From NCBI GenBank assembly GCA_963855995.1, contig OY979716.1, forward strand, positions 40,943,818 to 41,007,817: a DNA stretch of 64,000 bases. The letters run 5' to 3'. Position numbers and translations under genes: made by a program. Under the pieces are notes generated by a model. It worked only from the letters and a program-made list of their open reading frames with translations. It was not told the DNA's origin and did not search any database. Shown here one piece after another: positions 1 to 64,000 of this stretch. Numbering within the stretch: position 1 is the stretch's first letter; each line of letters begins with the position of its first letter. Source of the DNA: Muricea muricata (lineage: Eukaryota; Cnidaria; Anthozoa; Malacalcyonacea; Plexauridae).

Positions 1-64
1 CAGCAAAACATGATGTTTTGGCCAATCAGAACTCCTGAATATTGCGTAAAGTTAGGCAAACCCC

Positions 65-196
65 CGCAAAGTTTAGGCAAACGTCATTTTGCCTAACTCG
101 AGATCAGTTATAAAATCTGGACTGTCATAAACGCCGCAAAATTAATGCAAAGTCGTTTTGCCTTAACTAGAGGTCAGTGAGAGTAACTGGACCGCC
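65..196. repeat. Two-unit tandem repeat, ~66 bp unit
   Basis: Two diverged head-to-tail copies, each running from CGCAAA through a TTTGCCT block to CTGGAC. The second copy starts near 134. No coding potential is seen. Confidence 0.6.
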
Positions 197-269
197 AACA
201 AATGTAAAATATGTATTTCTGTATTAAATTTAATTTTGGAGAGATAACTATCGCTAGAATTTTTAATTA

Positions 270-713
270 GTGAAATTTTGCGTATGTCGCGTGCCTAACT
301 GGACTACCCCTAGATCCGCCCCTGGACTAAGGAATTGTTATGACTGCAAGAAGTTCCATACTTCTGCATTCCATCATCCTCCTGTTGGTCCCTTACCCAC
401 AGACCGAAAAGTCGGATCGGTCCCTTTTGAGGTTCTGGGCGTGGACTGCGCAGGTCCTATAACCTATACATTTTGCACGAAACGAATCGGCAAGGCGTAC
501 GTTCTCCTATTTGGCTGCAGCCACACGCGAGCAATTTACTTAGAAGTGCTTCCAGATCAGACAGCTTGAAAGTTGCATCAGAAACCTTAAGCGTTTCATA
601 GCGAGAAAGGGCAGACCAAAGAAAATCTATTCAGACAACAGAAAGACCTTCATAGCAGCAGCAAATTGGATGAAAAAGATCATGAAGCAAGAGCATTTTC
701 AAAACTTCCTCGT
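270..713 (+). pseudogene. BEL/Pao retrotransposon integrase relic
   Basis: Translation shows a zinc-binding tail (NCYDCKKFH), then the start of a retroviral-type integrase core (EVLGVDCAGP, with the first catalytic Asp), then LLFGCSHTRAIYLEVL, which is the typical BEL/Pao wording. The frame breaks at a stop near 567. It resumes from about 574 in another frame with LKRFIARKGRPKKIYSDN, which holds the second catalytic Asp, and dissolves by about 713. There is no RT, gag or LTR nearby, so this is an isolated 3' fragment. Family assignment rests on the integrase motifs only. Confidence 0.75.
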
Positions 714-734
714 CCGTCAAGTTTTTTTCATTTT

Positions 735-935
735 TTTTTGTAAGAAAAACGATGTTTCCGACCGTGAAGAAAAGTTATAGCATTTTAACACGGTTTTTGT
801 TAAAATTTTTATAGCGTAATTGTTTTTTCAATTTTTTTGTTTGTTTTTTTCGTAAGAAAAAGGATGGATGTAAGAAAAATTATAACATTTTGAGCACGGT
901 TTTTTCTAAAATTTTTTTTCGGCGACTTTTGAGAA
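735..935. repeat. Imperfect duplication, T-rich
   Basis: Two similar stretches (about 735-822 and 848-930) each contain GTAAGAAAAA, then TTATA-CATTTT, then CACGGTTTTT. They look like an old tandem duplication in AT-rich DNA without genes. Confidence 0.4.
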
Positions 936-1110
936 CCGTTATTTTCTCCGTTCACCAAAAATTTTGCCAATGTGGTTAAAAACGAAATAAAAAGTTTTCT
1001 GTATCAGACTGTATGATACAAAGAAGTTGTCAATTTTTGAAGAATTTTTCTAAAAAAAAAATCAGCAAAATAGACCAAAAGGTATTTTGGAAAGAGTTAT
1101 AATTCTTACA

Positions 1111-1700
1111 CTAGACGCAAACTCTTCAAGACAAGAGCAGGAATTGATCCCAGCTACATTTGTTGAGACACTTTTACTTGACCACTAGACTATGTTGGTT
1201 AAGTTGTCTAAGCGTTCTAGCCTACACTTAATTTTAAAAATTGACCAAAGCCAAAACAATTTTTGCCAAAGGCAAGTATTGATCCTAGCCTCAGTGATTG
1301 ATACTGATCGATCCATATTGTCTTGACCACCAGACAATGTTAGCTACCCTATTCTTCAACGTGGTTTAAATTGGTTAACTAGCTAGCTCATTCGGTTAAA
1401 AGTGGGTAAATAATTTAAACCACATTGGAAGAGCGTAATAGCCAACATAGTCTGGTGGTCAAAGCAAAGTGGTGTAAATCAACAACTCAGCTGAGCGATA
1501 ATTCCATCGCTCTGAATTGTTTTCAATTTGGTCATGCTTAAGAATTAATTATAGGATTGAGAAAATACCGCTTAGACAATTTAGACTAAGTTGCAAGTGC
1601 GTAATAGCAAACATAGTCTAGTGGCTAGTGCAAAATGAGAGTAGATAAATGATCACGTCTACAATTAAGAGCTTCAATACAGGAATAAAATGCAGTTTTT
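1111..1700. repeat. Cluster of tRNA-derived SINE heads in both orientations
   Basis: Four copies of a tRNA-like promoter segment. On the minus strand (about 1111-1215 and 1290-1365) an A-box-like TAGTCTAGTGG is followed about 35 nt later by a B-box-like GGATCAATTCC. On the plus strand (about 1405-1520 and 1590-1690) TAGTCTGGTGG or TAGTCTAGTGG follows AGCGTAATAGC. Copies two and three face each other and make an imperfect hairpin of about 50-bp arms centred near 1393. None folds as an intact tRNA, so a Pol III SINE family is the better reading. Confidence 0.5.
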
Positions 1701-1954
1701 AAATCCAGAGAAATAAGAAAAAAAAACAAGATAAAACGCCTTCATTTCGGGGATAACAAATGTTAAAAAATGCAACTATTATGTCCTACAATTTCTAACT
1801 GTGTGGTTGCAATGTATAATGGATACAGAATGCAAGAAATCCTCGCATAAAAGATGGATAACATGGAGAACGACGTTGGGCGTCGGCGTGGCAGACACCT
1901 CCAGGAAACCAAAAACTTACAGATTCACTAAATGAAGTGTTCCAGTGTCACAGG

Positions 1955-2100
1955 AAAGTCGCCCCCCCCCCTTTCCAGGGGGGCGATATTCCTAGGAATT
2001 TCGCCCCTAGGAGGGCGAACCTAGGAATATTGCCACCCTGGGGGGAAATTTCCTAGGAATTTCACCCCCCCCCCCCCTTTAGGAATTTCGCCCTCCCATC
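1955..2100. repeat. C/G-rich minisatellite block
   Basis: Runs of 9 to 14 C alternate with CCTAGGAATTTCGCCC-like motifs, in both orientations. This is a degenerate, partly palindromic minisatellite. Confidence 0.6.
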
Positions 2101-2329
2101 TATTCGCACTCACTGGGACTGTATCTACTTCGCCAAATTTAGCTAAAGAAGGAGCGCGTAGTGCGACAATCATTACTCGCCCTTCGGGCTCGCGCTTTAG
2201 TTTAGTTTAGTTTAGGCATAGCGCTTCTTTGAAAGTCATACGGACAATTCAACGTGTCAAAGTCCCGCCGTCAGTGGAGTCCGCGGTACAAGTTAAAAAA
2301 GGCAAAATGGACTCGGACAACCGAATCAC

Positions 2330-2720
2330 AAAGAGCTATTTCTCGAACGCTGGTTGAAGAAAGGTATAATTACGCTGAGGTGGCAAAAAGGACCAAAGCT
2401 GCCGTGGCCTAGACGTAGAAACGATTTGAGAAGACTGGCAGTGATAGAAACAGATAATGCAGCAGTCGTCCCCGACGCAGTTGAGATAACTTAAATCGTT
2501 GACAATGTCGAGATATTCTGCTAGAAATTAGTTTAAACGATGTGTTCATCTCGGCACGTACGTTGAATGTCTCGCAATCAAGTCTGTCAAAATATGCCAT
2601 TAAGTCAAAATATGTTAAGATATTACGCTAGAAAATGAGTTTCACGATGCGTCTATCTCGGCCAACACGAGAATGACAGCGGTATCACTCAAACGTCAAA
2701 TAAACTACCTAGCAACTGAT
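2330..2720 (+). pseudogene. Decayed mariner-like transposase HTH region
   Basis: Conceptual translation with several stops reads YNYAEVAKRTKAAVA, then KRFEKTGSDRNR, SSRPRRS and ISARTLNVSQSSLSKYA. This resembles the paired-type helix-turn-helix of mariner/Tc1-class transposases (the KTGS...GRPRS linker). About 105 bp downstream the last third is repeated in diverged form (GATATTACGCTAGAAAATGAG), suggesting an internal tandem duplication. No DDE domain follows. Confidence 0.35.
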
Positions 2721-3016
2721 ATTATACGAGCAAATCAAATTCATTAAAAATACGCCTAATGCTGAGCATATAGTTTCCAATTGATCGTACCAGAGTCATT
2801 CTGGACAATATGATATAATCTAGATCCACCTTTTCTTTTGTCAGCTGTTTTAAAAATAGTCATAATAAATGTAGATCGTCGTACATACTCTATCACATCG
2901 TTCACTTTGATATATTGACGACATTCACGACCAAATGGAAAATAGACTTTAGAAACGCAGTCAAAAACTAGATGCTACTTCGTTTGAATTGAGAACTGAT
3001 CCGCTATTAAGACTGG

Positions 3017-3808
3017 TCATTCTTTTCTTGCTGTGATTGAAAGACTCGGCATTATAAAGTCGATACTTCCATCATCATGAAAAGTAGCACACTCAGCCAT
3101 AACTTTTTTCACAAACTCTTGATCATACTCGTCTAGGTTTCGATGACTGGACGCTTTCACCCAACGGTTCAAATCTTCATACGATTTAAGGTGTGCTGGA
3201 TACAAGACTGGCTCAACCACAACATGTGTAAATAACCCCATGTCTTGAAAAAGCTTTCGATACTCATCTGAAGACAAGGAATGCAAGTCGTCATTTCCAT
3301 GACCGCTAGCCAAACCTGGGCCTTTCTTATCCTGACAAGTAATGGCCAACTTTCCTCCAGATTTTAAGGATCGATGCGCTTTCTTTATGTACAACTTTTT
3401 GTGCTCGTCAGGAAACCAGTGAAATGCGTATGTGGTGATATGGACGTCGTAATATGGCTCATTTTCGTGTGGAAATCCAGACACACTGTCACCAACATGG
3501 AACTCAAGATTACCAACATCTTTAAATTTCTCTTGTGCAATTTTGATTCTTGCCACATCAGGATCGATTCCGACTGCTTCACCATCAGGGCCAACTATAT
3601 CAGCGATATATTTCGTGACGTCGCCTGTACCACAGCCCATATCTAACACTTTGGCCGCTTGACCATGAAAGATGTTCAAACCGTTGATGAACTTACAGCC
3701 AGCTTCATATTGTGGCTGACTTAACGCGTCATAGGCTGCAGCAGCTTCGGCCATATCGGTTCTTTTTGTTGACATTGAAGATATTTGCATAACGATAAGT
3801 GAGCCCAT
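3017..3808 (-). CDS. SAM-dependent class I methyltransferase, single exon
   Basis: The 263-residue ORF is intact. Motif I VLDMGCGTG lies at residues 54-62, the ribose-binding acidic residue in GIDPD at about 82, GDS at 106-108, YDVHITTYAFHW at 120-131, and a LKSGGKL strand-turn at 148-154. These form the Rossmann core of a methyltransferase_11/25-type enzyme. The length and the FHW motif fit the juvenile-hormone-acid-methyltransferase-like subgroup that is common in invertebrates, but the substrate cannot be read from the sequence. The first ATG is at 3808; internal ATGs at residues 12 and 19 are equally plausible starts. No intron is evident. It is the only clearly intact host-type gene in the first 25 kb. 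Confidence 0.85.
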   Translation of the reverse strand: MGSLIVMQISSMSTKRTDMAEAAAAYDALSQPQYEAGCKFINGLNIFHGQAAKVLDMGCGTGDVTKYIADIVGPDGEAVGIDPDVARIKIAQEKFKDVGNLEFHVGDSVSGFPHENEPYYDVHITTYAFHWFPDEHKKLYIKKAHRSLKSGGKLAITCQDKKGPGLASGHGNDDLHSLSSDEYRKLFQDMGLFTHVVVEPVLYPAHLKSYEDLNRWVKASSHRNLDEYDQEFVKKVMAECATFHDDGSIDFIMPSLSITARKE

Positions 3809-4620
3809 CCAAGCACTATTAATGTTTCCGCTAATTTCATCGAATAATTTTCATGTTCACCTTACCGCAATATTCTTCGGTATTTTAAAAATTTAAGAAC
3901 AGTACAGTAAATAGCTTGGTAAATAGTATATAGTAATTAAAATAGCCCAAAGATCTCAAGAATAGTAAAGTTGATATGACTAATTCGTGAATCTTGAGAA
4001 AGGACATTAAATACGTCAAGTGATTTACATGCATTGTAGGTATGATTAATGAGTTGTTTTCCTGCACGGAAATATTTTAAGAGTTACGTTATATATTGTC
4101 TTATATCAGTTCAGCAGCAAGAGATGATTCATTTTATGACCTGATAAACCTGATCCACCGGATAGTGATTTTTTAACTGTCACATATGCGCATAAAAGCG
4201 ATGATATAGGAGTTATTGCATTCCCAAGAAATCAATTTAATTTAATCAAAAAAGTATTTATATTGTGCTAAAACTATAGCGCATATTACAGCTTAAGTTA
4301 TATAAAGATTCAGGTACAAATCTTATGTATAAAAAGGATCTTTTACAAAAGTTCAAAATGTAATATGACTAAAACTACAGTTCTTTCTATTAATCAAAGG
4401 ACTTTAAAAACAAAAAGGTCTTTAAAAGCTTCTTAAAAGATGAAACGTTTGAAGTTTCTCGAATACTAAGAGGTAAGCTATTCTACACAACAGAACCGGC
4501 TTTACTCGAAGATCTTGAACTTTAATATGGGTTTTACCAGTTACTGAACACGTTTAGAAAGTTATATTCAATAGAAATAACAAACCTAGTATTATGACAG
4601 TCAGTCTACAATGTAGCTTT
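3809..4620. other. Intergenic, no gene recognised
   Basis: AT-rich DNA upstream of the methyltransferase. I see no conserved coding, clear repeat or promoter element. Confidence 0.5.
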
Positions 4621-4621
4621 T

Positions 4622-4865
4622 CTATTTTCGCAAGGCAAACTCATTGATAATGACAGATTGGTCCAAGTCATTCATAACGACTAATTCGATACTCATGATC
4701 GCCAGACTTACTAAGCGGTCTTCCCTTCGACCATAAATATACGCAACCAATTCTTGATAAGCTCTAGTTCTGAAAACATCTTTCACCACTGCAGTTTGCG
4801 ACCATCAGGACCAGGCAAATTCTTAGAGCAATCTCAACATTTGAAAATGTTTCTTGTATATGTTT
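4622..4865 (-). pseudogene. hAT transposase C-terminal dimerisation relic
   Basis: Read on the minus strand, the segment gives FSNVEIALRICLVLMVANCS, then GERCF, ELELIKN, REDRLVSLAIMSIELVV and INEFALRK before a stop. This matches the C-terminus of ZMYM1-like hAT transposases (NVEIALRIYLxLMVxNCSGERSFS ... RLSxLAxxSIE ... FAxxK) and needs two frameshifts. Only the last ~75 residues survive. Confidence 0.7.
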
Positions 4866-4959
4866 GGATATGATGAGTTTGTACAGGAAGAGCTCAGTGC
4901 TGATATCTTCATGTATTTATTTTCACCTGTTCTGTATGAGGGGTCTGTATGAGCGCCAA

Positions 4960-5305
4960 AATGCAGTTCTTAATTCTGTTATGTTAAATCTAAATTCTGT
5001 TATTCAAAATAATCATTATGTCAGAACGCAATTTAAGCGTCTATAACAAAATTTAACACAGCAGAACAAAATTTGGGGCGGAATAATAAAATTTAAAACA
5101 GAACAGAATTTAGAACAACGACAGAATTTGAGACAACACAACACAATTTAATCAATCATAATAAAATTTGCAATTGCACCACAAAATCTCAAACAGCAAC
5201 ACAAAATATTTGGTAAGGGAACAAAAATTTACCGACAAGTTCCAAATTCTGTTCTATTGTTTCAAATTCCGTTCTGCTGTCTCAAATTCTATTCTGCCGT
5301 TTGGA
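4960..5305. repeat. Degenerate AAATTCTGTT / AACAGAATTT repeat block
   Basis: Dozens of loose copies of an AACA-GAAC-AAAATTT motif at roughly 15-25 bp spacing. The flanks (about 4970-5005 and 5245-5300) carry the motif in the opposite orientation to the middle (5050-5215), so the block is palindromic overall. Confidence 0.5.
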
Positions 5306-5332
5306 CCGGAAGTAATGCGCAAGCTTGACTTC

Positions 5333-5415
5333 ATAGATAGATAGATAGTTTATTATAACAAAAAGACCTTCCTTAAGAGCTTAAGGCCTTAAGAGCTTAA
5401 GGCCTTAAGAGCTGA
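5333..5415. repeat. GATA microsatellite plus short tandem repeat
   Basis: About four GATA units (5333-5350) are followed by three copies of CTTAAGAGCTTAAGGC (5372-5412), a 17-bp tandem repeat. Confidence 0.7.
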
Positions 5416-6416
5416 ATTGTGCTTATGTTTACAATTTCGAATTATTTAAAATGTCTTTAAATACAATATTTACAAGATTTAACTTCGATTAATATATTTA
5501 CAAGATAATCATGCTTATAAATTTGATCGTATTATTATTTAAAATATCTATTCGAATTATGTATTATAAAACTGTCATTTAATCTATTCGTCTTACACAC
5601 AGGAATATTAAAGTATCTCTGTTTCCTTAAGAAAGGACCGTCAATTTTTCCTTAGGCAGATGGAAGTAGGCTCTTTAGTTTGTGATTTAGGTTGTTCATT
5701 ATTTCGTTAAATAGTTTCGTAGTTAATGTCACCCTCCGGTCATGTAGTGACAAAATACTAAATGATAACCTGAGTGTCTTTCGCTACACTTGGCAAGTTG
5801 CGGGCGGAGGCGGCGGGCGAGAAGACGAGAAAAATAAAGCCTGACACAATTCTTGACATGGCTGCATGTATGCCGCCCACTTAGTAATTACCTGGAATTC
5901 TAATTTACAGAAAATAATAACCTTTGACGAATGTTACAAGGAATTTAGACAAAAAGCGGTATTGTAGTATTATATTACTGATTTTTTAACAATAGTTATA
6001 TTAAAAAGTTATTTACTTCCTTGTAAAGAAGCAAATTTTAAGAAATTGTATTATATAAATAACAATATATACGGCGACATTTTCTCTATCAAGACCAGTC
6101 AAGACGTATATTTTTCGGAATAAATCGCTGTAGAAAATTTTCAAACAAATCGCTGTAGTTTTCCCTACATTTTTGCGAAGTTTCATACGAAAATACAAAA
6201 AGTATATGCTTTAACGAACCTGTAGCGTAGAGTACAATCTACAAATAATGGTAATCTACAAAGGTCGCCATACGTAAACAGAAAACATACTCGCCTCTGC
6301 TCGCCTTGTACACGAACCAATCAGAATCGAGCTTTACGCTTTTTTTGTTTAATCAGCCAATCAGACAAAAAAGCCAGAATCTGGCTTTTTACATGCGGCC
6401 AGGTAAAGAGTTGTAT
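5416..6416. other. No gene recognised
   Basis: AT-rich sequence with short spurious ORFs only. It may include the 3' UTR of the LINE that follows on the minus strand. Confidence 0.4.
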
Positions 6417-6480
6417 CAGGCCCTCCTTCATTCGCGCCCACTACCAGTCAAATGCTAGCAAATGAAGGAAAGGGCCTGAC
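6417..6480. repeat. Hairpin next to the LINE 3' end
   Basis: TCAGGCCCTCCTTCATT (6417-6433) pairs with AATGAAGGAAAGGGCCTGA (6461-6479), loop about 27 nt. It lies just beyond the last RT codons of the minus-strand LINE. Confidence 0.6.
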
Positions 6481-6489
6481 TTTGTCAGG

Positions 6490-9400
6490 TTAGTTAAATG
6501 ATTCCAAGACTTCTTGATAATGCAACTCTGGGAAAATTATGCCAAAAGCGCGTTTTTGAAGTCTTTCCAGATCATTAGACAGGTACTGCGGTAATGAGTC
6601 TTGGAATGCCTCGCAAGCATACTCAATAACAGGGCGAATACATGTCACATAGAACTGAATTAAATCTTCTGGTGGTAACCCGGCACGCTTTAGTTGTCTA
6701 AGGAAATATAGCCGTGTCGACACCTTTTTACACGTGTTGGCTATATGGGAATTCCATTTAAGGTCGTTAGATAGGGTAACGCCCAATAATTTTACAACAA
6801 TTACCACTTCAACGTTCTTATTGTTGATAATTTTAGGGTCAAAAGATATATTCAGTGTGGAGAAACTTATCCTTAATTCTTTGCATTTGGTTTCCTTCAG
6901 TTCCATGCCATTTGCTTTGGACTTTTCGGCAAATACGTTTATATGGCTTTGAAGTAACGTCGAATCATTTTTTGCGACTGACTCAGACATAGTGGAGTCG
7001 TCGACATATCTCCAGGAATCGTCCACACCAGGGGCCGGTTGTATCAAAGGCGTTTAGCTTAAATGCTGGATAAGTCAAAAGTATAAAACAAGTTTGCATG
7101 CTGTAAAAACAAACCAGCTAAAGTTATTTGGCCTGAGAAGAACAATTATATATAAAACTAAATATTAATTCTACTAAACTCATAATTTCGGTTCCGTACT
7201 TGGTGTAAAAGTGACTTTTAAATTTCACTTATCCACCGTTTAAGCTAAACGCCTTTGATACAACCGGCCCCAGGTACATTAATGTCATCAATCATTATTG
7301 CAAATAGCCAGGGGCCTAACTTAGTGCCTTGAGGTACGCCTGCGTAGACATTGCTCCATTCTGACTGACAGTCATCACCCAATTTTACTCGTTGTTTACG
7401 GTTACTTAGGAAATCTAAAATCCAGTACTTAATAGTTTCGGGAATGTTATATGTTGATAACGTTTTGGCTAAAATGTTATGGTCGATCAGATCAAACGCC
7501 TTACGGAAATTAAATAACATAACTCTGGTGGTTGAGCCATTGCCATCAGTATTTTTAAACCAGGTGTGTAACATGGATATAAGTGCGTGGGTGGTGCAAG
7601 AGTTAGGTACAGTCCCAAATTGTGTTTGGTCGATCTTCTCCAAAACAGCAGGCTTCAAGAAAGGGCTCACAGCAAACTCCTCCCCAAGTTTTGACAGAAT
7701 GGGTGTTAATGAGATGGGACGCAGGTGATCATCGATATCCTGAATCAACTTCTCTTTGAGGATTGCAACTACGTCCGCTTTCTTTCATGATGGGGGCAAA
7801 TGGCATTCTTGATAGGAACAATTTAGAATATCTGTTACCGGGCTAGAAAAAAGATCAGCGTTTTCTTTAAGTAACCAATGCGGTATACCATCGAGGCTTT
7901 ATGCTCTTTTTGGGTTGAGTTTTATTAGTTTTTCAAAGATCTCTGCGGGTGTCACAATACACACGTTATCACTGACTGGCCGATGGTAGTAATCCAAGCG
8001 AAGAGGTTCAAAAGTGGACATGGGAGACAGGAAGGTGTTGTTGATCTCATTTGCTAGAGCTTTCTTTGTCGCACTTGATACCACTGAGCCTCTTTACTTC
8101 TTTCCACCAATTAGAAGGTTTGCATTGTTTCAAGTGTTGAACACTAGACTCATAATACTTGGCTCGGCAACTTTTCCTTTTTCGATTAACATGGTTTCTC
8201 AATCGTTTAAATTCATCAATATTTCCTTGGTTAAGCCCTTTTTGTCGATTTCTAATGAGGTTTGATAGTGTCGGATTCATCCACGGTGGATCGTTAGCTT
8301 TGCTCTTTTTACTACGTAACGGAAGAATATAATCCATACCAGTGTTGACAATCGTTTCCAATAAAAGGGTTTTCTCATCCCAATATTTTACTCTATCCAA
8401 CATATCAGGCATGTCTACTTGCTCGAGGTATGGACGCATTGCGAGTCGGGAGCTTGGTCTTAAGTCTCTCGCTTTCACAACCACAGTGTTCTCACGAATT
8501 TTACGACGCCCAATAGGGTTTATTTCAATAGACATATGGTCTGACAGACCAAAAGCCGCTCGCTTGGTGGGTTGGTCGAAAAATGTACTCAAGCTTGTTA
8601 ATACAATATCAAGAATATTATTTCCTCGAGTAGGGAATTTAACAAGTTGTTTTAAGTCATAACCAGTTCTTAAACGTGTTGTGTTGAGTTTGTTAAAGTC
8701 TCCTAGAAGTATAAATCCACAGCAAGGAAATCGTAACTCCATTAATGACAAGGAATTGGACAAGTAATTTAACATATCTTTATCATTTGCACTTGGGGGT
8801 GGTACACAGTTGCTGCAACTAGGTTTGTAATTCCTCTTGGTAATCTAACCGGGCGTAAACTAATCCAAAGTACTTCGAAAGAGTCATCAGATAATTCGTC
8901 CAGCCGTGAGAACTGAATGGTGTCTTTCACATATATACATACTCCACCATGGATTCGTTCGCTCCTGTCTCTACGAATTAGGATATTTCCCGGTACATGT
9001 ACTACATTATCATGAACTCTCAACTAAACACACGAGGTCATAGTTTTCTTGTTGGATAACCTCCCGCACTTCATCGATTTTAAGTGCAAGCGACATTACA
9101 TTTGAAAGTAGGAAAGTTGGAACGTATCCAGATTTAGACCCCTCTGATTTAGGAAATGATTTTAGTGGGACTTTAACAAGGTTGTTCGGGTTTCTATGCT
9201 TCCTTAAATTAGTGTTTTTACAGTATTTCCGTTGGGTAACTTGAATGGGGATATATTGGGGTGCTTTAACCATATTCGAACAACTATCTAATAGTAATAA
9301 CGGAACCACGTTAACGGGCTCAGTTAATTTATTGGAATTATGGCTTCTTAGTGGCGGCGATAAAAAGGAAGGTACACTGGAGTTTCCATCAAGGGGCTTG

Positions 9401-9840
9401 GGTATACTGCTCGAGATGGGACATAACGAGGTTGCGGTGGTAGACGAGAGGGATATGGTTCGTGAAGTGTTTGGGTGCTTTCGATTTCCTGCCAGCTCGT
9501 TTCTAGCTAATTCATAAGGGATATAATGCTGTTTCTTTGCCGATTCCCCAAAAAAGAGGAGGATTTCGGACCTCTACCTTTCTCGTCTTTACTGGTTTGC
9601 GCAGATCCAGGTTATTCACTAAGATTGCATGGGAAAAATCACATTCTTGCCCCTTTATACACCAGCCACGATGAACGATGAACAGACAAGGCTTGTCTTT
9701 CTTTTGCGTAGGTAAACTAGTCTGCGGATCATCTATTTGCTTTGGCAGTGGGATAACTTGGTCATCAGCTGTTGCGGTTTTGCTTGGTTTGCATTGAATT
9801 TGATTTGGAAATGGGATAACTTGATCATAATTTATGATAA
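6490..9840 (-). pseudogene. APE-type LINE retrotransposon with CCCH ORF1, decayed
   Basis: From high to low coordinate: an ORF1-like part (about 9835-9520) with a CCCH zinc finger (C-x8-C-x5-C-x3-H, starting CLFIVHRGWC); a linker; an apurinic-type endonuclease (about 9150-8500) with RIHGGVCIYV, LLGDFN and GLSDHMS; then RT with LRPISLTPILSKLGEE, FRKAFDLIDHNIL, GVPQGTKLGPWLF and the catalytic YVDD (near 7005). The thumb region ends near 6490. Several frameshifts break it, and a MITE splits the RT at 7033-7269. The domain order fits CR1/L2-like clades; the clade is not assigned. The 5' boundary near 9840 is approximate. Confidence 0.85.
7033..7269. mobile_element. 237-bp MITE inserted in the LINE RT, 5-bp TSD CCAGG
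   Basis: Termini are GGCCGGTTGTATCAAAGGCG and its complement, with about 40-bp near-perfect inverted repeats. CCAGG is duplicated at 7028-7032 and 7270-7274. Excising the element and one CCAGG rejoins the RT reading frame directly before the YVDD box, which confirms the boundaries. There is no ORF. The 5-bp CCWGG-type target is unusual and I do not assign a superfamily. Confidence 0.9.
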
Positions 9841-9904
9841 TTGTAATATATTATTAAAATTCATCAAAATATTTCGAGCGAAATATTGCAATCTGCAAAA
9901 CAAA

Positions 9905-10638
9905 ATGGCTGCTCGGGAAGATGGTTTGTCTTCCCGATACATATCGCTGTTGGAGGAGGTTAAAGTCCTACTTGAAAATAAAAACGATGGTGGAAGCAGT
10001 TCATCAAATGCAAGTATTCCACATATTTCAGAGGAATTGTATTGCCCAAGTCTGCAAACTGGCACGACGTGTTGGAGATCAAATATGTACCTCAAGGTCG
10101 AGCACACCATCTAATTCGTTAATACCTGTACCTACGCAACGACAAAAAAGAGTAATTGAAAACTTTAGATCGTTGTTTTCACCTTACGGGCCGTCTGCAA
10201 GGAGTAGTTGGTTGCGCCCTCCTCCTGGAAAAAACCCAAGAAAGGCCCATTCCAAGTCAAAGAAACGTGGACACACGAATTTTTCTGTCTAGCTAGCACT
10301 GATGCGATGCGTGTACCATCTCGCAAGGAAAAATCAAACTTCAGAATGCTGGCCTTGGAAAGAAAAAGGTAGTCTTCAGCTGTAAAGCATCAGCTTTAGA
10401 AGTACAAAGAGTTCTGGAGGGAATCTATCCTAAGCTCAAAACAACTGGAGGATTTGAATTACTTAGAAGTGGCTCTCCCTGTTCATCATCACTCGTATTG
10501 ATAAAGCCTCCTGCTGCGGGTTATTCAGTGCCGTTCTTACGCGATTCAGCCAGGCTGGGACAAGCATTAGTTTACATTAGGCCTCTCCTAAGAAGTTTGG
10601 AGATCACTTCTGTGGATGTAGAAGATACAGAAGAGGAG
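9905..10638 (+). pseudogene. HECT E3 ligase (G2E3-like), N-terminal exon
   Basis: Starts with ATG in MAAREDGLSSRYISLLEEV. It continues through PSARSSWLRPPPGK, WTHEFFCLAS and AGLGKKKVVF, then the family-typical GGFELLRSG and a VPFLRDSARLGQALVYIRPL block, ending at a GAG/GTATGT donor in phase 0 (10638/10639). At least three small frameshifts separate these pieces. The same block order is found ahead of HECT domains in the large G2/M-phase-specific-E3-ligase-like families of cnidarians and fish. The partner exon with the HECT domain is at 25.3-27.3 kb. Decay suggests a pseudogene; assembly indels are an alternative. Confidence 0.65.
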
Positions 10639-11142
10639 GTATGTATTAGAAAATATAATTAATTTTAATAATTCGCACATCTAGTATTTAATAGGATGAA
10701 GTTACCACATATAAAATATACTAACTCAATGCCAATAATAGGCCTACCCCTTCACATGGATTAATTATCTGCGTTACGTAGTTTAGCAGATAATTGTTAT
10801 CTAATTGTTTGTATGAGAATAATTGATATGCATTACGCATTCCTTTGTTCTATTAATATAAATACCTGTATCCACGCTATAACGAGTTCTCGCTGCTAAC
10901 ACGTTACTTCAGTCAAACTTACTTTCCTTTAGGATTCTGTTATGTTGTTCATTCCATTTAATGTTCTCCATCACCTTTTAGTCAATTACAATCCTTGATT
11001 TTAAGAATTTTATTCCTCTATTTATTCATTTATTTATTTCTTTATTTTTACACAGTGCTTGCAATATGGTCACTTGCAATGGAACTGCTATTCCCAACGC
11101 ACTGCACCTGGAGTTAATAACACATCGTCCAGTTGACTATGT
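10639..11142. other. Start of the large intron, 5' flank of the DIRS-like element
   Basis: No coding signal. AT-rich; it probably contains the 5' terminal region of the tyrosine-recombinase element, but no inverted terminal repeat could be recognised by eye. Confidence 0.4.
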
Positions 11143-13110
11143 TTGGGCGCGGAGTGTGTGGATAACGTCGCTGAACAGGTCGAATCTTTCATTTTTTATT
11201 TGAATAGTGATGAGGTTAAATATAGTGTTAACAAAATAAATACTGTTCGCGGCGGCCTGGCAAAGAGCTTATTATATTGGGGCGATACCTTGAGTTCATC
11301 TGAATTCGTTCTCAGCATAGTTCGTGTAGAATTCCTTTGAATTCTGTTCCGCCCACCTGTAACCTGACAAACAACAAATCTGCGCGAGATCAACCTGAAT
11401 TTGTGTCTGATGCTACTTTGAAATTGCTTAACGGTGAATACGTTATTGAATGTCCTACCCCACCTCATTGCGTCAACCCTTTGACTGTCGCAAAAGGAAA
11501 AAAGCTAAGATTAGTTCTTGATCTCAGACACGTTAACAAGCATGTTCGTAAGCAAACTTTTCGTTACGAAGATCTTAAGTCATTATCCCAACTATTTGGT
11601 GAAAAGTACTGGTTTTTCACATGGGACCTCAAATCCGGGTACCACCACGTCGACATATATCCTCCACATAGGCAATTTTTGGGATTTTCTTGGACCTTTA
11701 GCGGTCATAAACGCTATTTTGTATTTGCCGTGTTGCCATTCGGGTTAACTTCTGCGTGTCATTGTTTCACCAAGTTATTGCGCCCTTTAATTAAGCGGTG
11801 GCGTAGCATGTCCCACGCCAGTTTTGTTTATTTGGATGATGGCATTTCCGGCCACTCAGAGCGCGTAGACGCTGTTGCTGCCAGTTTGATACAAAAGAAA
11901 GATCTAACTTTAGCAGGGTTTGTTCCTAACGATGAAAAATGTCATTGGCAACAGATGCAAGTGGGAGAGTGGTTAGGTTTGATTATCAATACCGTTAATT
12001 TTCACTTTGAAATCCCTCCTCGTAAAATAGAAAAAGCTAAGAAAAGTATCGAATTCATCCTTTCCTCTCAATCCGTATCATACCGGGAGCTCGCTAAAGT
12101 CGCCTGTTTTATTAATTCTCTCAACTTGGCAGTGGGCCCTGCAGTTCGCCTGTTCACTCGCCAGTTATTTCTTATAATCTTGCAGAGAGAATCTTGGTCC
12201 GGTAACCTCATATTCGCCCCACCTCTTTCAGTTGAAGAATTGCGTTTTTGGTTAAACAGTTTAGATTGCTTTAACGGTTGTTGCATATGTCCCAAAATTT
12301 CCTCGCATCCTTTGCATGTATATGCCGATGCAAGTGGTGTCGGTTACGGTGCGTATTTTGATTTTGATAAGAAATTGAAAGTTCATGGTCATTGGACCTT
12401 AGAACAAAGTAAGAAAAATTCTACTTTCCGGGAACTATTAGCCATATTCTACACGCTAAAAACTTTAACCCAGCAGTTGAACCATGCCAAAGTAAAGGTG
12501 TTTTCGGACAGCCAAAGCGCCTGTCGCATAGTACAGGTCGGTAGTAGGCTCCCAGAGCTCCAGAAAATCGCAGTCGACATTTTTCAGCTGTGCCTTATTC
12601 ATGATATTACTATTGAGTCCCAGTGGATTCCCCGCTCCGTTAATCATGTCGCGGATGCATTAAGTAAAACCGTCGATTTGGATGATTGGCAACTAAATCC
12701 GCGAATATTCCACATGCTAAACGAGAAATGGGGACCCTTTACCATAGACCGATTCGCTTATTTAAATTTAATTCACGTTTCTGGTGTGCAGAGATAGAAG
12801 CAATCGATTCTTTTTTCCAGGACTGGTCTAAAGACAATAACTGGCTGTGTCCCCCAGCCTCATTGATCATTCCGACGTTGAGACACATGCGCGCATTTCG
12901 CGCGCGAGGTACCCTGATTGTGCCCAAATGGCCCTCCGCCATTTTTTGGCGGTCATAGCTCCTGAATCTGGTCGTTTTGCTTCTTTTATTACCGATTTTT
13001 TAGTTTTACCCAAACTTTGACCCTTATGTATTCCTGGCCAAGACCAGTTGATTGTATACCAGAGCAAGCCCTCACTTTTTATGGGTACTCCTGCTTTTGA
13101 CATGTTAGCT
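11143..13110 (+). pseudogene. DIRS-like retrotransposon RT and RNase H
   Basis: The polyprotein begins with VRGGLAKSLLYWGDTLSSSE and a frameshift near 11337. It then enters a 486-residue open RT: LVLDLRHVN, FTWDLKSGYHHVDI, FAVLPFGLTSACHCF and catalytic YLDDGIS (near 11835). RNase H follows with VYADASGVGYGAYF, and RFNSRFWCAEIEAIDSFFQD and LIVPKWPSAIFW in the next frame. This wording is specific to DIRS/PAT/Ngaro tyrosine-recombinase retrotransposons rather than LTR elements. It lies in the intron of the HECT gene, same strand. The RT core is intact; the ends are frameshifted. Confidence 0.88.
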
Positions 13111-13356
13111 TTGTAAGTAACATTCTCGTAACGTCGTTGAGGCCTTTAGCACCTTAGACTATTGGCTTGTATTATTTTTGTTATCAACATTTTCCGCTCA
13201 TTAGAGCAGTTGCGCAGTTCCGAAACATTACAAGTTAATCATTAAAAAAAAGAATGCGACGCGTGATAGTTCCCGTAAGAGCCTCGTGCTGCCCCCCCCC
13301 CCCCTTTTTTGTTCTGATTCTTTCTATTTTCATGCACACTCTTCGGTATTTATTTA
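13111..13356. other. Spacer between RT/RH and recombinase
   Basis: Non-coding spacer inside the DIRS-like element with a C-run at about 13291-13302. Nothing else recognised. Confidence 0.4.
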
Positions 13357-13880
13357 GATGAATTTCGCGTTGGTGTGTGGAAGCAATTTTCCCAGTTGCA
13401 AGATCCTTCGTTGTTGTGTTTAAAGTCGTCTCTTCCCGACCTTGTGTTGAATTCTAAAGCAGGAAACACGATTCTACGTTATGCACACGGATGGAATCGA
13501 TGGAAATCCTGGGCCAAATCAAAGATTGCCGTTGTTTATTTGCCTGCGCAGCCTATATGCGTTTGTCTATGTTTAAGACATTTGCTGAAGACGGCCAGAA
13601 CCGTTTCACCTGTCGATACAGCTATATATAGTATACGATGGGCGCATTACCTAGCGGGTCTGTCTTCTCCTACCGATCATCCTTTTGTTAAAGCAACGTA
13701 TGATGGATGTAAAAGACTTCTTGCAAAGCCTCGGCAGCCCAAGGAACCTGTTCAGCCGCATATGTTAGAGCGATTAACCGAACGTCTTGGGCACACTGGT
13801 TCATCGCCAGGTGATATTCGTCTGCTGTTCATTGTTCTGGTTGGTTATAGTGGTTTTCTACGCATAAGCGAACTGTTGTC
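13357..13880 (+). pseudogene. Tyrosine recombinase of the DIRS-like element, N-terminal half
   Basis: Core-binding and early catalytic region of a phage-integrase-type recombinase: AGNTILRYAHGWNRWKSWA, IYSIRWAHYLAG, KATYDGCKRLLAKPRQPKEP, then YSGFLRISELL with the first catalytic Arg (near 13861). Homology stops abruptly at 13880 where the microsatellite starts. The remaining catalytic residues are found 8.4 kb away at 22,250-22,753, so the gene was split by an insertion. Confidence 0.85.
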
Positions 13881-18448
<4,568 letters not shown>

Positions 18449-19769
18449 AAACATATTTATACACGGTAGCCTTTTAGTTTCCTGATTTTCAAAGGGCCGT
18501 GCTTTACATAAATTACAATATATATGAACAAAAACTATTGATTATTAATCTACAAGATTTAAAAATTACTTAATTAGACTACATGCATACTTATATACAC
18601 AAATATTTACAACAATGTTTAAATTTCACACTGTGATGAGTAATGTCATGCTCTACTATCGAGAATTATAGGGTTTGTATTAGCCGTTTAAACGAGTCTT
18701 TCGAAAGAAATTGGTATTTTTCCACGACTTTATCAGATAATTTATTCCATGCAAGTGCGCCTCGGTAAGAGAAGCTCTTTTTTAGAAAATTTGTTTTAGG
18801 TTTTGGTAAATGTAATTTTCGATTATTGCTTCTCAGACCATACGTATCATTCTGACAGGTACTAAATAATTCAGTTAGGTATTTTGGTGTCATTTCTCGT
18901 AGTGCCATAAATGTCATTAATTGTTGGCGTCTGTTAAAAATATTTTCAATTGGTTCCCAATGCAGGGTTTTGAAGATGTCAGTACTTCTAACTTCGTAGC
19001 TTGAGCCAGTAATAATTCGTGCTGCCCTTTTTTGTAATTTGTAAAGCTTATCCATGTGAGTAACGTTTCCTTGCTGCCATACTGTTGAGCAGTAAGTGAA
19101 ATGTGGCAATACAAAGGCATTGTACATAGTAACTAATGCATCTGTTGTAATATAGTTTTTTGCTCTTCTTAGTAAAGCAATGTTTTTGGAAATTTTTTTG
19201 CATTGTGTATCGACTTGTTCATGCCAATTGAGCTTTTCGTCTACAATTACGCCTAGAAATTCTTTGCGCGCTACTCTCTCTATCGTTTGTTCACCTATGA
19301 CAATTTCTGGGTTTGAGTGTATTTGGTTTAACCTATTCCTGGATCCTATAATCATATACTCAGTTTTCTCGACATTTAGTGTTAGTTTGTTTGGTATCAA
19401 CCATTTGTGAACGTTCTCAAGGTCTGTGTTGTGTTTCTGCTCGATTTCCACTGATGAGCCTCCACAACAGGAGGTATTTGTGTCATCCGCAAACATCGAA
19501 GCTTTTGTAGATGTCAAACAGTTTGGTAAGTCGTTTATATAAACTAAGAAGAGTAATGGCCCAAGATTTGACTCTTGCGGCACTCCGCAAGTAATGTTCG
19601 CAGTATTTGATATTTCATTATTAATTTTGCAAACTTGCTTTCTTCCCGAGAGATAAGATATAAACCATTGTAATGCGTGCCCTTGTACGCCATAAGTTTT
19701 TAACTTGGCTATAAGTATTTTGTGGTCAACTGTGTCAAAGGCCTTTTTTAAGTCGAGTAATAATATACA

Positions 19770-20391
19770 AGGAAATGTTTCTGGGCTGTGATTGGTTGAT
19801 TCGAGTGCAGTTAATCCCAAACATCACCCAGAACAGTGCAAAAATCTGTAACACAGTGCAAAAATCTGTAACAACAGTGCAAAAATCTGTAACAACAGTG
19901 CAAAAATCTGTAACAACAGTGCAAAAATCTGTAATAAGCTCTTTGAGCGATGGGATTTACTCGCTGAAAAACCAAAAATATGGCGGCCGAATTTTCACGT
20001 TTGCTTAAAGATTTCGTCGAAATTTCAACACAACTTGGGATTCTTCTCTGACAATTATGATCACAAAACAAACTCTAAAGTATGCTGGAACTTTGTACAT
20101 AAAACTTTTAGCCATGACTTTTGTAAACATGAATTTTTTAAGCGAAGAAATTCGAGAATGAGTGCACTTGCATAATGCGAAGTTGTAAGTACAGAATGCT
20201 TGTTTGGACATTTCCTTTTTATATTATTAATAAGTAATAGTATAATTTCTCGTGCAATTACGGAAAACAAGCACTCGTGAGTTTTTAAAAACCGCAAATA
20301 GCACTCGTCCTTCGGACTCGTGCTATTTTGCAGTTTTTAAAAACTCACTCGTGCTTGTTTATCCGTAATTGCACTCGAAATTATACTATTA
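19770..20391. mobile_element. Insert in the minus-strand LINE: 21-bp tandem array plus palindrome
   Basis: It separates the RT codons for LINGVLF from those for LLDLKKAF. It contains about five copies of ACAGTGCAAAAATCTGTAAC (19,832-19,935) and ends in a long palindrome (20,235-20,391). Exact termini and duplication were not resolved. Confidence 0.6.
20235..20391. repeat. Palindrome with ~73-bp arms
   Basis: Arms start TAATAGTATAATTTC and end with its complement. The short loop sits in CTCGTCCTTCGGACTCGTG. Typical foldback MITE. Confidence 0.85.
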
Positions 20392-22249
20392 CCTATACAA
20401 ACAGCACACCGTTAATTAGTCCTCTGTCCATGTTTACAAGGTATTGGATCGAGGAACATAAGAGTGTTGTCTCTGTTAAATGATGGGCTCGAAAACTTGA
20501 CCGATTAGTTGATAATAGCTGATAATTGTCAAGAAACTCACTTAATTGTCGGTAGACGAGTTTCTCAAAAACTTTCGCAACCGCTGATATTACTGAGATA
20601 GGCCTGTAGTTTCCACTCTCCGTCTTGTCTCCTGATTTATAAATAGGAGTTACTTTGGCTAGTTTCATATCATCTGGAAAAATTCCAGAATTAATGGATA
20701 AATTGAAAATGTAAGTTAGTGAATTTACGATGGTTTCACCAGCGGCTAATAAAAGTTTGTTAGAAATTTTGTCAAGACCTGCGGATTTTTCATTTTTTAT
20801 TTTGCTTATCTCGTTTTTGATATCCTCAAAAGTAATGTTTCTGAAGTTAAACACTTGTGAACTGGGCGTAACGTAACTCATTGGATTGATTTCAGAGCTA
20901 GGGAAATTATCTCCTAGTTTTGGACCTATTGTTGAGAAGTATCTGTTGAATTCGTCTGCAATGTTTTTGTCTCCAGTTACTTCTACGTTCTCGGTTTTTA
21001 TTTTGTTGATTATCGTAGATTTTGATTTCTTATTAAGAAGTTCGTTAATTGTTTTCCATCCGTCTTTGCAATTTTTTGAGTTCTCTAACTTATGCTTAAA
21101 GTATTCAGCCTTAGTATTTTTTATAAGTTGGTTTAGATTGTTACGACAGTCTTTGTATAATTCATGGTATCTCGTAGAGTTATGTTTTATTGCTTTCTTT
21201 TTCAAGAAGCCTCTATGATAACTGAGGCTCTTAATTTCATTTGTCATCCAAGGATTATATTCACTTTTAACTTTTCTTGTTTTTAATGGTGCGTGATGGT
21301 CAGCAACCCCCAGCAAGAGCATCTTCCAAGTATGCCAAGCAGCATCTGGATCCGTACAATTATACAAATGCACAGAGCCAAACGCCTGTCTGAGATCCTG
21401 CTGGAAATTGCCCGTGTTAAAGTTTTTAAATTGTCTAGTTTCTACTATTTTAGGTTTTTCCCTCGGAATGCTGACCTTTCTACAAACGTATACAAGGCTG
21501 TGATCACTAATACCCAAGTGGATGACCCCCGAATCTGTTATTTTAGTGTCATCTATTTTTGTGATTATGATATCAAGTAGAGTCTTAGTTGTTGGGGTTA
21601 TCCTTGTTGGGTTCTTAATGATTTGTTGCAGTTGATATTCATTAATTAAGTCATTTAGTTGTTAGTGTGTTCATTGTAATCTGAAGCTAGAAAGTTACAG
21701 TTAAAATCACCTGTTATGATAATATCCTTGTCTTCATCGTCTACTTTTTGTAAAAAGTTGTTAAAGTAGTCTAGTAGTTCTATATTAGCGCTTGGTGGGC
21801 GATACCATGTAGAAATTATCAAAGCTTTACTTTTTGGTTTGTTAATTTCAAGGCAGATTGCTTCAGCATTATTCGTCAATAGGTCATTGCGGTCTGTGTA
21901 TGGAATAGTTCTTCTAACATATAATGCGACGCCACCCCCGTTTCGGTTTCTGTCTTTCCTTATAAGATCATAACCAGTGATCTTAACTTCGTCATTTGAT
22001 ATAGTATTGTCTAACCTTGTTTCGTTAATACTTAGTACGTCAAATGTTTGGTTTTGCATGAAAATTCTTAATTCTTCAATATGTTTAAAAAGACTTGCTA
22101 TATTTAAGTGGCCAATTTTAAAACCCCTTAATTTTCGGTAGGACGGGTTGCTGGTTTGCCTTCGTGGTTGAGTACATGATCGTGTTCCAATTTGTGCTGA
22201 TATTGATATGTTACTTGAACTTATGTTTACGTCATCTACACTAGTAGGC

Positions 22250-22753
22250 AAATCATTTGTTAGTCATGTCCATGAAGACAAATCACATACAGATTATGCC
22301 CGAAGGAATGTCAGTCTTCTTCCAACGCGCAAAAACGACCAGTTTCGAGTGGGGAATACGATTCATATTGCTAGAACGGGTAAACCTACTTGTCCTGTTG
22401 TTATTACCGAAAGGTTATTGGAAGCTCTACCTGGCAATCGTAATGGTTGCTTGCCCGTTGTCCGAAGGCTCAAATGCGTCCGAGGTTTTCAAGCTTTCCA
22501 TGAATCGCGGGGTATATCTTACACTACAGCGGAAGATCTGCTCAAGAGAAAACTTGGCGTTTTCTTCGATGATTTACGACACTTAGGAACGCACAGTCTC
22601 AGAAGTGGCGGGATTTCCGACCCGGGGTGCGCAAACTTATCGGACATCTTCTTGCAGACTCATGGTGGATGGAAATGCGTGGAGTCAAAGAACAAATATA
22701 TCAAACCTTCAACTGAGGCACTGTTTAAAGTGTCATCCAGTCTGTCTATCTGA
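22250..22753 (+). pseudogene. Tyrosine recombinase of the DIRS-like element, C-terminal half
   Basis: Continues the recombinase cut at 13,880. DDHIQ-like residues, PTRKNDQFRVGNTIHIARTG and KPTCPV are followed by catalytic HSLRSGG (His/Arg near 22,592) and GGWK, and the likely nucleophile Tyr in SKNKYIKPS (near 22,696), ending at a stop at 22,753. Two compensating frameshifts lie near 22,275 and 22,320. Together with the N-terminal half it supplies the R..HxxR..W..Y residue set of tyrosine recombinases. Confidence 0.85.
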
Positions 22754-23382
22754 AGCACGTTAATCTGTTGCTTAACCAATTAAGATTAACTTAGCATTTA
22801 TCTATTTGTTGTGAGGCTTTCCTAGAAGAATATTTTCAAAATTTGAGACTATATTGCGTAACCTTATTCTGGTGTTTGAACTTTCTTATTCTTCGCCCTG
22901 CTTTACGCAGGTGGGTTTTTTACCTCAGTAGTTGATTAATTGATTACTTAATTCAGTAATTGCCAAAATTGGTTTTGAAGTTGCTATAATAGCTATAATT
23001 CATTGTGTGTAATACGTGTTCGCATGCAGCAATAAGCGCAATGTGCTCCCAGCAACACCGCTTTTGTGTCTATTCGATGCACTAGATTAGATGTTAATTG
23101 TCTTGCCTTTGACTGAGCAACATATTAAAAAGGCAATTCTCTGGAATTAAGTTGGTCATATTGAAGTTTATATAATGTACCCTAGTATGAGGAATCATTG
23201 GCTCCCTCAAGTAGAAATTTTTGTTGAACTATTTTCTGTCAATGGTGACAAATATTTTTTCCTATGATCTTGGTATCAAGCAAATATTTGGCCAATGTAG
23301 CATATCAGAAAACTGTTTTAGCACCAATGAAATTGTATCAGTGTATGAAAGAGTTAAATCTTGTATTTCCTGTTTATTATAT
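22754..23382. other. 3' flank of the DIRS-like element, no gene
   Basis: Probably the 3' terminal region of the recombinase element followed by HECT-gene intron. No terminal repeats recognised. Confidence 0.4.
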
Positions 23383-23585
23383 ACGGTGGCCCACAGCTGT
23401 CACACTATATATTTAGTGTACATCAAATTAAAATTGCTCACATCAAACTACAATTGCTCACATCAAATTAAAATTGCTCACATCAAATTACAATTGTTCA
23501 CATCAAATTACAATTGCTCACATCAAATTACAATTCATTCACATCAAATTACAATTCGTTCACATCAAATTACACAGCAAAAAAT
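23383..23585 (+). repeat. 20-bp minisatellite with CACATCAAATTACAATTGCT unit
   Basis: About eight units follow a short unique head (CCCACAGCTGTCACACTATA) that contains an imperfect palindrome. An inverted copy of head plus array is at 31,655-31,905. Confidence 0.85.
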
Positions 23586-23591
23586 GAACAA

Positions 23592-23793
23592 CCTGTTCTG
23601 GCCTGATGAAAACAGCAATGAACAATGTTTTGCTGCCCACATTGTTCAATGTTGTCAACAATATTGTTCAGTATTGTTGAGCCTGAATTAGCCTGCAGTC
23701 AGGTGTAACAATGTTGAGCAATATTGTTGACAACGTTGAACAATGTGGGCTGCAAAACATTGTTCATTGCTGTTTTCATCAGGCCAGAACAGG
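23592..23793. mobile_element. Palindromic MITE with ~88-bp arms
   Basis: Arms begin CCTGTTCTGGCCTGATGAAA and mirror at 23,706-23,793 with about six mismatches; loop about 26 bp. The arms are rich in ATTGTTCA sub-repeats. No ORF. Confidence 0.9.
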
Positions 23794-24234
23794 CATAGGC
23801 GGCCCAATTCAGTGTGTAGTTTCATATAGAGATCAGTAGCGAGCGGTAGCGTATTGTTTTACATATATAATATACATAAGGTTGGCAACTACATTTAACC
23901 TGACGAACATATGACTTTTGTTAAACACAAAATACATCGCTCGTGGAATTAAAAACAGGTAAAAAATTATAACACGTGAATCTCCGATAATTTTACTACA
24001 CATACTCAATGAAATTTGTCTTCAATGTTTCCGAATGGCTGCAAAATTTGAACATATTTTTCATGTATTGACAAAAAATTGCTTGTCCCGATGTGGGATG
24101 CTAGAGGTTGGCGAACACGTCAGCCTTTAAAAAGCATTTATAAACTCCTATTGGTTTAATGACATGTCAAATTTCTCTTGTGATTTTTGTGCTGTTCACG
24201 TTACACGTAAAATTATAGACATCTAGACGCATAA

Positions 24235-24343
24235 GGTTATATGTCCATGTCCTTTATACACCAATACGATGCTTGTATTTTTTAGGGATTTATATGTATT
24301 GGTGTATGTAATGTATATAGCGTCCTGTCATGGACATATAACC
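24235..24343. mobile_element. 109-bp palindromic MITE
   Basis: Terminal GGTTATATGTCCATG is inverted at 24,329-24,343, with a second inner inverted pair (ATACACCAATAC / GTATTGGTGTAT). Confidence 0.8.
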
Positions 24344-24539
24344 AAGTTTATATAAAGAGCCAATGTCATAAATTGCCTGGTTACTAACTTAACAGAACCT
24401 TTCTCCTGTTTTACCGGCTATGATAGATATATTAACAGTCTGTGGTATGGGAACAAATGTTACAGCCTCAAATGAAGCTTCACAATGATGAATGATGCTT
24501 CAAAGTTCACCTATTTCATATTTTTAAATTTGATATATC

Positions 24540-24715
24540 CAGGGCCGAAACTAAAGCGTTAATTGAGGGGGTGTATATTCATGTATTCACGTTCTGCCCG
24601 ACGAATTTCTTTTGAAATCAGTTGTCATTACCGTTGATTTCAAAAGAAATTCGTCGGGCAGAACGCGAATATATGAATATGCACCCCCCCAATTAACGCT
24701 TTAGTTTCGGCCCTG
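24540..24715. mobile_element. hAT-type MITE, 176 bp, 8-bp TSD GATATATC
   Basis: Ends in CAGGGCCGAAACTAAAGCG and its complement; arms are about 84 bp and nearly perfect. GATATATC is present on both sides (24,532-24,539 and 24,716-24,723). CAGGG ends and an 8-bp duplication fit the hAT superfamily. Confidence 0.88.
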
Positions 24716-24723
24716 GATATATC

Positions 24724-25300
24724 TAATCATATAATTGAACAATATTCTTAACAATATTAACACGTGACCCCAAATAAATAGATATGTGCCCATATTAGCA
24801 AAAAATGTCAAGTAAACCATCATTTCAATTTTCAAACTGCACATCATTGTAAAAACCAATGTTGCTTACCTGTATATGTAGATGGCATTAATAATACTTT
24901 CCAATAATAATGTGGAAACTTTATTGACATGTAATTTTTTAGGTTGTATATACAGTTGTAAATGTCACTACTCATAGGTAATTTACAATTGACTTGAATT
25001 GAATTATACAACTTGAATCATGACTATAAATATACAGATTAATTTGATTGCTGACTATGCAACGGATACATGAATTTACAAGTTATTAGTAAAGTAGAGG
25101 GGCTCGGTTTTCTTATTTTCTCTTTTTACTACAAAATATGAAATAAGTTGATCATATTGCAATCGCCATCATACATTTTATGCAAAAATCTTTCTGTGTC
25201 ATTTGTTGAAACCCAATTCATTAAATATAGATAAAAGAGATATACTTTCATAAGCAAAATAACCTAAATAACTCATGGATATGTTAACAAAAAATACTGA
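24724..25300. other. Intron sequence, no gene recognised
   Basis: AT-rich, no conserved coding potential. It lies just before the second HECT-gene exon. Confidence 0.4.
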
Positions 25301-25304
25301 TTTG

Positions 25305-27339
25305 TAAAGATCCTTCTGGTTTTTCTATATTTTCTTTGGGAAGAGCTTCTGAGGAAACAAAGGATCAAGATGACGCCACTAAACCTTGCCCAAGTGCTGG
25401 AGATAAGTCAAAGAAATCTACCAAATGATTTTTTCAATTCAAAGCGTTAAAAGGAAAAGAATGGAATTCCAAACTAAAAGGAGGGAAGCAAAAAGTGGGT
25501 AGTAGCTCTAAAAGTGCAAACCAAGATGTTCTTATTTTCATCATACTTCTTGAATATAACAACAAAGAAAAGGCTCTTAAAATGAAGCGAGGAAAGAAAG
25601 TGGAGCTACGAATATCCAAAACAGCAACTGCTGCAGTGATTCGTGAAAAAGCAGAAGAGAAATGGAAGGCGTATTACAGTGACTTGTATTATGCAGATCA
25701 GCCCTACCTTCTCGTTTATGAAGATGGGCAGGACGTGAATTTTTTGCCTGGAACTAATGAAATATTCACACTCCAACGATATCACGAAGAGTCAGGTATA
25801 GATTATAATAGAATTAATCTGTACCTGTGCACTATGGAAGACCATAATCACATGCTCATGGCAGAATTTGATAGTGATTCTGATGAAACATTGCCTCCAT
25901 GTAAATGCATTAAAACCGATGAGGAGTCTATATTCAAAGATGATGAACAGAATGAACAAATCCAGTCAGATAAAATCCTTGCAAGGCAACTCGAAAGCGA
26001 TCTTAGTTGGGCAAATGTAAAAAATAAAGATGACATAAGTCACAATGACGTATTACAAAGTGACCTGCCATTTAGTGAAGTTGTAGTTATTGATGAAAGT
26101 GGCAGTACCCTAACTGACGATAACGATGTTGAGCAACAAGTAACAAAAAACACAAATTTCCTGGAGGAACTGAGCAAAAGAGTTTTCTCACCAGAACAGA
26201 CCAGTTTTTTCTTGTGGCTCGAAGAGAAGCTAATCTGTGAAGGTGCCTAAATTTATGGCAACGTGTATCAAAGCGCACCAGTGCTAATAAAACTTTAAGA
26301 GTTCACTTCACAGGCGAGGATGGCATAGACAGTGGAGCAATGGCAAATGAGTTTCTCACAAAGGTGATAACGGACATGCGAAATACCATCTCCGAGCAGG
26401 AACCCCGGTTGATTCCACAAATAATGTCCAAAATGGACATTTCTCAACTTGTGGAACAATTGCTGCTGTTAGCCTTTCTCAAGGTGGTCCACCTCCCTGT
26501 TTTCTCCATGAATGTGCCTACGAACAAATGGTAAATCCTAAGAAGGATTTACAACATTTAGATGATGACGATATTACCCCTGGAGAGAAAGTTAACCTGG
26601 ACAATATTATGAGTGACTTAATTAACAATCGTTCAACTATCATAGACCATGGACACACTGGCAAAATAGATCAAGAGCACATCAGTGACATTCGCAGGTC
26701 TGTTATTGTCAGTCTTGTTACCAAACGACAGCTATACCTCAGCGAATTCATGAAAGGTCTTGAAATGTATGGACCTGCGGAAATGGTGAAACAACATCCG
26801 GAAGAGTTTAAGCAGTATTTTGTGATAGGGCAAATCCAACCAGTTGATGCCAATTTTGTGTTTTCTCTAATGAAGCCCCGCTATTCCGAAGAGGGTTCGA
26901 CTAGGAAGGAGATAGAAGAGAATATGATGGATACGTTTCAAGATTTTCTGAATTTATTAGAAGATAGCGATGAAATGGTAACAGGTTACTCTGAGGCAGT
27001 GTCGTGGAACTATTTAGAAACTGACGAGTGTCCGCAGCCATGTTATGGAGGTAGGAGAAGATGAAAAATTTCAGCTGCCAGAGATATCAGTTCCTGGGCT
27101 GCTTGGCTTGCTAACTGGTCAACAACATCGGCCAATCAACGGTGATCCCTTGAATACTTTCGTGAACTTTGATCACGATTGTTTAGTCCGCAAACCGGAT
27201 CATACGATCTGCTTTCCGTGTGTTGGTGCATCTGGGAGAGAGGTTAACTCTTCCAGTTAGCCACATAAAAGATGAAGAAAATTTCAAAAGAATCTTTATA
27301 ACTGCATTGTCAAAAGGACAATCTTTTACTAGGCCATAA
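25305..27339 (+). pseudogene. HECT E3 ubiquitin ligase (G2E3-like), C-terminal exon
   Basis: Begins in a Ser-rich stretch (GRASEETKDQDDATKPCPS) and has an in-frame TGA near 25,426. It continues with FKALKGKEWNSKLKGG, GSSSKSANQDV, KAEEKWKAYYSDLYYAD and DYNRINLYLC. The HECT domain follows from about 26,253: RVHFTGEDGIDSGAMANEF, AAVSLSQGGPPPCFLHECAY, then SVPGLLG-LTGQQHRPINGD and DHTICFPCVGA, which holds the probable catalytic Cys, then LPVSHIKDEENFKRIFITAL and a stop at 27,337-27,339. Frameshifts at about 26,250, 26,400, 27,045 and 27,240 make it a pseudogene unless they are assembly errors. It would transfer ubiquitin to substrates; the partner N-terminal exon is at 9.9-10.6 kb. Confidence 0.8.
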
Positions 27340-28400
27340 ATACTGCACCTATAATCAGTACGTAAGCTCAATGCTGCTCAGTTGAGTTTAAAGATTTTAC
27401 AAAGGTACTTGATGCTTCAAAGACCTTGGTAGACATTAACATTTAATCATGTAAGGTATTGTATTTAGTTACATCTAATTTGCATTTTTTTTAAATTTGC
27501 AGAAAGACCGTTGTCAGTCAGGAAGAGAAAGAAAAAATTCTTACCATATCGAGAGACAATTTCATTATTTTATTGTTCTTATTTATATAAATCTAATGTT
27601 GTTATGTAAATTAGTAAATGTTGTCGACTTCGAAATTTCTTGGCAGGTCCTGCTGCCAACATGTTTTTCAACATGAATTCTCTTATTAAATTCGTTTACA
27701 ACGAAAAATGTGAAATTTGGAATTTGATTTAATAATATAAATAAGTGACCAAAATGAAACTACATCAAACAACATATTTTGAACACGCATATTTTTTATT
27801 TAATTATTAGTTTTCGAGTTATTGCTACTTGAAATGCAATTAAGCCAATATTTTTTAAAACGGACATCCAAAATTTTGCAGATGTTATACAGCTTAAAAA
27901 AATGTTGGTAGAATCCCTTAAGAATTTGAAACTGGCCAGTATTCGAAAATGCAGTTAGTAAGTTTAGTATTATTTTCATAATAATGTGCTGAATGAAATT
28001 GTGCCTCGATCTGGGTTAGTCGTTCCGTATATTGTCTTTCTGTTTGCCTGGCTGTACTACATGGGTATAATTCAGTGTTAGAGTATCATCTTGATGACTA
28101 CGTTGCTATTATTTTGAAAGCAACTTGTACACTAACTTGTCTAATATTGGTCAAAAATACTGTAGTTTTGTAATTCATTGTTGCTACTTTTGAAATTGCT
28201 TATCCGCAATTTAATCAATTGTTGTTTTGTTCTGTTCTATGGGAAACAGTACCTATATTTATAAATGCGTGTGTAAACAATTAATAAAAGGCTTCTTGCT
28301 CAGGCTTCGTCTTTATTTATACATTGACAAAGACTGGATATATATACTTGATTGAACGCGGTGGCGATGAAAAACGGCGCAAATACTGAGGAGAGTAAAG
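27340..28400. other. No gene recognised
   Basis: AT-rich DNA downstream of the HECT exon; no repeat or ORF of note. Confidence 0.4.
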
Positions 28401-28479
28401 GCTGTTTTCCAGTTATCGCAAGAATCAACTCGCAAGCTCGCTTTGATTACCTAATCTAAACGTTCAAGGCAACTCTATT

Positions 28480-28712
28480 CCTCTTAACCTCTTCTAATTT
28501 GTCGTTTATGTTGTGTGTGTTTGTAATGTCCTATCCACCTTCACACGTCTATATCCTTAATTAACCCTTGTAATTTTACACCTTGTAAATATAACAACAC
28601 TATTAGCATAGATATATATTTAAACTTTGTATGTAATATTATCCACTTGTCTGAAGATGTCTTAAGTTAAGACGAAACGTCACAATAAATAATTTCTATT
28701 TTAAATCTTGTT
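28480..28712 (+). repeat. Possible Penelope-like element 3' fragment
   Basis: CTGAAGATGTCTTAAGTTAA followed by GACGAAACGTC and AATAAA is the hairpin-like 3' motif often seen downstream of Penelope-like or related retroelement ORFs. No RT remains upstream, so the call is tentative. Confidence 0.35.
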
Positions 28713-29078
28713 TTTATGGCTTTACTCAAAGCATTATGTTGGGCATTGATCTTTATAATAAGAATACGTTTTCCGCCTGGCACGTCTCTGGCTACAGTAT
28801 TTCCATCTAATTACATAGCAAGCAATTTTGTTTTAATTAGACGCAAGCAATCGCTGCGAGCTTGCGCGTGGGTTTTGCGACGACTGAGAAAGAGGCTTAA
28901 TGCCTAAGGCTAAATAATAATAATAAAACGTAATTCAAACCACGATTGCTCATGCGATTTTTAAAACTTATGGGTTATAGCGGTCCATGATGTAACAAGG
29001 CACGATATATTTGTTATTTCAACTCACAGATGGTTATGAGATAAGTAACGGATCGTGTCGTGTTGCACAATTCAGTTT

Positions 29079-30199
29079 TTAATGTTCATATCCATTAGCT
29101 GCCATATGCATCATTGTCCTAAACATCTCGAGTGCTTCTCCGTGACCTTTAGGATGTGGCAAGACAAGATTATTTCTGACGTACTCAAAATACTCAAAAT
29201 ATTCTTGGTAGTTATCTGCTAATTGATGATCAATGATGTGCTCTGAACCAAACTCGATTTCGTCTCGACGTAATTGTACCAAATAATCTCTGGACCCATG
29301 AAGCTGTGGTAAAAAGTAAAGAGAATCGGGTCGTCCTGGTTTGGGATCGTGCCTCGACCTTCGAATTCTGTGGGAATTCCAGTGCTCTTTCACTGAATCC
29401 ATCTCGGTCTGAAGTAACTGATGAAAACAATACCACAAACCTGCCATGTTCAATTTGCAAGCTGTGTCTATAAAGCTTTCACACTCCAAATCCTTAAAAA
29501 AATTTCTCCACCATTGACAATGATTCTTTGCAAAATACGCCCACCATCCTTCGATGCGTTGGTTTCTCGGAGAAGGTACGTATCGATGAGCTTCAGGATT
29601 ATCACGGAAATATGCTTGCAATGCGGCCGCAGTTCCATTTTCAGTTCCTAGATCTGTCACCAATTGCACCGGACAGCCATTCAGTTCTAGGACAGCTTCA
29701 GAATAATACGAGGCAATATGGTTTGGCGAGTTGTTAGAATTGGTTACACGAAGCCACAAAATTCTTCTGCTGTAGCCGTCAATAGCTCCATGTATTGGAA
29801 AGCTCCAACACTTTAGCTTACCATATCCGTCAATGTGCCAGGAATAATTGGGCCAGGATTTTGATAAACTCTCCTTTTCAGTCGACGTTTTCTTTGGAGC
29901 TCAGACCCTTCTGGATCCATTTCCTTCAACAGATCTTGAACGATAATTCTGGGAACACGAATTCCATCCAGCTCAAGGGTATGCCAAATTGAACGGTAGC
30001 CCATGGCAGAACCTGGTCCATTGATTAATTCCCTCATCCGCCTCTGAATAGTTTGAAAGGTTTTCTCGAAAGAGTCTTTTCTTGTGATACCTCTTCATCC
30101 CAAACCATATTTCTTTATGCGCCTTAAGAGAGTACTATAACTTATTGTACATTGATCACGACTAGCAAGAAAGCATAGGATTTCTTCATAAGTAAATCT
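29079..30199 (-). pseudogene. Integrase-core (DDE) transposase-derived gene, last exon
   Basis: Reading down the minus strand: a HTH-like start (FTYEEILCFLASRDQCTISY, STLLRRIKKYGLG), MGYRSIWHTLELDGIRVPR, KEMDPEGSELQRKRRLKRR, then WHIDGYGKLK and HGAIDGYSRRILWLRVT (catalytic Asp), VTDLGTENG (second Asp) and NQRIEGWWAYF (Glu, 33 residues after the second Asp). It ends with HRIRRSRHDPKPGRPDSLYF. This is the putative integrase-core family common in marine invertebrates and fish, related to rve/IS3-like transposases. A T-rich acceptor (TTTTTTTTGTAG) precedes the exon at 30,200. One stop and one frameshift (near 29,850) break it. Confidence 0.75.
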
Positions 30200-30532
30200 A
30201 CAAAAAAAATAATATTTTAGGATTTCCTCTTCGTTCTCTTCAAAAGTTTGATCGTCAACTCAGAGTCATGATCTGAACTTTCTACGCTAGCTTCTAAAAG
30301 AGATGTTGGTGAGCGGTCATTACTGTGATTATTATGGGTGAAGTACTATTTATTATATCAGTTTTAGTTACTGCAATCAAACGTTGTTTAATAATTCAAA
30401 GACAATAAAAATAGTTATATAGTTCAGTATGAAGCTATGTAATCAAGCATCTTTTGTGACATGTTATTGTTTGGTAAATATATTATGTTCAATACCTTTG
30501 CGAAGGTGCGAAGCAACAGCCCCACATGTAGC

Positions 30533-30790
30533 GAAGCCAGCCCGACATTTGGTCATGCGAATGCAAACTTAAATCATTATCGTTATTCATTTCAATAGAA
30601 ATGGATTCCTTATACGGTGTATAAGCACAGAAAAGTTTGGGTTATATCGTTATGTTACGCGCACGAATGTGTCGTTCTTTGATCCCAGTTCTAATCGTAG
30701 TCACATCAAAGAACGAAACATTCGTGCGCGTAACATAATGATACAACCAAAATTTGCATTTGCATGACTAAATGTTGGGTTGGCTTCACC
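30533..30790. mobile_element. Foldback MITE, ~260 bp
   Basis: Outer arms GAAGCCAGCCCGACATTTGG (30,533-) and complement (to 30,788), inner arms TTATGTTACGCGCACGAATG and complement (30,709-30,740). One arm carries about 67 bp of extra DNA, so the foldback is asymmetric. Confidence 0.8.
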
Positions 30791-30947
30791 ACTTCGCCCC
30801 ACATATTTTCCATCTTCCTCCACTCATTTCCATGAGCAACACGACGTCAAATCTTCTCTGTTTAGAACACAACGCTGTTAAAAAATCGTCATGATAAGAA
30901 AGGAAATGGGGGAATTGATGAACTACTTTTTATGATATACTGTCAGT

Positions 30948-31441
30948 GATCTAAATTACTGGATAAAGCATCCGTTTGAATTCAGTGACCCAATTTTGAA
31001 GCCAGAATATTTATAGTGAGATGATATACTAAAATCGATCAAAATTTGTGCAAATCAAATCGCGACGTGTAAATTAAAACTGACCAAATTATTAGGGAAA
31101 TGTCTTACCCATATTAACTGCGAAGACAGCTTGCTATAACTTTTCTAATGGTTTTGAGAAGGTTTAAGACACTTGATAATAAACTCATGGCGGCCATCTT
31201 GAACTATCCCCAATTTGCAGTTTGCAATTTGTTATTTACAGGCAAGTTTAAAAGGAAACAGAAATTATTGGTAAAAGAAATTTCATTCACACTATGTTTA
31301 TCCACCCACCAATAACCTAAAACTGTAAAAACCTCTACCACTATCTCAATAGTACCAATGTAAATTTATATGGAATAGTCCAATATGGCCGCCATTGGCT
31401 TCAATTATGCATGACAGAAGCTTTATCCAGTAATTTAGATC
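30948..31441. mobile_element. Non-autonomous TIR element, ~494 bp
   Basis: 22-bp inverted repeats GATCTAAATTACTGGATAAA... at both ends, flanked by AGT on each side (possible 3-bp duplication). A second inverted pair around ATGGCGGCCAT lies inside (31,190 and 31,385). Confidence 0.8.
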
Positions 31442-31654
31442 AGTGTATACTGTATGTAGTGTTTATTTACCTTGTCCACAAAAGGTGCAATAATTTGCGT
31501 TTTCTTCTAAGACATAATCGATTAGACTGCAGAAAATATTCGTTGAAAGGGCAAGGAGATATTAACAATTGCTGTTTTGAAGTGACTATAAATCAAGGCA
31601 TTTTAAAGCATCCCTTTATTTTGCTTTATTTGGATTCGAACCACTTTGATGCGA

Positions 31655-31905
31655 GTAATGAGTGAATTTTAATTTGATGTGAGTGAATTGTAATTTGATG
31701 TGAACGAATTGTAATTTGGTGTGAGTGAATTGTAATTCGATGCGAGTGAATTGTAATTTGATGTGAATGAATTGTAATTTGATGTGAGCAATTATAATTT
31801 GATGTGAGCAATTCTAATTTGATGTGAGCAATTCTGATTTGATGTGAGCAATTGTAATTTGATGTACACTAAATATATAGTGTGACAGCTGTGGGCTACC
31901 GTAAT
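31655..31905 (-). repeat. Inverted copy of the 20-bp minisatellite
   Basis: About ten units of AATTTGATGTGAGTGAATTG run up to a head identical in type to that at 23,383 (ATATAGTGTGACAGCTGTGG), in opposite orientation. Confidence 0.85.
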
Positions 31906-32006
31906 TATAAGGTTGAGGAAGACAACGTTCCTTTTGTAAAGTGCATGAGCTGCAAAGTGGAGGTTTCAATGTCAAAGTTTGGGTCTCATGAGTGTATTGA
32001 AGAAAT
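31906..32006 (+). CDS. Small zinc-finger exon
   Basis: Coding stretch YKVEEDNVPFVK, then CMSCKVEVSMSKFGSHEC, a C-x2-C...H-x2-C zinc knuckle of UBZ-like spacing, ending at an AT/GTAAGT donor (phase 2). The upstream boundary is lost in the minisatellite. It joins in phase with the exon at 34,208. Domain type is tentative. Confidence 0.45.
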
Positions 32007-32961
32007 GTAAGTATATTATATTAATATTTTATCATATTATATTATATCATATCACATTTAAGGGTTAGAGACTGTTGTGAGTGTTTTGTTTATATATAAA
32101 TATATTATATATAAATATATTATATTACAGCATTTCCTCTATTTACTATTATAATATAAGTGTGATATAACGAGCAATTTGATTGGCTAACGCGCGTGCA
32201 TTGTGAGGCCATAATGCACACTTGTAGCTTTTGAAATTTCCCGCCTCTTGTTGAAAAGTACAAAAATTATAACTTCAATAATTAAAGTCCAAAATTTCTC
32301 AAAACGAGTTAAAAATTTGAACATAAAACGTAAAAATGCAAAAGTCTAGTTCTGAAAACCAAAGCGAAAAATTTCAGAAAGAGGGCTAAATTTCTAGCTG
32401 GAAAGTCGCCAGTGAAAGACAAAAATTAAACATTTATGGCTGTCCCTACTTTTGAAGATAGGTACCAAAACAAACTCGACTTTTAAATACACACTTTACA
32501 AAAGACTACAGACTATAGTAAGAACAGAAATTGTTTTCCAAACGGTAAGTTTTATCATTGTCTCATTGTCATTGCCTTTGCTTTTATCCAATGACTTTTA
32601 AGACAGGGGACATGAAATTCAAGCAAAACCGTACAATATTTTACGACACTTTTATATTACACCCACATCTTCGAAAATCTTAACTACTAAATATCCACTC
32701 CGCAGTACCTTCATAGAAAACTTTGGCGTTATCCTCGGCAAGTTCGACGACAAACACAGAGCTGCACAATTTCTCCATGGCTGGCAACATGTTTACTACC
32801 TCTTGCTCGATCGGCAGCGTCCACATCGTGTTTAAATCGAAAGTGATTAGTTCTTTGACAATTGTATGTTATATTTTTAAGCTACTTTGTAACTATTGGC
32901 AAATTTTAGATGTATTTGAAAGGTTTTTGGAAAAGAATTCGCCTAAATAAATACTGTTGAC

Positions 32962-33208
32962 CAACCTCGTTCCCAGGGCCTCTTTGTAATGAGGCATGTG
33001 GTGGACAGAGGCCCTGGCAAAGGCTAGTTGTCACATGACCAAATTTTCCAATATATTTGGAAAATTTATTACAGAAATTAAGTACCCAAGAAGTGGCGAG
33101 GAAAATTTTCCAACTATATTGGAAAATTTGGTCATGTGACAACCGCCCTTTGCCAGGGCCTTCTATTCCACCTCACGTTCCTCAACAGAGGCTCTGGGAA
33201 CGAGGTTG
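32962..33208. mobile_element. Palindromic MITE, 247 bp, ~105-bp arms
   Basis: Ends in CAACCTCGTTCCCAGGGCCT and complement; inner arms run through TTGTCACATGACCAAATTTT. The terminal motif is one I know as highly repeated in cnidarian genomes. Confidence 0.88.
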
Positions 33209-33352
33209 ACGGTTGACTATGTTGTTGTCGCGCCGTTCGAGCCGAGCTGTTTTTTATTGCTAAGCAACATCCTAAATGACATGTAAAGAGAATTTCATTA
33301 TTGATCTAATGAACAAATTTTGTTGTTGCCTTATAATTTTTTCTTATATTAT

Positions 33353-33550
33353 AAAAGAATTAGAAAAGCTCGTCTCGTGTCTTTATGGTGTAATAATGCA
33401 CTCGGGGGAATGTTGGGAGAATACTCGAGAACTGAGCCTGTAAAACACTCGGCTACGCCTCGTGTTTTACAAGCTTCTCTCGTATTCTCCCAACATTCCC
33501 CCATCGTGCTTTATTACACCATAAAGGCACGCAACTTGCTTTTTAATTCT
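33353..33550. mobile_element. Palindromic MITE, ~198 bp
   Basis: Arms AAGAATTAGAAAAGC... with GTCTTTATGGTGTAATAATG mirrored by CTTTATTACACCATAAAGGC; short loop in a CTCGGCTACGCCTCG motif. Confidence 0.85.
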
Positions 33551-33674
33551 TAAATAAGCCCCAACTCAAAAGCTAAATAAGGAAAATAATCCCCCACCCT
33601 CTTACATTTGTATAGGATTAGTTCTTTTATGCATAAAAATGAAATAGAGGAGTGTGTTGTTTATTTTAATATTT

Positions 33675-33830
33675 AAGAAATATAAAACATTTTCCGTGTT
33701 GATATACAGTTATATCAACACGAGTGGAAATTGGAAAAACGAGAAATTGTGTGGAAATACGACGCCCGCAGGTGTTGATAGTGTTGATATAACTGTGTAT
33801 CAATACGGAAACAATGTTGTATATTTCTTT
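33675..33830. mobile_element. MITE with TGTTGATATAACTGT termini
   Basis: AGAAATATAAAACATTTTCC with GTGTTGATATACAGTTATAT is mirrored by its complement at 33,780-33,830. Related fragments occur at 33,868-33,900 and near 57,140. Confidence 0.75.
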
Positions 33831-34207
33831 TAGCACAAAGAACTTCAACAGAAGAGTGGCGGGAAATTTTCCGTGTTGACATAGAGTTATATCAACACGG
33901 CTCTTAGCCAATCAGCGTTCAGAATTTACAAATGCTATATTATAAATTTATGCATCAAAACTTTAAGAAAAAATTCATTAAGGTCCAACTCTCTATTTAC
34001 CTTATAATAGCTACCCAAAAGGTAGCAAGAAGAAACAAGCCTCCAGGGGGTTAAATTAGTAAATATGATATACATGTATTAATATTGAATTTTTATATTA
34101 CATAGAGTAACATATTGAATTGAGAGTGCTCAATACCAGAATTAGTAGATATATGTATCGTATATTTATATACATAAATAATCTTTCTTTCATATGCATG
34201 TTTTAAG

Positions 34208-34389
34208 ACCATGTGGAAGACACACAAGTTCAAATGCTAATACGAGTGATGTCCATGTGGAGCAGCATTCACTTTCCATGCTAAGGAATGTTTTCAGTGA
34301 AAAACCACCGGCTGAAGTTGAAAAGGCAGTGAAGATGTCCTATGGAAATATAACTATAGCAGCAGATAAGCTTCTGGCCAATTCAGAAG
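34208..34389 (+). CDS. CUE-like domain exon
   Basis: Flanked by a TTTTAAG acceptor and a GAAG/GTACTG donor. It encodes PCGRHTSSNANTSDVHVEQ, then SMLRNVFSEKPPAEVEKAV and GNITIAADKLLANSE. The pattern of a hydrophobic helix, F-x-x-K/P turn, and a final helix ending DKLL fits CUE/UBA-type ubiquitin-binding domains. Its start phase completes the split Ile codon of the zinc-finger exon at 31,906-32,006. A possible last exon (34,550-34,569, phase 1) adds GTVEVS and a stop. A small zinc-finger plus CUE protein, or the N-terminus of a ligase-type gene, is inferred. Confidence 0.5.
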
Positions 34390-34927
34390 GTACTGCCAAA
34401 CATACCCAGTATACTGGAGTGTAACTTATTACTGGCTGACTGGGAGTGAAGGCAATAAAGGAAAACCGAGGTTTTGCTGTATTGACCGAGTGATAGTGAG
34501 GCAATACAGTAATTAAGATCAAGGTTTGATATTTTTCCCTTACTTTTAGGAACAGTCGAAGTCAGTTAAATATTTATTAATGGTACAAGTATGTAATATG
34601 TCAAGTCTGGATGGTAAAATTCAGTCTCAGAATAATCTTCGTTGCTCACATATTAAATTATTAGTAATAATAATTCTCTTCACAATTTCTTCAAGATTTA
34701 AAGACTTCTTGTGGCAGTACATCAGTTCTTTGAGAGTTGAACAGGGTGGTGAATCAGTAGGTGGAGTTGCAGTGGTAATGAAAGGACTTCTTGTTAATTC
34801 TGAATCAGACTCTGGGTCAGAGTCAACATGGATTGCACTACTGATTCCGGTAAAATATAGACAAATTAATTCACATTGGGCACTTGGATGAAGTGCATTA
34901 TGTATCAACAATTCCACTTATAGTCAG

Positions 34928-35233
34928 ATGAATTACTTAGACAAGGAAAAACAAAAAATGAAAAAGCATGAACAGTATTTAAAAAGAAAGGCTTCTGAAA
35001 CAAAGGAGCAAAGAGATAAAAGGCTTGCCCGAGGCAGGGAGTACAGGCAAAAAATGAAAAATTCTAATCCTGGGCAAAATCAAGCCATTTTGAGTTCAGT
35101 ACAAAATATTGCTGCAGCAGTAGAAAAACAAAAAATTAAAAAGCATGAACAGTATTTAAAAATAAGGCTTCTGAAACGAAGGAGCAAAGGGACAAAAGGC
35201 TATCCCGAGGCAAGAAGTACAGGTAAAAAATGA
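34928..35233 (+). pseudogene. STPR-like repeat ORF fragment
   Basis: Very basic ORF with two copies of KKHEQYLKRKASETKEQRDK and RLARGREYRQKMK. The ~23-residue E-T-x-E-Q-R-x-x-R-L pattern resembles STPR repeats found in DNA-binding and transposon-encoded proteins. The second repeat is frameshifted. No downstream helicase or transposase was found. Confidence 0.4.
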
Positions 35234-35299
35234 AAAATTCCAATTTGCTGAAAAATGAAACCATTTTGAATTTAATAGAAAATAATACCTATACCTCTT

Positions 35300-37370
35300 C
35301 AGTAAAAAACCAAAAACTTAAAAAGCAGGGATTATTCTAAGCTGGATTTGCTACCACTTCTTGGAGTTGTAAAAATATTTCTGGACTTGGAAATGAAAAT
35401 TACTGGACTTGGAAATTTGATTTTATTTGAACAAAACCACAAATGTGTACAAAAGTGCATTATTGCTTATTAAACCAAACGTAATTAACTCCATTAAGGT
35501 ATTTATTTTCGTTTAACAGTCATGTATGTTCGACAGATCAAAACATTTTTGCTTTCTTTTTCTTTTCCTCACACGTTTCAGGGATAAAATCTGGTTCTTC
35601 ACTTTCACCCGAAGCATCCTTAAGTGGTAATGGCACGAAATTTTCGATGTTGAGATTTTTCCAAATTATGAAAATTCAATCTTTCTGATCATTTGGATAC
35701 CATATTTATCTTCTAATTCACAGTAGAAGTTGATTAATATTACGTTTGAAAATGGGTAGTAGATGCGAAAAATGTAAATTGTCTTGTGACGTCATAACAT
35801 GACACAAGCCAGGCTGTGCTTTGTTTACACTATGTTTACACGAGTGTTCGGGCTTACATTAAGCTCATTTTTGAGTCTTAAACACGAAAAATGGCTGATT
35901 ATAGGAAAACATCTTCTGATAATTTACACGCAAATAGTCCAGGAAGCGAAGGAAACGATAAAGACTCGGATTACGGCGCTGTGAGAGGGAACCTCCTGCT
36001 CGGCCTCGCGATGTCGAAGTAAAACAAAACAACGATGGTGGGCTTGGGTTTTAAAGGGTGGTAAAGGGTTTTTTCGTGAGCCGTGAATTGCCAATATTTG
36101 TGGTTATGAAATGAGATTTGACAAATTTTTGTGTCGTGAAATGTGATTTACATGCCTATTCCTGAGCCGTGATTGGCAACTGGACGAGTAGGGATAAGTG
36201 CTAATAAAAGAACAAAGTACAATGCATTGGTTACAATTTTATTAAATGCATTTATTTTCTTCATTTTTTTCTACATATATTGGCTGTTTTTACAAAAATT
36301 CGTCCGAATTTGAGCTTTCAATGGTGCTTTTAACTTTCTACAACGTAAAAATAGGCTGACGGGTTAAGAAACGCATTAAATTTACACAGTTAAAAACGAG
36401 TTCATTAAATTTCGTGAAATTACTAATTTTTTCCTGTGAAATGTGAAATAGCTGTTTTTCCTCCCATGACACGTGATCCAACCCCCCCCCCCCTGTATCA
36501 CCCTCTCCTTTAACTTTAGAGATACGAAGTGAAGTTAGAAATCCGCTAAATGACCTGTAAGATGTGTTACGATTTAATAGTACCCAAAAGAGAAAATGAT
36601 ATCGGAATATTAGTTCATATTGCTGTATCAGAAATACAGCACCTGTAACTGTATTCTAATTAACAGTTAGATTACAAGCTCGAAATTTCTATGCGGTGAT
36701 AGTTGATGAGGGCGAAGCCCGAATCAACTATCACCACATAGAAATGGAGAGCGAGTAATCTAATTGTTTTAGTAGACGGGTCATACATGGTGTGTGAGAT
36801 TGTTTTAGTAGAGTGGTCAAACATGGAATATTCAACAAAAAATTTGATTTTTAAGCAATTTTTTTAAAAGAAATCTCTATAGAAAGGTGATTGTTTCGCT
36901 ACTCGCTATCTATCGAGGAATAGATAGCGAGTAGAGTAACCAATCAAATTACAGCATTTGCAATAGAATACTAGTAGGATTCTACTAATAATACGTATAC
37001 CAGGTATCTTAATGGATATTTTGGTGTGCGAATAAAGACACCTAGCAATGATCATTTAAATATGCATTTATATAATTTATATTTGATAACATACAACATC
37101 TGAAACAATTTTCTGGCATTTTGTTTGATATTGTCAAATACAATCATGGAAATATGTCTTGTTGAATTCAGGTGCAAATGTCAATTGCAAGAAAATGTTA
37201 CCTACTGTCACTTTAATGTATTGTGAAGGTGCAAAATCAAATTGCTTCACAAAGCATAGAGTTTTTTTAGCAATGGTTGAATGCTACAGTTTTTGGGCAA
37301 GCCAATTTTTTAAAAATATAAAAGTGAGCTAAACATCATTTTAGTGTGATATCTTTTTATAGATAGCTGA
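35300..37370. other. Gene-poor stretch with two palindromes
   Basis: No gene recognised. It holds palindromes at 36,665-36,765 (43-bp arms around AGTTGAT...ATCAACT) and 36,888-36,945 (25-bp arms), a 43-bp direct duplication (36,765-36,835), a C-run near 36,481-36,492 and a consensus CRE (TGACGTCA) near 35,788. Confidence 0.6.
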
Positions 37371-37516
37371 GGACAATTGCATTTAGATGGCTCATCATGT
37401 GGTGTGCGGAATAATAGCATGGGGCAATACAGGACCATTACCAGCTTGTATCTACCATACTATGAGAAACAAATGTCAATACAAGCTCATGAGAATGCAA
37501 ACCGTCGCGTATCAGG

Positions 37517-38077
37517 TAGGGTTGGGTGATATTTAAAAAATTAACTCACGAATATTGTCATGGAAAATATCGTGATAATCGATAATATCGCGATTAATGA
37601 AATAGAAAAAAATGACCATTGTTTTCAAGTGCAATTAATATCAAAGCATGTATAAACTTGTATATAATCTTATATTAAAGACATATCAACAACAGATTAA
37701 AGCAATATGAAGGCTTTTCCTTCTCTAATATTTACTGTTCATAACTGTTGTAATATAATGTGTACTGTTCAGTTTCATTCTATGTTTTGTGGAAGAAAAA
37801 CTAAATTATGAACATGCAGTACAACTACTACAAAAAGCAATTACAATTTGCCTTGTTAATACACTTTTTCAAAGTATATTTGTTGCTGGAATGCAAAGAT
37901 ACTTTCTACTTTTTTAGGATTCTGCACGTTATATACATATTTCCAAGCAATATCACGATATTCATCGAACATGACGATAATTTCGATAAATCGTCACTCA
38001 AGTTTTTAGCTTCGATACGATAATCGCGATTGGAAATATCACGATTAATCAAAATATCGAAATATCGCCCAACCCTA
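37517..38077. mobile_element. hAT-type non-autonomous element, 561 bp
   Basis: Ends TAGGGTTGGGTGATATTT and AAATATCGCCCAACCCTA. The flanking 8-mers GTATCAGG (37,509-37,516) and ATATCAGG (38,078-38,085) match at 7 of 8 positions. The interior is rich in ATCGATA-type motifs. No ORF. TIR wording and duplication size fit hAT. Confidence 0.88.
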
Positions 38078-38099
38078 ATATCAGGGCTAATATATTTTA

Positions 38100-40270
38100 A
38101 CATATTAACAAAGAACTATGTGCAAAACTTGTACATTATTTATTTGTTTAGCATGAGACTCAACCTCCACAATTATCTTCAACAAATCATATCATATTCT
38201 GCACATAACTATAGGTAGTAGGTACAACAAGACAAGATTAGAGCTAGCATAAGATTAGGTTTAGTCATATCTAAACATTCTAAGTAATTTACCAGACATA
38301 ATTGTAAAATAATCTGCGTTAAGTTACTATAGATAACATGCAGACCAACTGACAACAATAGATAATTTTTTATTTAATTGTTATAGCATTGTCACTGGAC
38401 AAAAGATATGTCATAAAACTAGAAATACATGCATGCAGCAGCTTCTCGCCACTAACTAAGAGCATGCAACTATATTTTCGGAATTACATCAAGTACTGGT
38501 ATAGGTTGTTGTCATAGCAACACGTCAATTGTTATTCTTTCTGTATATTTTTTCAAAATGACAAAATATCGGTTTTCAATCCTTGTTTTATTGAAAATTT
38601 TTTTAAATGGTACAACATTTGTCATCAGTATGTTATTACGCCTAATGTAAGCTTAAATTTGGTATAAAATACGACCTATTAATTACATTAGTAATAAGAA
38701 GCCAGTCTTGCATTTACAAAACATAAACTTACTCTGGAATTTAAACAGTGAATAGACTGGATACGGCTACGCCGGCCTTTATAAAGCATTAAAACACAAG
38801 TATAAATACGCATTATCAACAAACTTGCCTTGTGTTTCACGCCATAGTTAATTCTTGGCGCTTCTCTGTATTTTCCCCGAATTAATCTCTCTTCAAGAGT
38901 CTTGTGGCAGTCGTTTTCGTCTTATTTCTCGCCTTTTTGGATGCCTTAAGTGTTTACTACTCCTGATAGTCCGCCATATTCCTGAGATCAAAAATGACCA
39001 CCCTTCGTTGGTTGTGAAAGTTGCCAAATCTTTTTGCAAAAATACGAAATATTGTAGTGCAATATAGTCCGCCATATTTTTGAGATCAGTGATGACCACC
39101 CACTCACCGCCACCCTTAAACCACGCGCCCGCGATATTTGATGAACTTCAGACTTGGCTATGCTTTCCTTTTCCCGGGTGTAAATAGCCGTGCGGAATTA
39201 GTACCCTCGCACGGTGCTTCGCGCCGTTGGCTCGGGGATTATAAGAAAACTCTATTTAGTCGGTCACTGAGGTGTAGACATCTTACAACGGGAGGGACAT
39301 TTTGTGCATTTTGGCTGTCTTCTGGTTACTGTAATGCAGAAGCTTGTGTAGAAGCTAAGCGAGCCTGTTGTTGCTGTATTTGCTCTTGTACTAAATAGAA
39401 TAATATTTCGAGCTTTAATTGAATAAAAAAATTGTACAATTAACCAGTATAGCTAGTAATATTTCTTTAGTTTCATTGTGTACTATTCCAACCAAATCTC
39501 AACTTAAATAAAACTGTTAAATGACTACTCAAGCCAAGAAAATTGCTTGAATCGAGCCAAAATATTGCTCGCATAAGAACATTCATTTTGGCTCTAGAAT
39601 CTGTAAAGTGTAAGACGTTAATAACGCGCATCAGAAAAAAAACATTGCTTATTGTCCAGCTATTCACAACCTAGGTGGTTTCACGCGTTTCATGAAAATA
39701 CGTTTACAGGGTGTGAAACATACATGAATAAATATGATAATGATAAATAATGAACAGCATGTGTAGTTCAGTAGTTATTTACCTGTCTTCGATCAAGCGA
39801 GGATGTAAATTCAGCTGTGCGCCAGCAGTCTAGCGTTACAACGATAGACGGAATAGCATCAGCTACAAGCTTTCTTGTCAAACCTACAACAGCAGAGATT
39901 CCAAGATTCTTCGTCTCTTCAAAGTGCGTAGAACATATCAATAGAAAGGTGCAGATAACATGAAATTCGATCAGTGCTTTAATCACGAATCTGTTTCTCT
40001 GCCGCCTTCGTTTGCGGTCTTTTTCATCAGAAGGAAACCGTGCAAAGATATACCTTGTGTATAATGTCTATTGACGATTCTCACACGACCTGGGCCGCCA
40101 GCAACACAAGATCTACATTTTTTATCCGCGAAGTGTTGCCATATTGTTATAACAAAACACATGGGACAAAGAACTGTGTCATGGATATGACGTCACAGCT
40201 CGACTTCAATTTTCGCATGCAAAGTGTCAAATTTCGTGACTTTGAAAATCTGTAGGAAAAAAAAACTACG
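38100..40270. other. No confident gene
   Basis: Short spurious ORFs only. GTCCGCCATAT(T)...GAGATCA...ATGACCACCC occurs twice (38,968 and 39,067), a small direct duplication. A CRE-like TGACGTCA occurs near 40,189. Confidence 0.45.
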
Positions 40271-40278
40271 AGGTGTTT

Positions 40279-41051
40279 TTAAAAACGGTTTTCAGATTTG
40301 AAATCAGCGCAATAATCTCTATCAAAATGAGAAAAATCTCGAAATCGAAAATTTCGTGTCATTAGCACTTTAGAGACACCTTTAAACCATCGTTGAGTAC
40401 GTGCTTTTTCCGTTGTTTTCTTTCTATGCTCTCGTTCTTGCAACCAATTTAAAATGCAAGGCCTTGGATCGCAATCTTCCAAAGTTGGCATGTTAAAGTG
40501 AATGTACAAATAAAGGTTTTGCCTCTCGACATTCAAACGATTTCTTGTAGACGTTTTCAGGAGATAAGATTACAAGCACTAATTAGTCTCTCGACGTCAC
40601 AGGAGTGTGGTTTTGCTGCCCAAACCCCTGCAAAAGCAGTGAGAAGATTTGGAAACATATCGTGATTTCTATATAAATGCTGTACAAGCTGTGATAAACT
40701 AAGCCCTTTCAGATCATTGAGTTCTTGCGAAGTGATGAGACTGTCGAACTCCATCGCCAATTCCAGTCAAGTCTAAATCTGCACATATTGTTTGATGGAC
40801 TTTCTTAATATCTGCGGGAAAGGCTTCAGGACTTTCAATATCTCATCATTAATTGCAAATCTTTGATCTAAAAACTCTTCAAGGGTAAGAACAACTTCAT
40901 TCTGAATGGCTGCCAGATCTCTTTGAGGAGTGACAAAGAGATGATGAACTCGTCTTGGTCGCTGTCTGCTAAGAACCACACTTTTTAATGAAAGGCCAGA
41001 AGCTTCATCTTCATTCAAACCAGAGGCAAGCGAGTAGTACTTCCCCAGCAC
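40279..41051 (-). pseudogene. hAT-family transposase C-terminus, decayed
   Basis: Minus-strand pieces: LEEFLDQRFAINDEILK and FPQILRKSIKQYV; then GLSLSQLVQHLYRNHDMFPN and AAKPHSCDVERLISACN; then NLYLYIHFNMPTLEDCDPRP and a basic tail with RTQRWFKGV. The AAKPHSxDVERLIS block is a hAT dimerisation signature in transposase-derived genes. At least three frame changes or stops separate the pieces. Confidence 0.65.
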
Positions 41052-41060
41052 TTTGGCGAG

Positions 41061-41250
41061 GGAAGTAATTAGTGTGCAGGAGGTTGGCGCTGGAAGTAAT
41101 TAGTATGCAGGATGGTATTGACGGCGGAAGTAATTAGTATGCAGGAAGTATGCCGGAGGATGACATCATTATAATTAACGTGAGATCTCCCGTAAGATTT
41201 AACGTTAGATCTAACGTTATCTCCCGTGAGATCTCTGACGTTCAATGTTT
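41061..41250. repeat. Short tandem repeat plus ATCTAACGTT palindromes
   Basis: GGAAGTAATTAGTATGCAGG occurs three times (41,061-41,145). It is followed by overlapping palindromes built from GAGATCTCCCG and TAGATCTAACG (41,172-41,245). Confidence 0.7.
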
Positions 41251-41846
41251 TTTTTTAATTGGTGCGCGAATGACACAAACAATAAACGTTTTGAAATGTA
41301 TATATTACTAGGTTACCCATAGGGTAGGGAATGCTGCCTTGCCGTTGTCGGAAAAAAAAAACGCAAGAACGCCATCTTAATGAATTGTATTTTCACCTAA
41401 CATCAAATATTTTACAATAAGAATATAGTAAAATGTAACATAGCCCAATAAAAAAACTGTCTAAGAATGAACGAGCACGACAAAACCAAACGTAACTATA
41501 CAAGTCAATGTTTAAAAATTGCTCGGTATGAGTCTTCAGGTGTGTATCAACAAAATGTTATTGTTCACTGAGTTTCAACTGTCTTTTGCGGTGACTGCGA
41601 CTGCATTTCGTCTTTTGTTGTAAAAAACCTTAGCGTTGACTGTTAATAAGATTCCATCCACGTATCATCATCGATTCTGTTACAATTTATGTTATCTATA
41701 CTGTTTTCTTGTTCATAAATTGTTACAAGTTATTTCAGTTTATCGTCGAATAATAGTAAACTTACATCTTTATCGTTCTCATCTTTGAAAATAACTTTAG
41801 CAGTAAATCGTTGCCTGCGCTTATCTTTTAACTGACCCAAACCACA
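41251..41846. other. No gene recognised
   Basis: AT-rich, no conserved ORF. Confidence 0.4.
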
Positions 41847-42358
41847 TTATGAACATTTCACAACCATCTTGCCAGGAACCGTAACGACTTTAACATGGCA
41901 TCTATTGCAGGAGAGAAATTTGTTGATGGACTCCACACCTTCCGCCAGGAATTTCACAAATTGCAGGTTTCCCTGGAGATTCACCTCATCTTTCAGCCCA
42001 ACAGTAGCAGTAGATTCCTTTATTTCGGACTTTCTGTTCATAGTTAAATATTTGCTGCCCTCGTATTCTTTGACAACTGCCCTTGAAATTATTTTCTGTA
42101 ATGTGACCCTAATTGTATTTTCTCGATGTCACCTTCCCATAATACTGCACGAACAGAAGCAGAATGGTCAGTGAATATTGCTTCTTGCTTCCTCAATGTT
42201 TTTCCATTCTTTGGAATTTTCTCCTCGAACCCGTGAAATGACAGTCTACCTCTAACATTGACTGTGGCGTCGGAGCTACCATCAACAATTGACGCAACGT
42301 CAATAATTGCAGAGGAAATTTGATCGTTCACCGGTCTATGAAACATTGTAAAATTCAT
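41847..42358 (-). pseudogene. RPA-like OB-fold protein fragment
   Basis: From 42,358 down: SSDATVNVRGRLSF, FTDHSASVRAVLWEGDIEKI, then (next frame) AVVKEYEGSKYLTMNRKSEI and a zinc-ribbon start FLSCNRCHVKVV...MVVKC. The beta-strand wording (S-V-R-x-V-L-W-E ... Y-E-G-x-K-Y-L) is that of replication-protein-A large-subunit-like OB folds that bind single-stranded DNA. One frameshift near 42,095 breaks it. No other RPA domain is nearby, so a captured or duplicated fragment is likely. Confidence 0.55.
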
Positions 42359-42663
42359 GAATGATTAATAAGCTAATTACCCAATAAAGGAACCATATTT
42401 ATGTCACATGATATCTTAATTTTTAAACCCCAATACAGGTCAGCAATCTGATAAAGCTATGTCCTAATTAGTAGTCTTAACCTTTGATACAGCTGTATCC
42501 TAATTAGCATGCATTTATTAACTTCGTTAAAAAATGTTCCTGCTTAATATTCATATATTAGACGCGCACGAAACAAAAACAACTGGCAATTAAGTGGCCG
42601 AGTACTGCATAATATTAATCTAATGACATTCCACATTCATTAACTATTGTTTCATTTCACAAG
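42359..42663 (+). repeat. Dispersed repeat, copy 1
   Basis: Begins GATTAATAAGCTAATTACCC and runs about 250-300 bp. A second copy, same orientation and clearly diverged by small indels, is at 59,404-59,672. No ORF or TIR seen. Confidence 0.85.
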
Positions 42664-42724
42664 TACGATAAATAAATGTCCCATCAATTAAATCAAAATT
42701 GGCCCCAAGCATTGAAGTTTCATG

Positions 42725-43140
42725 CTTGATTTCAAGTCTGATTTAGACAGAAGACTAATAATGCATTATTAAAGTCTTTTAAAGATCACTTTGATTTTAC
42801 AAATTGCTGGAGTGAAATGGCCGGCATGGTGGTATAAAAATTTTGAATCCATTTCAATCTGATCACAGTTTGGCATTTTCAACTTAAACCACCGTCAATA
42901 GCCGATTAAATCGCATGTTCAGTGACAACTCTTCATTATTTGATTTAGATAGAAGACCATAATGCAATAATACGAGCTTTTAGAAGGTCACTTTGAGTTC
43001 ACAAATTGCTGGCGTGAAATGGCCGGCATGATCAGATGGCATAAAAATTTTAAATCTATTTCAGTCTGATCGCAGTATGGCATTCTCAGCCGATTAAATC
43101 GAATGTTCAGTAACAATTCTACATTATTTGATTTAGATAG
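42725..43140 (+). repeat. Two-unit tandem duplication, ~210 bp unit
   Basis: Both units carry ACAAATTGCTGG, GTGAAATGGCCGGCATG, AGCCGATTAAATCG and ATTATTTGATTTAGA in order. The second unit lacks about 20 bp. Confidence 0.8.
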
Positions 43141-43373
43141 AAGAGTAGAAAACCATAATCCACTAGTTATGGGAACCACTGAGTATTTTAATAAAATACA
43201 AAAGAACAGTAACTCCGAATAACATTTTGTAGCTTTATTGAATCACCCGTTCCACCAATTCTAATACGCTTAAAGCGTTACTTCTAAAATTTAGAAACGC
43301 GCTTTCAAGCGTCACCCGAATGCATTCTGCACATTCTGAGCTGGTGAGTTGTGACGTGTCATTTCTGTTCAAT

Positions 43374-43541
43374 ATGGCGGAAAGTTGTAGTCGACCTTGT
43401 ACGTATGAAAAAATTACAGATGAACAACGTAAAATACTGTCAAATTATTACGACAATGGAATGAATACCACTGGGAGCAATATGCAAAATGTTATCGAGG
43501 AAGTTGCAACTAAAGCGAAGCTTGATATTGGGCGAGTTAAG
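43374..43541 (+). CDS. Homeodomain-HMG protein, exon 1
   Basis: ATG in CAATATGGCGG, then MAESCSRPCTYEKITDEQRK, ILSNYYDNGMNTTGSNMQNV and AKLDIGRVK, ending at an AAG/GTGAGA donor in phase 0. This is a homeodomain-like fold up to the start of helix 3. The exon at 55,180 begins KWIGNEKRKRK in phase 0, which completes helix 3 (RVKKWIGN-KRK). The MULE transposon at 43,764 therefore occupies this gene's first intron. A nuclear DNA-binding role is inferred from the domain pair. Confidence 0.7.
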
Positions 43542-43763
43542 GTGAGAAGCATTACAAGGAGTGCAGAACACAATTTACATTTTACGCGCCACTTTGTATT
43601 AAGTATTTATTATTTGAAAGGGGATATATGAAATTTAGTAAATGTGCATCAGCAGGGACGTTGTGCAGGGCATCACAGGAGCAGGTGATTTTTTAATACA
43701 TTTTCCTGCGTAGAGTAAGTAAATGGCAATTTTACTATGAACATATTAACAGAATTTGTAAAT

Positions 43764-44006
43764 GGCTATCTTTAAAAGCCGGAACGGGGAATCGGGGAAC
43801 GGAACGGGGAACGAGAAAAACCGGAACGAGAAAAGCCGGAATCTTTAAAAACCGGAACGAGAAAGCCGGAATCTTTAAAAACCGGAACGAGAAAAGCCGG
43901 AATCTTTAAAAACCGGAACGAGAAAAGCCGGAATCTTTAAAAACCGGAACGAGAAAAGCCGGAATCTTTAAAAACCGGAACGAGAAAAGCCGGAATCTTT
44001 AAAACT
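43764..44006 (+). repeat. Left TIR with 31-bp subterminal satellite
   Basis: A terminal 70-bp head is followed by about six copies of a 30-31 bp unit (GCCGGAATCTTTAAAAACCG + GAACGAGAAAA). The unit combines two half-motifs already present in the head. Confidence 0.9.
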
Positions 44007-44022
44007 AACCCAACCACACAAT

Positions 44023-44130
44023 CCACGTGTTAGCCTGCAGAGCAGGCGTTTTGGGGAACGGGGTTGGGAGCGAGGCGGAGGAAACCCCTCCCCGCCCGCA
44101 AACGCCTGCTTCGCAGGCTAACACGTGTGG
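44023..44130. mobile_element. Palindromic MITE inside the MULE
   Basis: CCACGTGTTAGCCTGC and complement, about 28-bp arms, GC-rich centre. Confidence 0.75.
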
Positions 44131-45261
44131 TCTTTTCTACTTTGTTCGTCGGAAAAGCAATCAAAGATTCAAAGCAAAGTTTTCTTCCAATGGTGAGTAA
44201 TTTTATCACATTTTAATGTATTGTTTTATTGTTTGAGTGCTATTGTTTTCAGAGTTCTCACGATTGCGTTCAGTTGACAGCCTGACAGGTTTTGCGAATA
44301 TGATTTGCATGTAATTTACATATCAGTAACTAGCTAGCGCTACTACTAGCATATAAAAAATAATCAAATCGAACTCCGTCCTCAACTCAAGGTCTCGCAT
44401 CGCCGTTGCGTAAAGTCCCAAATATATTTCTTCGGCGATTGACCAGAAAAACTGTGTTTAAAGAACTGTTAAAATGAGCTAAACAATTGGGTGTTGTGAA
44501 ACAGCAGAGTGCTTTGTATAACTTATAATAGGGCCATAGCCCCAATAATTTAGCAGACTTTATGCATTTTTTAAATAATATACCTTTAAAATACAGACTC
44601 TTAATGAATTTTAAGCAATTGCATCATTGGTTACAACAAATATAGTATCTACTTAACTACTGAAATGTTTATATGGTACGCCTTGAAGAATGTGTGCCAA
44701 CCATCATGCTTGCACGTCGATTGAAGTTTTCATTTTGAAATTTGAATCCATGAAAAATCGCAACCATCCTATAAATACACTTGCTTATTTTAACATATTT
44801 TTAATGGGGAATGCAATAAAAAAAATTTCTCTAGCCTATTTTGTGTTATAAAATAAAATACAATATATTCATAATATTCTGCTCAACAAGTGAAAACTCT
44901 GTATGTTATAAATAAATTGATGTAAAATTGATTTCCCCAACCAAAAAAACAAGATTACTTTGGCCCTGCATATACCCATTTCCAATACGTGGAAATTTGA
45001 AAAATCGACTCGCCATGACATGCGTAAAAGGACTCGGGCGAGTAGACAATGGGCCAATTGCACAATAGCCAAAAAAATTAAAAATCGAAATGGGAAAATC
45101 TTTCACCACAACATAAAAAACCATCCTAAAGTTGGTGAAATTGAAAAGTTTGATTGTAAAATGTTTCAAAATGTGTGAGATAGTCACGCTGATACATTTT
45201 TCACATTCTAAAGCATTTCACTACCGAACTTTGCCAATTTACTAACTTTGGGATGCTATTT
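44131..45261. other. 5' region of the MULE, no gene recognised
   Basis: No coding signal between the left TIR and the kinase ORF apart from short spurious ORFs. It may hold the promoter and 5' UTR. Confidence 0.4.
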
Positions 45262-45449
45262 CACCCGATCCGAATGTTGTATCCCAATAAAATTATTGTC
45301 TCCAATAAATTATTGGGATTGTTAGGGTCAGGGTTGTGGTTTGGGTCAGGGTTCATTTTATATGCATGAAATGACAATTCCAGTAACTATTGGAATTATC
45401 AAACGTTGTAACCAGTAATTTTACTGGAATACAACGTTCGGATCGGTTG
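45262..45449. mobile_element. 188-bp TIR element with GCTATTT duplication
   Basis: CACCCGATCCGAATGTTGTA and complement (about 40-bp TIRs). GCTATTT is repeated at 45,255-45,261 and 45,450-45,456. Confidence 0.8.
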
Positions 45450-45772
45450 GCTATTTAATGCTGTGGTAATAAATTTTACCTTTTTTCAAAAAGACATTGG
45501 CTATAATGCTATTGGTGCAATGGACGAAACGTGAAAACTAGATCTCAAGAATAATGTGATGGCTCGCTACGTTTAGTTACCAGATATCTAGGAAAACAAG
45601 CGCGAATCGCAAAGTGTGATTGATAGAATAACTAGTGAATATTGCATCATTATTATGTACAATTCTATTTGGATACGTATGAATATTTAGTACGTGAACC
45701 ATGAATGTTTTTTTCGAACGCCCTGTATTTAATTTTCTTTTCTAAGTTAATCAAGATATTCTGTGTTTATTA

Positions 45773-47653
45773 ATGGCTGGAACATTTGCAATTCCTCAAC
45801 TCTCTCTTCGCCGTGATACAGTTCCTGATTTAGACGTTCCTTTATTTAACTGGAGTGATTTTTCAACTGAGAAGCATTTAGGCAGTGGAGCTTTTGGGGC
45901 TGTGTATTCTGGCCGGTACGAAAGGCGTGATGATGTTTTCGAAGATGTTGTGGTGAAACAACTACACACGCAGACCAAGGAAAGCAAGCGTTTATTTTTG
46001 AAAGAAGCACGTTTACTTCATCGCCTTCCTGATCATAAGAACATTGCTTCTTTTATTGCATTTTGCGCCGAACCATTTGCAATCATGATAGAGCATGTGT
46101 ATTTCGACTTCACTGTGTTTGGAATTGAAAAGACGGTGACCGATTTGAGTGAGTTTTTACGGTTTGTTGATGAGAAACTTGAATTTTCGGCGCTGAAACA
46201 CTGTCCATTAGAGATCGCCCGCGATGTTGCAGGATTGTGTTTTCTTCATTCCAACGGTATCGTCCATCGCGATCTGAAACCAAGCAATATATTGGTCACG
46301 AACCAGCATTACCTTGGGCAACTTCCGGAAAAAGAGCAGTCCTGTCGATTCGCAGAAAGTCCCATAAAGTGCAAGTTGGCGGATTTCGGAGAGAGCAGGG
46401 CAACATATTTGCAAACTCGAACACTTGTGGAAACACGTACTGCTCGGGTTGATCGCGGAACGCCCGCTTTCATGGCTCCAGAAGCATATTTACGGGCAAC
46501 ACGATCCATGACCCAAGAGGATATGAAACGAGCAGATATTTGGAGTTTTGCTATGGTAGTTTATTGCCTTATGAATCCTGACGTCGATCATCCATATGAA
46601 CATTGTTTGTTCCCCGATAGCCAAAAAGATTCGATCGAGTCTTTGAAAGTTTTTCTAGAAGCGAAACGTTTACCTCAACACGGACCAGGCTATGAATTTC
46701 TTCAAGTCTCTGAGTGGTGGCGACTTGAGAATGCTTTCAAGAATTGCGCCAAATTTGAACCAGAATTGCGACCATCAGCGCACGATGTAACTACCATGTT
46801 GTCTAAGGGTAAAAGTTTTTCTGCTTCAGTCGAACACGTGGTCCCTTTACAAGTAAGTCAGGCAAGTTCGCTTTGTGAACAGGACAAGATAGCCGCGGAA
46901 CGTTTGAATAGTTCAAATGCTATTTCAATTGAATACGAGAATGAGGAAACAGCTGTGGATAATGACGGAACAAATTCATGCGCTTTTCTTGGTTTGGAGA
47001 TAGCAAATCGATTTCTGGCATCAAAGGAGCCTCTGGAATGGAGTGAATTGAAAACAACAGCCGAAGATGTTATTAATAATTATCCTATTGTTATTAATCA
47101 ACTGCGCGTCAAAGAAGAATTATACGAACCGATTGCTGCTTATTCGTTGATGAGAAACAACAATCTCATAAACAACTCCACACTTTCCGAAGAATTCGTC
47201 GACGAAGCAACGCAACGCGTGTTTTCTGTTGCCGGTAGAGATCATTTCGTTCATGTTCTACTCCGTTTTGCGCAGATGTCGTCCCATGGAGTCGGACTTT
47301 ATACGTGTGAACCATATACATTTCTTGTTGGCTTCAATAGGCAATCGTTTTTCGTTCTGGATACTCATCCAATCAGCTGTTCTTTGGGTGGTAACGGGAA
47401 CGGCATTTTACTGTACACTCAAGATACAAATGATACTTCGTGCATGCGCTTGGTTCGTTGGATCCATAGAAGACTGTTGGAAAGTGGCCTTGGATGCAGC
47501 AGTCGGCAAAGTTTGGCTTGGATTACAGTCAGTAAGTATATAATGACACTGCTTTTTTGTCGATTATTGCAGTTTGATACCCTATACGGCGAAGCAATTA
47601 TAAGTCTACTGCAAAAAAAAAAACCCGCGCCAGTTTTTCATAGAATGTCTTAA
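45773..47653 (+). CDS. Protein kinase fused to a papain-like cysteine protease domain, carried by the MULE
   Basis: Open for 626 codons from the first ATG. Kinase domain (about residues 28-345): glycine loop GSGAFGAVYSG (37-47), Lys62 in VVVK, Glu78, HRDLKPSN (165-172), DFG (204-206), APE (235-237), DIWSF (255) and the Arg of ELRPS (333). All catalytic residues are present. Domain two (about 395-586): GTNSCAFLGL with candidate nucleophile Cys403, then YTFLVGFNRQSFFVLDTHPI with Asp530 and His532, the layout of papain-fold deubiquitinase/OTU-like proteases. A GTC-A/GTAAGT donor at 47,531/47,532 (phase 1) matches the acceptor at 48,674, so the last 40 codons are probably intronic. Kinase substrate and protease specificity are unknown. 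Confidence 0.85.
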   Translation: MAGTFAIPQLSLRRDTVPDLDVPLFNWSDFSTEKHLGSGAFGAVYSGRYERRDDVFEDVVVKQLHTQTKESKRLFLKEARLLHRLPDHKNIASFIAFCAEPFAIMIEHVYFDFTVFGIEKTVTDLSEFLRFVDEKLEFSALKHCPLEIARDVAGLCFLHSNGIVHRDLKPSNILVTNQHYLGQLPEKEQSCRFAESPIKCKLADFGESRATYLQTRTLVETRTARVDRGTPAFMAPEAYLRATRSMTQEDMKRADIWSFAMVVYCLMNPDVDHPYEHCLFPDSQKDSIESLKVFLEAKRLPQHGPGYEFLQVSEWWRLENAFKNCAKFEPELRPSAHDVTTMLSKGKSFSASVEHVVPLQVSQASSLCEQDKIAAERLNSSNAISIEYENEETAVDNDGTNSCAFLGLEIANRFLASKEPLEWSELKTTAEDVINNYPIVINQLRVKEELYEPIAAYSLMRNNNLINNSTLSEEFVDEATQRVFSVAGRDHFVHVLLRFAQMSSHGVGLYTCEPYTFLVGFNRQSFFVLDTHPISCSLGGNGNGILLYTQDTNDTSCMRLVRWIHRRLLESGLGCSSRQSLAWITVSKYIMTLLFCRLLQFDTLYGEAIISLLQKKKPAPVFHRMS

Positions 47654-48674
47654 CTGCGTGCGCGGCCGCTTTTTATCAAATCACTCAAGCTCACCACATG
47701 CATTCCAAATTTTATTACATTCATTTTGAAATCAATGGTGTTTCCTGAAACCCGATTGGTTAAAAATAGTGCGATTAATCCCCAAATCGCGTCATTTTGA
47801 GTGCGATTACACATTAATCACACTCTCTCATAAAATCCAATCAAATGAAACATCTGAGTTGAACCAACCAGTCAGCTTTAAGTATAGGAACACAAAAAAA
47901 CATAAAATTAGACTTTTTCAAGACAAGTAGTTTTCCCCAAAGTTAATTTCTATACAAAATTGCTGAATTTAAATTTGTATTCAAATACTGTAAATATTCA
48001 AATAAACAAACAGAAATGACAACAAAATACTAAAGAATATAAACAAAATATTACAGAATTAATTTGGAAATTAAAATGAAAGAGACAGATTTTCCGACAA
48101 AGAATTGTAGAAGTGCGAAGAATATCGCACAACTAAAGACAACTAGACAAGTATTGAAAAGCAACGGCAGCGCGACGTTCGTGGTTGTAATGTACATTTA
48201 CCGCACCAAAAAGTACTTTGTGAAACTATACAAAAGACATTATATGTTTAACTTACTTTTGATTGTATCACCCGACTTTATGTCACGGCCATTTTGTTCG
48301 CATGTTGCTATGTTACAAGATGGGGGCAAGTTCGGGCGTGTTTTTTGTAAACAAACTAGCGTTGGCGCCGCTTGTAGATTTCAAAATGAATGTAATAAAG
48401 TGGAAATTGCACTTCATGTCGTGCAATTTTGGTCTGAAATCAAACTTGTGATTACAAATCGATTTTGTAATCACGAGTTTGATTTCAGACCAAATTGCAC
48501 TCCACTCAGTGCAATTACCATTATTAATCAAGTGCGAAAGCAACAATAGTGCAGATTTTGGTAACGTCACTAATGTATCTACACAGTAATCACACAATTT
48601 TTAACTTTAACTTCACACTGAAATTGTTTGGAACGTCTTTGATTACAACTACTTGTTTGGTTTCTACAATGTAG
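47654..48674. other. Probable MULE intron with palindrome
   Basis: No gene. It contains a hairpin of about 37-bp arms (about 48,422-48,500; TTTGGTCTGAAATCAAACTT and complement), flanked by further GTGCAATT / GTGCGATTA motifs reaching back to 47,780, probably one nested foldback element of about 780 bp. Confidence 0.55.
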
Positions 48675-49847
48675 ATGAAAATGAAACTGATGTTCACGAA
48701 GAAAGAAATCAAGCAGAACAGCGTCACACCAACACCAAAGTTGTTGATAATACTTGTGAAAAGACGTTGGTTGAAAACGATGAAGAAATGGTACGATTGA
48801 CTACCATTTGTACATGAACAAGGATATCTTTCAGAAGATTAATAAGGTATTCGTTTCTCTATCTATTTTGATGTAGGTTACGGTAAACGTGTTTGGTGTT
48901 CCTGAAGAGAAGACGATACCTGCAGTGACGCTTCATGAAGTAGGAGATCACGAGGGAAGTCTTGAATTATTCCCAGAAGACCAAGAAATAGGGAGAAACT
49001 TAGAGGTTGAAGTATTATATAGTTGTTATGTTGTTAAGTAGTTTTAGGAGGTATATGAAACATCCAACGTTATATTGCGCAACTGCTGCATGGTAATGGG
49101 GTGGACAGAAGTATCTCTGAATAAATTTTGGAAACGTTACTTCGATGAGTTACGGAAGTAAAAAAAAATATCCTGCGTGAAATATATTTATGATTTTTTG
49201 TATTAATATGCAGGAGCCATCTATAGCAAATACATACACAGCTGGTGATAAAGAAAATATTCGAAGGTAATCAAGATCAAACGATGTATATATGCCCGTG
49301 CGCATCGTCATAATAGAATTCCTTGGGCCCGGGGAAAAAAGCTTGCATTTTGATGTGGAGATAGCCATAAGACATAATTTCACGCACTCAACTATGGAGT
49401 TCTTGCATTTTTAGCAAGCGGCAAGAAAGACTTGTGAAAAGTTCAACGGTTTTCATTGAACGCGATGACATCCATGAAATACCAGTCCTGTCGCTGACCT
49501 CATCCAGTTCGACTAAAGGTTCGTTTTTCTCAAATATTGCCGAACGGCGAATTTAATTGCAGCTTGCGGTACTGGAAAAGTATATTTTATATCCAAACAA
49601 TTTACTAACCTTCACTATTCTTCTATTTACCAGAACAGACCGACGAGAATAAGTCTTCAACAGATAATGAATCCAACTGTGAAGATGAGTCTTCAAGGTT
49701 AGTTTTGATCTTTTGTTTCGCACGAGCAAGATCTCTTTTCTGCGCTATGCAAGCGTTCCCCGGAATTAATGATGACATGCTATTTCCTGCTATTTTAGTC
49801 GCAATGGGTCATCGCCTGGGCCCACAAGTAATTGTTTTGAACCTTAA
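48675..49847 (+). CDS. MULE acidic linker, six small exons
   Basis: Exons 48,675-48,790; 48,877-49,005; 49,214-49,266; 49,415-49,518; 49,634-49,697; and from 49,799. Each is bounded by AG and GT, and phases chain without conflict (1-0-0-2-1-2). The first completes the codon split at the end of the kinase-protease exon. They encode a Glu/Ser/Asn-rich chain (ENETDVHEERNQAEQRH ... EQTDENKSSTDNESNCEDES ... SRNGSSPGPTS). The last runs in frame to a TAA at 49,845-49,847. Transcript evidence is needed for exact use of each site, but the unbroken phase series is unlikely by chance. Confidence 0.6.
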
Positions 49848-49859
49848 AAGGAAGATGTT

Positions 49860-52800
49860 ATGACACCAGTCTTCTCCTGGAATAAGGTAGCATACACTAG
49901 CGAAGAACTGGTTTCTATCCTGTTGGACACCTATCAGCCAGAACAAATGTGCCTATCTCCGCCCATCAATATTTCTCACAATGTCTGTTTCTTGGTGGAT
50001 ACGAAAAATATGCAACACGAAGACGATCTTAAATGCGATGACATGGGTGTCTGGAAGCATAACGGCTCCCCGAAATGCCAATTTCATGTGGAAAAGAACT
50101 CCCGAGGGGTTAAACGAATTATTGCAGTTGGTAGAAGTTCAAGCAGTCAAACGGAGCGAACAAGCGATTTATACACCTTGAAACGTGCATACTACAAAAA
50201 TGCTTCAGATCCTGATGTTCGCAAGATCATATCTAAACTATACGGTATGTTGAATTTTGTTGGCTGAACTTTTTCATACTGATAAAACATTACTTTTGGG
50301 ATTATCTATCAACACATTTTTTTCATTCGAAAAAGATTTTTAAACAGAGAAAATAGGAGTCTTGAACCAAAAAGAAATTCGATCGTGAGATGAAATTGTT
50401 GCAGGTTACATGTAATTTTACGAGCTTAATAACGAAGTGTATTTATTCCATGTAGATAATCATGGCAATCAAGTTCATGTTGTCTTTGTCCAATACTTAT
50501 TCAGTGGCTTGGAACACGAGGTTAACTGTATAAAGCCCCACGGAAATTCAAAAGCGAGAACCTCATACACGCGCATTTTACCTAGCACACGGGAAAAGAT
50601 GAAATAGTCGGTATTTCAAAAAGGAAAGACAGTGAAGGAATCGCTAGATGAAGTGTATCTTGCATCCGGAGATGTTACAATGGCAAGGTCTCTTGGTGAA
50701 CTACCGAGAGGGCCAAATGACATTTATAACGCCAGACACTCCGCTAATCAATCTTCGGAGCGCCCTTCTCTGCCACGTGGTACTCAAAGAAAAAAATACC
50801 AAAATAATAAAGACGTTCATGTGAATAGTATGTGGACACTTTTAGAACGAGCCGAACGGGAGGAAGAACTCTCCAAGGACGCAGTTTTTATACGGGAATG
50901 TGCAATACATCCAGACTTCTTTGTCGTTATAGCAAACGATCAGCAACTCACAGAACTTGTTCAATTTTGTACAAACCCCAAGGAATACAGTGTTCTGGGA
51001 ATTGACCCAACCTTCAATATATTTGACCGGAACATTAGTCTCACTGTCACCACGTACAGAAATCTCAGGTTAGAAAACCCGAAAACTGGAAAGGCACCTG
51101 TGTTCGTGGGACCATTGTTAATGCACCAAAGAAAAGACTGGCAAACTTACTCGAAGTTTGCACATGCTCTGGTAACCTTAAAGCCAGAGTTGGAGGGTGT
51201 TCTTTCCGTTGGCACTGATGGAGAAAAAGCCCTGATTGACGGCTTCAAACGAAACATGCGTTTCGCTGTATTTCTACGTTGTTTCTTGCATTTTAAAGAC
51301 AACATCGAAAGGGAGCTTGGAAGCAGAGGAATCACGGGCGACGAAAAGACGCGTTTCGTGTCGGAAATATTTGGGAAACAGGAGGGTTCTGTCAAGTTCT
51401 TCGGGCTAAATGACTGTGAAACTGAAGAAGAATTTGACTCGAAGCTTGAAGGGCTGAAAGTAAGCTGGGAAGAAAGAGAAAATGAGATCGGAAATGGTAG
51501 CCACAAACGCACGTTTTTCGAGTGGTTTCAGTATGAAAAGGTAGTATTATATTACATGCATATGTGTAGTTAGCGGCAGTGAAGAAAAAAAAATGAGAAA
51601 AAGCAGAAAATTAGAATTTGATAACAACGTGTAACAAGCCTGCAGCAGACTTGCTACAACTTGTGTGTTTCTATGTGTGTAGACCTTCTCAACCTCGCTT
51701 CGGTGACTGAATTCGAAATTAAACATAAATTTTACACCTAAACGAGAGTGACCCGACGAGAATTCATAACTAGCGATAACATACATATACCTACATTTAC
51801 TAACGATAAGGTGTTTTTTATCAGGCATCTGATATGAAAGAATCGATGTTGAGACCTGTCCGAGTAGAAGCTGGACTTGGAAACCCTCCTTCAGAGTACA
51901 TCAATAACGATCCTGAGTCAGCAAACTTCATTATTAAGCATGGGCTGCATTTCAACGTTGAAAAGCCACACGAGTTTATCCATAAAATCAAGAATATTAT
52001 CGAAACTCAACAACGTAATCAAGATCGCGCTGTGTTTGGCAAAGGAATGTACCGAGTTCGGCCCAGTTTTCAGCATCTTGCGATTGACGAAGTAGAGATA
52101 AGCCGTTTGAGTTACGCTCAAAAGACCAAAAAGCTGATTGAATTTAAGAACGCAGGGATGAACGACATGCACGATGCTACCAGCCCTGATCAAGAAGACT
52201 CTCTGGATGAAGAGCAAACGTCGTCAATGAGCATCAGCGCAAAGGAAAGCAAAATAACAACAGTACCTTTGCCAATCCTTGAAGCTATGTTCGAGAAAGC
52301 GTCCAATTTGCTTGCGTCAAAGGGAAGTGTTATTCCCAAACCCGGGGCTGATAATGGTTCTTTTACTGTCGCGGGAACATTAAACAAAGTTCATAGTGTT
52401 ACTCCTGGCAAAGGCGGCTGTTTGTCATGCGATCGTACATGTATCAACCACGCTACCAAAGTTTGCGAGCACGTTCTTGCTGTTGCGCAGTTGAGAGGGT
52501 CGCTCGGTGAATTTCTTGCCTGGTTTAAGCGAAGGAAACAACCTGCTATGATGGATATGGTAGAACAGAGAGGGCCGAAGAATGCGGGCAGAAAGCCGTC
52601 TAAAAGAAAACGGTCAAATGCAAAGAAGCAATCAGTTAACGAGTATACAGATTTGCTTGGTGGCGGTGATGGTCAATCTTAGGATTTATCAGGTGGCCAA
52701 CAACCACCTGCTAGGGCAGCCAGAAGTGTTCGGCAGCACAGTACGGGCTTTTCCTCAAATCCAGTAGTTCCCACTACTCTTTCGCACTCAGACACAACAC

Positions 52801-53366
52801 AAGTAAATGCCTTTCATCACCAGCAACGTGCTTCTGCGCCCTCTTTTGCCAAAAATGGTATGTCACAAGTTAGCCCATTGAGTCGTTACCCTTCAATGGT
52901 GACTTGTGGTATACCCCAGACGGGCTATGGTTATCATGTTCAAGCCACACCTTCCAGCGCAACTTTACCAGATGGAGTTTCCACGGCAGGAACCGTACAT
53001 AATTTGATAAATCCCCAACAGCTGGCTTCCGTGCCAAATTTCTATTTAAAGTGGGTTCAAGGAACTAGAGTGTCCCGGTGTTACGGATGCGACGGAATTA
53101 TTCAGAATCCACCCTTACACCGCCCCGATGACCTGATCGTTTTTTGCCGGGATATACGCGAATACAGGGACAGATTCTCTGGACAACTACAAAGAAGTGC
53201 GAGTGCACAAAATGTTCATTTTCACCTCCGGAATGAGTGTATTTTGATGAAATACCCTGGTTTCTCAGTGGAGTTTTTGAAAATCGGACCGGAATTCATC
53301 CCGTATCTCCAACAAGAACATTTGCGACATTTGGCAGTTAACTTTGGTTGGACGTTCCACTGTTAA
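49860..53366 (+). CDS. MULE-type transposase with SWIM and C-terminal zinc domain, three exons
   Basis: Exons 49,860-50,244 (ATG in GATGTTATGACACC), 50,456-51,540 and about 51,825-53,366, phases 1 and 0. The N-terminal module has HEDDLKCDDMGVWKHNGSPK. The DDE core has LGIDPTFNIF (Asp near 51,004), VGTDGEKALIDGF (Asp near 51,217), RCFLHFKDNIEREL, and an E-rich helix ETEEEFDSKLEGLKVSWEE. A SWIM-like finger CLSCDRTCINHATKVCEH lies near 52,417, followed by a basic stretch and a cysteine/histidine C-terminus (CYGCDGIIQNPP ... FHLRNEC). In-frame TAG codons at 50,605 and 52,680 interrupt otherwise conserved frames. The ATG is 12 nt after the TAA ending the linker, so one fused protein or two cistrons are both possible. 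It would cut and paste the element. Confidence 0.8.
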
Positions 53367-53937
53367 AGACGCAAAAGGCCCTTTCAAATGAAGCCAACCT
53401 AATGTTGGATGAAGATTTTAAGCAGGTTTAAATTGAAGCCAACATCATCCAACATGGTGTTCAAACGAGACCAACAGGAGATGATGTTGCACCAACAGGT
53501 TGCCCTCGTTTGAGCAGGTCTTAACGTTGAAACATTATTGATTTCAGATAATTTTCACTGAAAACTTCGGAACTTTGTTTCGAACTTCTCGATTCTGTTG
53601 CCAAGTTCCCAAAACTTGGTGACGAGTGCAATGTTAGGAACGAAGTTCGGAAGTATTTAGGAATGTTTTGTTAAAGAGTTTTGTTAAAGACTATTAGCAT
53701 TTTTACACAAGTGAATGTAAGAAATCCAATGTTGTGATTGGTGCAATTTGACGTGACATTCCTTTATATTCACCTACAGGTGAATATAACATTAAAACCA
53801 AGTTTACAAAATGGCGACTAGCCGCCGTTTTGTACAAATTACGGACAAAGAAATAAATGAAATTAAAATAACTTGTGTAAGAATACTAAAACAATCAATA
53901 TGATAAACACCTCGCCTTCGGAGAATAGTTAATTATT
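53367..53937. other. 3' region of the MULE, repeats only
   Basis: GAAGCCAACAT-type repeats (53,392-53,520) and a 24-bp palindrome near 53,770 (TATATTCACCTACAGGTGAA). No gene. Confidence 0.45.
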
Positions 53938-54242
53938 ATTACTCTCGATTTCAGTTCGCTTTTGAAAAATCACTTCGAATGTTCGTTTGTAAGTTCGGAA
54001 TGTTCGTTGCAAAGTTCCAAAGTTTGTTTTGAAGTTCGTTCCGACAATTTACGATGAGCCAGCTTTGCAAGTTCTGATTGGCTGCCATAATAAGTCAGCT
54101 AATCCAATTGCTCACTTTTCAATAATCGTAAATACGCGGAACGAACTTCAAAACAAACATTGGAACTTAGCAACGAACATTCTGAACTTACAAACGAACA
54201 TTCGAAGTGACTTTTTAAAACCAAACTGAAATCGAGAGTAAT
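53938..54242. mobile_element. Foldback MITE, ~305 bp, inside the MULE
   Basis: ATTACTCTCGATTTCAG... with CGAATGTTCGTTTGTAAGTT mirrored at 54,130-54,242; about 105-bp arms with mismatches. Confidence 0.85.
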
Positions 54243-54460
54243 CGTTAAAACGCTACAATTATAGCAACTTCACCGCCACCTCACATTTAAAAACGGTTAA
54301 CGCGGATGCTTGCAACGCTAGGAAATTGATATTAAAAAAATCTTAATTTGATCTGATGTAAACACTTATAACTATGTAAAACCATTTTTGGTAATTCCTA
54401 TCATAATTTTGCTTAGTTGCAGATTTTTGGCCGAATGGCTAGCCATCAAATCTTGAAGTG

Positions 54461-54630
54461 CGTTCCGGTTTTTAAAGATTCCGGCTTTTCTCGTTCCGGT
54501 TTTTAAAGATTCCGGCTTTTCTCGTTCCGGTTTTTAAAGATTCCGGCTTTTCTCGTTCCGGTTTTTCTCGTTCCCCGTTCCGTTCCTCGTTCCGTTCCCC
54601 GATTCCCCGTTCCGGCTTTTAAAGATAGCC
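54461..54630 (-). repeat. Right TIR with 31-bp satellite
   Basis: Reverse complement of the left terminal head with one extra 12-bp sub-unit, preceded by about three satellite units instead of six. Confidence 0.9.
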
Positions 54631-54640
54631 ATTTGTAAAT

Positions 54641-55179
54641 TCACCTACTATTATTAACACAACCTACATTTCATTCTATTATTTCGATGTTTGAGTTTGA
54701 ATAGAAATATGATTAGTATATGAAGCATTTGTTTGTTTGTCTATAGTTTGTCTTCTGCTGCTTTCTAAGCAGAAGAATACATTCTACTACAAAAATGTTT
54801 ATATGAATTTGTTGCCATATATACAGAGCTCTTATATGCTGTGTTGCTAATCACATATGCCATGATTTTTTGCACATGGTCAATCGCATTCATTAATTTA
54901 TACAATGTTAACTTTGGAATAAATAATTATACTCTAAATCTAAAAGTACATAGACTATTTTTGATATATTGCAACTGCTGTCTTCAGCTCCCAATTTAAT
55001 ACATCCCTTAATATAGTTGACATGGCAGACTGACAAACCCTATGATCATTTGCAAAAAATAATCACGATACCAGTCTAATTTAAGCATGCTAGTACACCA
55101 GCTAGAAATACAAATTAATTTCCATGCGAAATGTTAACATATATACAAAACAAATGGAGCTACCATATTATTTTTATAG
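54641..55179. other. Intron 1 remainder of the homeodomain-HMG gene
   Basis: AT-rich, no coding; ends in a TTTTTATAG acceptor. Confidence 0.45.
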
Positions 55180-55312
55180 AAATGGATAGGTAATGAGAAG
55201 CGTAAAAGAAAAGACTTAAATAGAACTGAAGAACCTGCTCCAAAAAGATCATGTTTATTAAAGCGTGGAACATCTGCCTATAATTTGTTTTGTTCATCGA
55301 TTTTAAACTCAG
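55180..55312 (+). CDS. Homeodomain-HMG protein, exon 2
   Basis: Acceptor TTATTTTTATAG, then KWIGNEKRKRKDLNRTEEP, which completes a homeodomain helix 3 and basic tail. KRSCLLKRGTSAYNLFCSS follows, the start of an HMG box (K-R-x-x-x-A-Y-N-L-F). The exon ends TCAG/GTACAG in phase 1. Phase 0 at its start matches exon 1 at 43,541. Confidence 0.65.
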
Positions 55313-55622
55313 GTACAGGTATATACTCAGCAAACAAGACTTAAATGTACATCTATGTATTAAAAGTTATAATTTTATAAAATACGAGAAAGCACTCTTT
55401 TAATCTTTGAGTCAAAATTTAAGAACATACAAGAAAGTAAGAGATTAAAAAATAATATTTCTGTGCAGTCTGCACCTATCTTGCCTCCTGTATTTACTAA
55501 AATGTTCCAAGGGTCTGCATAGCTGAGATATAACTGATATATTTGGAGTAAGTTTCTCTTTTTATTAATGCCTCAAATACAGAATTTGTAAATTGATATC
55601 AATTGGTTTTCTTGATTTGCAG

Positions 55623-55815
55623 ATGAGTGCAAGCAACTTTCCACAAATTCTGAAAGATTAAAGATGGCAGTAAGTAAGTGGAATTTGTTGTCTGCAGAAG
55701 ATCGGAAAATGTGGATTGAAAAGGCAGATGGACTAAGTGACCATGATGTCAGTGAACTGACTGAGAAACAAAAAACCAGCAAATTAGGAAAGTTAAAAAG
55801 CAACTGATTTCACAG
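55623..55815 (+). CDS. Homeodomain-HMG protein, exon 3
   Basis: Acceptor TTGATTTGCAG, then (phase 1) DECKQLSTNSERLKMAVSKW and NLLSAEDRKMWIEKADGL, the second half of an HMG-like box (W-x-x-L-S-x-E-D-R-K-x-W). After ELTEKQ a one-base slip in an A6 run moves the frame to QQIRKVKKQLISQ, which reaches a CACAG/GTATT donor. In the written frame it stops at SN near 55,807. Likely a homopolymer error or a recent lesion. Confidence 0.6.
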
Positions 55816-57235
55816 GTATTATCGCACATCAATTATGATTTAACAATTACAGTATATCAGGGTACATCAAATTAATATATTAATTATGGTTTTGTGGCAC
55901 TTCACTCAATGTAGAATATTAAATTCTGGTGCACAGGATTACTCTTCTGTGGAAATCATACACATGTACTTGGATATCCAAACAAGAACAGTTGAAAAAA
56001 TGCATCAACTGCAGGTCCCTCACCAGGAATTAAATCTACACCTAAGTGTGATGTTTATCTAAACACTAAGTTATGGAGGGTGGCTAGCAAGATCATTTGT
56101 AATTCATAAGTAGAAAAGGGTTGCTTATAAACATTTAGCTGTGGTTCATTGCTTGTCATAGAATCCAAAATACTGGTGTTAATGGAGACAGTTTTATTCT
56201 TAACTATTTCATTTTTGATATTTTGATAAGCTGGCAACTGGGCCGATACAAAACTTGATTATATGCAAAATTTGAAATCAAAATTGATCCACCCCTTAGA
56301 ACAACTAATAGAAACAGTATCAACAACAAAGTTTACCACTTTTTTCAATTGTAGTAAAACCCTACTACATGTACTATGAAATTCCCAAAATTTTTGATTT
56401 CAGATGATTCACAGCTAGCAACCACAGTTTCATTAATTTCAGCTATAAAAGCTTGTATAATTCTTGATCTCTGCCTGAGAATACACTAAAAACTCCTCAG
56501 TGGCACTCTCACATCTTTGTATCTAAAATGGGACAATTATTACCCGGCCCATATAACAACCCAATTTCACCCTATTAACATTTAGAGTATTTTCTTTATT
56601 TTATGCTAACTATAGCTTGGGTTTCTTGAAAGTCTGGGATGTGAAGCATCTGTTTTGTTCCTGGAGCCTGGAAATTCATACCTGCAGCAATATGGGACAA
56701 AAAATGGATTAAACTTTCTAATTGAAAATGAGAAAGTTGGTTTAATGTTTTCAAATTATTTAGGCAAGTTAGAGCAAATGTTGAACCTATCTTGTACATA
56801 TACAATACTGTATTTTTTCTCAATGTGTTTTTTAATTGTTTTTGGATATTGTTTTATATTTAAAATAGATTCTCCCAAAATGGCGAACTATAGAGTTTGT
56901 GATGTTGTGAAACTCTTCAATAAAAAATACAGTAAATTGAGTATTTTTACAGTATTTATTGGATTCTTCTTGAGGTATTAAATAAAAATTCTTAGTAATA
57001 ATTATGATGGTTTTTTATATACCTGAAAAAACAAAAAAAAAATAGACCTTGACTTCGAGAAAAATCCGCGGATTAGTAATATATCTACTTTTATAACATT
57101 GATAGCATTTGCAATTGCAATTTCTTGTTTTTCCAATTTCCACTCGTGTTGATATAACTGTATATGTATATGTAAGATGTTTTGTATTTGTAAAATTTCC
57201 AGGCTACAAAATACCCAAATAACAAATGCAATGAT
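55816..57235. other. Intronic or intergenic, no gene recognised
   Basis: AT-rich, short ORFs without recognisable domains. Near 57,135-57,160 a fragment of the TGTTGATATAACTGT MITE family. Confidence 0.45.
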
Positions 57236-57487
57236 ATTTGATTACATACTGCCATTTGCAAGCAACTGCGAACTGCGAACCTTTTATCATGTTTGTTTAC
57301 GTTTCAAACGTAAACATTTGCCGTTAAAACGTGCTAATTTAAACCTGTCAATCAAACAGTTTTTACTGCGAAACAAGCATGTTTGCAAGCCCCGCCTTCA
57401 ATGTTTCAAAAACGTAACGCAATGTTTTGTATCGGTTTGTCACTGTTTCGTGTTGGACTGTTGGTATTTAAATGACTTACTTTTGAA

Positions 57488-57790
57488 ATGTCGGTGCAAA
57501 TCAAAGTTCTATATGAGCCTAATTACGACCGCTGTAAGAAATCGACGATTTCGGAGAGAAGATTTAAAGAATTAAGTCTACAAAGCCTGTCTGGAATTGT
57601 AAGAGAGATAGTAGGGACATTTTATGAAGCAGCAAAAACGCTTCGAGTACAATATCGAGACGACGAGGGTACGTTTGTGACGGTCACAAATAAGCAAGAT
57701 ATACAAGATGCAATTAACTCTTGTCAACCGATACAGGTACCAAAGGGAGATATCACTATCATGCGTAAATTTAACTGCCCTCGAAATTGA
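57488..57790 (+). CDS. PB1-like domain exon
   Basis: MSVQIKVLYEPNYDRCKKST, RRFKELSLQSLSGIVREIV, LRVQYRDDEGTFVTVTNKQD and IQDAINSCQPI. The early Lys, the RRF strand and the acidic OPCA-like loop (YRDDEGTFVTVTNKQDIQDA) fit a PB1 interaction domain, which mediates head-to-tail protein pairing. A CAG/GTACCA donor at 57,736 may truncate the last 17 codons. Other exons of this gene were not linked in phase. Confidence 0.6.
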   Translation: MSVQIKVLYEPNYDRCKKSTISERRFKELSLQSLSGIVREIVGTFYEAAKTLRVQYRDDEGTFVTVTNKQDIQDAINSCQPIQVPKGDITIMRKFNCPRN

Positions 57791-58469
57791 GGGCAAAGAA
57801 ATACTCTCAATATCGCCAACTTCCTCCAGTCAGAGGAGGAATGAGGGTCTTCCCAGGATGCATTGCGCTCATTAATATTCAAAAATAGAATTTTTCATGG
57901 ACGCTTGGCAGAAAGTAGTTGAAATACATTGCGATTTTTGGCAACGAAGATCTTAATTTTTTGAAGGTATGTCTTGACACTTGATTTTTATAGTGAACAT
58001 ATTGCACTACTTTTTACTTGTTTTGTTTAAGAACTAATTTTGTGTTATGTAAATTAGCCATTGTATTCATGGCCTTTTCGGGTCAGTGTACACGCCACAA
58101 AAATAGCTTTGAAACAATGCAGAAGCTAATTCGGTTTTTTAAACAGAAAATAAAAAAAAAGCACGGCATCGAATTACGGATGCTCTATTCTTTCTTTTGA
58201 TACCTTAAAACACGAGATAGCTCCACAATAAATCGGTGTAATCGCGGTTTGAAAATGGGTTATTTTTGCTATTTTGTAATGCCGATGGCGGGGAAAGACC
58301 GCGTGGTAATCATTATGGCGCGAATAACACTTCTGTACATTGCCTCTATTATTTTTATAATATCTGCCTAATTCTTGTTACAATATCTCAGTTTAAACTT
58401 GAAGTCACTTACAAGATTCAATATGATGCTGTGTAACTGTATCGACTTTGAATTTTTATTTTATTATAG

Positions 58470-58680
58470 ATATCGTGTAGTTTGGAGTATAAAAATGGAA
58501 TCGGATAGTATCAGCAATGCTGCTGCCATTGCTGATAAAGAAAATGATATTGCTAAGCGTGTGCACACTTCTAAAGGTGATACACCAGGGAAACCTAAAA
58601 ATAAGGCACCAAGACTATCTCGTAAGAAGTATCCAAGATCTAGTTGGGCTTTGTTTCAGAGTCCTGGAAAATCACCAAAG
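58470..58680 (+). CDS. Basic Ser/Lys-rich exon, unknown
   Basis: Acceptor TTATTTTATTATAG and donor AAG/GTAAAA. It encodes MESDSISNAAAIADKENDI, then KPKNKAPRLSRKKYPRSS and SPGKSPK. Low-complexity, basic, probably nuclear; no domain recognised. It precedes the SANT-like exon. Confidence 0.4.
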
Positions 58681-58844
58681 GTAAAAACATAATAATACTC
58701 TAGTGCAACTGGGCAACTAAAGTGCAAGCATGTATTATTGAAAATGAGTTAAGGGGATTAGTACATATACTGTACCAATCTGGTACAAAGACATGTTCTA
58801 AATATTGTTGCTTTAATCATTTTACATTATTGTTTACATTGTAG

Positions 58845-59119
58845 TCTCCAACTAGTAAACAGTGAGATTAACTCCTACAACGTCTCCAGTGAAACTTCAT
58901 AGATGGACCTTTGAAAAAGATAAAGCATTTATTGAATTTATATCAATTGCAAAAACGGATCCAAAGTATGGAAAAAGTTCTTTCAAAGAATGGCCAGCAT
59001 TTAGTGAGAAGAACAGTTTCTGGGATGATGGTGCAAACCAACATTCTCCTGTCATGGACAGTGTGACAAAGAGCTATAATATATGCACAATTTCATTGGA
59101 CATTTGCATTACAATTTGA
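58845..59119 (+). pseudogene. Myb/SANT-like exon
   Basis: After a TACATTGTAG acceptor, SPTSK is followed by a one-base slip, then RLTPTTSPVKLHRWTFEKDK, AFIEFIS and SSFKEWPAFSEKNSFWDDGA. Spaced tryptophans (W-x18+-W-x9-W) suggest a Myb/SANT or trihelix-like DNA-binding fold. No clean donor after it. Confidence 0.4.
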
Positions 59120-59403
59120 CAGAAACATGCAGACGTGATTGTTTGTGGTAACAGCTGCATAATTCCATCCCAGTTTTGAATTGTACATGTAGAAAAATAC
59201 TTCACTTGAAGTGCATGCTTTAAATTTCATCACATGCTTATTTTTAGTGTGCAGTAGGTCAAAAAATAGTGGTATCAGTAAAATACTTTAGGCATCAGAT
59301 GGCACATGCAAACATTATGCATTCATGCAAATGATTACTATTTTAGAGGCGTACCAAGTATGTATTTTCTCTAGAATGTTTTAACACTTCTTGTAAAATT
59401 CAT

Positions 59404-59672
59404 AAATGATTAATAAGCTAATTACCCAATAAATGAACCATATTTATGTCACATGATATCTTTTTAAACCCCAATACAGGTCAACAATCTGATAAAGCTA
59501 TGTCCTAGTTAGTATTCTTAACCTTTGATACAGCTATATCCTAATTAGCATGCATTTATTGACAAAAATGTTCCTGATTAATATTCATATATTGGTTGCG
59601 CACGAAACAAATAATATTAAGCTAATGATATTTCACATCATTACCTATTGTTTCACATTCGTTACCTATTCG
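59404..59672 (+). repeat. Dispersed repeat, copy 2
   Basis: Same orientation as the copy at 42,359-42,663. Both share GATTAATAAGCTAATTACCC through TAATATTCATATATT and the CGCACGAAACAAA segment. Confidence 0.85.
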
Positions 59673-59748
59673 CGGCAGATCTGTATGGGGATTTACAATG
59701 GCTCGTGCTACGTGCTTGCCATTGTAAATCCCCATACAGATCTGCCGC
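59672..59748. repeat. Perfect 30-bp-arm hairpin
   Basis: GCGGCAGATCTGTATGGGGA + TTTACAATGG is exactly mirrored by its complement around a 17-nt loop. No mismatches. Confidence 0.95.
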
Positions 59749-61696
59749 TCGTATTTTATCTATTACATAAAGAGCAAAAGCATCACATATCCCATTATAC
59801 ACCATTCATGTGTACTGGTGGAATGATTGTAATGCAACACTTTGAAAATGTTTTAATGTCTTTGCATTTATTTAAAAAATATTTTATTAATATTAAATTC
59901 ATTGCCTTGTGGCTTCTAAATCAATTAGTACAGTAAATAATAAAAAATTTCCAACAATAATTACAGAATTAGGGTTTATTAGAATGGGAAGAACATTCAG
60001 TGCAAGTAAACCTGGTTCATGAAACAAATCCCACCATGAAGCAGTTCCCCACATACTTCACATGTTGCTTAATATGCTTATAAGTTTTTTGTAATAATCA
60101 TGATAGACATTAAATTGTTAATGTTTTGTTTGAACATTGTCAGCCCCCAAATTAAATATGAACTTGTCACATGTCATTGACTGATAAGAGTACCACATAA
60201 GTGGAAATTCTTGTTTGTCTTTCAAAGGTTACTTTATTCTTCCTGTTTATGGAAGAATTTTTTTATTATTTCTTCCTACATTTTTACATACAAATACAAA
60301 TAGACACACATGAGAGAGCAAAAGAAGGCAAGACAAGTAAATTTAATAATTTATCAGTCATGACTGGTGAACCTTTTATATCTATTTTGAGGCCTCAGGC
60401 CTGTGCATCACCATACAAATAATACAACCCTTGCAAATGGTTTATGCAGTCCACCATTGCATGATACTGGTAGTCAGTACTGGTACTTAGTGTTATTCAA
60501 TAGAGTGTCTGTAAATATTAATGTAAATGCACAAAAAAACCCAACTGTTGCTAGAGGTTCCTTATGTCTATAGTGCACCACATCCAATATTTTGTCATGT
60601 CCATACATGTTTAAAACTTCTTGATGTTCACCATATGTCCACATTGTCCTGATCTTCATACCAAACCAAATTCCTGCACATGATACCTTATCCAGTTGTT
60701 CCTTGTGTCCATACTATACATATCCACCACATCTCTGAAAAAACAAACAAGAAAAGTAGAATCTGTAGAAAAGTAGAATCGATTGTGGCATTAAGCACAT
60801 GCTCATTGTATACTGGCGAAACTAAAGAGTTCATTGCCAATAGGGCAAGTATTGCAGTTAATATAAATTTGATTAACTGGATACATCAGCATTAATGGTT
60901 TTAGTTAACCTATTCAGCATCAGCACTCTTTTCGACAAGTAAAATTTTCTGGTGTTAAACAATAAAATGGAGGGTGTATTGCTACAGTCAGTTGCCTGAC
61001 GTAAGTCAACTGGAGGAAGTACATTATCCAGTTTATCATCTTCAGTATCTGAGTATGTGATAAAATATCAAACTCCCACAAAATAATATTACTGAATAGT
61101 TTTTTACCTCCATCTCGCTGGTCATTAGGGTCAAAGAACTGCATATTAAATATTAAATAAAACATGTGTACAGTGGGTGTGCAATATATAAATATACAAT
61201 GACAATGTGAATACAAAGACCACTCAACTTCTCACACTAATATCTAGTTTCAATATAATATGCAACCCATCAGTACAATTGAACCTATAAAATTATTTAC
61301 CTTAAAAACATGACTAGAATGCACTACCAGTGTAGGACTATCGCAATCAACGAACATTTCGTCAATATTTACGCCGTTAACCATCGATCGGAAAAGGGCA
61401 ATCTACAGACGTTCAAACTATCCATGAGCTAACATGAACTTCACGATATTCGAGTTCAACACACGGTAATCCATCAGGAATCAAGACCAAAGGCTGTTTT
61501 GATACACAATGAACAAGTAAAAGCTTGTTTTCCACGAATGGTGCGAAAATGCGCCATTTTTTACACAGTGAAATAATTTTACTTGTGATATTCCACGAGT
61601 TGCGAATTCAGCGAAAGCCAACCGAGAAATGACGGCACATACCGAAAAATCGATAATATGTAATGAACCGCCCATCCGCGCGTTGCATTCTGGGAA
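59749..61696. other. No confident gene
   Basis: Should contain the remaining exons of the minus-strand transposase, but no DDE motifs are recognisable. Short ORFs only. Confidence 0.4.
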
Positions 61697-61705
61697 GATC
61701 CTCAC

Positions 61706-62063
61706 TCCTCCTCTGTCCTCCAGTATAGAATATATCTCCCTTAGTTGTATAGAGCCTTTACCAGTTTTTAATATTTCGATGAGCTCCAGATCTCCTTCTG
61801 AAAGCTTACTACAACGATCCCCTCCCTTACGACCACGTCCACAGTCAACTTGCGCTGTATCACAAAATATATTCCAAATTTTCGCAACTGTGCTCAAATT
61901 GACGCGATAGGTATATATCTGCTATGGATTTATACGTAACTGGTAAATAGCCATTTACAGGATTTCCACCAGAGGATAAGCAGTGATCAATGATAAGGCG
62001 CCTGAAGTCCCCATCTAATGATTTCCCTTGAGTGTATGTTCTCCCTTTTGCGTTAACATTCAT
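61706..62063 (-). pseudogene. HTH (paired-like) transposase N-terminal exon
   Basis: MNVNAKGRTYTQGKSLDGDF, RRLIIDHCLSSGGNPVNGYL and PVTYKSIADIYLS. Then, after a one-base slip near 61,905, VNLSTVAKIWNIF, GRKGGDRCSKLSEGDLELIE and LREIYSILEDRGG, ending at a GTGAGG donor. This is the helix-turn-helix part of the cnidarian DDE_3-type (Tc1-like) transposase family. The catalytic exons are not found, so the copy is probably defective. It starts just inside the right TIR. Confidence 0.65.
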
Positions 62064-62292
62064 TATTCGTCTAGCTGAACAGCGACAAACCGATACAAAA
62101 CATTGCATTACGTTTTTGAAACATTGAAGGCGGGGCTTGCAAACATGCTTGTTTCGCAGTAAAAACTGTTTGATTGGCAGGTTTAAATTAGCACGTTTTA
62201 ACGGCAAACGTCTACGTTTGAAACGTAAACAAACATGATAAAATGTTCGCAGTTCGCGGTTGCTTGCAAATGGTAGTATTTGATTTGATTAC

Positions 62293-62881
62293 GGTCAATT
62301 TCAGGTCACTTTTCAAAGCCCAGTTCCCATGTTTGTTTTGATTATTTGTAATTACATTACCAAATTTGGAATTTGCAAATCAACTTAACAAGTTGTATAC
62401 TAAAGTACTAATTGAAAAACCTAACCTAAACCTAAACTACCGAAGTACGAAATATACTGTAAACTCATAATTTGTAGTGTTTTAAAAATATAACAGGCAA
62501 ATTTGACGAATTATTTGATGATAAAACTGTTAAGAAATAACGTTTGATTCACTTGCTTTATTTGTAAAACACTGCCATTTTATAGTCAGTACTTCATTTT
62601 GGTACTTCAATACTCAATTCAGGACCAACGTATTTTGGCTTTGCACGTTCCCATGCAGTATGCCAAATTTGGTAATGTAATTAAGAATAATCAAGACAAG
62701 GTACCGTACTATGAATTTTTAATTTTTGTCTAATTTATGTGTCTCACGTCGTAAATGTGTGTGTAAATTAGCCGAATTGAAACAATTTTCGTGTGATCAC
62801 TTTGTTAGAGAAATGTTTTGAAAGGCCCATAAAACTATAAAGTAGACCAAATTCTGTACAAGTTCATTTGTGTTTTTTAAG
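62293..62881. other. No gene recognised
   Basis: AT-rich; ends in a T-rich acceptor before the next exon. Confidence 0.4.
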
Positions 62882-63642
62882 GTGAGGCTTGTGGAAAACC
62901 ATCCCAGGTTCCATTTTCCAAAGGCGGGTTTGAAGTAACAGGTTTGCCAGAAGGAATCATTTTTAAAAAACCTGGGCAATACGGCCTTAAACAAGTACGT
63001 CAGATTATGGAACATGCAGACAACATTCAGTTCATGATTACTGAAACTACTCAGGTCGACAATGAACGTAGGTTTTGGCAATCCTTAAATGAGGATGACC
63101 GCAAAGTTTATACAAACATTTTGTGCAAGATTGTTAGTGAAGAAAAAGTGTCCTTGTGTATTCTTAAGAACGAACTGATAATAGAGCATGATATGGAAAT
63201 AGTGAATCTTGATCTGTCAAAAAAGGAATTTGATACATTGATGACGAAGCTGAAGCACGTATTCGATAAGGATGCATTAACCACCTTAACTGCGAACTAC
63301 GAACACAGTAAAGCCGATAACGGTTACATCCTGCCTGTGTATACAGACACAGAAGATCCTTACTGGTTATTTTATCATCCTGGTTCTGGAGACGCTATTG
63401 AAGCATTGTCTACTGAAGACAAGATCTGGGGGTATTGGTTGAATAAAACAAACGAGAAATTAACATATAATTTGATGAAAAGTCCAAAAACATTTGTGAT
63501 CGGATTAAATGTAATATGCCTTCAAGAAAAGGAACTTGGTTCTTTAAGATACAAAAGTGGCATTGTAAATACCAAAATAACTATACCGTCAAGTTTTGAC
63601 AACTGTATTTTACAGTGCTTAGCCGAACAGGATTTTCTATAA
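62882..63642 (+). CDS. GTF2I-like repeat exon, terminal exon
   Basis: After a T-rich AAG acceptor the frame reads EACGKPSQVPFSKGGFEVT, GLPEGIIFKKPGQYGLKQV and IMEHADNIQFMI, then about 190 residues with no recognised domain, ending at a stop at 63,642. The first block matches the GTF2I-like repeat consensus (VPF ... EVTGLPEGIxFxxPxxYG ... L/I ... IxF), a DNA-binding module of TFII-I factors. It may be the 3' end of the homeodomain-HMG gene, with the 5-kb transposon in an intermediate intron; linkage is inferred from strand and order only. Confidence 0.5.
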
Positions 63643-64000
63643 GATCCTGCTGACATTTCTAGTCGATAACACAATGTTATTATTCTGACCCCAGTAATAG
63701 CTCCAAATTATCCACAATAGCAACATGTAATCTTAATCACTGGCAATTGATTGCAGTGAAAAAGATGGTGGATGTACATTTTGCCTGAATGCACTGCAGT
63801 CTAAAATTGTTTGAAAAAGAAATTAATGTCTTTTGAAGAATGGAGAGACGTTAAGATTAAGTTACTTTCTACTCGTGTTAAAATTTCAATCAATTAGCTT
63901 TGCTCGTCATCTTTTTTCAGCTATATATCAGTTTCATACTCACATTACATTCTGGTAAAACGTACAGCTACTGTCTATTATTATAATTATTTTTATTGTG
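63643..64000. other. 3' flank, no gene recognised
   Basis: AT-rich DNA after the stop codon; no clear polyadenylation signal stands out. Confidence 0.4.

Follow-up and report, generated by a model that had tools for sequence, protein, structure and literature searches.

A Mutator-like transposon of Muricea muricata whose transposase gene probably begins with a protein kinase and a viral tegument-like deubiquitinase-type domain

The window analyzed here, a 64,000-nucleotide stretch of the Muricea muricata genome, contains a mobile element at positions 43764-54630. Within it, an open reading frame at 45773-47653 (626 amino acids) contains a protein kinase domain and then a protease-like domain; farther downstream, the same strand encodes a DDE transposase. 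Judged by its sequence, the kinase-protease frame looks like exon 1 of a predicted nine-exon gene that reaches the Mutator-type transposase. The features are as follows.

43754..43763, no strand: left target-site duplication (TSD), ATTTGTAAAT, perfect 10 bp
43764..44004, + strand: left terminal inverted repeat (TIR), 43-bp outer end plus 31-bp subterminal tandem repeats (43816-44004)
45773..47531, + strand: exon 1, kinase (residues ~30-345) and viral tegument-like deubiquitinase (VTD)-like domain (~395-586; C403, D530, H532), phase-1 donor at its end
48675..48790, + strand: predicted exon 2, linker, phase 1 in, 0 out
48877..49005, + strand: predicted exon 3, linker, phase 0 in, 0 out, omitted by the automatic exon chain
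49214..49266, + strand: predicted exon 4, linker, phase 0 in, 2 out
49415..49518, + strand: predicted exon 5, linker, phase 2 in, 1 out
49634..49697, + strand: predicted exon 6, acidic Ser-rich linker, phase 1 in, 2 out
49799..50244, + strand: exon 7, N-terminal part of the transposase, weak Pfam DUF7747 match, one in-frame stop in the window copy
50456..51543, + strand: exon 8, transposase core with two DDE Asp and C-x2-H, in-frame stop at 50605-50607 in the window copy
51825..53366, + strand: exon 9, DDE Glu, Cys/His zinc-finger-like (SWIM-like) and C-terminal domain, in-frame stop at 52680-52682 in the window copy
54461..54630, - strand: right TIR, containing 31-bp subterminal repeats (54461-54566)
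54631..54640, no strand: right TSD, ATTTGTAAAT, perfect 10 bp

A preliminary description of this DNA had reported a 10.87-kb element with matching 43-bp outer inverted repeats and a perfect 10-bp target duplication. Both are borne out: the outer 43 bp, which begin GGCTATCTTTAAAAGCC, are identical at the two ends, and the same 10 bp stand at both flanks. The TIRs of Mutator-like elements (MULEs) are often long; here they measure ~170-240 bp. An Rfam search returned 0 matches. We considered an unrelated satellite in place of a TIR and rejected it: the 31-bp repeats form tandem arrays within the TIRs, and the outer 28 bp (up to 3 mismatches allowed) recur 78 times genome-wide, compared with 0 for a control sequence read backward. 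Five other copies, from 10 fetched sites, also have matching TIRs, and all six elements have different TSDs of 9-10 bp, within the 8-11 bp characteristic of MULEs; three TIR types occur among the six. As had been anticipated, then, copies with the same kinase-protease lie in different flanks with different duplications. C1_95.3 and C1_95.9, which have common flanks, were counted as one insertion.

The full-motif kinase described earlier is present. The 626-amino-acid frame matches Pfam PF07714 (1.7e-30, residues 32-341) and PF00069 (9.7e-29) and has the Gly loop, Lys, Glu, HRD, DFG, and APE motifs of a Ser/Thr-type kinase fold. Across copies, K62 is kept in 27 of 27 and HRD and DFG in 26 of 27 each.

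The C-terminal part of the frame, previously described as a papain-fold protease-like domain, has no Pfam match at E<=10. An AlphaFold model of residues 390-590 (pLDDT 78.4, pTM 0.80) is papain-like and resembles VTDs, with C403 and D530-T-H532 as the putative catalytic residues. In a Foldseek search of the PDB, ranks 1-4 were AvrPphB, 8add ("Viral tegument-like DUBs"), and 2j7q M48 (two chains), a modest result (E 2.8e-3 to 7.5e-3, none E<=0.001; TM 0.43-0.55); among BFVD matches with E<=0.001, three of seven were named herpesvirus tegument proteins. C403 is present in 22 of 22 copies and D530-x-H532 in 20 of the 21 with letters there. In a 12-sequence alignment the Cys and His are invariant, and the Asp is found in all sequences except P0001 (Glu). 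A PDB profile search (profile A2, E<=10) returned no VTD chain, and a scan of viral contigs with pattern A1 gave 16 pattern matches and 0 relatives. Since similarity to known VTDs is absent at the profile level, we class the domain as VTD-like rather than as a proven member. By modeled fold and D-x-H motif it seems to be of this type, and its ubiquitin-cutting activity is putative.

The downstream exons carry the catalytic signature of a Mutator-family transposase, in which a C-x2-H motif lies between the second Asp and the Glu of the DDE triad. The first Asp is present in 17 of 17 copies, the second in 16 of 17, the Glu in all 11 with letters there, and C-x2-H in 17 of 17. A Pfam scan of the window's own exons found no transposase match, and the match of exon 7 to DUF7747 (E 9e-4) is below the family cut-off. 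Among 10 relatives scanned, one (P0065) is above the cut-off of PF00872 Transposase_mut (2.5e-5); it also matches PF10551 MULE (8.9e-5), below cut-off. Structure prediction of the core exon gave pLDDT 57 and pTM 0.47, and the model was set aside. The earlier description of a "complete" MULE stands for the ends, TIRs, and TSD; the transposase half of the window copy has three in-frame stops in the spliced model, so the word applies to the element ends and not to the enzyme.

Several observations bear on whether the kinase-VTD frame and the transposase belong to one gene. A splice donor falls after 586 codons (47531/47532), within the 626-amino-acid open frame, whose last ~40 residues are probably intron. 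In 19 of 21 copies the VTD exon closes with this phase-1 donor, and the predicted phases of all nine exons fit one another. In the sister copy on C63, the nine exons give one 1767-amino-acid frame, which requires a GC donor after exon 7. An automatic exon chain for C63 ranked first of nine phase pairs and beat 100 of 100 shuffles; for C4_12.8, 0 of 100 shuffles reached its score, but it ranked 4 of 9. Between families, the linker exons have no detectable similarity beyond low-complexity repeats and the ends of exon 7 and the VTD exon.

Alternatively, the element may hold two genes, with the kinase-VTD exon and a short 3' exon of its own encoding a separate accessory protein and the transposase starting in the linker region. 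According to excerpts of published work, MULEs can have accessory genes next to the transposase (VANC, PMC5735166; KIU/Ulp1, PMC13317346), and the automatic chain is weak in C1_103, where 20 of 100 shuffles reach its score. Against this arrangement, the phase-dictated C63 frame is open through all linker exons to exon 7, exons 2-6 are unchanged in length among three copies while the neighboring intron stretches contain many gaps, and exon 7 lacks a conserved initiator Met and follows a phase-2 acceptor in 9 of 11 copies. We consider two separate genes unlikely.

The kinase is not confined to the window copy, a possibility that we ruled out: it is present in at least 61 loci of the host genome. 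Two kinase searches scored the best 70 of 358 and the best 75 of 413 candidates. Of the 61 listed loci, 36 have a transposase match no more than 12 kb away, where chance would give 0.41, and in 35 of these 36 the transposase is downstream on the same strand. Likewise, 31 of 44 listed VTD loci are linked to a transposase, with this order kept in all 31, and transposase exons follow the kinase at 9 of 10 fetched sites. Among the matches listed, the other 25 kinase loci lack a transposase at that distance, and no kinase appears within 25 kb of 89 of the 125 transposase loci. At C1:64774050, one of 8 listed VTD loci with a transposase and no kinase, a nearer query found the kinase. All three TIR-bounded copies of the window's family that have a transposase (window, C63, and C1_42.28) carry the kinase, so the concern that it might occur once or be missing from the family does not apply. 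Some short TIR elements hold kinase pieces only.

That host kinase genes lie by chance beside MULE insertions, or that the assembly is at fault, has a practically negligible probability: only the abundance of kinases in animal genomes speaks for it, while the kinase is enclosed by TIR and TSD in six elements and its proximity to transposases far exceeds the chance expectation. MULEs often capture gene fragments, and this habit, together with the short elements just mentioned, would fit a Pack-MULE-like passenger, in which fragments captured from host genes do nothing for the element. Such a passenger is highly improbable, since diverged families keep full-length open frames and catalytic residues, order and orientation are conserved, and omega is low between the window and C63. 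In that pair, the kinase and VTD regions differ by 5 nonsynonymous and 12 synonymous changes (Fisher p 2.3e-5). Other pairs show constraint less clearly: those with the decayed C1_42.28 copy have omega values of 0.18-0.57, and C3_19.4 against C1_88.2 has omega 0.61 for the kinase and 0.56 for the VTD, with 9 nonsynonymous and 0 synonymous changes in the transposase exon. With its own transposase and the window/C63 constraint, the element falls outside the Pack-MULE class of nonautonomous elements with host fragments and no coding constraint. The proposal that the kinase-protease belongs to the transposon's own gene set is instead supported by its recurrence, the different TSDs, and the papain-like model.

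We compared the histories of the two halves by AU tests. Across 11 lineages, the kinase and transposase trees were each rejected on the other's data (5.8e-9; 3e-68), as they were again in 7 lineages with better supported pairing, a set that leaves out C1_6.86, C1_36.16, and C1_63.17 (paired by proximity only) and C2_12.2. The VTD data accepted the kinase tree (0.415) and rejected the transposase tree (7.3e-5). The kinase and VTD thus share one tree, which conflicts with that of the transposase, and exon 1 seems to be passed from one MULE lineage to another. When all 16 copies are taken together, the distances of the two halves do correlate (r 0.71), since closely related copies vary in step. 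We lean toward a single transposase polypeptide with its own kinase and deubiquitinase, the front module being an exon that can be swapped through the conserved phase-1 intron across MULE lineages whose transposases are only ~30% identical, so that a "licensing and protection" cassette would evolve separately from the cutting enzyme.

Together, these results suggest, with a probability of about 0.7, that the window holds one copy of an animal Mutator-like transposon group whose transposase gene starts with a kinase and VTD-type exon, spliced through short acidic linkers to the DDE transposase. At the level of DNA, this reading draws on mobility, recurrence, gene order, catalytic residues in most copies, phase-consistent exons, the full-length sister frame, and a history of exon 1 unlike that of the transposase. 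The nine exons would be joined by splicing into a single protein in which both the kinase and VTD domains are active, and the fusion would carry both activities to the transposition complex. There, the VTD domain could strip ubiquitin and thereby spare the transposase, or else a host factor of repair or chromatin, from degradation, and the kinase could license the complex or disarm a local host factor. The conserved phase-1 intron at the end of exon 1 would be what allows its exchange between lineages.

The same fusion may have another target: instead of the transposition complex, the kinase-VTD half may act on host silencing or innate signaling, to counter silencing or evade immunity. MULE accessory proteins include anti-silencing factors in the excerpted source (PMC5735166); in sequence, the solved structures closest to the kinase include ULK1, RIPK1, and IRAK4, although matches of this kind are ordinary for a kinase fold; and swapping among lineages would be consistent with an arms race. 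A fused protein would, however, put both activities at the element, and no analysis here points to a host target. We regard a host target as possible, at somewhat less than even odds.

Transposases are usually thought to rely on host phosphorylation and ubiquitin systems. If our reading is correct, a transposase-borne kinase and ubiquitin-cutting domain would make it directly testable whether such modifications limit animal transposition and what their targets are. The exchange of this module among transposase lineages would clearly exemplify intron-mediated modular evolution in DNA transposons, with a parallel in the VTDs of Helitrons and herpesviruses. Kinases, DUBs, and gene swapping are each already known separately in DNA transposons, and in the literature searched we found no kinase-DUB-transposase fusion. 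Relative to the preliminary description, two points are new: the probable splicing of the kinase-protease exon to the transposase exons as one gene, and its apparent exchange between MULE lineages.

Accessory proteins of plant MULEs include mudrB, VANC, and KIU. According to excerpts, Helitrons can encode VTD domains (Erven et al. 2022, PMC9741609), and there, as predicted here, a papain-fold D-x-H deubiquitinase-type domain lies in the frame of the main enzyme. That enzyme is a rolling-circle RepHel, unlike the DDE/TIR transposon here, whose domain is recognized through its fold and motif but not by sequence profile; the word "kinase" is absent from the paper's main text. Plant MULEs with the KIU (Ulp1) cysteine protease (PMC13317346) and the cnidarian MuDR-6_HM with an OTU protease (PMC6446971) similarly place a ubiquitin/Ubl-type protease gene within a Mutator-like element, although the excerpts describe protease families other than the VTD-like one; "kinase" occurs 0 times in both main texts. 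A ciliate Tc1/mariner-type DNA transposon has its own kinase gene under purifying selection, but as a separate ORF without a protease. Excerpts of PMC12730594 describe an alpha-kinase gene carried by fungal IS3EU elements, as well as TET/JBP genes that have passed from one transposon family to another. These resemble our case in the kinase within a DNA transposon and in an accessory gene that crosses lineages with conserved order; IS3EU differs in superfamily, in kinase type, and in having separate genes without a DUB, as far as the excerpts go. Finally, in the part of PMC5735166 consulted, the Arabidopsis VANDAL MULEs use VANC, a DNA-binding anti-silencing protein without an enzyme fusion; as a nontransposase MULE protein that aids propagation, it is a possible functional analogue.

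We examined the ends of the window element (43764-54630) and searched for its relatives in the 453-Mb, 74-contig assembly. Its terminal inverted repeats (TIRs) are identical over the outer 43 bp and ATTTGTAAAT is perfectly duplicated at the target site, as the preliminary description had stated; 31-bp tandem repeats lie inside both TIRs, inward of the outer 43 bp. Recurrence of the kinase-protease ORF, proposed as a check in the same description, was confirmed by at least 72 matches at at least 61 loci, window included, a lower bound because 70 of 358 candidates were scored. Ten of these loci were fetched for inspection. Besides the window, five of the ten carry two TIRs and a target-site duplication (TSD), and each TSD is different, in line with the same proposed check.

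The window and the copies with two TIRs and a TSD (handles give contig and Mb)
Window: C1:40943818-41007817
C63, sister copy: TSD ATAACAGAAC, two TIRs
C1_42.28: TSD TTTGAAATTA, two TIRs
C4_12.8: TSD ACGGCGAAA (9 bp), two TIRs
C1_86.4: TSD TTAACTGGAC, two TIRs differing in sequence from the window type
C1_103: TSD CACGACTTT (9 bp), two TIRs differing in sequence from the window type

Nine of the ten fetched sites have the kinase followed by transposase exons, and the tenth, C1_1.46, shows only a partial kinase. Copies C1_95.3 and C1_95.9 are one duplicated insertion with common flanks over 15.75 kb. A 118-nt inverted repeat (53938-54055 and 54125-54242; arms 92% complementary and separated by 69 nt) follows the last exon of the window element, before the right TIR, and may be a small nested element.

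The transposase motifs are conserved across copies: the first Asp in 17/17, the second in 16/17, C-x2-H in 17/17, and the Glu motif in all 11 copies with letters at that position. DDE residues and C-x2-H are marks of MULEs. A Pfam scan of ten transposase relatives placed one above the Transposase_mut cut-off, and an NCBIfam scan gave a weak IS256 match in both relatives scanned. Judged from sequence, these motif and profile matches and the TSDs of 9 to 10 bp identify the window element as a Mutator-like element. Named relatives of the transposase occur in Paramuricea clavata and Desmophyllum pertusum.

Exon 1 (45773-47531) encodes a kinase and a C-terminal domain. K62 is kept in 27/27 copies and HRD and DFG each in 26/27, the exception being C1_30.0, a copy with seven stops. 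The C-terminal domain has no match in Pfam, and a seven-sequence profile of it found no viral tegument-like deubiquitinase (VTD) among PDB sequences. An AlphaFold model from 12 sequences (pLDDT 78.4, pTM 0.80) places C403 at a helix start and D530-T-H532 at a strand end. Foldseek ranks four PDB chains highest: AvrPphB, 8add ("Viral tegument-like DUBs") and, twice, the cytomegalovirus protease M48 (E 2.8e-3 to 7.5e-3). Of the seven BFVD matches at E 0.001 or better, three are annotated as herpesvirus tegument proteins. Passages of Erven et al. (PMC9741609) give the D-x-H order as a VTD hallmark. On modeled fold and motif, the domain is VTD-like.

Across the genome, a transposase locus (125 listed) lies within 12 kb of 36 of the 61 listed kinase loci, against 0.41 expected from genome coverage, and is downstream on the same strand in 35 of these 36. 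Of the 44 listed VTD loci, 31 have a transposase locus within 12 kb, in all 31 cases in this same order and orientation; by neighbor, the 44 comprise 23 with kinase and transposase, 5 with kinase only, 8 with transposase only, and 8 with neither. Within 13 kb upstream of the twelve best transposase loci there is a kinase at ten and a VTD match at one; loci of lower rank often have no upstream kinase or VTD among the matches listed.

Exon 1 is predicted to be joined to the transposase (exons 7 to 9) by splicing. In 19 of 21 copies (about ten groups, sorted by eye), the VTD exon closes with a phase-1 GT (A|GT or N|GT after AW[IL]T...); the alignments of the remaining two end short of this point. 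Exon 7, which encodes the N-terminal part of the transposase, is preceded by AG|T (phase 2) in 9/11 copies and lacks a conserved Met. Five short linker exons (2 to 6), chosen by eye in the window, are each open in the phase set by the preceding exon; they are of equal length in the window, C63, and C1_42.28, where the intervening stretches have many gaps, and an automatic search of C63 and the window recovered exons 2, 4, 5, and 6. The nine predicted exons of C63, spliced with a GC donor at the end of exon 7, form a single 1767-aa frame. The window element had been called complete; this is true of its ends (TIRs and TSD) but not of its transposase, as its spliced nine-exon model has three stops, all in exons 7 to 9. 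In C1_42.28, exons 1 and 8 are frameshifted. Among nine phase pairs, the exon-chain score ranked first in C63 (reached by 0/100 shuffles) and C1_86.4 (2/100), second in C2_12.2 (0/100), third in C1_103 (20/100), and fourth in C4_12.8 (0/100). From the splice phases, the open C63 frame, and these controls, the predicted fusion is therefore graded as well supported in the window/C63 family and plausible in the other families.

Between the window and C63, omega is 0.14 for the kinase, 0.09 for the VTD, and 0.20 for the transposase core (Fisher p 2.3e-5 for kinase plus VTD, 3.7e-3 for transposase). Other pairs do not all show this: those including the frameshifted C1_42.28 give 0.18 to 0.57, and C3_19.4 versus C1_88.2 gives 0.61 (kinase) and 0.56 (VTD), the transposase core of this pair having no synonymous changes. 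Comparisons between families are saturated at synonymous sites, and kinase identity is still 35 to 57%.

Kinase and transposase identities are not parallel across copies. C1_86.4 and C1_103 share 55% of kinase and 28% of transposase residues; C1_103 is 62 to 65% identical to C3_19.4, C25, and C1_6.86 in transposase and 35 to 39% in kinase. In trees of 11 lineages, where many single nodes have weak support, kinase and transposase data each reject the other's tree (AU 5.8e-9 and 3e-68), and on the VTD data the kinase tree is acceptable (0.415) but the transposase tree is not (7.3e-5). Kinase and transposase distances are uncorrelated among these lineages (r -0.19) and correlated in 16 copies including near duplicates (r 0.71). 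The conflict persists, with both AU tests rejecting, in the seven lineages whose pairing has TIRs and a TSD or recurs in a second copy: kinases group C4, 86.4, 103, and 36.57b (99), and transposases group C3_19.4, C25, 103, and 36.57b (100). TIR types track the transposase. The simplest reading of these sequence comparisons is that exon 1 was exchanged between lineages at the phase-1 intron; alternatively, it may have been captured independently from a shared source.

Of the best 120 of 473 kinase relatives, 54 have a VTD-like domain, including 39 of the 44 that are at least 540 aa long. Named relatives come from Dendronephthya, Holothuria, Actinostola, Pocillopora, Oculina, Mytilus, and Desmophyllum; in the sea cucumber Holothuria leucospilota, one protein combines kinase and VTD-like domain, with D-T-H intact. 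Taken together, the named relatives of transposase and kinase make an anthozoan host likely. Two coral kinases, P0187 and P0230 (Pocillopora meandrina, Oculina patagonica), have a repeated, different C-terminal module instead of a VTD, as would be expected of a kinase with several partners.

Passages of published work already describe VTDs in Helitrons (PMC9741609), Ulp1 (PMC13317346) or OTU (PMC6446971) in MULEs, a kinase in TBE elements, and IS3EU elements with a kinase, as well as TET/JBP genes passed between transposon families (PMC12730594). Searches of open-licence literature, Repbase not included, found no kinase-DUB-transposase fusion. The architecture is thus unusual, with components each known in DNA transposons. 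Most likely, the VTD half would act at the element, stripping ubiquitin from the transposase or from a partner, and the kinase half would license or protect the same complex; the main rival is that the kinase-VTD half acts on a host silencing or signaling target.

Three short TIR-bounded elements (C5:6605009-6607894, C1:110600402-110602888, and C1:76630333-76632630) each contain two kinase pieces end to end in opposite orientation. Their transcripts would form hairpins, and these elements could thereby silence the family; the maize Mu killer locus is a comparable case. A further pair of oppositely oriented kinase pieces (C3:12928354-12929667) has no window-type TIR match.

Elsewhere in the window, two 20- to 21-bp satellite arrays, apparently reverse complements (23420-23574 and 31659-31865), flank about 8 kb containing an ORF labeled integrase-like by eye (29079-29759) and another at 25495-26250, possibly another DNA transposon. 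ORFs at 11337-14427, 15015-17933, and 18666-22251 appear reverse transcriptase-like by eye, one DIRS-like with a recombinase-like ORF and others of non-LTR types.
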